Origin: a virus
IMG/VR virus record: IMGVR_UViG_3300033064_002494
Location: 1 to 26,385 of that record
Direction: 5' to 3' (one strand)
Length of the DNA stretch: 26,385 bases
Positions 1 to 26,385 of the stretch are shown here, one piece after another. The position numbers and the translations under genes were made by a program. How positions within the stretch are numbered: position 1 is the first letter of the stretch; each line of letters opens with the position of its first letter. The notes below the pieces were generated by a model. It saw nothing but the letters and a program-made list of their open reading frames with translations, made no database searches and had not been told where the DNA came from.

Positions 1-111
1 ATTATAGATAAAACAGAACTGTATCTTAACGAAGATGATAAAAAAGAAAAAACTGACGGTGGAAAAGACGGAATTAAACGTATAGTTCCAGAGTTCCATC
101 CAAGCTACTAA
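1..111 (+). CDS. C-terminal end of an unknown protein (partial)
   Basis: An open frame runs from the first base of the window to a TAA at 109-111. It encodes the last 36 residues of a protein whose start lies outside. The tail is rich in Asp, Lys and Glu in its middle and ends in the hydrophobic stretch IVPEFHPSY. The stop lies two bases before the ATG of the next gene, so it probably belongs to the same operon. No family can be assigned from so short a piece. Confidence 0.55.
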   Translation: MIDKTELYLNEDDKKEKTDGGKDGIKRIVPEFHPSY

Positions 112-113
112 AA

Positions 114-332
114 ATGGAAAAATATATACTAGACGTGGAAGTAGAACTTGAACATAAGGGTGACTTTTATGTTAGAGACAAAGATGGATCATACCATCGT
201 AGTAATGATTTATGGTCTAAAATAGACCCATTCAAATATAATGAACGATCACATTATAAAGATGTAACAGATGATGACCTAATATCACGATTAGATGATG
301 AATACCTTAAACTTATAACACCACCAGAGTGA
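114..332 (+). CDS. Small acidic protein of unknown function
   Basis: This 72-residue protein starts two bases after the preceding stop. It is acidic, with alternating charged residues and a DVTDDDLISRLDDEY stretch likely to be helical. It has no signal peptide, membrane segment or cysteine pair. Tight linkage to the upstream frame suggests co-transcription. I do not recognise a family. The codon pattern resembles that of the neighbouring genes, which supports it being real. Confidence 0.6.
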   Translation: MEKYILDVEVELEHKGDFYVRDKDGSYHRSNDLWSKIDPFKYNERSHYKDVTDDDLISRLDDEYLKLITPPE

Positions 333-349
333 CATTCTTAATAATATAA

Positions 350-368
350 ATCTTTATATATAAATTAC
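350..368 (+). promoter_or_regulatory. Candidate archaeal TATA promoter for the gene at 400
   Basis: The short gap after position 332 holds the AT-rich element CTTTATATATAAAT around 354-367. Initiation about 25 bases downstream would fall near 380-388, just before or at the AGGTGATT SD site of the next gene. The element is seen in the sequence; promoter activity is inferred. Confidence 0.45.
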
Positions 369-399
369 ATCATTGAATTAATAGGTGATTAAAAAAAAG

Positions 400-681
400 A
401 TGGAAAACAATTCTAAAACAACAGTAGAGTTATGTTTAACTGATCATGATAAATTAGAAATAGAAAAGCATTTCATGATGTACTATAATAAACTTAAACC
501 ACCGTTTAAACCTAATGATGAAAATACATTCATTAACAGTGAAGATCAAGAAGTTAGTGTTGATGTAGTGTTAGATGTGTACGATGAAATTACAAAAAAG
601 CTTGGTGAGTTCATGATTGATAAGTTTAAAGTTAATGGTGAAAAAATCAAACAAGTTAAAGTTATACGATACTTTGAATAA
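400..681 (+). CDS. Unknown protein, 93 residues
   Basis: I chose the ATG at 400 (MENNSKTTVEL) rather than the in-frame GTG at 385. AGGTGATT at 383-390 is an almost perfect match to the anti-SD sequence and sits nine bases before this ATG, while the GTG lies inside that SD. The protein is mixed alpha/beta and acidic in its middle, with no Cys pair and no membrane segment. It follows a candidate TATA box and precedes the winged-helix-like gene by 14 bases. No family was recognised. Confidence 0.65.
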   Translation: MENNSKTTVELCLTDHDKLEIEKHFMMYYNKLKPPFKPNDENTFINSEDQEVSVDVVLDVYDEITKKLGEFMIDKFKVNGEKIKQVKVIRYFE

Positions 682-695
682 CAATCCTTATTAAA

Positions 696-1007
696 ATGAT
701 AAAGTACGAAATATGTAATATTAAATATGATAGGAACGAGTATAAACTGTTACATAAACTAATAAATCTTAAAATGTATACGCTGATAATGAACATTGAT
801 CCAAACCTTCCAATGAGCAGAGTATTTAAAAATTCTAATCTGTGTGCAAGTTCGATGTTCCGTGGCACTCTTGATACACTTAAAGAAAACAAAATTGTTA
901 TTGTCAAACAATCAAAAAAATGTAAACGATCAAAAAATATTAAATTGACAAAAAAAGGAGAAAGAATTAAAAATAATCTTAGTAACATTTTAAATGAATT
1001 AAGATGA
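696..1007 (+). CDS. Winged-helix-like small protein, possible regulator
   Basis: This basic 103-residue protein has a C-terminal LTKKGERIKNNL segment, typical of the wing and last helix of MarR/PadR-type winged helices. A putative recognition-helix region precedes it (roughly residues 45-75, SSMFRGTLDTLKENKIV). Its TGA overlaps the ATG of the ATPase gene by four bases, so the two are likely coupled. DNA binding is inferred from this pattern alone. It could instead be a small replication accessory factor. No convincing SD lies before the ATG. Confidence 0.55.
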   Translation: MIKYEICNIKYDRNEYKLLHKLINLKMYTLIMNIDPNLPMSRVFKNSNLCASSMFRGTLDTLKENKIVIVKQSKKCKRSKNIKLTKKGERIKNNLSNILNELR

Positions 1008-2293
1008 AAAAGAGTTTGAGACAACAGTGGATAGATATAACTAAACTGTATAGTATCGATAATGACATGATGTCTGAAATTCTGTTCCATGTTTTCATTG
1101 GACAATATTTTAAAAATGTGAAAATTGGGTATGGTGCTGAACATAAAGATCTACGAATAAGTTCTCTTCTTGTATCTCCGTCACGGTCGGGTAAAGGTCA
1201 GGCCATGAAAGTATTTAAAAAAATGTGTGAAATGTGTGGCATCAACGCAGTTAAAAATACGATCATTACAACTGCGGGGTTGGTTGGACAGGTAGATAAC
1301 GAAAAAGTTAAGTTTAACATTCATAATAATCTTAGTGAAGGTGAAGTAAAAGAAGTTCAGCGTAAAGGTAAAATTAAAGTTTTAGAATGGCAAAATCCTG
1401 TTGTTCCCGGAGATTTGTCAACATCGGATGTTATAATCTTCGACGAAGCGTCAGCGTTACTTAAACCGGGAAAGTTCACAGCTGACATGTTAAGTGTTCT
1501 TCAAGAGGCGTTAGATTATCCAGGAACAGTGCGTAAAAAACTTGCAAGTCAGTATCCAATTGAATTTACATCTACATCTAGTATAGTTGGAACAACGTAT
1601 ATCATTGGAGAAATTAAAAGTGTACTTCTATCACAAGGTTTTTTTCAGCGTATATTAGTTTACATTAGACAACTACCATTCAATAAAAAACAAAAAATGA
1701 GACGTCATGTTCTGCAGTTATATCAACGTAAAAACTTGCACGATAAAGATAAAGTTAATAAGATGTTTGAAGATTTTATAGTCGACCTTAATAAACTTGA
1801 CAATTCAGATCGTACAATATATGTTAGTAACGAAGCATTAGACGTTATAGATAAAAATCTCATACAGTTCGAAAAAACGATCGAATCGGATTTCAGTGGA
1901 AACGAACTTGAACTGTTGACTACATTTGTAACTGGTATGCAAGAGTTATACATTAAACTGTCAGCACATTACGCAATCATGCACAATTCTAATATTATTA
2001 AAGCGAATCATGTTAGTGGTTGTAAAAGTATCATCAGAGAATGTATATTCAGTTTAACAACTGAACTGATGGAACTTATTAAAACCGATAAAAAGAACGT
2101 TGTAGTTGACAAGATTCAAAAAATGATACTTGATACTGTACAAAATAATGCGTTTACTAAAGAAGATTTGATACTATACCTTATCAAAAAGGGTGTTCCG
2201 GCACGGAAATTGCGTAACCAAGTAAACATTTTAATACGTCGTAACGAGATCAGATTAAACTCAAAAAAGAAACATCTTGTGACAGTTGGATGA
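1004..2293 (+). CDS. P-loop ATPase, candidate viral replicative helicase
   Basis: The 429-residue protein has a Walker A motif SRSGKGQ (about 60-66), a Walker B VIIFDEAS (about 143-150), a Ser/Thr-rich sensor-like strand TSTSSIVGTT (about 189-198) and GFFQRILVY (about 212-220) with an arginine where phage DUF3987-like and MCM-like ATPases place one. The last 70 or so residues (ILYLIKKGVPARKLRNQVNI) look like a winged helix. In an element with polymerase, primase, clamp and loader but no other helicase visible, a replicative helicase role is the natural inference. MCM-type and DUF3987-type assignments cannot be separated by eye. The start is an ATGA overlap with the preceding gene. Confidence 0.6.
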   Translation: MKKSLRQQWIDITKLYSIDNDMMSEILFHVFIGQYFKNVKIGYGAEHKDLRISSLLVSPSRSGKGQAMKVFKKMCEMCGINAVKNTIITTAGLVGQVDNEKVKFNIHNNLSEGEVKEVQRKGKIKVLEWQNPVVPGDLSTSDVIIFDEASALLKPGKFTADMLSVLQEALDYPGTVRKKLASQYPIEFTSTSSIVGTTYIIGEIKSVLLSQGFFQRILVYIRQLPFNKKQKMRRHVLQLYQRKNLHDKDKVNKMFEDFIVDLNKLDNSDRTIYVSNEALDVIDKNLIQFEKTIESDFSGNELELLTTFVTGMQELYIKLSAHYAIMHNSNIIKANHVSGCKSIIRECIFSLTTELMELIKTDKKNVVVDKIQKMILDTVQNNAFTKEDLILYLIKKGVPARKLRNQVNILIRRNEIRLNSKKKHLVTVG

Positions 2294-2349
2294 ACGCATA
2301 TACTTGAAAATAAAATATGTTTTTATCAACTATTTTCATAAAAGGAAGA

Positions 2350-2379
2350 TTTAAATAGTATAAAGGTTTAAAATAAGCA
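2350..2379 (+). promoter_or_regulatory. Leaderless archaeal promoter for the zinc ribbon/methyltransferase module
   Basis: The TATA box TTTAAATA at 2350-2357 is preceded by purine-rich AGGAAGA, which could serve as a BRE. It lies about 25 bases before the ATG at 2379, the spacing expected for a leaderless archaeal transcript. No SD precedes that ATG, which agrees. The 85-base gap 2294-2378 holds nothing else recognisable. Confidence 0.6.
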
Positions 2380-2594
2380 TGGATGATAAGTATATATTGA
2401 AAATAGAGGTTAATGCTTTCGAGTGTCAGAGGTGTGAGCATATTTGGATACCGAGAGTAAATATGCAAGAGTTAAAGAATAAGGTAAAATCCGAGCCGAT
2501 GATTTGCCCCTCTTGTAAAACTCCTTATTGGCGAACTAAACGAAAGAATAAGAAAAATGATAAAAAGGTGGTTAAGAAAAATGGTAAAAAATAA
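2379..2594 (+). CDS. Zinc-ribbon protein upstream of the methyltransferase
   Basis: This 71-residue protein has two knuckles, ECQRCEHIW (about 15-23) and ICPSCKTPYW (about 42-51). The four cysteines are set as in a zinc ribbon and followed by a Lys/Arg-rich tail. Its ATG sits at the predicted transcription start of a leaderless promoter. Its end overlaps the methyltransferase start by 14 bases, so the two are made together. It may help the methyltransferase or nuclease bind DNA, or regulate them; neither is shown. Arg codons are AGG/AGA-leaning, as in the next two genes. Confidence 0.7.
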   Translation: MDDKYILKIEVNAFECQRCEHIWIPRVNMQELKNKVKSEPMICPSCKTPYWRTKRKNKKNDKKVVKKNGKK

Positions 2595-3777
2595 AAAATA
2601 TAAGGTGTTAGATTTGTTCTCTGGGTGTGGGGGACTAAGTAAAGGATTTGAGATGGCTGGATTCGATATAGTTGCTGGTAATGATATTTTAGAACATGCA
2701 GGAGAAACATATAAGAGAAATCATCCTAACTCCAAATTCTTTCTAGGTGATATAACTGATAATAAAGTTAAGAATGAGTTAATTTCTTATATGAAAAAAA
2801 ATGGTTGTGATGTTATAGTTGGTGGTCCCCCATGTCAAGCATATTCTCTAGCTGGACTAAGAGACCCTAACGACCCAAGAGGAAGATTATTTGAGGAATA
2901 TGTAGAGATAGTGAAACAACTTCAACCAAGGGTATTCGTTATGGAAAATGTTAAAGGTATTCTAACAATCAAACATGATAAAGAGGGTTTAACTAAAAAA
3001 GAAAAAATAGAACTTAATGAGTTAAGAGAATTAGAAAAAGAAAAAGCAGATATTCTTTTACTTAGGAAGCAACATAAAAATAATAATGACAAATATAATT
3101 ATACTAAAAATGACGAAAACCGACTAGAGAGTCTTAAAATAGAAATCAAAAACCTAAAATACCACTTAGGTGATTATGAAGAAAATGTAACAACTCAAAT
3201 TATTAATCGCTTTAATAGGTTGGGTTATGATGTTGAATTTAAACTTTTAAATTCTGCAAATTATGGCGTTCCACAGAGGAGGGAAAGAGTTGTTTTCATT
3301 GGGAAAAAAAAGAATGGACCAATAATTTATCCAAAACCAACTCACTCAGAAAATGGAGAAGGTAAGTTAAAAAAATGGGTTTCTGTTAGGGATGCGATTG
3401 GAGACTTAGAAAATAAGAAAGAAGACATAAATTTTAATCATATATTTACTATGCATAGAAAAGATTTTGAAAAAAAGATAAACCAAACATGCATAGGAAA
3501 AAGTGTTTTTGGAAGTTATTCGGATTCCTTTTTTAGAGCATATCCAGATATTCCATCAAGAACCGTAAAGGAAAACCATGGTGGAGTTTTTGTTCATTAT
3601 AAGAATGATAGAGTTATGACACCAAGAGAACTAGCAAGACTACAAAGTTTTCCAGACAATTTTATTTTTGAAGGAAGTAAGTCCAAACAATTAATCCAAA
3701 TAGGCAATGCAGTCCCTCCGATTTTAGCGAGAGAAGTTGCGAAATCTGTAAAAAGTATGATTCTTAAACAAAAATAA
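2581..3777 (+). CDS. C5-cytosine DNA methyltransferase
   Basis: This enzyme transfers a methyl group from S-adenosylmethionine to carbon 5 of cytosine in DNA. Family motifs are clear, counting from the ATG at 2581: motif I DLFSGCGG (11-18), motif IV with catalytic PPCQ (83-86), motif VI ENV (122-124), motif VIII QRRERV (232-237), and motif X GNAVPP (375-380). A lysine/glutamate-rich, probably coiled-coil insertion lies at about 132-195 between motifs VI and VIII. The target-recognition region between VIII and IX is short. I prefer ATG 2581 over the in-frame ATG 2557 because AGGTGG at 2566-2571 is well spaced for it. The target sequence cannot be read off. AGA-rich Arg codons suggest transfer. 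Confidence 0.95.
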   Translation: MVKNKKYKVLDLFSGCGGLSKGFEMAGFDIVAGNDILEHAGETYKRNHPNSKFFLGDITDNKVKNELISYMKKNGCDVIVGGPPCQAYSLAGLRDPNDPRGRLFEEYVEIVKQLQPRVFVMENVKGILTIKHDKEGLTKKEKIELNELRELEKEKADILLLRKQHKNNNDKYNYTKNDENRLESLKIEIKNLKYHLGDYEENVTTQIINRFNRLGYDVEFKLLNSANYGVPQRRERVVFIGKKKNGPIIYPKPTHSENGEGKLKKWVSVRDAIGDLENKKEDINFNHIFTMHRKDFEKKINQTCIGKSVFGSYSDSFFRAYPDIPSRTVKENHGGVFVHYKNDRVMTPRELARLQSFPDNFIFEGSKSKQLIQIGNAVPPILAREVAKSVKSMILKQK

Positions 3778-3819
3778 AAAAAAGATAATACTTATTAAGC
3801 CAGTTTAACACTCAAATTT

Positions 3820-4530
3820 ATGTCAAATGATAGTGAGATGGATGAAACATTTAAGGTTATTCTAAAATTAATTAAAGATAAAGGTTATATTGATTCTGAT
3901 TTTAAGTTTGAACAGGGAAAAAGAGATATAACTGTTAGGTGTGATAAGGAGATTGATTTTATAATTGAGATGAAGCGAGGTGATGTAAAACTGAATATGC
4001 AACATGTTATACAGGCTATTAGATACGGACAAAAAAGTAAGACAAGAATTGCTATAATAACTAATGGAAAAGATTGGCTTTTTTATGATTCTTTAATTGA
4101 AGCACCCATAAATTTTGGAGCATTTAGGGAAGAGATACCAAATAAAAGTAATTTAGAAGATTGGAAGAATGGGATTATTGACTGGACTTTAAGTTGGGAA
4201 GACCATAAAAAAATAAACAAATTAAAGAGTGTAAAGGACAAAGTTGAATATTTAATAAATCATCCCGAATTATCACCCATTCTCCAAAAAGTTCCAAATA
4301 GAGGAAGTTATGACTGGGCTTTACAATTTGAATATCTTAATGCTTTCTGTGGAATTAATATTCCTCAAGATGTTATTGAAAAGATTGTTAAGTTATCACA
4401 ACCAGATACTAAAAATGATGTTAATCATATTCCTCCGTCTGACTCAATAAGAAGGGTATATTATGATAAATTCAAAACAGACATAGTATCACAAAAAATT
4501 TCTGGCAGAAATAAGAATATTAAAAAGTGA
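3820..4530 (+). CDS. HsdR-N-like PD-(D/E)XK protein, probable cognate restriction nuclease
   Basis: The 236-residue protein contains a type I restriction HsdR N-terminal-like fold. It shows D46-F-I-I-E50-M-K52, fitting the PD-(D/E)XK catalytic signature, followed by QAIRYGQ (about 65-71) and a hydrophobic strand ending TNGKDWLFYD, both typical of HSDR_N domains. The large helicase part of HsdR is absent, so this is a stand-alone nuclease domain with an unrecognised C-terminal half. It sits 42 bases after a C5 methyltransferase with the same codon style, which suggests a type II-like restriction-modification pair. Cleavage activity is inferred. There is no obvious SD, so a leaderless or weakly translated message is possible. 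Confidence 0.7.
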   Translation: MSNDSEMDETFKVILKLIKDKGYIDSDFKFEQGKRDITVRCDKEIDFIIEMKRGDVKLNMQHVIQAIRYGQKSKTRIAIITNGKDWLFYDSLIEAPINFGAFREEIPNKSNLEDWKNGIIDWTLSWEDHKKINKLKSVKDKVEYLINHPELSPILQKVPNRGSYDWALQFEYLNAFCGINIPQDVIEKIVKLSQPDTKNDVNHIPPSDSIRRVYYDKFKTDIVSQKISGRNKNIKK

Positions 4531-4579
4531 CTTTCTAAACACAAGCTACTTATTAAACAAAGCCTTGAAAATATAAAAC

Positions 4580-4620
4580 TATATAAATAAGTTTAATCAT
4601 TAATAATAATAATAATTCGG
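4580..4620 (+). promoter_or_regulatory. TATA promoter and TAA-repeat leader of the SSB operon
   Basis: CTATATAAAT at 4580-4589 is a good archaeal TATA box, predicting a transcript start near 4605-4615. That start lies within a run of TAA triplets ending in TTCGG (4601-4620). The 147-base gap 4531-4677 therefore holds a promoter and a leader of about 65 bases. The leader includes a second ATAATTCGG (4656-4664; the first is at 4612-4620) and the GGAGG SD at 4663-4667. A similar TAA-run ending in TTTCG follows the TATA box at 22951. Confidence 0.6.
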
Positions 4621-4677
4621 GATAAGCAGGTGATGACTATTTTTTATGGTGATAGATAATTCGGAGGAAAAAATAAA

Positions 4678-4908
4678 ATGTCAGATATTAATATGAAACA
4701 GGAAGAGTTGCCAAAGGTAACAAAATTTAGACGGTTAAATGTAACCATAAGCGAAGAAGCTGGAGAAATTCTTGATGATTATATGGAATTTATGAGTAAA
4801 AAGTATGATGAAAAACTTACGCAGGATGCAATATTGACGCTAATCTTAGAAACAGTTATCAAAGAAAAAATTAAAAAACTTAAAACGGAAGAAGGGGAGG
4901 AATTATAA
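4678..4908 (+). CDS. Ribbon-helix-helix-like DNA-binding protein
   Basis: In this 76-residue protein the segment RRLNVTISEEAGEILDDYM (about 18-36) reads as the beta strand and first helix of a ribbon-helix-helix fold. A second helix, LTQDAILTLILETVI, follows. The length is typical of CopG/Arc-like repressors. It is the first gene after a TATA promoter and has a strong SD (GGAGG, 4663-4667), so autoregulation of the SSB operon is plausible but inferred. Two bases separate its stop from the SSB gene. The strand residues facing DNA cannot be assigned with certainty. Confidence 0.65.
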   Translation: MSDINMKQEELPKVTKFRRLNVTISEEAGEILDDYMEFMSKKYDEKLTQDAILTLILETVIKEKIKKLKTEEGEEL

Positions 4909-4910
4909 AA

Positions 4911-5984
4911 ATGTTAACAAAAGAAAAATTCTATGAAATTGTAAATGAAAAAGTTACAATTACAAAAGACGAGTTTGAAAAAATATATAATGAAAAGTAT
5001 AATGAGGTAGTGAGTAAAGGTATAGAAAAATCCAAACGTGAACTGTATACAGTTAGTATGTTACGTGCATATTTTAAACGGCAGTTTAGCAGTCCCGCAT
5101 TAAAATTCATTGGGTACTGTGCTCGTGACATGGGAGTTACGGATTATGGTGCACAAAAAATGTATAATGATTCTATGAAATTGTACGATGAAAATCCAGA
5201 AAGTGCAATTAAGCAAGGTGTGGTAAATGATTCCGGTGTTCCTGTTTATACACGTCCAGACTGGAAAAAAGGACAGGTTATTGATGTTGAACAAGCTAAA
5301 GTTAGAACGTTAATGTTATATTCAAAATCTAATGGCGACGAAGATTATAAAGTTACGTTCATGAACTTGCGTGGAAAAAATCTTACTAAAGATGTTCCGC
5401 TGTTCAAACAAATTGAGTTTCGTGCTAACAAATCAGAAAAGTCAGATAAAACCACGTATTACTTGAATGATAGTGTCACAACAGAGTTCAAAATTATAAA
5501 TGATAAAGAGATAGACGCAGTTAAGTTTGTTGGAAAGTACATGGCAGATAAATGTTGTGAACTTAAAGACTTGAAAGATTATCACGATAAAAATGCAACT
5601 GATTATAATAGATTTGTATGTGTGAAAGGCACGGTTGCACGTGTTAACATTACCGCTGATCATATTAGCAGTAACATCATTGAACTTGACAGTGAAGATT
5701 TGGACTTGAACTTAGACGAGCCAAACTTAGTTACGTGTTGGGTGCCAAAAAGTATTACCATTGACTTTTCTGAACTGACACCAAATGTTTTGATAATTGG
5801 TAGAACTGATGTTAACAAAGACGGAAAACTAACAATTAACGCACAAGGGGTATGGTGTGAAGATGTTTGGAAAGAAACACCAGATCCAGTAGTTGAAAAT
5901 GCAATCAAGACAGAAGAACCAGAAGTTGTTAAAGAAAAAGAACCAGAATCAGAACCAAAAAAAGTTGAAGAGGATGAGTGGTAA
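4911..5984 (+). CDS. OB-fold single-stranded DNA-binding protein
   Basis: The 357-residue protein has a helical N-terminal half and a strand-rich region. Residues about 235-316 (FVCVKGTVARVN through VLIIGRTD to LTINAQGVW) read as an OB fold. It ends in a Glu/Pro/Lys linker and the acidic tip EEDEW, as seen at the C-terminus of SSB proteins, where the tip recruits partners. It lies directly before a Sak4-like ATPase, a family known to work with phage SSBs. The GGGGAGG SD at 4894-4900 supports the ATG at 4911. An RPA-like role is inferred from fold and context; sequence similarity to a named RPA was not apparent. Confidence 0.65.
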   Translation: MLTKEKFYEIVNEKVTITKDEFEKIYNEKYNEVVSKGIEKSKRELYTVSMLRAYFKRQFSSPALKFIGYCARDMGVTDYGAQKMYNDSMKLYDENPESAIKQGVVNDSGVPVYTRPDWKKGQVIDVEQAKVRTLMLYSKSNGDEDYKVTFMNLRGKNLTKDVPLFKQIEFRANKSEKSDKTTYYLNDSVTTEFKIINDKEIDAVKFVGKYMADKCCELKDLKDYHDKNATDYNRFVCVKGTVARVNITADHISSNIIELDSEDLDLNLDEPNLVTCWVPKSITIDFSELTPNVLIIGRTDVNKDGKLTINAQGVWCEDVWKETPDPVVENAIKTEEPEVVKEKEPESEPKKVEEDEW

Positions 5985-5987
5985 ACA

Positions 5988-6842
5988 ATGGCATGGTTAG
6001 AAGATAAAGACATTAAAAAAGGCGATAAAGTTAAACCGAAACAAGAAGTTCTATACAGTGATGGCGATGTTAGAAATTGGTTAAATGAGAAGCCACAATC
6101 TGAAAGTAAAATATGTTGCATGTTATACGGTTCAGACGGTGTTGGAAAAACTGGAATTGCACTTGATTATCTAAATGACGATGATATTAAAGCAGGACAT
6201 AAAATGGTAATAATCGATCTTGATGGGGGAAACCTACCATTGTTAAAAACATATCATAAAGATAAACTTGACAATTTAAAGTGTATAAATCCACTTGTAA
6301 CCAAAGAAACAGATAACGGAACTGAAATTGATTACGTTAGAACCTACGCAAAAATTCGTGCTACCATACGATATGTTAAAAATAACTATCAAACTGAAAA
6401 AATTAAAGCTATTGTGTTTGATGGATTGTCAACTGCACTTAAAGTTGCAGAACATCGTATGAGATTAGAAAAGAACATTGATGCTGATGGTGGAATACAA
6501 ACACGGTTTTGGTTAATACGTAACAAATTATTTTTAGAAACACTTGAAATGATAAAGACCATACCAATTGCACGATTTTTTGTTGCACATGAAGATTTTA
6601 TTCCAAACGAGCGTAATGCATCAGATTTAAGCAGTGTCAAAGCAAAAACAAATCAGATGTCATTTCAAAAACTTAAATGTAAACGTGAATGTTATGATGA
6701 ACAAACAAAGTTTATTGTTGTAGTTGACAAAAACAAATATGATGTTTGCACTGAAGGAAAAGAAATAACATTTTGTAAAGTTGACAGTAAGAAAGGCGAA
6801 GTTAAATGGAACACAAAAAAGATATTTGAAATGTTAGCATGA
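5988..6842 (+). CDS. Sak4/RecA-like P-loop ATPase
   Basis: In 284 residues it shows Walker A GSDGVGKT (about 48-55), VIIDLDGG (about 74-81) and the Walker B-like strand AIVFDG (about 141-146). This arrangement belongs to short RecA-core ATPases of the phage Sak4 (AAA_24) type. Such proteins promote single-strand annealing and recombination-dependent replication with a cognate SSB, which here is the gene three bases upstream. It is shorter than cellular RadA and lacks the N-terminal HhH domain. The distal part (about 210-284) is basic and strand-rich and not recognised. Confidence 0.75.
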   Translation: MAWLEDKDIKKGDKVKPKQEVLYSDGDVRNWLNEKPQSESKICCMLYGSDGVGKTGIALDYLNDDDIKAGHKMVIIDLDGGNLPLLKTYHKDKLDNLKCINPLVTKETDNGTEIDYVRTYAKIRATIRYVKNNYQTEKIKAIVFDGLSTALKVAEHRMRLEKNIDADGGIQTRFWLIRNKLFLETLEMIKTIPIARFFVAHEDFIPNERNASDLSSVKAKTNQMSFQKLKCKRECYDEQTKFIVVVDKNKYDVCTEGKEITFCKVDSKKGEVKWNTKKIFEMLA

Positions 6843-6848
6843 TTATAT

Positions 6849-6906
6849 AAGGTGAGTTAGGGTGTGATGAGTTTAGGTATGCAAAGGTTAGGTATGGTAA
6901 GGTTAT
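6849..6906 (+). repeat. GG-rich period-5 degenerate array I
   Basis: From 6851 to 6905 the sequence splits into eleven five-base units, every one starting with G and seven with GG (GGTGA, GGTGT, GGTAT, GGTTA, GGTAA and so on). There is no perfect unit repeat. The array lies between the Sak4-like gene and the SD of the next gene. Its start (AAGGTGAGTTAG) and end (GGTAAGGTTAT) recur in the array at 26222. GG spaced by three bases is the pattern of a two-tetrad G-quadruplex on this strand. Confidence 0.75.
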
Positions 6907-6934
6907 AATTTAAAAAATAATGGAGGAAAATAAA

Positions 6935-7228
6935 ATGAATGAAGTATTAACAGAAAAAGAAGATGTAACATATATAAAATACTACACACAAAGTTTTTTT
7001 ATACGGTTAGGTGAAGAAAGTTTAGATAAGCTTAAAGAAAAAGTTGATGGAATGACAGACGTAAAACGTAACTTATACATTGACGAGTTTGTAAAAACGC
7101 GAATGCGTAAAGTTCCAGACATGGCGGTAAATGGTGAAGATTATGATAACAGTGCTGTATCGTTAGGTGTTGCATTATTTGGCATACCAGACACTGTACA
7201 GAAAACGTTGGGAGACAAAGAAAAATGA
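6935..7228 (+). CDS. Unknown protein co-transcribed with PCNA
   Basis: The start is set at ATG 6935 (MNEVLTEKED) because GGAGG at 6922-6926 lies eight bases before it, and the earlier in-frame ATG at 6920 would sit across that SD. The 97-residue product has a probable coiled or helical segment (LGEESLDKLKEKVDGM) and no cysteines. Its TGA overlaps the PCNA ATG by four bases, implying coupled translation and perhaps a role linked to the clamp. The message leader would contain the GG-rich array. No family was recognised. Confidence 0.65.
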   Translation: MNEVLTEKEDVTYIKYYTQSFFIRLGEESLDKLKEKVDGMTDVKRNLYIDEFVKTRMRKVPDMAVNGEDYDNSAVSLGVALFGIPDTVQKTLGDKEK

Positions 7229-7935
7229 AAATTAAAGCAAAAAAACTATATGAATTTATAAAAAAAGTAACTATAAACGGCATGATACCAGAGTTCGTTT
7301 TTAAGTTAGATGTAGACGGAGCAAAGTGTATGTTGATTGATCCAACTAACATTACACTTGCACAAGGATCACTGAAAAACTCAGCATTCAGTGAATATGG
7401 TGTAACTGAAACTGTAGCATTACCTATCAAAGATACAGTGCGATTAATGAACGAAATTGCACTGTTTGATGATGAAATTACATTAACAATTACCAAAGAT
7501 ACACTGGTAATGTCAGACACACAAAAAGTTGTTACAGTTAAACTTGGAGAAGAAGAGTACATAGAAACTAAACTTGAAAAACTTCCAGAATTTGTTGAAA
7601 AGTTTGACGGTGGATTTGAAATTAACAGTGACATTTTAAAAAATACAGTTAAATACTCTACAGTATTAAAAGAAACTAAAGTTCAATTAAGTGTAAAAGA
7701 TAAAGAACTTCACATGAATGTAGGTAACAAAAGTTTTGATGTTATCACTGAAAAGGTTAATGTTGATTATCACGATGCACTTAGCAATTACGGAGATTGC
7801 TTCTTTAAAATTGTTACTAACTTGGACGGAAAAGTAATGGTATCAATGCAGGATAACTTTCCAATACAGTTTAAAGAAGTGACTGACGAGTATAGTATAA
7901 GGTTGTTCCTTGCACCATTGGAGGTAAACAACTAA
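7225..7935 (+). CDS. PCNA-like sliding clamp
   Basis: This 236-residue protein has the size and strand pattern of an archaeal PCNA, which forms a trimeric ring that tethers polymerase to DNA. Recognisable parts are an N-terminal MKIKAKKLYEFIKKV, a central hydrophobic linker (about 110-125, EYIETKLEKLPEF) and the closing PIQFKEV...SIRLFLAPLE, matching the usual last strands of the clamp that end in LAP. The family is diverged here. The RFC small subunit gene 0.6 kb downstream supports the call. It starts in an ATGA overlap with the previous gene. Confidence 0.85.
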   Translation: MKIKAKKLYEFIKKVTINGMIPEFVFKLDVDGAKCMLIDPTNITLAQGSLKNSAFSEYGVTETVALPIKDTVRLMNEIALFDDEITLTITKDTLVMSDTQKVVTVKLGEEEYIETKLEKLPEFVEKFDGGFEINSDILKNTVKYSTVLKETKVQLSVKDKELHMNVGNKSFDVITEKVNVDYHDALSNYGDCFFKIVTNLDGKVMVSMQDNFPIQFKEVTDEYSIRLFLAPLEVNN

Positions 7936-7950
7936 TTTTTTATTTTTTTA
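7934..7950 (+). terminator. T-rich candidate terminator after PCNA
   Basis: T tracts run through 7936-7949 just after the PCNA stop, as in archaeal intrinsic termination, which needs U-runs but no strong hairpin. A new SD (AGGGGG, about 7959-7964) follows at once, so read-through is also possible. Confidence 0.35.
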
Positions 7951-7972
7951 TAATTAAAAGGGGGAATACAAA

Positions 7973-8239
7973 ATGGAATTTTTTAAAAAAATCAAAAAGT
8001 CAGCAAAAATATTTATGTCAAAACATAATGTTAAACCGCAAGAAATTTGGATAAGTAAAAGTATATTTGAAGCATTAAAACGTGTCGAATTTCCGTCATA
8101 TCCTTCCAATGAACTTATAGGATTAAAGGTATATATTGATGAAAGTTTACATCCGATAAAATTCAGATTGATACATAAAACAAATAATAAAGTTACTCAT
8201 GAAATATATAGTGGGGGAATAATAGACTATAAAAAATGA
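7973..8239 (+). CDS. Unknown basic protein, 88 residues
   Basis: It starts after a GGGGG-type SD in the short gap behind PCNA. The N-terminus is Lys-rich (MEFFKKIKKSAKIF). The middle, EIWISKSIFEALKRVEF, followed by IGLKVYIDESLHPIKFRLIH, gives a helix-then-strands pattern. There are no cysteines or membrane segments. Its stop overlaps the next ATG by four bases. It lies between clamp and clamp-loader genes, so a replication role is possible but not shown. Confidence 0.6.
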   Translation: MEFFKKIKKSAKIFMSKHNVKPQEIWISKSIFEALKRVEFPSYPSNELIGLKVYIDESLHPIKFRLIHKTNNKVTHEIYSGGIIDYKK

Positions 8240-8541
8240 CACAACTTAAAACATTAAACAATTTTATAGAAGAACATAGTAACGATTGTTATAATTGTGA
8301 AGGTTTTAATAACTCAATTACAACTGATTTTGCAGACAAAATAAAAAAAGAAGCTATAAACTGGATTAAAACATTAGAACAAGCAGATGATTTGCCATCT
8401 AATTGGAATTGTAAAGGAAAAAGAAAAAAACGAGAAGAATTAGGCGTTGATGATTTTTGGGATGGAGATGATATGTGTCACCAGAGTATAATAGATTGGA
8501 TCAAACATTTTTTTAATATTACTAATGAGGATCTAAAATGA
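8236..8541 (+). CDS. Unknown protein, 101 residues, next to RFC
   Basis: This acidic protein has a CYNC pair near residue 18 and two further cysteines (about 59 and 81) that are not in an obvious zinc-finger spacing. It is mostly helical, with a Trp-containing WDGDDMCHQSIIDWIKHFF segment. It is coupled by ATGA overlaps to both its neighbours, the 88-residue gene and RFC. No family was recognised. Confidence 0.6.
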   Translation: MTQLKTLNNFIEEHSNDCYNCEGFNNSITTDFADKIKKEAINWIKTLEQADDLPSNWNCKGKRKKREELGVDDFWDGDDMCHQSIIDWIKHFFNITNEDLK

Positions 8542-9452
8542 AAAACGAAATATTGATTGAAAAGTGGAGACCACAACAGTTTGAAGATGTGATAGGGTTA
8601 CCTGAACATCTTCCAAAACAGATCACACAGGATATGCCACATTTCTTGTTCCATGGTAATCCCGGCACTGGAAAAACCACAACTGCACGTATCATAGTAA
8701 AACATCTTGATGCTGAAAATCTTACTCTGAATGCAAGTGACGAGCGTGGAATTAATACCATTCGGGATAAAGTTAAAAACTTTGCATCTACAAGGTCACA
8801 TAACGGAAAAATTAAAGTTATACTGCTTGATGAAATGGATTACCTGACACACGAAGCTATGCATAGTTTAAGGTCGATCATGGAAACATATTCAAAAACA
8901 TGCAGGTTTTTACTAACTTGTAATTATGTTAATCGGGTAGTGCCAGCGATTCGTGACAGATGCGTAAACATTGAGTTTAAACCACTTAACAAAGAAGTTA
9001 TTACTGATCGGTTAAAACAAATTTGCAAATCAGAAAATATTGAATACGAACAAGATGCACTTAAAAAGATTGTAGATTTATATAAAACAAGTATTCGTGG
9101 ATGTATTAATAAACTTGATGAACTGCGACATCGTGATATTATTAAAGAAGACGATGTTAAACTGACAGAAGTTCATCCCGGAAAAATACTAAGTTTGCTT
9201 AAAGATGGCAAATTTATTACTGCACGACAAGAAGTGTTAGACAACGTAACCGATCATAAACTGTTCATGAAAGACATGTGGATGGTAGTTTCAGATACAA
9301 GTAAAATAGAAGAGAATAAAAAACGTATCATTGAAGATTATATCATAGACTGTATAATTAACAATCATAACGAACAGTTTGAAATTATAGTTGAGTATAC
9401 ACTGAAACGAACAATGGAAGTTATGCAAAGTAAAGTGGCGAGGTTTAAATAA
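8538..9452 (+). CDS. Replication factor C small subunit (clamp loader ATPase)
   Basis: This AAA+ ATPase opens and loads the PCNA ring. Visible motifs are the N-terminal EKWRPQQFEDVIG, Walker A GNPGTGKT (40-47), NASDERGI (65-72), a Walker B DEMD (98-101), the sensor region LLTCNYVNRVV, and a modified SRC motif RDRC (139-142) that keeps the trans-acting arginine. The 304-residue length is slightly short for cellular RFC-S, mostly in the collar domain. DEMD in place of DEAD/DECD, and Asp in place of the SRC serine, are departures from cellular subunits. No RFC large subunit is visible; a gp62-like protein downstream may replace it. Confidence 0.95.
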   Translation: MKNEILIEKWRPQQFEDVIGLPEHLPKQITQDMPHFLFHGNPGTGKTTTARIIVKHLDAENLTLNASDERGINTIRDKVKNFASTRSHNGKIKVILLDEMDYLTHEAMHSLRSIMETYSKTCRFLLTCNYVNRVVPAIRDRCVNIEFKPLNKEVITDRLKQICKSENIEYEQDALKKIVDLYKTSIRGCINKLDELRHRDIIKEDDVKLTEVHPGKILSLLKDGKFITARQEVLDNVTDHKLFMKDMWMVVSDTSKIEENKKRIIEDYIIDCIINNHNEQFEIIVEYTLKRTMEVMQSKVARFK

Positions 9453-9453
9453 A

Positions 9454-9630
9454 ATGGTTTGGGGAAAAAAGAAAGATACATTAACAATGCAAGAAGTAAT
9501 TTATAAAATATGTGATGAATTTGACAAAATAGAAATTGCATTTAAAAATATAAATGAGAGGTTAGACAAGATAGAAAATGGCATGGCAAAGAAAAAGAGA
9601 ACGAAAACCAAAACAAAAAAGCACAAGTAA
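9454..9630 (+). CDS. Small coiled-coil protein with a lysine-rich tail
   Basis: This short frame of 58 residues starts at ATG 9454, two bases after the RFC stop, with GGCGAGG (about 9437-9443) as a fair SD. Residues about 14-42 (VIYKICDEFDKIEIAFKN and INERLDKIEN) have heptad-like hydrophobic spacing, suggesting a coiled coil. The final 15 residues are nearly all Lys, Arg and Thr. It overlaps the next gene by 53 bases in another frame. The tight position and SD support it; function is unknown. Confidence 0.5.
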   Translation: MVWGKKKDTLTMQEVIYKICDEFDKIEIAFKNINERLDKIENGMAKKKRTKTKTKKHK

Positions 9631-9799
9631 AGGAACAACTAAGTTGGTTAGCAACTGTCCCAAATGCGGTAGTAAGAATATTAGCACTAAAACTAATTAT
9701 CCGTTTGGAAAAAACAGTCGTGGCAGGTCAACATTTAAATCCTGTAAAGATTGTAGATCTAAAAACAAAATGAAAAAAAGATATTTTAAAACAAAATGA
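9578..9799 (+). CDS. Basic zinc-ribbon protein
   Basis: This 73-residue protein has an N-terminal Lys/Arg-rich stretch, then CPKCGSKN (about 28-35) and CKDC (about 56-59), forming a four-cysteine zinc ribbon of the kind found in nucleic-acid binding proteins, and ends basic. It overlaps the coiled-coil frame upstream and the next gene's ATG by four bases. It probably binds DNA or RNA. It is not long enough to be a complete TFS-type transcription factor. Confidence 0.6.
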   Translation: MAWQRKRERKPKQKSTSKGTTKLVSNCPKCGSKNISTKTNYPFGKNSRGRSTFKSCKDCRSKNKMKKRYFKTK

Positions 9800-10020
9800 A
9801 AACGTATACCATGATAGAAATTCAGATGGAACTTATGCCTGAAGAATATAGAGAATTTTTAAAATTTATGCGTGGACAAACAGTTGGTGTTGGTGCAAAC
9901 GGTGAACCTCTGGTGTACGGCCATGATTATAAAAAGTTTTTAAGGGAATTTAAACGAAAAAATGATAGATACAATAAACCATTTAAAAAGTGGAAACCTA
10001 GATCAGATCGACAACGGTAA
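9796..10020 (+). CDS. Unknown small basic protein
   Basis: This 74-residue frame starts in an ATGA overlap with the zinc-ribbon gene. The N-terminal half is acidic and helical (MELMPEEYREFLKFMRG), followed by a Gly-rich VGVGANGEPLVYG and a very basic tail. The last 59 bases overlap the gp62-like frame, so one of the two starts may be wrong. The region 9796-9961 is unique to this frame. No family was recognised. Confidence 0.5.
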   Translation: MKTYTMIEIQMELMPEEYREFLKFMRGQTVGVGANGEPLVYGHDYKKFLREFKRKNDRYNKPFKKWKPRSDRQR

Positions 10021-10423
10021 GTTATACCCTGTCAATCGGTGGATGAGTGGCGATGTTAATAATTTGGATACTTGTAAAGATATTGCACAAACACTATGGA
10101 AACTTCCACCAAATATACAGTTTAAACGATTACATAAACACCTTAAAAAGTTCGATTATATAAAATATCCACGACCAAAAAAGTACGATAATAAGAAATT
10201 AGATGTTTTAAAACCGTACATCAAACGTATCATGAAATGGTCGGAACGTGATTTTAATCATAATAAGCATCTTGTTATACAACGCATGGAAATGTTCAAT
10301 GAACATTTAAACAAAATTGTTGGGTTTGACAAACGAGAATGTAAAATATTAGGATTGAAATATGACGTGCCAAAAGTAAAAAAAGAAAAACCTAAACCGC
10401 AGGGGCTAAGCAGATGGGCATAG
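9962..10423 (+). CDS. Candidate clamp-loader accessory subunit, phage gp62-like
   Basis: The 153-residue basic protein has LYPVNRWMSG (about 21-30), then a helix with DIAQTLWKLPPNIQFKRLHKHLKK (about 40-63), then YIKYPRPKK. T4-type clamp-loader A subunits (gp62 family) begin with an NR-S motif followed by a helix, LP, a Gln/Tyr-containing helix and a basic segment in the same order. It lies half a kilobase after the RFC small subunit, and no RFC large subunit is seen. I infer that it completes the loader. Similarity is by pattern only, so another basic DNA-binding role remains possible. Confidence 0.45.
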   Translation: MIDTINHLKSGNLDQIDNGKLYPVNRWMSGDVNNLDTCKDIAQTLWKLPPNIQFKRLHKHLKKFDYIKYPRPKKYDNKKLDVLKPYIKRIMKWSERDFNHNKHLVIQRMEMFNEHLNKIVGFDKRECKILGLKYDVPKVKKEKPKPQGLSRWA

Positions 10424-10557
10424 GGTTTTGGATAATATTAGGAATAGTAATTGTACTAACATCACCATTTTTATTTATTTTGTTAGTGATAATATTAGCA
10501 GGTATCATACATTTAATTGATAAATTTTTAAGTTTGTTTCAATGGAGGAAAAAATGA
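10414..10557 (+). CDS. Small membrane protein, 47 residues
   Basis: A short frame starts at ATG 10414 behind AGGGGCT (about 10401-10407). The product is almost wholly hydrophobic from residue 3 to 35, broken by Ser-Pro at 17-18. That gives one long or two short membrane helices, followed by a basic tail ending WRKK. Its TGA overlaps the ATG of the next gene at 10554. It could be a holin-like or other membrane protein of the virus. Function is not established. Confidence 0.55.
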   Translation: MGIGFWIILGIVIVLTSPFLFILLVIILAGIIHLIDKFLSLFQWRKK

Positions 10558-11567
10558 AGAAAGTAAAGAAAAATAAATGTTTAATATGTAAAAAACCAGC
10601 TACAAATAAATTTTGTTCAAATAAATGTGTTGGTATTTTTAATACTGGTGAAAATAATCCAGCAAAAAGAGAAGATGTCAGAAAAAAAATATCTAAAAAC
10701 CTTATAGGTAAAAATAAAGGTAGAATTCCATGGAATAAAGGTGTATCACGATCAATAGAAACAATAAATAAGATTAAAAAAAAATTGAAAGGTTTTAAAC
10801 ATACAAAAGAAACAAAAGAAAAAATGAGTATTAATAGCGGTTATAGATATACTTCAATTGGAAAAAAACGTGACCCACAAATATTTAAAAGAATAAGTGA
10901 AACAAAGCGAAAAAGAAGATATGAATATCACAAACATCACATTGATAACAATAATACAAATAATAAGAAAGAAAACATTTTAAAAGTTACAAATGATTTT
11001 CATAATAGAATACACAATTCTGCATATAAATATATTATTGAACATAGATTATTAGAAAAATATTTTGATTGGTTTAAAGAAAAATTTAAAGTTAAATTTG
11101 ATGTTGATAATGATGGATATAAAAGACTTATTAATAAAAAATTTATTACAGTTTGCGTATCTGGTTATTTTGATCCAGTGCACAATGGTCACACTCGTCT
11201 CTTTAATAATGCTAAAAACATTGGTAATAAATTAATAGTGATACTTAATAATGATCACCAAGCAAAATTAAAAAAAGGTTATTCGTTTATGAATCAAATA
11301 AAAAGAAAAGAAGTTTTAAAATCTTTCAGAGATGTAGATGAAGTTATAATTAGTTATGATAAAGATGAAACAGTTTGTAAAACACTTAAAAAAATAAAAC
11401 CAACGATTTTTGCTAATGGTGGTGATAGAAAAGCAGATAACATTCCCGAATATAAACTGTGTGAAGAATTAGGTATTGAAATGAAATTTAATATTGGAAA
11501 AGGTGGTAAAATAGCAAGTAGCAGTGAAATGGTGGAGAAATCAAAAAAACATGAGAAAAGATCATAA
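10554..11567 (+). CDS. HNH/NUMOD endonuclease-like domain fused to HldE-like nucleotidyltransferase
   Basis: The start is ATG 10554, eight or so bases after SD GGAGG (10544-10548). From the N-terminus (337 residues) there is a zinc knuckle CLICKK...FCSNKC (about 9-25), then NUMOD-type repeats (NPAKREDVRKKIS, IPWNKG, HTKETKEKMS; about 35-95), then an HNH-like core with YHKHHIDNNNTNN and HNRIHN (about 125-155). The C-terminal half (about 196-337) is a cytidylyltransferase fold: VSGYFDPVHNGH (HxGH, 210-213), ANGGDR (about 287-292) and KIASSSEMV, all as in HldE/RfaE-C heptose-phosphate adenylyltransferase. The first half resembles homing nucleases and the second sugar-nucleotide enzymes. The frame reads through without interruption. 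Confidence 0.7.
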   Translation: MKKVKKNKCLICKKPATNKFCSNKCVGIFNTGENNPAKREDVRKKISKNLIGKNKGRIPWNKGVSRSIETINKIKKKLKGFKHTKETKEKMSINSGYRYTSIGKKRDPQIFKRISETKRKRRYEYHKHHIDNNNTNNKKENILKVTNDFHNRIHNSAYKYIIEHRLLEKYFDWFKEKFKVKFDVDNDGYKRLINKKFITVCVSGYFDPVHNGHTRLFNNAKNIGNKLIVILNNDHQAKLKKGYSFMNQIKRKEVLKSFRDVDEVIISYDKDETVCKTLKKIKPTIFANGGDRKADNIPEYKLCEELGIEMKFNIGKGGKIASSSEMVEKSKKHEKRS

Positions 11568-11682
11568 ATGTAGATTGTGCAGAAGACAGCTTAAATCTGA
11601 AAGTAGTATACGAAATGGATTTGGTGCAATTTGTATGAAAAAGATAATGAAAAATAAAAAATTGGAGGATTTTGAAAAATGA
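11551..11682 (+). CDS. DUF6011-like mini zinc-binding protein, 43 residues
   Basis: This short frame begins at ATG 11551 inside the end of the fusion gene and stops in an ATGA overlap with queD. It reads CRLCRRQLKSESSIRNGFGAIC (positions 7-28), split as CRLC, LKSESS, GFGAIC. This matches the CxxCgRpLkdpeS...G.GpvC pattern of small phage proteins of the DUF6011 type, with three cysteines in register. Function of the family is unknown. The overlaps on both sides suggest it is translated with the cassette. Confidence 0.55.
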   Translation: MRKDHKCRLCRRQLKSESSIRNGFGAICMKKIMKNKKLEDFEK

Positions 11683-12044
11683 AAACACTATTATTACACA
11701 CAGAAACAGTAATTGATTCATGTCACCATTTAGAAGGTTATAATGGTAAATGTTCAAATAAACATGGACATTCATGGAAACTTGAAGTTTGGTTTAAAGG
11801 GACACCAATATTAAAAGATGATGTTGGCATATTGGTAGATTTTGGTATTATTAAAGACATTAAAGAAAAGTTGGATCATAAAGATTTAAATGAAGTGTTA
11901 AACTTTAATCCAACTGCAGAAAATTTGTCTGAATGGATATATAATTTTATTAAAAAAAAAGTTGCAAAAGATATTGAAATTAAAATTAGGTTATACGAAA
12001 CTTATGTTGGTAAAAAAACATGGTGTGAATGGGGTGATTGGTAA
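11679..12044 (+). CDS. queD: 6-carboxy-5,6,7,8-tetrahydropterin synthase
   Basis: QueD converts dihydroneopterin triphosphate, the FolE product, to 6-carboxytetrahydropterin, the second step toward preQ0. The 121-residue length is normal. Zinc histidines are visible at 16/17, 29 and 31 (SCHHL, KHGH), the catalytic cysteine of the C-x3-HGH motif at 25, DFG at 54-56, LDHKDLNE (65-72), NPTAENL (77-83) and a closing YET. The Cys spacing supports QueD rather than a pterin-only synthase. It starts in an ATGA overlap and is followed one base later by queE, so queD-queE-folE-queC form one operon. Confidence 0.93.
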   Translation: MKTLLLHTETVIDSCHHLEGYNGKCSNKHGHSWKLEVWFKGTPILKDDVGILVDFGIIKDIKEKLDHKDLNEVLNFNPTAENLSEWIYNFIKKKVAKDIEIKIRLYETYVGKKTWCEWGDW

Positions 12045-12045
12045 A

Positions 12046-12651
12046 ATGAAAACTATTAAAGTAAATGAAGTGTTCCAATCAATTCAGGGAGAAGGAAGAT
12101 ATGCGGGATATCCATGTCTATTCATACGTTTAAGTGGGTGTACACGACAGTGCAGTTTCTGTGATACTGATCATGAAAACTATAATGAGATAACAACAAA
12201 AAAACTTATTAATATTATAGAAAAATCAAAAAAGAACATTATAGTTTTTACTGGAGGTGAACCACTATTACAATTTGACATGATACGAGAAATTCAAAAA
12301 TTTGGACCAGAAAATGTAAAGTATCATCTTGAAACAAACGGAGATTTATTAGATCCAGGACATCTTTTATTTTTTAATTATATTTGTATATCACCTAAAG
12401 ACTTGAAAACAATTAAAAAAATAGATTTAGTATATCCTAAATATATTAGTTTGGATATTAAAGTTGTAACTGATTTAAAACTTAATAAAAAATTAATACC
12501 ATATGCTACAATGCTAATGCCATTGACAACATTTGATACTAAAAAAGATAAAAAGATTAAACAAGACGTATGGAACTATTGTTCTAAAAACAATACTAAA
12601 TTTTGTTTAAGACAACATATTGAAGTTTGGGATAAAAAGAAAGGAGTGTAA
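12046..12651 (+). CDS. queE: 7-carboxy-7-deazaguanine synthase (radical SAM)
   Basis: QueE rearranges 6-carboxytetrahydropterin to 7-carboxy-7-deazaguanine. From ATG 12046 (SD GGTGATT at 12033-12039) the 201-residue protein shows EVFQSIQGEG (8-17), the radical-SAM cluster C32-x3-C36-x2-C39 and TGGEPLLQ (69-76), all standard for QueE. An upstream in-frame ATG at 11962 would only overlap queD in another frame and lacks an SD, so it is not used. The enzyme uses a 4Fe-4S cluster and S-adenosylmethionine in the cytoplasm. Confidence 0.93.
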   Translation: MKTIKVNEVFQSIQGEGRYAGYPCLFIRLSGCTRQCSFCDTDHENYNEITTKKLINIIEKSKKNIIVFTGGEPLLQFDMIREIQKFGPENVKYHLETNGDLLDPGHLLFFNYICISPKDLKTIKKIDLVYPKYISLDIKVVTDLKLNKKLIPYATMLMPLTTFDTKKDKKIKQDVWNYCSKNNTKFCLRQHIEVWDKKKGV

Positions 12652-12654
12652 AAA

Positions 12655-13257
12655 ATGGAAAACGGTAAACAACATGATAAAGAAATGGAAAATAGTATAA
12701 AAATGATGTTAGAACATATAGGAGAAAATCCAAATAGGGACGGTTTGATTGACACTCCACAACGCGTAGTAAAAATGTGGAAAGAAATTTTTAGAGGTTA
12801 CGATCTTCACCAAAAACCAAACATAACTACATTTAATAATGGTAGTGATGGAATAATTTATGACCAGATGATATGTGATGAAGGAACATTTCACAGTCAC
12901 TGTGAACATCATATTGTGCCATTTTTTGGACATTATTACTTTTCGTATATTCCTTCACCCAAAGGTAAATTATTAGGATTAAGTAAAGTTGCACGAGTTG
13001 TAGATTATTATTCGGCAAAATTACAAGTGCAAGAACGGTTAGTTAAAGAAATTGTTGAATGTTTATGGGATGAATTAAGTAAAGATGATATTGAACCGTT
13101 AGGTATGGCATTAGTTATGAAAGCTGAACATTTATGTAAAACTATGCGGGGAGTTAAAAAGAAAGGTTTAATGACATCGTCAATAATGAAAGGTGTATTT
13201 ATGGATAAACCAGAAGTTAGAGCAGAATTTATGAATATGATAAACAGGGGGCAATAA
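12655..13257 (+). CDS. folE: GTP cyclohydrolase I (type IA)
   Basis: FolE opens GTP to dihydroneopterin triphosphate and feeds QueD. The 200-residue protein shows GLIDTPQRVVKMW (about 30-42), the zinc site C83-E-H-H86 in HSHCEHHIVPF, LGLSKVARVVD (about 107-117), LQVQERL (about 123-129), and EHLCKTMRGV (158-167), where C161 is the third zinc ligand. This is the bacterial/eukaryotic type I enzyme; archaea usually use the unrelated MptA type, so the element brings its own entry step. The SD is within AAAGGAGTG just upstream. Confidence 0.95.
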   Translation: MENGKQHDKEMENSIKMMLEHIGENPNRDGLIDTPQRVVKMWKEIFRGYDLHQKPNITTFNNGSDGIIYDQMICDEGTFHSHCEHHIVPFFGHYYFSYIPSPKGKLLGLSKVARVVDYYSAKLQVQERLVKEIVECLWDELSKDDIEPLGMALVMKAEHLCKTMRGVKKKGLMTSSIMKGVFMDKPEVRAEFMNMINRGQ

Positions 13258-13259
13258 AA

Positions 13260-13925
13260 ATGAAAGAAAAAGCTGTAATTATTTTGAGTGGCGGATTAGA
13301 TTCTACTACACTTTTGTATGATATAAAAAAACAAGGTTATGAAACATATGCATTAAGTTTTGATTATAATCAAAAACACAAAAAAGAATTAGAATGTGCA
13401 ACCCAAACATGTGAAAAGTTGAACATACCACATAAAATATTAGATTTAAGTATATTAAATGATATAGCACCTTCAGCTTTAACAAGAGCTGATTGGAAAG
13501 TGCCAGAAGGACATTACGCTGATGAAAACATGAAACAAACAGTTGTGCCTAATAGGAACATGATAATGTTAAGTTTGGCTGCGGCGTATTGTATAGGAAT
13601 CAAAGCCAAAAAATTATTTTATGGGGCACACAGTGGCGATCATGACATATACCCGGATTGTCGTAAAGTGTTTATTAATGCTATACAAACTGTGTTACAG
13701 TTATGTGATTGGAACGAAGTTCATTTAGAAGCACCATACTGGAACATAGATAAAGAAGGTATTATTTTACGTGGAGAATTACTTAAAGTGGATTATTCAA
13801 AAACATGGACATGTTATGTTGGTGAAGAAAAAGCATGTGGTAAATGCGGATCATGCGTAGAAAGGTTAGAAGCATTTGAAAAGGCAAACGTTAAAGATCC
13901 AATAAAATATATAGGAGGTAACTAA
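13260..13925 (+). CDS. queC: 7-cyano-7-deazaguanine (preQ0) synthase
   Basis: QueC uses ATP and ammonia to convert 7-carboxy-7-deazaguanine to preQ0. The 221-residue protein has the PP-loop motif SGGLDST (10-16), FDYNQKHKKEL, VVPNRNMIMLS, YGAHSGDHDIYPDCR, and a C-terminal zinc site CYVGEEKACGKCGSC, the normal QueC pattern. It starts two bases after the folE stop. No QueF (reduction to preQ1) and no GAT-QueC/ArcS gene is seen in the window, so preQ0 is the expected end product. Confidence 0.95.
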   Translation: MKEKAVIILSGGLDSTTLLYDIKKQGYETYALSFDYNQKHKKELECATQTCEKLNIPHKILDLSILNDIAPSALTRADWKVPEGHYADENMKQTVVPNRNMIMLSLAAAYCIGIKAKKLFYGAHSGDHDIYPDCRKVFINAIQTVLQLCDWNEVHLEAPYWNIDKEGIILRGELLKVDYSKTWTCYVGEEKACGKCGSCVERLEAFEKANVKDPIKYIGGN

Positions 13926-13926
13926 A

Positions 13927-14046
13927 ATGAAAATAGTATGTAGTATATGTAAAAAAACAGTTATGGCAAGTAAAGATAGATATAACAAAATAAAAGAAAA
14001 AGGAATGCTTGATAATTACAAGTGTAGAGAATGTAGAAAAAAATGA
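13927..14046 (+). CDS. Mini zinc-finger protein, 39 residues
   Basis: A short frame at ATG 13927, one base after the queC stop, has AGGAGGTAAC (about 13914-13923) as a strong SD. It encodes CSIC (5-8) and CREC (33-36) separated by a basic helix-like stretch, a four-cysteine zinc site. Its TGA overlaps the DUF6884 gene by four bases. It belongs to the preQ0 operon by position. Function is unknown. Confidence 0.55.
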   Translation: MKIVCSICKKTVMASKDRYNKIKEKGMLDNYKCRECRKK

Positions 14047-14471
14047 AAGTAGCATTAATTAGTTGTAGTAAACTAAAAAACAAAGGACTGTATCAAGTTA
14101 AAGATTTATATTGTAGTCCTTTGTTCAAAAAAAGTTTTAGTTATGCAATAAAAAACTTCGACGATGTATATATTTTATCAGCAAAGTATGGTTTATTAAA
14201 TAAAAAAACTGAAATAAGAGATTATAATATGACACTAAATGATATGAAAAAAGAACAAATAATAGAATGGAGTAAGAACATTGCAAACCAAATAAATCAA
14301 ACGTTTAACAAAACTGATAAAATATATATTATTGCCGGAAAAAAATATTATGAAGAACTACTAAAATATTTAGACGTACCATATGAAATCGTATTTGAAA
14401 ATTTATCAATTGGTAAAAAAATGCAGATTTTAAATGAAAATATAAAATATAAAACAATATTAAAATGCTGA
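14043..14471 (+). CDS. DUF6884-family protein
   Basis: The 142-residue protein begins VALISCSKLKNKG (3-15), followed by DLYCSPLFKKS (about 21-31), YILSAKYGLL (about 43-52) and YNMTLNDM. This is the conserved core of DUF6884 proteins: a Cys-Ser-Lys start, the LY-SPLF motif and the ILSAKYGL strand. The family occurs near phage DNA-modification and transglycosylase genes. Here it stands directly between preQ0 synthesis and the DpdA-like gene, which supports a role in base insertion or base tailoring. Its reaction is not known to me. Confidence 0.65.
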   Translation: MKVALISCSKLKNKGLYQVKDLYCSPLFKKSFSYAIKNFDDVYILSAKYGLLNKKTEIRDYNMTLNDMKKEQIIEWSKNIANQINQTFNKTDKIYIIAGKKYYEELLKYLDVPYEIVFENLSIGKKMQILNENIKYKTILKC

Positions 14472-14513
14472 ATATAAATTATATTCCAGTAGCATTAATA
14501 GGGGGCACTTAAC

Positions 14514-15686
14514 ATGAACAATACAAATTATATACCATCAAATTGTCCAAGTCAAATGATGAGAAACTCTGAATATATACCAGTTGCTTCAATGGGGGAA
14601 TTATCAAGAAGTAAATCAGAAGTAACAAATGATTCAATAAACAATGTTAAAAAATTATCATGGTGGGAACCAAACTCATTTTTTAATTATCCAAGTATGT
14701 TAGTTTCTGCATATTACGGAATTAAATATAAAAATAATTTTCGTAAACATTTTAATATACCAGATGATATGTTGATTATTGGAGATTCTGGTGGATTTCA
14801 AAATTTAACTTTAAATGCTAATCTTGATCCTATTGAAGTTTTGCGTTGGCAAGAACAAAATTGTCAAATTGGATTTATTTTTGATATACCAATATCATTT
14901 TGTAAGACTAAAAAAGAAATTAAAGAATGCCAAATAAAAACAGTAGAAAATGCATATATTGCTTTAAAGAAACGAGTAAATAATAAATTAAAATTGTATT
15001 GTGTGTTTCACGGTAAAAACCCTAAAAATTTAAAAGAACATATAGATATATATAATGAACATGGAAATATAAATGATTTTGATGGTTTTGCATTAGGAAG
15101 CATGGTTGCTTTTAAATCGAATTATAATTATGTAACAAAACAACTTGTAACTATTTGTGAAATAAATAAAGAATATAAAAAACCCATACATATTCTTGGT
15201 TTGTCAGGTTTAAAAATAATTCCTATAATATATTATTTATCTAAAAAATATAATCAAATTATAACATATGATAGTTCAAGTTATGGCTGTGGAGCAATCC
15301 GAAAAGAATATTGGTTAGACTATGGAAGATTTAGTATAGAGTTTTCTGATAAAAATCAAACTACAATAAATAAATTACCGTGTGACTGTCCAATTTGTTC
15401 TTTATGCACACCAGAAACCCTTAAAGAATCTGGTTCAATAAGTGGCGGATTAATATCGTTACATAACTTACACCAAACTATGTCATACTGCAATTTAATA
15501 GATATTTTGATTGAAGATGAAAATTTATTTTTTAGTTATTTAAAACAACATGTAGGTTTAAATATTTATGATATTATATCTAAAATTAAAAAGATGTTTG
15601 ATGAAAATGATTTTAGGATAGATAAATATTTTTCATCCGATAACGAAATAAATAACACTACACAATCGAACATATTTGGATTTTAG
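14514..15686 (+). CDS. dpdA: DpdA-like DNA-guanine transglycosylase (Tgt superfamily)
   Basis: The enzyme is expected to exchange guanine in DNA for a 7-deazaguanine base. In 390 residues it keeps the Tgt signatures: DSGGFQ (91-96) with the catalytic Asp91, FDIP (123-126), a GFALGS strand (191-196) like the GGLA/GALG motif, TYDSSSYG (251-258) in the place of the nucleophile loop, and the zinc site C290-x-C292-x2-C295 with His317 in SLHNLH. It lacks the tRNA-binding PUA domain of archaeal Tgt. Location after queDE-folE-queC and DUF6884 makes a DNA substrate much more likely than tRNA. The SD GGGGGC (about 14502-14507) supports the start. Confidence 0.85.
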   Translation: MNNTNYIPSNCPSQMMRNSEYIPVASMGELSRSKSEVTNDSINNVKKLSWWEPNSFFNYPSMLVSAYYGIKYKNNFRKHFNIPDDMLIIGDSGGFQNLTLNANLDPIEVLRWQEQNCQIGFIFDIPISFCKTKKEIKECQIKTVENAYIALKKRVNNKLKLYCVFHGKNPKNLKEHIDIYNEHGNINDFDGFALGSMVAFKSNYNYVTKQLVTICEINKEYKKPIHILGLSGLKIIPIIYYLSKKYNQIITYDSSSYGCGAIRKEYWLDYGRFSIEFSDKNQTTINKLPCDCPICSLCTPETLKESGSISGGLISLHNLHQTMSYCNLIDILIEDENLFFSYLKQHVGLNIYDIISKIKKMFDENDFRIDKYFSSDNEINNTTQSNIFGF

Positions 15687-15696
15687 TTATTATCAA

Positions 15697-15786
15697 ATGA
15701 TAACACTCGAACAAAAAGGGGCAAAGGATATAGTATCAAAAATATTTAAACAAATGTTTAAAAATAAGGAGGAAATTATAAAATGA
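15697..15786 (+). pseudogene. Duplicated 5' fragment of the polB gene, 29-codon chimeric frame
   Basis: Positions 15697-15735 repeat the first 39 bases of the DNA polymerase gene (18131-18169) with 37 matches. The two differences are third-position changes in codons 3 and 4 (ACA/ACT, CTC/CTA), so all 13 encoded residues, MITLEQKGAKDIV, are identical. The frame then runs into unrelated sequence and stops at 15784-15786, overlapping the ATG of the IbrB-like gene. It looks like a relict of polB left when the IbrB/IbrA cassette was inserted. The short product is probably not functional, though its stop couples to ibrB. Confidence 0.8.
15745..15762. repeat. Inverted repeat between polB fragment and ibrB
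   Basis: TTTAAAC at 15745-15751 and GTTTAAA at 15756-15762 form perfect 7-bp arms around a 4-base spacer. The pair sits ten bases after the end of the polB duplication and just before the AAGGAGG SD of the IbrB-like gene. It could be an operator, a TATA-containing promoter element or an insertion-edge relic. Confidence 0.5.
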
Positions 15787-16916
15787 GTTTGAATGAAATA
15801 AATGTATTAATTGAAAAAATAGAAAAAATAGAAAACATTAATGATAAAATAGAATTTATTAATATAGTTAAAAAAAAATTACATAAAATAAGTCCATTTA
15901 AAAATGAACCAGTGGATTGTGTAATATGGGTAAAACAAGAAAAAGTACAAGCCAATGATTATAATCCTAATAAAGTTGCACCGCCAGAAATGGAATTATT
16001 AAAATTAAGTGTTCTTGCAGATGGTTATACTCAACCCATTGTTACATTTCCAGAAGAACATCAAATAACAGTTATTGATGGATTTCATAGAACTAGAGTT
16101 GGTAAAGAAATAAATGAAATAAAAAATAAAGTATATGGATATTTACCAATTGTTCAAATACGAAAATCTCAAATTAATAAAAATGATAGAATCGCATCTA
16201 CAATAAGACATAATCGTGCAAGAGGTAAACACACAATAGATGGTATGAGCGAAATTGTTATTGAATTAAAAAGACGTAATTGGAGTAATAAAAGAATATG
16301 TAAAGAACTTGGTATGGAAGATGATGAAGTTTTAAGATTATGTCAAATAACTGGATTGGCAGAATTATTTAATGATGAAGAATTTAGTAAATCATGGGAC
16401 ATAAAAGATTCAGTGCCAGATTTTGAACCAATAACTGACGACTTTGATGATACAGTAAAAAAAGAATTTGGTTTTAGAACAGTTAATACCAGTGATGAAC
16501 AAAGAATATTTCATAAATATAATAAATGGGAATGTTATAAAGCTGGATTTTATGCTACACATAAAAAAGATATGACACAAGAACAATGTGAAGAAAAATA
16601 TAAAGAATTATTGATCAATGAAAAAGAATTTAGAGATGCATTACAAAATATAATTAATAATTGGAAATATTCATGCGAACATTATTTGACAAACCAAAGT
16701 ATGAATCGCATTGCATATTTAGGACAAGCAGCAGTGTGTTATAAATATGGTATTCCAAGTAAATATAAAAGCGGATTTAATTTATTAACTGAAATAGAAC
16801 AAGACATAGCAAATAATATTGCATTGGAATTTTTAAATAAATGGTTAATGCAAAATGGCAGGGAAAAAGTTGAGTTAAAAGATGCAATGACTACACGACA
16901 ATCAACAATATATTAA
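15783..16916 (+). CDS. IbrB-like ParB-fold protein
   Basis: The 377-residue protein has an N-terminal ParB/Srx-type domain: VQANDYNPNKVAPPEMELL (about 55-73), DGYTQPIVTFP, VIDGFHRTRVG (about 97-107) and RHNRARGKH (142-150), followed by a helix-turn-helix-like EIVIELKRRNWSNKRICKELGM. This is the layout of IbrB proteins, the partners of IbrA PAPS-reductase-like proteins, and IbrA follows here after one base. The C-terminal 170 residues are helical and not recognised. Plasmid segregation is unlikely because there is no ParA. In phages ParB-fold and PP-loop pairs have been suspected in DNA modification; that is inference here. The SD AAGGAGG is strong. Confidence 0.8.
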   Translation: MSLNEINVLIEKIEKIENINDKIEFINIVKKKLHKISPFKNEPVDCVIWVKQEKVQANDYNPNKVAPPEMELLKLSVLADGYTQPIVTFPEEHQITVIDGFHRTRVGKEINEIKNKVYGYLPIVQIRKSQINKNDRIASTIRHNRARGKHTIDGMSEIVIELKRRNWSNKRICKELGMEDDEVLRLCQITGLAELFNDEEFSKSWDIKDSVPDFEPITDDFDDTVKKEFGFRTVNTSDEQRIFHKYNKWECYKAGFYATHKKDMTQEQCEEKYKELLINEKEFRDALQNIINNWKYSCEHYLTNQSMNRIAYLGQAAVCYKYGIPSKYKSGFNLLTEIEQDIANNIALEFLNKWLMQNGREKVELKDAMTTRQSTIY

Positions 16917-16917
16917 A

Positions 16918-18120
16918 ATGCAAGTTAAAAAATATCAAAAACAGAATGTTTTGGATGCCGCAAAAGATAGAATTGGTAAAACATTTGATGATTTTGAAAA
17001 AATATATGTTAGTTTTTCAGGTGGAAAAGATAGTACAATTATGTTACATTTGGTTATGGATGAAGCAATTAAAAGAAAACGAAAAGTTGGAGTTTTGATT
17101 ATAGATTTAGAAGCACAATATCAAGATACAATAAAACACATTTATGAAATTATTAAAATGTATAAAAACAATATGGATTTATATTGGTGTTGTTTACCGT
17201 TATTAATGCGTAATGCTGTAACTAATTTTGAACCAAGATGGGTATGTTGGGATCCAAATAAAAAAGATATTTGGGTTAGACAAAAACCTAAATGCGCAAA
17301 AACCACATATGATTTTGATTTTTTTATTCCAGAAATGGAGTTTGAAGAATTTATGGTATTATTTGGTAAATGGTATGGTAAGGGAAAATTGACAGCAGCA
17401 TTTATTGGAATAAGAGCAGATGAAAGTTTACATAGATATTGTGCAATTGCAACATGGAATAAAAAAGATAAAGCACATAAAAATTATATATGGACAACAA
17501 AAATCATTGATAATGTTTATAATATTTATCCAATATATGATTGGAAAACAGAAGATGATTGGATATATCATGCAAAATTTAAAGATAAACCATATAATGA
17601 AATATACACAAAAATGTATAAAGCAGGAGTTAAATTGAGTCAACAACGATTATGTCAACCATATGGTGATGACCAAAAAAAAGGATTATGGTTATATCAT
17701 ATTTTAGAACCAGATACATGGTGTAAATTAATAGTGCGTGTTAATGGTGTTAATTCCGGCGCATTATATATAAAAGAAAGTGGAAATATGACTGGATATA
17801 ATAAAATTACATTACCAAAAGAACATACTTGGAGAAGTTTTTGTAATTTATTACTAAAAACAATGCCAAAAAAAACCAGAGAACATTATAGTTATAGATT
17901 CAAAAAATTTATTAGTAGTTGGCATGATAGAGGATATCAGGTTATACCAGAAACAGCACCACCAGAATTGGAAGCACAATGTTGGGCTCCATCATGGAGA
18001 AGAATGTGTAAATGTCTTTTAAGAAATGATTATTGGTGTAAAGGATTGGGTCAAGCACAACCAAAAAGTGAAGCATGGTTAAAATTTAAAGAACTTAAAA
18101 AAGCAAAAAAAATAACATAA
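16918..18120 (+). CDS. IbrA-like PAPS-reductase/PP-loop ATPase (DUF3440)
   Basis: In 400 residues it shows the PP-loop SFSGGKDST (32-40), VLIIDLEAQY (about 59-68), and GIRADESLHR (164-173), characteristic of PAPS reductase-like enzymes of the IbrA/DUF3440 group. An aromatic-rich middle with YPIYDWKTEDDWIY follows, then a Cys- and Trp-rich C-terminus (CWAPSWRRMCKCLL). Such enzymes adenylate a substrate through ATP; DndC of the DNA phosphorothioation system is a relative in the same superfamily. The natural substrate of IbrA is not known to me. It is strongly TTA/AGA-leaning compared with polB, and sits inside the bracketed insertion. Confidence 0.8.
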   Translation: MQVKKYQKQNVLDAAKDRIGKTFDDFEKIYVSFSGGKDSTIMLHLVMDEAIKRKRKVGVLIIDLEAQYQDTIKHIYEIIKMYKNNMDLYWCCLPLLMRNAVTNFEPRWVCWDPNKKDIWVRQKPKCAKTTYDFDFFIPEMEFEEFMVLFGKWYGKGKLTAAFIGIRADESLHRYCAIATWNKKDKAHKNYIWTTKIIDNVYNIYPIYDWKTEDDWIYHAKFKDKPYNEIYTKMYKAGVKLSQQRLCQPYGDDQKKGLWLYHILEPDTWCKLIVRVNGVNSGALYIKESGNMTGYNKITLPKEHTWRSFCNLLLKTMPKKTREHYSYRFKKFISSWHDRGYQVIPETAPPELEAQCWAPSWRRMCKCLLRNDYWCKGLGQAQPKSEAWLKFKELKKAKKIT

Positions 18121-18130
18121 TAATTATAAA

Positions 18131-20338
18131 ATGATAACTCTAGAACAAAAAGGGGCAAAGGATATAGTAATATATTATAGAACAAGTGATAACGTTCGTA
18201 AGGAGCTTGTAATTACTAACTTTAATCCTTATTTTTACGTGAAAGGTGACGGTGAATATAAATCCTTTATGGGAGAAAAACTCAAGAAAATCGAGGTTAA
18301 TGCGCCTAAAAATCTCATATATGAACGTAAAAAGTATACTAAAACGTATGAAGCTGACATACAGTATCTTAATAGATACCTTATTAACAGAATTGAAACT
18401 CCAATACCTAAATCTAAGCTTAGAGTTCATTATACTGACATTGAAACTAACATGTCAGTTGACATTGAACGAACACCAGAACCTATAATATCAATTACAG
18501 TGTATGATAATTATATTAATAAGTATGTTATATTTGTATGGCGTGATGATATCGAATCTAAACTTGACAAAACGGATGAACAATCTATATACTATTTTAA
18601 CAACGAACATGATATGCTTAACAAATATATAGATTTTGTTGAATCGACTAATCCTGACATTTTGACTGCATGGAACGCGCCATTTGACTTTGCGTACATA
18701 ATCAACAGATCTAAAAAGCTTAAATTGAACATAAACAAAACATCGCCACTTAACTATGTAAGTTTTGATAAAAAGTATGAGGATGTTACAGTTAAAGGTC
18801 GTGTGGTATTTGATCTTTTAAAAGCGTATAAAAAACTTCAACCATCAGTGATTGAATCGTATCGGCTTGATAATGTATGTGCAAAAGAGCTTGGAAGTAA
18901 AAAGATTAAAGTTGATCTGAAAACTATATGGAATGATATTGATTTGTTAATAAAATATAATAAACGTGATGTTGAACTGATAGTTAAACTTGAAGAAAAG
19001 CTGAAACTGATTGAATACTTTGACGAAATACGTCGTACAGTTGGATGTGTGTGGGATTCTGTATGGTTCAACTCAAATCTGATTGATGTGATGGTTCTAC
19101 GTGAAGCTAAACATCAAGGATTCGTTTTACCATCTAAAAATTATGTTACTGGTGATAAGTTTCAGGGTGCATATGTAAAAAAGCCAGTGCCGGGAATACA
19201 TGATAATGTGATTTGTCTTGATCTGAAATCGTTATATCCATCGTTAATGTGCCAATTTTGTATCAGTAACGAGAATTTGTCTGATGATGGTGAAATACAG
19301 TTACCGAATGGTGTTAAACTGAAAAATCGTGAAGGGTTTCTTAACGGTATTATAATTAAACTGTGGGCTGAACGTAAAAAATATAAAAAACTTATGTTTG
19401 ATGCACGGCGTAATAAAGATGATAACATGGAAAAGGTGTATGATCTCAAACAAGTATCGTATAAGTTTCTTGTGAATTCGTTGTGGGGGTATCTAGGATA
19501 TCAAAAAAGTAGGTTGTATAAGCGTGAACTTGCAAGTAGCATTACACTTATGGCACGAGAAACTATCATGCACTCTGCAAAAGTTATTGAATCATTAGGA
19601 TACGAAGTTATTGCTGGTGATACTGATTCTATTTATATTAAAATTCCGCATAGTGATAAAAATAAGATAATTGAAACAGGTAATAAACTTAAAGCACACC
19701 TTAACAAAAGTTATACTGAGTTTGTGAAAAAGTATGGGTGCAAAGAAAACAAGTATCTAGAAATGGAATTTGAAAAGATCAATTCTAAAATGTTTTTCAG
19801 TGATGCTAAAAAACGGTATGTGTATCGTTGCATTTGGGCTGATGGTATTGACGTTGATAAGATAAGTTACATTGGATGGGATACTCGTCGAAGTGATCGT
19901 TCTCACATACAAAAAAAAGTGCAACAAGACATATTTGAAATGTTGTTACTCAAAGATTCAACAAAGAAAGATGTTGATAGTTACGTTAAAAAAGTTAAAG
20001 AACGGATAAAATGTGGCGATATTCCACTGCATGACATTGTAATACCACAAACTATAACTAAAGACATAAGCAAATATAAAAATATGCCTGCACATGTTCG
20101 TGGAATGATATGGTCAAATAAAAATCTTAATCTGCCAATTGACATAAAGATTAGAATGTTATGGATCACAGATCATCGAACTGATGTTGTGTGTGTTCCT
20201 GAAGGACAAGTTCACATCCTTGAACAGTTTAAAATAGATTATGATAAAATGTTTAGTCTTATATTTGACAATACACTTGAAAAAATATATGATACGTTAC
20301 ATTGGAACCAACAAGAGGTGAGTTTGCTTGAATTTTAA
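18131..20338 (+). CDS. polB: Family B DNA polymerase
   Basis: This is the replicative polymerase with 3'-5' proofreading. Exonuclease motifs are DIE (103-105), NAPFD (182-186) and YNKRD (276-280). Polymerase motifs are GAYV before DLKSLYPS (A, 364-371), NSLWG (B, 449-453), DTDS (C, 497-500) and the later KKRY. At 735 residues it is compact relative to cellular PolB (about 770-900), which fits viral polymerases. Motif B has Trp where NSxYG enzymes have Tyr. No SD precedes the ATG, while a 39-base copy of its start lies 2.4 kb upstream. It is CTT- and CGT-rich, unlike the cassette just before it. Confidence 0.96.
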   Translation: MITLEQKGAKDIVIYYRTSDNVRKELVITNFNPYFYVKGDGEYKSFMGEKLKKIEVNAPKNLIYERKKYTKTYEADIQYLNRYLINRIETPIPKSKLRVHYTDIETNMSVDIERTPEPIISITVYDNYINKYVIFVWRDDIESKLDKTDEQSIYYFNNEHDMLNKYIDFVESTNPDILTAWNAPFDFAYIINRSKKLKLNINKTSPLNYVSFDKKYEDVTVKGRVVFDLLKAYKKLQPSVIESYRLDNVCAKELGSKKIKVDLKTIWNDIDLLIKYNKRDVELIVKLEEKLKLIEYFDEIRRTVGCVWDSVWFNSNLIDVMVLREAKHQGFVLPSKNYVTGDKFQGAYVKKPVPGIHDNVICLDLKSLYPSLMCQFCISNENLSDDGEIQLPNGVKLKNREGFLNGIIIKLWAERKKYKKLMFDARRNKDDNMEKVYDLKQVSYKFLVNSLWGYLGYQKSRLYKRELASSITLMARETIMHSAKVIESLGYEVIAGDTDSIYIKIPHSDKNKIIETGNKLKAHLNKSYTEFVKKYGCKENKYLEMEFEKINSKMFFSDAKKRYVYRCIWADGIDVDKISYIGWDTRRSDRSHIQKKVQQDIFEMLLLKDSTKKDVDSYVKKVKERIKCGDIPLHDIVIPQTITKDISKYKNMPAHVRGMIWSNKNLNLPIDIKIRMLWITDHRTDVVCVPEGQVHILEQFKIDYDKMFSLIFDNTLEKIYDTLHWNQQEVSLLEF

Positions 20339-20579
20339 AGACAATTATAAAAATATTAAAAAGGAAACAGACGTGCTTTTTAATAAAGTTAAAGATCATA
20401 AGTTGTTAGTTGGCAGGCCACCATCAAAAATACTAATGTCGTGTGAGTTCATTGTTCGTAAAAATATTGGACAAGAAATACCGTATGTTGACTTCGAACG
20501 TCACTGTGGAATTGTTAGAGAAACACTTAAACGTAATTTAGAAGTTATAGAGGAGATACTAAAAAATGAGGCTGAGTAA
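20328..20579 (+). CDS. TFB-like single cyclin-repeat protein
   Basis: The gene starts with TTG at 20328, chosen because GAGGTGA at 20315-20321 is an excellent SD six bases upstream and no nearby ATG exists. The 83-residue protein reads GRPPSKILMSCEFIVRKNIGQEIPYVDFE then HCGIVRETLKRNLEVI at about 29-73. That is the order of motifs in a TFIIB/TFB cyclin repeat: G-RxP, an Ala-rich helix, Q-type helix, then GV-x-TLRN. Only one repeat is present and the zinc ribbon is missing. It might modulate host transcription or be a DNA-binding domain reused in replication. It overlaps both polB and the Cas4-like gene. Confidence 0.5.
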   Translation: MNFKDNYKNIKKETDVLFNKVKDHKLLVGRPPSKILMSCEFIVRKNIGQEIPYVDFERHCGIVRETLKRNLEVIEEILKNEAE

Positions 20580-21240
20580 AAGTTCAATACTTGCATACGA
20601 ACATTGTCCGTATTCGTTTTATCTTAGTAAGATTAAGAAGGCAAAAATACCGGATGAAGAAATGCCAGTGCAACTTGTAAAGGGGACTGAAGTTCATGAA
20701 ATGTTAGATGATTTCTATAAACCTAAAACGGATGATATTGCTAAACTTGAAATGGAAATTAAAAAGCATAAAAATTATCATAAGCATGAAACAGAGATTA
20801 ACAATTTCATTAATCTAAATCGTAGAATATCAAAGAAAACTAAAAAGTTTAAACCGTTATTCAGAGAAGTTAAAGTTGAAGATAAAGATATTAACATTCT
20901 TGGATTCATAGACTGTGTGCATTTTGATGGTAAAAATAAAGCTATCATAGATTATAAAACAGGAAGAGAAAAATCCATAACACCGTTCAGGTTCGAACTT
21001 GCACTGTACACGTACATGTTCGAAAAAGAATTCAATCAAAAGATTACACACTGGGGACTATACTTTGTAAGTCATGATAAGTTTAAAGTTGAACAAAAAA
21101 ATGTAGATGAAATGAAAAAAGCAGTTAAAAAAGTTCAAGATGTCAGAAAACTTATACACGAAAAAAAGTTTGATAAGTGTCCTGGATATCTATGTAAATG
21201 GTGCAAGTATTATATGATACATTGTAATGGGAGGAAATGA
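20566..21240 (+). CDS. Cas4/RecB-like Fe-S exonuclease
   Basis: The 224-residue protein is a PD-(D/E)XK nuclease. It has LSKSSILAYEHCPYSFYL (3-20) with Cys14, His44 in GTEVHE, the core GFID116 then IIDYKTG (D129, K131), E144-LALYTY, and C-terminal cysteines at 205, 210, 213 and 220 (CPGYLCKWC...C). Cys14 plus the last three fit the four ligands of the Fe-S cluster in Cas4/AddB nucleases. Such proteins resect DNA ends and are common in archaeal viruses without any CRISPR array. It lies between polymerase and Hjc, so recombination or end processing is likely. Confidence 0.88.
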   Translation: MRLSKSSILAYEHCPYSFYLSKIKKAKIPDEEMPVQLVKGTEVHEMLDDFYKPKTDDIAKLEMEIKKHKNYHKHETEINNFINLNRRISKKTKKFKPLFREVKVEDKDINILGFIDCVHFDGKNKAIIDYKTGREKSITPFRFELALYTYMFEKEFNQKITHWGLYFVSHDKFKVEQKNVDEMKKAVKKVQDVRKLIHEKKFDKCPGYLCKWCKYYMIHCNGRK

Positions 21241-21242
21241 AA

Positions 21243-21467
21243 ATGTGCAAAAATAGATTATGTGGAGATTTGCCAGATGGATTATATAAAAAATGTTTGA
21301 ATGAAGATGGTTCATTTTCACATTTAATTGGCAATTTACAATGGTGCGGATTATCACATGAAGATGGTTTAAGCCAAACAGATTTGAATAGATGCCCATA
21401 CCTAACTAAAAATATCAGTACAAATTATAAGGGTGTGGTAAGATATCGGTGTACATATGGCAATTAA
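21243..21467 (+). CDS. Small Cys-rich protein of unknown function
   Basis: I chose ATG 21243 rather than 21237, because GGGAGG (21229-21234) is then eight bases away instead of two. The 74-residue protein has six cysteines (CKNRLC near the start, then singly spaced Cys in KKC, QWC, NRC and YRC), which could form a metal site or disulfides. It has no signal peptide. The final residues overlap the Hjc start by 11 bases. No family was recognised. Confidence 0.55.
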   Translation: MCKNRLCGDLPDGLYKKCLNEDGSFSHLIGNLQWCGLSHEDGLSQTDLNRCPYLTKNISTNYKGVVRYRCTYGN

Positions 21468-21891
21468 ACATACTAAAGCCAAAGGTACAGCAGCAGAACG
21501 TGAACTGTTGAAAATGTTATGGAATAACGGATATGGTGCACTGCGGTGTCCTGGAAGTGGATCAACACCATTACCATCACCAGACATATTAACTTGCATT
21601 CATAACACTTACGTTGCAATTGAAGTTAAAGTTACACAAGGAAAAATACAATATTTTCGGAAAGAACAAATAGATGAACTTCAAGATTTTGCAGAGAAAT
21701 TTAATGCAATTCCAGCTGTAGCTGTGAAGTTTTATCGTAAAGGGTGGATATTCATGTTAGTGGATGACCTCACAAAAACTAAAGGTAATAATTATGTCAT
21801 GAAATATCCTAACAAGAAACAACAGTGTATAACAAATAATAGAAAATATATGGAATTTGAAGATTTTATATATTATGCACAATTAGAATGA
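21457..21891 (+). CDS. Archaeal Holliday junction resolvase (Hjc-like)
   Basis: Hjc cuts four-way DNA junctions symmetrically. The 144-residue protein shows AKGTAAERELLKML (8-21) with Glu14, ALRCPGSGS (28-36), PDI (42-44, Asp43) and AIEVKVTQ (54-61, E56-x-K58), the PD-(D/E)XK residues of the family in the right order. It continues with FRKEQIDELQDFAEKF and a Trp-containing strand. The size is typical of Hjc. It is followed in ATGA overlap by the primase. The role would be to resolve replication or recombination intermediates before packaging. Confidence 0.9.
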   Translation: MAIKHTKAKGTAAERELLKMLWNNGYGALRCPGSGSTPLPSPDILTCIHNTYVAIEVKVTQGKIQYFRKEQIDELQDFAEKFNAIPAVAVKFYRKGWIFMLVDDLTKTKGNNYVMKYPNKKQQCITNNRKYMEFEDFIYYAQLE

Positions 21892-22871
21892 AACCTTTAA
21901 TTGAAAACTTTCCAAGAGAAGTTGGATCACCAACAAGGATCTTAGTTAATACTAAACAAGAATTTTATGATTATATTAACAAGTATAACGGAATTAAAAA
22001 TATATACTTTGCACTTTACCAGTGCGACAACGAAAAAAAGTATGACACGGCACACATTGACAAAATATATTTTGATCTGGATCCGGTGGAAACCGACCCT
22101 GAAAAATGTTGTCTTGATGCTAAACATCTTCACAATCATCTTCTTGATGAAAATATTAAGCACGTGATGCTTTTCAGTGGTGGTGGATTTCAAGTGTTCA
22201 TATTCACTAAAAACTTTAAACATCTTAAAAATTCTAAACAAACAGTGTTTAACTGTCAGGATCATTATTGTCGGTTACTTGAAATTGACTTAGATAAACA
22301 AGTTAAGGGTGATGTTGCACGACTTGCACGTGTTCCTAACACATTTAATGTTAAACGAAGACGATACTGCATATCAGTATCGAGAGAAGATTTAGAACAG
22401 GGGTATGATTACATACGAAAGAAAGCATTTAAACAACATTTTAAAATGTATGTTTATGGAAAATTAAGGCTTGACATTAAACGATTCGATGGTCAGATCA
22501 GTTATAATGTTGATGTCATGGACATTGACGAAGATGTTAAGATTAAGATTGATAAAAATAAGTTTCTTAAAACGTTACCGCCATGTATCAGTTCGGGACT
22601 TGCATGCAGAGAACCACGATGGCGTCAAAGGTTCTTAATCATTACTTATCTCAGAGAGAAAGGATACACATTTTCAGAAACCATACAAATTCTCAAAGAA
22701 TACCTTAAACCGACTAAGTTTAAACACTGTATGCAGATCGAACATCAACCAAAATATATCTATAAAAAGGGTGATATTAGCTTTCCAACGTGCGAACGGA
22801 TAAAAAAGGAAGGGTTCTGTCCCGAACTTGACACATGCGACAAGATCAAAGATTTGTACTGGAAGCCATAA
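21888..22871 (+). CDS. Archaeo-eukaryotic primase with PriL-like Cys domain
   Basis: The N-terminal half is an AEP catalytic domain: YFDLDP (61-66) with the metal-binding Asp pair, LFSGGGFQVFIF (95-106) in the place of SGxGxH, and ARLARVPNT (144-152). The C-terminal part has PPC233, HC281, TC302 and FC311 separated by helices, as in the Fe-S domain of the primase large subunit PriL. So the small and large primase functions seem fused in 327 residues. It would make primers for PolB. His of SGxGxH is replaced by Gln. The family is clear; the PriL-like reading is by Cys layout only. Confidence 0.8.
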   Translation: MKPLIENFPREVGSPTRILVNTKQEFYDYINKYNGIKNIYFALYQCDNEKKYDTAHIDKIYFDLDPVETDPEKCCLDAKHLHNHLLDENIKHVMLFSGGGFQVFIFTKNFKHLKNSKQTVFNCQDHYCRLLEIDLDKQVKGDVARLARVPNTFNVKRRRYCISVSREDLEQGYDYIRKKAFKQHFKMYVYGKLRLDIKRFDGQISYNVDVMDIDEDVKIKIDKNKFLKTLPPCISSGLACREPRWRQRFLIITYLREKGYTFSETIQILKEYLKPTKFKHCMQIEHQPKYIYKKGDISFPTCERIKKEGFCPELDTCDKIKDLYWKP

Positions 22872-22910
22872 AAATATATTTTTATGTAACATTGCATTTG
22901 TTAAACTGCT

Positions 22911-22940
22911 GTATATAGCCGAATTACGCCGTATATAGCC
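22911..22940. repeat. Direct repeat GTATATAGCC, candidate operator
   Basis: GTATATAGCC occurs at 22911-22920 and again at 22931-22940, exactly 20 bases apart, about two helical turns. Each copy is preceded by a C/G-rich CTGCT or ACGCC. The pair lies just upstream of the TATA element at 22951, where archaeal repressors or activators bind. Confidence 0.55.
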
Positions 22941-22950
22941 AAACCGAAAG

Positions 22951-23006
22951 GTATATATATATATTCGCCTAAGTTATTATAGAAATAATAATAATAATAA
23001 TTTCGT
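22951..23006 (+). promoter_or_regulatory. TATA promoter and TAA-repeat leader of the small-gene operon
   Basis: GTATATATATATATT at 22951-22965 is a strong TATA-like element. Initiation would fall near 22980-22990, at the start of an AAT/TAA triplet run ending TTTCG (about 22986-23004). The GGAGGTG SD at 23014-23020 then serves the ATG at 23029. The same arrangement of TATA box, TAA run, TTCG and SD is found before 4678. Confidence 0.6.
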
Positions 23007-23028
23007 AAACATTTGGAGGTGTTTTGAA

Positions 23029-23241
23029 ATGGAAAATAAAACAATAAAAATGCAAATAACATTTGCCGATGACGTGTCACTTGATGATGCTAATGAACTT
23101 GGTAAGGTGGTTCAGGAAAGGTTTGGTCATATTATTAAAGACTTAAAATTTCCTATTTTTTCTTCTTTTAATACAATAGACGCAACTGATGATTTGGTAT
23201 CAGAAAAGATTAAGTTTGATTGTGAAATGGAGGGTTGTTAA
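23029..23241 (+). CDS. Unknown acidic protein, 70 residues
   Basis: This is the first gene of the downstream operon, with an excellent SD. The sequence has a strand-like KTIKMQITFADDVS start, a helix with DDANELGKVVQERFG, and a second strand region ending KIKFDCEMEGC. The alternation suggests a small alpha/beta fold. No family was recognised. Confidence 0.65.
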   Translation: MENKTIKMQITFADDVSLDDANELGKVVQERFGHIIKDLKFPIFSSFNTIDATDDLVSEKIKFDCEMEGC

Positions 23242-23242
23242 A

Positions 23243-23518
23243 ATGGGAAATATGAGTTATTGTAGATTTAGAAATACGGTATTAGATTTGAGAGATTGTT
23301 TAGACAATTTAAAATCTAATTTGAGTGTTGAACATGATAGAGAAGAATTTGATGCAAGAGCAGAATTAATTGAAGTTTGTAGAGAACTTGTAGAAGTTGC
23401 AGAAGAAACAGACTTCGATACAGTATACTGTGAAGATTGTGGCGAAGAAATAACAGATGAAGAAAATGAAAAATATGATGGACATTGTAAAATATGTTCA
23501 CAGGAGGAAGAAGAATGA
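23243..23518 (+). CDS. Conserved phage-type small protein with zinc knuckles
   Basis: ATG 23243 is chosen because GGAGGG (23229-23234) lies eight bases upstream; the longer frame to 23189 would overlap the previous gene. The 91-residue protein opens MGNMSYCRFRNTVLDLRDCLD, split here as MSYCRFRNT and DLRDCL, a start I recognise from conserved hypothetical proteins of many phages. It has a long acidic helix and ends with CEDC and CKIC, a zinc-ribbon pair. Function is unknown. The TGA overlaps the RadC gene start by four bases. Confidence 0.65.
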   Translation: MGNMSYCRFRNTVLDLRDCLDNLKSNLSVEHDREEFDARAELIEVCRELVEVAEETDFDTVYCEDCGEEITDEENEKYDGHCKICSQEEEE

Positions 23519-23910
23519 AACAAATAACGATATTAAAAGAACAGATTGGAAAAGTTACAAGTGGTGCTGATATATTTAATAAAATTAAAAAAATTAATAT
23601 TGACTATGCACAAGAAAATTTTATTGTTTTTTATCTTGATAATAAAAACAAAGTTATTAATAATGATGTTTTATTTAAAGGTGGATTAAGTGAATGTTTA
23701 ATAGATCCAAAAACATTATTTAGAAATGCTTTAAAAAATAATACAAGTGCTATTATAATATCACATAATCATCCATCTGGCAACTTAGAACCGTCAACTG
23801 AAGATATAAGTGTATTTGAAATGCTTAAAAAAGGCGGAGAAATATTAGGTGTGCGTGTTTTAGATTCAATTATTTTTAATGAAAAAGAATTTTATGGGGG
23901 TTGGAATTAA
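23515..23910 (+). CDS. RadC-like JAB-domain protein
   Basis: The start at 23515 follows AGGAGG. In 132 residues it has the JAB/MPN metal-binding signature: SHNHPSGNLEPSTEDI (about 84-99), followed by LGVRVLDSIIFN (about 113-124), the hallmark of RadC. It lacks the helix-hairpin-helix part of full RadC and looks like the short phage/plasmid version found in anti-defence regions. The reaction catalysed by this family is not firmly established. Overlaps link it to the zinc-knuckle gene before it. Confidence 0.9.
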   Translation: MKQITILKEQIGKVTSGADIFNKIKKINIDYAQENFIVFYLDNKNKVINNDVLFKGGLSECLIDPKTLFRNALKNNTSAIIISHNHPSGNLEPSTEDISVFEMLKKGGEILGVRVLDSIIFNEKEFYGGWN

Positions 23911-23911
23911 A

Positions 23912-24331
23912 ATGGGAGATAGAAGACAAGTACACTTTGAAGATATGGGACTGTGGTATTATACGCATTGGGGCGGTTCTTCATTACCTGAAAATTTAAA
24001 GGGTGCAATAACGGAAGCTAAACCGAGATGGGGCGACGATTCTTATTGTTTTAGAATTATTTTAAGCCAACTTATTGGTGAAGATTGGAACTCTGAAACA
24101 GGACATGGACTAAATTCGCACAGTATGGATTCGGAATATAAAGATTTCATTGTTAACATTAAAGAACAAACTGTTACAATTGAAGGTGAGACGCAAACTT
24201 TTGAAGAATTTATTGGAGGTATTGCAAAAGAAGAAACGAAAGAAATTGAAAAAGAAGATGACGAGTTTGTAAATGAAGGTTTGGAAGAAATCAGGGAACA
24301 CGAAGAGTGTATAGAGGGGGATGAAGAATGA
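23912..24331 (+). CDS. Conserved phage-type protein (YTHWGG / ETGHGL motifs)
   Basis: From ATG 23912 (one base after the RadC stop) the 139-residue protein opens MGDRRQVHFE and contains LWYYTHWGGSSLPENLKGA (about 14-32), WGDDSYCFRIILSQLIG (about 41-57) and ETGHGL (about 62-67). These three blocks recur in conserved hypothetical proteins of phages and archaeal viruses. The last third is extremely acidic and probably disordered. It has no known catalytic motif. It ends in an ATGA overlap with the next gene. Confidence 0.65.
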   Translation: MGDRRQVHFEDMGLWYYTHWGGSSLPENLKGAITEAKPRWGDDSYCFRIILSQLIGEDWNSETGHGLNSHSMDSEYKDFIVNIKEQTVTIEGETQTFEEFIGGIAKEETKEIEKEDDEFVNEGLEEIREHEECIEGDEE

Positions 24332-24522
24332 AAAGAATATATGCTATTAAAAATAATAAAATTGTTTGTAATATAGACGTATCACCATTTTCAATAGAAT
24401 CTTTAAATAAATTGTGTATTGAAAAAGGATTTGATGGATGGTTTGAATTAGATATTATTGGAGCATGTCAATTGATGCAAATTGATAGAGAAGGAGAAAC
24501 TGAAAATGGAAAAACCAATTAA
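24328..24522 (+). CDS. Unknown protein, 64 residues
   Basis: It starts in an ATGA overlap behind GAGGGGG. The N-terminus is strand-like (KRIYAIKNNKIVCNIDV), followed by a helix containing SLNKLCIEKGF and an acidic end. No motif was recognised. Its last 17 bases overlap the start of the next gene, whose SD AAGGAGAA lies inside it. Confidence 0.6.
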   Translation: MKRIYAIKNNKIVCNIDVSPFSIESLNKLCIEKGFDGWFELDIIGACQLMQIDREGETENGKTN

Positions 24523-24757
24523 AATATTTAGAGAGTTAGTTCGGTTATGCGGATGTAGTGGATTTGCTGACATAGTAAAAGAAACAAAAGCGTGTTTTGT
24601 TGTTAGGATTGATCCAACCGAAAAAAAGATGTTCAGACTTCCAAAGGATCAAATACTGCAGGGGCAACCAGTGTACAGAGACAGTTGGTGTTTTGAAATG
24701 TATGATAAAACTATACATGATAAACACTTTAAACAAGATGAGGGGTGGATGACATGA
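24506..24757 (+). CDS. Unknown protein, 83 residues
   Basis: I set the start at ATG 24506 (MEKPIKIFRELV) because AAGGAGAAAC precedes it; the TTG at 24482 lacks an SD. It contains a CGCSGF patch and strands FVVRIDPTEKKMFRL, and ends in a charged, Trp-containing tail. The pattern does not identify a family. It is coupled by ATGA overlap to the following zinc-finger-like gene. Confidence 0.6.
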   Translation: MEKPIKIFRELVRLCGCSGFADIVKETKACFVVRIDPTEKKMFRLPKDQILQGQPVYRDSWCFEMYDKTIHDKHFKQDEGWMT

Positions 24758-25122
24758 AATTCGAAAAACTAGATCCAGGACAGAGAAAACTTTTGTTAGA
24801 GGTGTTAGATATAGATCACACAAATTTAAAGTGTGAACGATGTGGAAAAAAAACAACATACGATAAGTGTTCAATATTTCCATCAACTACAAAAGATAAA
24901 AATGCTACAATATTATGTGATAGTATTTTGTGTCAAGTTGAACAATTAGGAAAAAAGGAAGATGATAAAATTAAAACAGTTAGTAAAATAAAAATAAGTG
25001 ATAGAGCAAACACCATTTATAATGACATTGAATCTATGAAAGCTGAAGATTCGGAAGAGTTGCTTATTGACAAAGCTGAAGTCTTAGCAATCATTGATAA
25101 CTATTTAGGAGAGTGGATGTGA
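24754..25122 (+). CDS. Protein with an N-terminal zinc-finger-like Cys cluster
   Basis: Start 24754 follows AGGGGTGG (24741-24748) and overlaps the previous stop; the GTG at 24745 is inside that SD. In 122 residues, CERCGKKTTYDKC (about 27-39), then ILCDSILC (about 53-60), supply four or five cysteines for a zinc site. A helical acidic domain follows. It probably binds nucleic acid or protein; no family was recognised. Confidence 0.6.
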   Translation: MKFEKLDPGQRKLLLEVLDIDHTNLKCERCGKKTTYDKCSIFPSTTKDKNATILCDSILCQVEQLGKKEDDKIKTVSKIKISDRANTIYNDIESMKAEDSEELLIDKAEVLAIIDNYLGEWM

Positions 25123-25334
25123 TGTTTTCAATATCTATTGAAAAACGAAAAAATGCAACATATTTAAAACAATTAAATTGGAAACTAACATTATATGAAA
25201 ATGGTAATAAGATATTTATTCATCTTGCAAAAACAAAAAAAGAATTAAAAAGTTATAAAAAAAGATTATTTGTAGAATCAAATGAAAATATTAAAAATAA
25301 AGTGGTAAAAGAAATGGAGAGTGGATGTAAATGA
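25122..25334 (+). CDS. Unknown basic protein, 70 residues
   Basis: ATG 25122 overlaps the preceding TGA by one base, with AGGAGAG as SD. The protein is lysine-rich: strands MFSISIEKRKN and WKLTLYENGNKIFIHLA, then a long basic helix AKTKKELKSYKKRLF. The beta-then-helix layout with basic surface suggests nucleic-acid binding, but this is only a guess. It is coupled by ATGA overlap to the next gene. Confidence 0.6.
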   Translation: MFSISIEKRKNATYLKQLNWKLTLYENGNKIFIHLAKTKKELKSYKKRLFVESNENIKNKVVKEMESGCK

Positions 25335-25702
25335 AAACAGAACTGATTGAAAAACTAAAAAAGTTTCCAAACATGATAGAACAAGCTGAACTTGATGTTA
25401 TAAAGTTGCTACATGAACGTGACTGTTTGAAAGACGAACTTGAATATCAAGAGGCGGACATCATGAGTGGAATTACTAAAGAAACAGATTCAAAGTATAA
25501 ACCTAAGTTTAGCAACGATACAGCACGAAAAACTGAACATACAATACGTGTGTTCGAGGATAAGATTTATCAGGAAAAGTTTAGAAAATATCGTGATATG
25601 TTAAACGAGATTGAACAAAAGAAAGTCATGTTAAACTTGTTAAGAAACGAATTTACAAGTGTGAAATGGATTGTTAAATTAATTACAATGGAGGTAAACT
25701 AA
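25331..25702 (+). CDS. Coiled-coil protein, 123 residues
   Basis: The whole protein is predicted helical. Residues about 12-42 and 68-115 (VFEDKIYQEKFRKYRDMLNE and IEQKKVMLNLLRNEF) have heptad-like hydrophobic spacing and alternating charge. There are no metal motifs and no signal peptide. Similar all-helical proteins are common among accessory viral genes. GGAG lies before its ATG, inside the previous frame. Confidence 0.6.
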   Translation: MKTELIEKLKKFPNMIEQAELDVIKLLHERDCLKDELEYQEADIMSGITKETDSKYKPKFSNDTARKTEHTIRVFEDKIYQEKFRKYRDMLNEIEQKKVMLNLLRNEFTSVKWIVKLITMEVN

Positions 25703-25706
25703 GATG
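25690..25706 (+). repeat. Repeated translation-start cassette, copy 1
   Basis: GGAGGTAAACTAAGATG occurs here and again at 25963-25979, each time as SD, spacer and ATG of a membrane-directed gene. The 17 bases are identical although the reading frames of the upstream genes across it differ. Confidence 0.6.
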
Positions 25707-25970
25707 AAAAGAATATTAGCATATACAAGTTTGGCACTTTTATGTTTAACAGGGTGCGATACAACAAAAAATGTTATGACTAAATTAACACCAAGACCAT
25801 CTGTAACACATTTTACAGATTATGGATTTATTGATAGAACACGTAACGAATATAATTCAGATCCGTTAGAAATGGAACTTGGAGATTTTGATGGCGATGG
25901 AGATTTAGATATTGCCATATTAACGCACAAAGGCGGATTAGTAATATATGAAAATAAAATACGGAGGTAA
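25704..25970 (+). CDS. Putative lipoprotein with an FG-GAP/EF-hand-like calcium loop
   Basis: The N-terminus MKRILAYTSLALLCLTGC is a signal peptide with a lipobox LTGC, so Cys18 should be lipid-modified and the 71-residue mature chain held outside the membrane. Near the end, DFDGDGDLDIAIL (about 64-76) is the Asp-rich calcium loop of FG-GAP/VCBS repeats, followed by GGLVIYEN. Only one repeat is present. A surface role during infection, such as superinfection exclusion, is possible but speculative. The start follows GGAGG at 25690-25694. Confidence 0.7.
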   Translation: MKRILAYTSLALLCLTGCDTTKNVMTKLTPRPSVTHFTDYGFIDRTRNEYNSDPLEMELGDFDGDGDLDIAILTHKGGLVIYENKIRR

Positions 25971-25979
25971 ACTAAGATG
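25963..25979 (+). repeat. Repeated translation-start cassette, copy 2
   Basis: This is identical over 17 bases to 25690-25706. It forms the SD and ATG of the membrane protein and includes the TAA of the lipoprotein gene. It may reflect local duplication of gene starts. Confidence 0.6.
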
Positions 25980-26177
25980 GTAAAAAAAACAGATAATAAT
26001 GCAACATTTTGGCACATAATTGCTTTAGTTGGATTTTTGTACTACTGGTTGTATTATGGTTTAGCATCACTTGATGCAGCTAATGTAATGCAACAAACGT
26101 ATTATAGTATCCAATGTGCAAAAGGTGTTATGTGGGTTGGAATGTGTGAACTGATTGTAATAGCAACTAAAAAGTAA
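25977..26177 (+). CDS. Small membrane protein with two predicted helices
   Basis: The 66-residue protein has two hydrophobic segments, HIIALVGFLYYWLYYGLA (about 13-30) and a second around GVMWVGMCELIVIA (about 50-63), joined by a polar loop. Short charged ends complete it. The layout fits a class II holin or a membrane accessory protein. It follows the lipoprotein gene after six bases and has the same SD cassette. Function is not established. Confidence 0.65.
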   Translation: MVKKTDNNATFWHIIALVGFLYYWLYYGLASLDAANVMQQTYYSIQCAKGVMWVGMCELIVIATKK

Positions 26178-26221
26178 AAAAAACAAAGAGGTGAGGTTTC
26201 ATAATTCACAAATCATACTTT

Positions 26222-26295
26222 GGTTAGGTCCGGTTTGGTGAGGCTTGGCACGGTTTGGTAAGGTGAGTTAGGTGTGGTCCGGTTGGGTAAGGTTA
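26222..26295 (+). repeat. GG-rich period-5 degenerate array II
   Basis: GG recurs every five bases at 26222, 26227, 26232 and so on through 26262 (nine units), then after a one-base slip again at 26271-26291 (five units). Units are of the type GGTNN or GGNNN, with variable last bases. AAGGTGAGTTA at 26260 and GGTAAGGTTAT at 26286 are shared with array I. The 44 bases before it (26178-26221) hold an SD-like GAGGTGAGG without an ATG behind it. Confidence 0.8.
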
Positions 26296-26320
26296 TTTTA
26301 TAACCTTATTTTTATATTTA
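26289..26320. terminator. Hairpin with T-rich flank, possible terminator or array junction
   Basis: AAGGTTA (26289-26295) and TAACCTT (26301-26307) pair as a 7-bp stem over a five-base loop, followed by an A/T-rich stretch with a T5 run. It could end the small-gene operon. It also marks the break between arrays II and III, so it may instead be a structural element of the arrays. Confidence 0.4.
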
Positions 26321-26326
26321 TAGTTC

Positions 26327-26385
26327 GGTTTGGCACGGTTCGGTAGGATCAGGTATGGTCTGGTCAGGTTGGGTTTGGTAAGGCA
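26327..26385 (+). repeat. GG-rich period-5 degenerate array III (continues past the window)
   Basis: GG occurs at 26327, 26332, 26337, 26342, then (after a 4+6 split) at 26352, 26357, 26362, 26367, 26372, 26377 and 26382. Eleven of twelve GG pairs keep the five-base register to the end of the window, so the array is cut off. GGTTT, GGCAC and GGTAA units also occur in array II. Confidence 0.8.

What the first reader, a model, noticed from the sequence alone, without database searches (positions are those of the whole stretch)
6849..6906. A shorter copy of the GG-pentamer array inside the replication operon
Array I lies 19 kb from arrays II/III yet shares AAGGTGAGTTAG(G)GTGTG at its start and GGTAAGGTTAT at its end. 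The two are therefore related, not chance. It stands in the leader of the unknown/PCNA gene pair, so the RNA would carry GGU pentamers just before the SD at 6922. This could act as an RNA switch on clamp expression or as a dispersed cis element of the genome.
Basis: partly seen in the sequence, partly recalled or inferred. Interest (0 to 1): 0.7.

Follow-up and report, generated by a model that had tools for sequence, protein, structure and literature searches.

The report
Lone VIPR guide-RNA-like array in leader
A short stretch of five-letter repeats in front of a virus's replication genes looks like a guide RNA of the recently described VIPR system, a relative of CRISPR that viruses use against other mobile elements, here standing alone far from its partners.

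Summary
At 6851-6905, 11 pentamers run in unbroken 5-nt phase (7 of 11 start GG, 11 of 11 start G). They score 34.2 bits on a GGY-NN matrix; 40 shuffles reach at most 0.3 and 529 kb of control virus DNA at most 8.1. Arrays II (26222-26295) and III (26327-26385, cut by the contig end) are of the same kind. The kind is already described: vrRNAs, the GGY/NN guide RNAs of VIPR systems (preprint PMC13142463). Tested independently here, 26 of 45 IMG/VR loci fetched by the bare pattern and holding at least 100 nt of array encode a homologue of the SUSP1 phage Vipr protein, which folds like the CRISPR backbone protein Csm3/Cas7. Arrays directly ahead of a gene start, as here, are common in such loci (24 of 79); one 19 kb from vipr was seen in 1 of 20 records. 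No Vipr gene lies on this contig, and no target or useful relative was found. Array I is best read as a solitary, somewhat degenerate vrRNA in the leader of the unknown/clamp gene pair. Whether it is a working guide, a decayed one or a cis site is open. Nothing supports an RNA switch.

The parts
6851..6905 (+). Array I: 11 in-phase pentamers, vrRNA-like, ending GGTAAGGTTA
   Evidence: 34.2 bits; 7 of 11 pentamers start GG, 11 of 11 start G
6922..6926 (+). Shine-Dalgarno GGAGG of the gene after array I
   Evidence: sequence; ATG at 6935
6935..7228 (+). 97-aa protein of unknown function, first gene after array I
   Evidence: the 102-aa mechanical ORF from 6920 has no Pfam or PHROG match; fold of the 97 aa without alignment is unusable (pLDDT 45.7)
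7225..7935 (+). PCNA-like sliding clamp
   Evidence: phrog_223 E 3.4e-6; PCNA_C E 0.0052, below the Pfam cut-off
5988..6842 (+). AAA_24 / Sak4-like ATPase, gene before array I
   Evidence: E 2.1e-7; phrog_124 E 4.5e-6
26222..26295 (+). Array II: 9 pentamers, one 4-nt unit, 5 pentamers; vrRNA-like
   Evidence: (50.3 bits)
26288..26313 (+). Tail of array II: hairpin TAAGGTTAT-TTT-ATAACCTTA and T run
   Evidence: -9.6 kcal/mol, z -2.3
26327..26385 (+). Array III: at least 11 pentamers, cut by the contig end, ends GGTTTGGTAAGGCA
   Evidence: 55.9 bits; its 18-nt piece AGGTTGGGTTTGGTAAGG recurs, outside this virus, only inside other such arrays (5 of 5 records)

Best explanation
Array I is a vrRNA (the GGY/NN guide RNA of a VIPR system) or a direct derivative of one. 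It is encoded singly in the leader of the unknown-97aa/PCNA gene pair of a virus with archaeal-type replication genes, whose other known vrRNAs (arrays II and III) lie 19 kb away at the contig end. By analogy with the preprint, it would work as follows: the leader is transcribed, the small RAMP protein Vipr oligomerises on the GGY frame, and the two variable bases of each pentamer read DNA as x-NN-x-NN to repress a competing element. Shown here: the repeat code, its statistical reality, its family linkage to Vipr, the RAMP fold of a linked Vipr, and that a leader position is normal in VIPR loci. Inferred: that this virus has a vipr gene (probably just beyond 26385), that array I is transcribed and processed, and that it guides. 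Within this reading I put a still-working guide at about 0.5 and a decaying former guide at about 0.35.
For: The preprint describes exactly this repeat (PMC13142463). A matrix from 1560 pentamers of Vipr-linked arrays gives G 0.92, G 0.91, Y 0.89, then two near-random positions; array I scores 34.2 bits, next to 39.3 for the weakest SUSP1 array. Homologues of SUSP1 Vipr (L242 28474-29061) occur in 26 of 45 viral loci with at least 100 nt of array, against 1 of 55 with 40-99 nt and 2 of 20 with less. The family is phrog_4652, and the L080 member folds like Csm3 (Z 12.3, 162 aligned, rmsd 3.7; 50 of 50 rows shown are CRISPR effector chains). 24 of 79 arrays in vipr loci stand directly before an RBS and gene, 10 of them before vipr itself; with a tighter limit the gap from last GG to start codon is 12-72 nt (20 arrays), and for array I it is 34. 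In L030 an array and vipr directly follow a clamp-loader gene homologous to the window's. One of 20 records has a lone array 19.3 kb from the nearest vipr.
Against: No vipr gene in the window: best of 366 ORFs E 1.9, phrog_4652 none at E up to 1. Array I has 4 of 11 imperfect pentamers, all at the second G, where linked arrays have a median of 1 to 2. It lacks the tail hairpin of array II (0.0 kcal/mol). No target found: self-search no better than permuted NN; exact 1-nt-skip patterns of II and III gave 3 and 1 IMG/VR records, none convincing; array I was tested only on the window and on 3.8 Mb held here. No conservation test was possible.
Confidence: 0.8

Rival explanations
1. Array I is a decayed vrRNA: it once was a guide with its own tail, was left behind when the VIPR locus moved or was rearranged, and now only fills the leader. 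(This overlaps the best explanation, which covers both a working and a decaying vrRNA.)
For: 4 of 11 pentamers imperfect, no tail hairpin although it shares GGTAAGGTTAT with array II up to the hairpin loop; distant from the other arrays.
Against: No phase slip in 55 nt; first G kept in 11 of 11; all four faults are at position 2, a fault also seen in array III (GATCA) and in linked arrays; one SUSP1 array is about as imperfect (39.3 bits); a leader array without a tail hairpin exists in L067.
Confidence: 0.3
2. Array I is a cis site: Vipr binds the GGY frame in the leader of its own or another mRNA and so represses translation of the 97-aa/clamp pair, or titrates Vipr.
For: Position 34 nt before the start codon; 24 of 79 arrays in vipr loci sit in a leader, 10 before vipr itself, which would suit autoregulation.
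Against: Leader arrays are no more degenerate than others (Mann-Whitney p 0.22, 20 against 50 arrays), as if kept as guides; no regulatory structure.
Confidence: 0.1
3. A metabolite- or protein-sensing RNA switch, or a plain G-rich or G-quadruplex element unrelated to Vipr.
For: G-rich leader before the clamp genes; GG every five bases could in principle form two-tier quadruplexes (recalled, not tested).
Against: No fold beyond shuffles (z -0.04), no Rfam match, and the third-position pyrimidine plus free NN fit the vrRNA code.
Confidence: 0.05

Closest known systems
vrRNAs of VIPR systems (PMC13142463, Escherichia phage SUSP1 and P. fulva prophage)
   Same: GGY/NN pentamers, 9-16 units, variable NN, viral genome, array next to gene starts; the SUSP1 arrays score 39-64 bits on the same matrix
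   Different: Here no vipr on the contig, arrays split over 19 kb, array I lacks a structured tail and sits in a replication operon of a virus with archaeal-type genes
Solitary array in the 115-kb record IMGVR_UViG_3300005323_000039 (G012 70317-70401)
   Same: One vrRNA-like array about 19 kb from the nearest vipr; imperfect pentamers mostly at the second G
   Different: Has its own GGTT...AACC tail hairpin and is not directly before an RBS
CRISPR crRNA arrays
   Same: Guide RNA carried on a RAMP backbone; a linked Vipr folds like Csm3/Cas7
   Different: No repeat-spacer layout; information spread over two of every five bases; among the window proteins scanned no Pfam or PHROG match to a Cas protein

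Membership tests
VIPR vrRNA | 9-16 tandem YNNGG units with conserved GGY | tested here: met
   I: 11 in-phase units, 7 perfect; II: 14 pentamers and one 4-nt unit; III: at least 11, cut
VIPR vrRNA | NN positions hypervariable | tested here: met
   NN differ along and between the three arrays; within linked arrays positions 4-5 are near uniform
VIPR vrRNA | Invariable, structured 3' tail | tested here: inconclusive
   II has a hairpin tail; I shares its first 11 nt but does not fold; III is cut off; a leader array of L067 also lacks a hairpin
VIPR system | vipr gene (RAMP, about 20 kDa) near the arrays | tested here: inconclusive
   None in the window, but the contig ends inside array III, on the side where vipr could lie
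VIPR system | Encoded by a phage, archaeal virus or provirus | tested here: met
   IMG/VR virus record; PCNA-like, RFC-like, Hjc and PolB proteins; PolB hits in 282 of 294 genomes of the phylum of L179 (an archaeon), best 37-38% identity
VIPR system | DNA target read by the 1-nt skip rule | tested here: inconclusive
   No significant target in the window or in 3.8 Mb held; exact patterns of II and III gave 3 and 1 IMG/VR records, judged chance
VIPR vrRNA | Transcribed as about 100-nt RNA that copurifies with Vipr | not testable with these tools
   needs small-RNA sequencing and pull-down
Known Rfam riboswitch or leader RNA | Match to a covariance model | tested here: not met
   No match at gathering in the window nor at E up to 1 on 6800-6980 and 26150-26385

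The most novel reading that the evidence does not exclude
Array I is a guide RNA deliberately built into the leader of a replication operon, so that the virus makes a dedicated VIPR guide only when it makes its sliding clamp, or so that Vipr bound to the leader adjusts clamp output: an operon-coupled, possibly self-regulating vrRNA, which the parts of the preprint that I read do not describe.
Probability: 0.15. Interest if true: 0.75.

Novelty: new member of a known kind. Interest (0 to 1): 0.5.

Why it matters
VIPR was described only in April 2026 and is proposed as a forerunner of CRISPR. A virus with archaeal-type replication genes and guides split between a replication leader and a distant array adds a layout in which guide expression may be tied to replication. 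The bare pentamer code, scored with a matrix, finds such guides in fragments that lack the Vipr gene.

Tried and rejected
RNA switch: no fold beyond shuffles, no Rfam family. Vipr inside the window: not found by an iterated HMM over 366 ORFs nor by phrog_4652. The 97-aa ORF as a mini-Vipr: not supported; its fold without alignment is unusable, and it matched no ORF of the VIPR loci. Self-targeting: none. External targets: the array II pattern lies in 3 records, 2 of them with the same sequence and the skip base at the wobble position, but the next array units do not match (the 13-unit match is no better than permuted NN); the array III pattern lies in 1 record, in a glutaredoxin-like gene (label from reading the sequence) of a 50% GC locus with the skip base at codon position 1. 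Judged chance.

Close relatives: PCNA and ATPase probes found none in IMG/VR; PolB gave 43 loci of which only L243 is close, being an identical fragment. The array II tail motif gave 13 records, of which only L243 is an array. The 18-nt piece near the end of array III gave 5 records besides L243, all inside other VIPR-like arrays, 4 of these 5 loci with a Vipr hit; none continues this virus. In one search the tblastx comparison ran for L303 only (no hit); the files of L304-L307 were not found under the names I used.

Limits of counts: in cellular genomes the 10-pentamer pattern is not diagnostic: 4 of 120 loci had Vipr. The reversed-sequence control (56 bins) is not a clean null because reversed arrays still match; I did not use it. 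The matrix was trained on arrays chosen by GG density in Vipr loci, so it favours clean arrays; the window's arrays were not in the training set, SUSP1's were. ORFs under 80 aa were left out (30 aa for the window). Working notes that I correct here: says arrays are always on the strand of vipr, but one search shows exceptions in L003, L036 and L047; one search says 11 leader arrays precede vipr, but one search lists 10; one search says the whole main text of the preprint was read, but it was parts 1-3 of 4 and no supplement.

Full report
Observation. The sequence at 6851-6905 is a run of 11 pentamers in perfect 5-nt phase. Seven start GG and all start G. Six GG in ten pentamers was not reached by 200 dinucleotide shuffles of window 1-26200 (maximum 5) nor by 5000 shuffles of the local 77 nt. 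The only similar places in the window are 26222-26295 and 26327-26385, both on the + strand. Array I fills the 92-nt gap between the ATPase gene (5988-6842) and the 97-aa ORF (6935-7228) that precedes PCNA (7225-7935); none of the other gaps listed holds an array.

What the repeats are. A paper search then gave one preprint, PMC13142463 (outline and abstract, parts 1-3 of 4 of the main text, no supplement). It describes VIPR: a small RAMP protein, Vipr, and vrRNAs of 9-16 YNNGG repeats with conserved GGY and variable NN, which bind DNA reading x-NN-x-NN, found mostly in phages and archaeal viruses. Two further searches of the held library returned no other paper on it.

Independent test of that link. 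I took the first 50 kb of phage SUSP1 from the phage collection and found its four arrays around two small genes; the 195-aa one was used as Vipr. An iterated HMM from it, run over ORFs of at least 80 aa in the loci that the bare patterns had fetched and in SUSP1, found 35 ORFs. Vipr was present in 26 of 45 viral loci with at least 100 nt of array, 1 of 55 with 40-99 nt, 2 of 20 with less, and in 4 of 120 loci from cellular genomes. The family is phrog_4652, 'unknown function', with no Pfam match in the six members tested. The L080 member, predicted with 9 sequences (pLDDT 82.3), matches CRISPR Csm/Cmr/type VII RAMP chains (Foldseek best E 7.8e-6; Z 12.3, 162 aligned, rmsd 3.7). So the pentamer code and a RAMP protein go together in sequences I chose without using the protein.

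Array I as a member. A matrix from 1560 pentamers of Vipr-linked arrays gives 55.9, 50.3 and 34.2 bits for III, II and I, -5.9 for the next place in the window, at most 0.3 in 40 shuffles and at most 8.1 in 528,773 bases (both strands) of 42 control loci. The four SUSP1 arrays score 64.2, 59.7, 44.5 and 39.3. Array I is therefore a weak but clear member.

Position. Of 79 arrays in vipr loci (SUSP1's four included), 24 lie within 140 nt upstream of an RBS and an ORF of at least 60 aa, 10 of these ORFs being vipr. With an 80-nt limit and only the 70 arrays that span 11 pentamers, 20 are leaders, with 12-72 nt from last GG to start codon; array I has 34 nt. An archaeal genome locus, L368, also has an array directly before vipr. 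In L030 the order is clamp-loader gene, array, vipr, so a replication neighbourhood is not odd. The distance is: in 20 vipr-bearing records scanned (981,100 bases), 34 of 35 array clusters lie within 1.9 kb of a vipr ORF and one, in G012, lies 19.3 kb away. Array I resembles that exception.

What is missing. No Vipr ORF is in the window. A second record, L243, is identical to 15045-26385 and stops at the same base, inside array III, as expected if the assembly breaks in the repeats; vipr may lie just beyond, which is inference. Array II ends in a hairpin and T run (-9.6 kcal/mol, z -2.3). Array I has the same first 11 nt, GGTAAGGTTAT, and then none of the hairpin. Its four faulty pentamers all miss the second G; this is also a common fault in linked arrays, though loci differ. 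The 14-nt word shared with II beyond the constant end has permutation p 0.016: suggestive only.

Targets. At a 1-nt skip no array finds a better match in the window than its NN order permuted, nor in 3.8 Mb of held loci apart from the records fetched with the patterns themselves. Exact patterns of 9 units of II and 10 of III gave 3 and 1 IMG/VR records; context speaks for chance.

Conclusion. Array I belongs with vrRNAs of VIPR (about 0.8). Whether it is a live guide (about 0.5 within that reading), a decayed one (about 0.35) or a cis site is open. The proposed switch on clamp expression has no support. This is a new member, in an unusual place, of a kind first described in 2026.

Noticed in passing
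window 15684-15735 and 18118-18169: The first about 50 nt of the PolB gene recur, 90% identical, just before the ParB-like (label from reading the sequence)/PAPS-reductase-like gene pair, as if that pair had been inserted with a copy of the gene start.
   Followed up: no
window 10542-11567: One ORF joins a NUMOD3/homing-endonuclease-like part (weak, below cut-off) to a cytidylyltransferase domain.
   Followed up: no
window 26385 and L243 11341: Two records of the same virus end at exactly the same base inside array III, so assemblies of such viruses may break at vrRNA arrays and lose the vipr gene.
   Followed up: partly
L311 10317-10401 (record G012 70317-70401): A lone vrRNA-like array with its own GGTT...AACC tail, 19.3 kb from the nearest of two vipr ORFs in a 115-kb virus record.
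   Followed up: partly
L046 after 3718, L068 after 576, L150 before 6144: Genes directly after leader arrays start alike (...YPR...), perhaps ParB-like accessory proteins (label recalled, not tested).
   Followed up: no
control genomes: phrog_4652 (Vipr family) also matches in Thermotoga maritima and Caulobacter vibrioides at the lax threshold used (E up to 1).
   Followed up: no
window 11679-15686: Genes that look like a 7-deazaguanine pathway stand together (labels of 11679-13925 from reading the sequences, not tested); 14514-15686 matches the TGT family.
   Followed up: no

Follow-up and report, generated by a model that had tools for sequence, protein, structure and literature searches.

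GGYNN pentamer arrays in an apparently archaeal virus as very probable genes for VIPR guide RNAs

The viral record IMGVR_UViG_3300033064_002494 (positions 1 to 26,385; this whole stretch of 26,385 nucleotides is called the window below) ends in two arrays of GGYNN pentamers and carries a third about 19 kb away from them. We consider it very probable that these arrays are genes for guide RNAs (vrRNAs) of VIPR, a CRISPR-related viral means of recognising rival DNA (bioRxiv 10.64898/2026.04.26.720920). As VIPR was first described by the Doudna group in an April 2026 preprint (PMC13142463, version 2 June 2026), the remark in the initial annotation that it knew of no described class of viral elements with this layout has been overtaken.

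In VIPR, a RAMP protein of one domain, Vipr, works with vrRNAs in which 9-16 YNNGG repeats precede a 3' tail, the NN pairs recognising double-stranded DNA with one base skipped between pairs. The complex represses transcription and is directed mostly against competing phages and satellites, and the system is known from bacteriophages and archaeal viruses (PMC13142463). In phage SUSP1, which carries a type II system, binding and silencing data indicate that the NN bases specify the targets (PMC13142463).

Pentamer arrays in the window

The features discussed in this work, all on the + strand, are the following.

6851..6905, +: array C, 11 units in strict register, partly degenerate, located by GGY register scoring
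25977..26177, +: last gene upstream of arrays A and B, 66 aa, with weak PHROG matches only
26222..26295, +: array A, a putative vrRNA repeat tract of 14 full GGYNN pentamers and one 4-base unit (strict parse)
26287..26309, +: hairpin, candidate 3' tail of array A, from RNA folding
26327..26385, +: array B, 11 full GGYNN units in unbroken register, followed by GGCA at the contig end

The recurrence of GG every five bases reported for 26222-26385 is real: GG is found at a lag of five bases 21 times in this stretch against 4.4 +/- 2.0 after shuffling, and the highest count in 2000 dinucleotide-shuffled versions of it was 13. Fourteen runs of at least three GGYNN units occur in the window, 13 of them in 26222-26385 and one at 6891, and 200 shuffles of the entire window contained none, so that sequence of equal composition never reproduced the signal. 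When every position of the window was scored for the GGY register, only three places stood above noise, namely array B (32/33), array A (30/33) and array C (28/33), the rest of the window reaching at most 20/33. The signal therefore lies where the initial annotation had placed it, but as two blocks and not as the single stretch described, and with a third array outside.

The repeated unit is also not GG followed by three free bases, since all 25 full units of arrays A and B have T or C at position 3 and only the two bases that follow are nearly free; the unit is thus better written GGY-NN. The 4-base unit of array A is GTTA, at which the register slips by one base, and one of the 11 full units of array B reads GAT-CA, leaving the pyrimidine in place. 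In array C the GG or GGY is lost in four of the 11 units, which are weak, and the register is kept. This array sits among replication genes, between a Sak4/RadA-like gene and the ORF at 6920-7228. Arrays A and C have in common 14 bases, TAAGGTGAGTTAGG, and an end, GGTAAGGTTAT, and because of these shared words the two are probably related to each other; by the same sequence comparison, the 4-base unit of array A seems to have lost one base compared with array C. Arrays A and B point in the direction of the predicted genes, the last of which upstream encodes a 66-aa product that is probably membrane-bound.

A hairpin and AT-rich sequence lie between arrays A and B. The hairpin at 26287-26309 has 10 base pairs, including one G-U, and a UUU loop, overlaps the last two units of array A and is followed by a U-rich run at 26309-26323; the RNA fold of 26286-26320 has an energy of -8.8 kcal/mol (z -3.15). 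It is probably the 3' tail of array A. The fold check found no tail hairpin after array C, and the tail of array B is missing, as the contig ends inside this array. Rfam returned no known RNA family for the window or for seven array loci from other viruses. In one of the other viral loci (L036, 960-1360), the tails of two arrays resemble small H-type pseudoknots, whose stems differ in sequence but which share a GAG...CTC arrangement with an A-rich loop.

The same arrays in other viruses

A pattern search of viral contigs recovered at least 120 stretches with six GGTNN units, and in 39 of these loci the arrays are degenerate by our own criteria; GGYNN arrays are thus present in dozens of unrelated viral contigs. 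In bacterial and archaeal genomes, 118 of the 119 listed matches to a nine-unit pattern failed the criteria for degenerate arrays and one passed, so that degenerate arrays look rare in genome contigs and the ordinary repeats that do exist there look different. Many viral loci have a higher-order layout in which blocks of pentamers are split by a constant element, for example GGCA. Two arrays are very long, at 2216-3406 of locus L030, with the constant element GGAATGGTTTAATGAATTTAAT between the pentamer blocks, and at 4599-5060 (- strand) of locus L023, with GGTAAGGCTAATGGGT in that place; no Rfam family matched either, and they may be array variants described for VIPR.

Among named phages, such arrays occur in Gordonia phage UmaThurman and in the Felix O1 group (Felixounavirus, Mooglevirus and Suspvirus), and the named phages of the SUSP1 group have them in the same place. 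In UmaThurman, the annotated coding gene 40 (L243, 3906-4229) is overlapped almost entirely by a GGYNN array and its annotation probably represents mis-annotated vrRNA genes. The parts of the Felix O1 genome paper that were searched give other repeats and do not mention GGYNN arrays, and searches of the literature for pentanucleotide repeats or GGTNN returned nothing useful.

Twelve Ounavirinae phages allowed the conservation of the unit to be followed. The hairpins and tails beside their arrays are almost unchanged, and the arrays themselves differ or are swapped between phages. Over 23 arrays of these phages, the first three positions are G (81%), G (96%) and pyrimidine (98.5%), and positions 4 and 5 are nearly free. 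The GG is thus kept and the filler varies in these phages, so that GG was not lost as often as the filler, the outcome that the initial annotation had named as a refutation; this is in line with the selection on GG spacing that had been proposed from the sequence, with the difference that the pyrimidine belongs to the selected part. This contrast between GGY and NN was seen in the Ounavirinae; the only relative of the window that was found, contig L256, is identical to it.

A RAMP-fold protein beside the arrays

When the proteins encoded near arrays were compared all against all, a single family of about 190 aa dominated; it corresponds to phrog_4652, which has no assigned function and no Pfam family. 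Among the 120 listed loci, 29 of the 39 with degenerate arrays encode it, compared with 3 of the remaining 81 (Fisher p = 4e-16); the nearest array is a median 15.5 bp away and lies on the same strand in 30 of 32 cases. With E = 4e-48, the family profile matches PDB entry 36pp (36pp_D), the "SUSP1 Vipr protein", and single members match it as well (L036, 1e-9; L013, 8e-14); the phage SUSP1 protein is identical to the 36pp sequence over 195 residues. The profile also has a weak match to Cas7-11. The predicted model of the L036 member (pLDDT 91.5) aligns with Csm3/Cas7 RAMPs with Z 12.5 over 165 residues (rmsd 4.3), which predicts a Csm3/Cas7 RAMP fold for the family. The link between arrays and protein was found before the VIPR paper was, and the fold comparison was made afterwards.

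In 10 of the 39 degenerate-array loci no Vipr was recognised near the array, and one of these ten records has Vipr elsewhere; divergent Vipr types may be missed by the family profile. A Vipr with 98.5% identity to those of enterobacterial SUSP1-group phages is found in record GU169904.1, which bears the label Staphylococcus phage SA1; the host label or the assembly of this record may be wrong.

Resemblance to VIPR and proposed mechanism

With 15 units in array A, at least 11 in array B and 11 in array C, GGY fixed and NN free, the arrays of the window fall within the 9-16 units of known vrRNAs. They share with the SUSP1 system the GGY/NN tracts, the tandem arrangement of guides and the location in a virus, together with a probable structured tail after array A, and in the other loci compared here the Vipr family adjoins such arrays. 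They differ in that the window contig holds no vipr gene, that the tail of array A is a simple hairpin and not a pseudoknot as in the SUSP1 group, and that an isolated, partly degenerate array lies among the replication genes of a virus that looks archaeal.

By analogy with the published SUSP1 work, each array would be transcribed in the direction of its G-rich strand, giving a vrRNA of about 100 nt in which consecutive GGY-NN pentamers would be followed by a structured 3' tail; for array A this tail would be a simple hairpin. Several copies of the small Cas7/Csm3-like Vipr would then line up on the vrRNA and hold the GGY triplets, and the NN pairs would jointly read a gapped DNA target (xNNxNN...). 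Such a target would most likely lie in a competing virus or mobile element, the transcription of which would be blocked.

There is a likeness to Class 1 CRISPR-Cas, in which RAMP subunits line an RNA guide made of a variable part and a constant 3' handle and the Cas7/Csm3 backbone on the crRNA breaks base pairing at every sixth position; the arrays differ by splitting the guide information into NN pairs between fixed GGY triplets. A tandem-repeat finder detected no CRISPR array in the window, and no cas gene was found among the subset of window proteins searched.

The missing vipr gene and the search for targets

Neither a family search nor a six-frame profile search of the 26,385-base contig detected vipr. 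The contig ends inside array B, and the gene would probably be located just beyond base 26385. Contig L256, which belongs to the same collection, stops at the same position as the window; a break of the assembly inside the repeat would give such a common end. A continuation past 26385 was sought and only L256 and one distant RadC relative (L257) were obtained, and a BLAST search with the right end found no relative of this virus among named phages. None of ten array-bearing records encodes the Hjc or PolB of this virus, and consequently no close relative with vipr was found. As for the accessory gene vap, the last ten proteins of the window have no match to phrog_5926 or phrog_15946, the second-gene families of other array loci; the locus is incomplete.

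Using the one-base-skip rule, array B decodes to the predicted target TTNACNTCNAGNCANATNCTNCANTGNTTNAA. The 18-base cores of arrays A and B have six matches in viral contigs, five for A and one for B. The match for B (L258) agrees at 20 of 20 bases in units 1-10 and then at one of four, with the skipped base at codon position 1 and a GC content of 0.50 versus 0.30. All six were judged to be due to chance: the five for array A hardly extend, and none extends or fits well beyond what chance gives. No convincing target was thus found by this rule in viral contigs, the array loci compared here or the window, and self-targets in the window score no better than shuffled order.

Alternative explanations

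The arrays might be orphan or decaying vrRNA genes without a vipr of their own, either relics of a lost VIPR or guides or decoys that work with Vipr from another virus. This possibility falls under the VIPR reading, so that the two probabilities overlap, and we regard it as quite unlikely. The contig without vipr, the slip in array A and the four units of array C without GG would agree with it, but the contig stops inside an array and elsewhere vipr adjoins the array; moreover, array B, with its perfect register and a pyrimidine in every unit, is therefore either under selection or recent.

The initial annotation had pointed to two-tetrad G-quadruplexes and had listed replication origin, recombination or packaging site, and transcription boundary as possible roles; such an element could be of DNA or RNA. 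Regular GG tracts with gaps of three bases are indeed the layout of two-layer quadruplexes, which the arrays could in principle form. Nevertheless, the gap starts with a fixed pyrimidine that is as conserved as the G and that a quadruplex does not need, and conservation in the Ounavirinae follows DGY and not GG alone, the first G being replaced by A or T in 19% of units; a constraint on G tracts only does not describe these arrays. The strong, same-orientation association with an adjacent RAMP-fold gene and the kept register of array C despite its lost GG argue in the same direction. We therefore hold a quadruplex element to be very improbable, and none of the roles listed for it found support here.

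That the arrays serve as binding sites for a ring-shaped, multimeric RNA-binding protein, through which the virus would control its own genes in the manner of TRAP, is about as improbable. TRAP binds sites of the form GAG-NN repeated 11 times; in trp leader RNAs, these sites combine a triplet and two spacer bases in about 11 repeats, so that spacing and unit number are similar to those of the arrays. The triplet and the protein fold are different, and TRAP serves self-regulation instead of target reading. The partner gene found here encodes a Cas7-like RAMP and not TRAP, and the NN bases specify targets in the published SUSP1 data (PMC13142463).

A decayed microsatellite or an assembly artefact, to which the end of the contig in a repeat and the identical end of L256 might point, has a negligible probability, given the failure of nearly all listed genome matches to qualify as degenerate arrays, the conservation of GGY next to free NN, and the words shared by arrays A and C at different places. 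A coding repeat was dropped, as most arrays have stops in all frames, and telomere-like ends, transcription-pause arrays and Chi-like sites were also considered and dropped.

The virus and its host

The larger predicted genes of the window are on one strand. The contig encodes an archaeal-type Holliday junction resolvase, Hjc, above the curated cut-off, a family with matches in 3 of 14 control genomes, all three archaeal. There is a weak match to PCNA and, below the cut-off, one to the RFC small subunit, RFC-like proteins occurring in bacterial phages too; among the matches listed, PolB is closest to that of Halorubrum tailed virus 27, with 273 bits, and no other scores above 176. These Hjc, PCNA/RFC and PolB matches make an archaeal host likely.

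Three further regions were recorded. The region 11679-18120 carries a seven-deazaguanine cluster (QueD, QueE, FolE, QueC and a TGT/DpdA-like protein) followed by ParB-like and PAPS-reductase/DndC-like genes, and is probably devoted to modification of viral DNA bases. At 2557-4530, a cytosine-5 DNA methyltransferase lies beside an ORF weakly similar to type IIG restriction-modification enzymes. The AT-rich gap at 22900-23010, upstream of the last gene block, contains repeated GTATATAGCC words and (AAT)6 and is a possible regulatory or replication region.

Conclusions

VIPR itself is already described, and what distinguishes the present case is the apparently archaeal virus, the simple hairpin tail and the distant, partly degenerate array. 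These traits could conceivably mark a branch of VIPR in archaeal viruses, with simple hairpin tails and guides scattered in the genome that would be usable without an adjacent vipr and might regulate genes of the virus or of its host and not only those of rivals, although we consider such a branch unlikely. The GGTNN pattern with six units finds VIPR loci directly in raw DNA, also where a fragment lacks the protein gene. With this locus, the material on which VIPR can be tested extends to a virus whose replisome is of archaeal type, and further examples from such hosts are useful; once targets are known, the guides could show which elements compete inside uncultured archaea.
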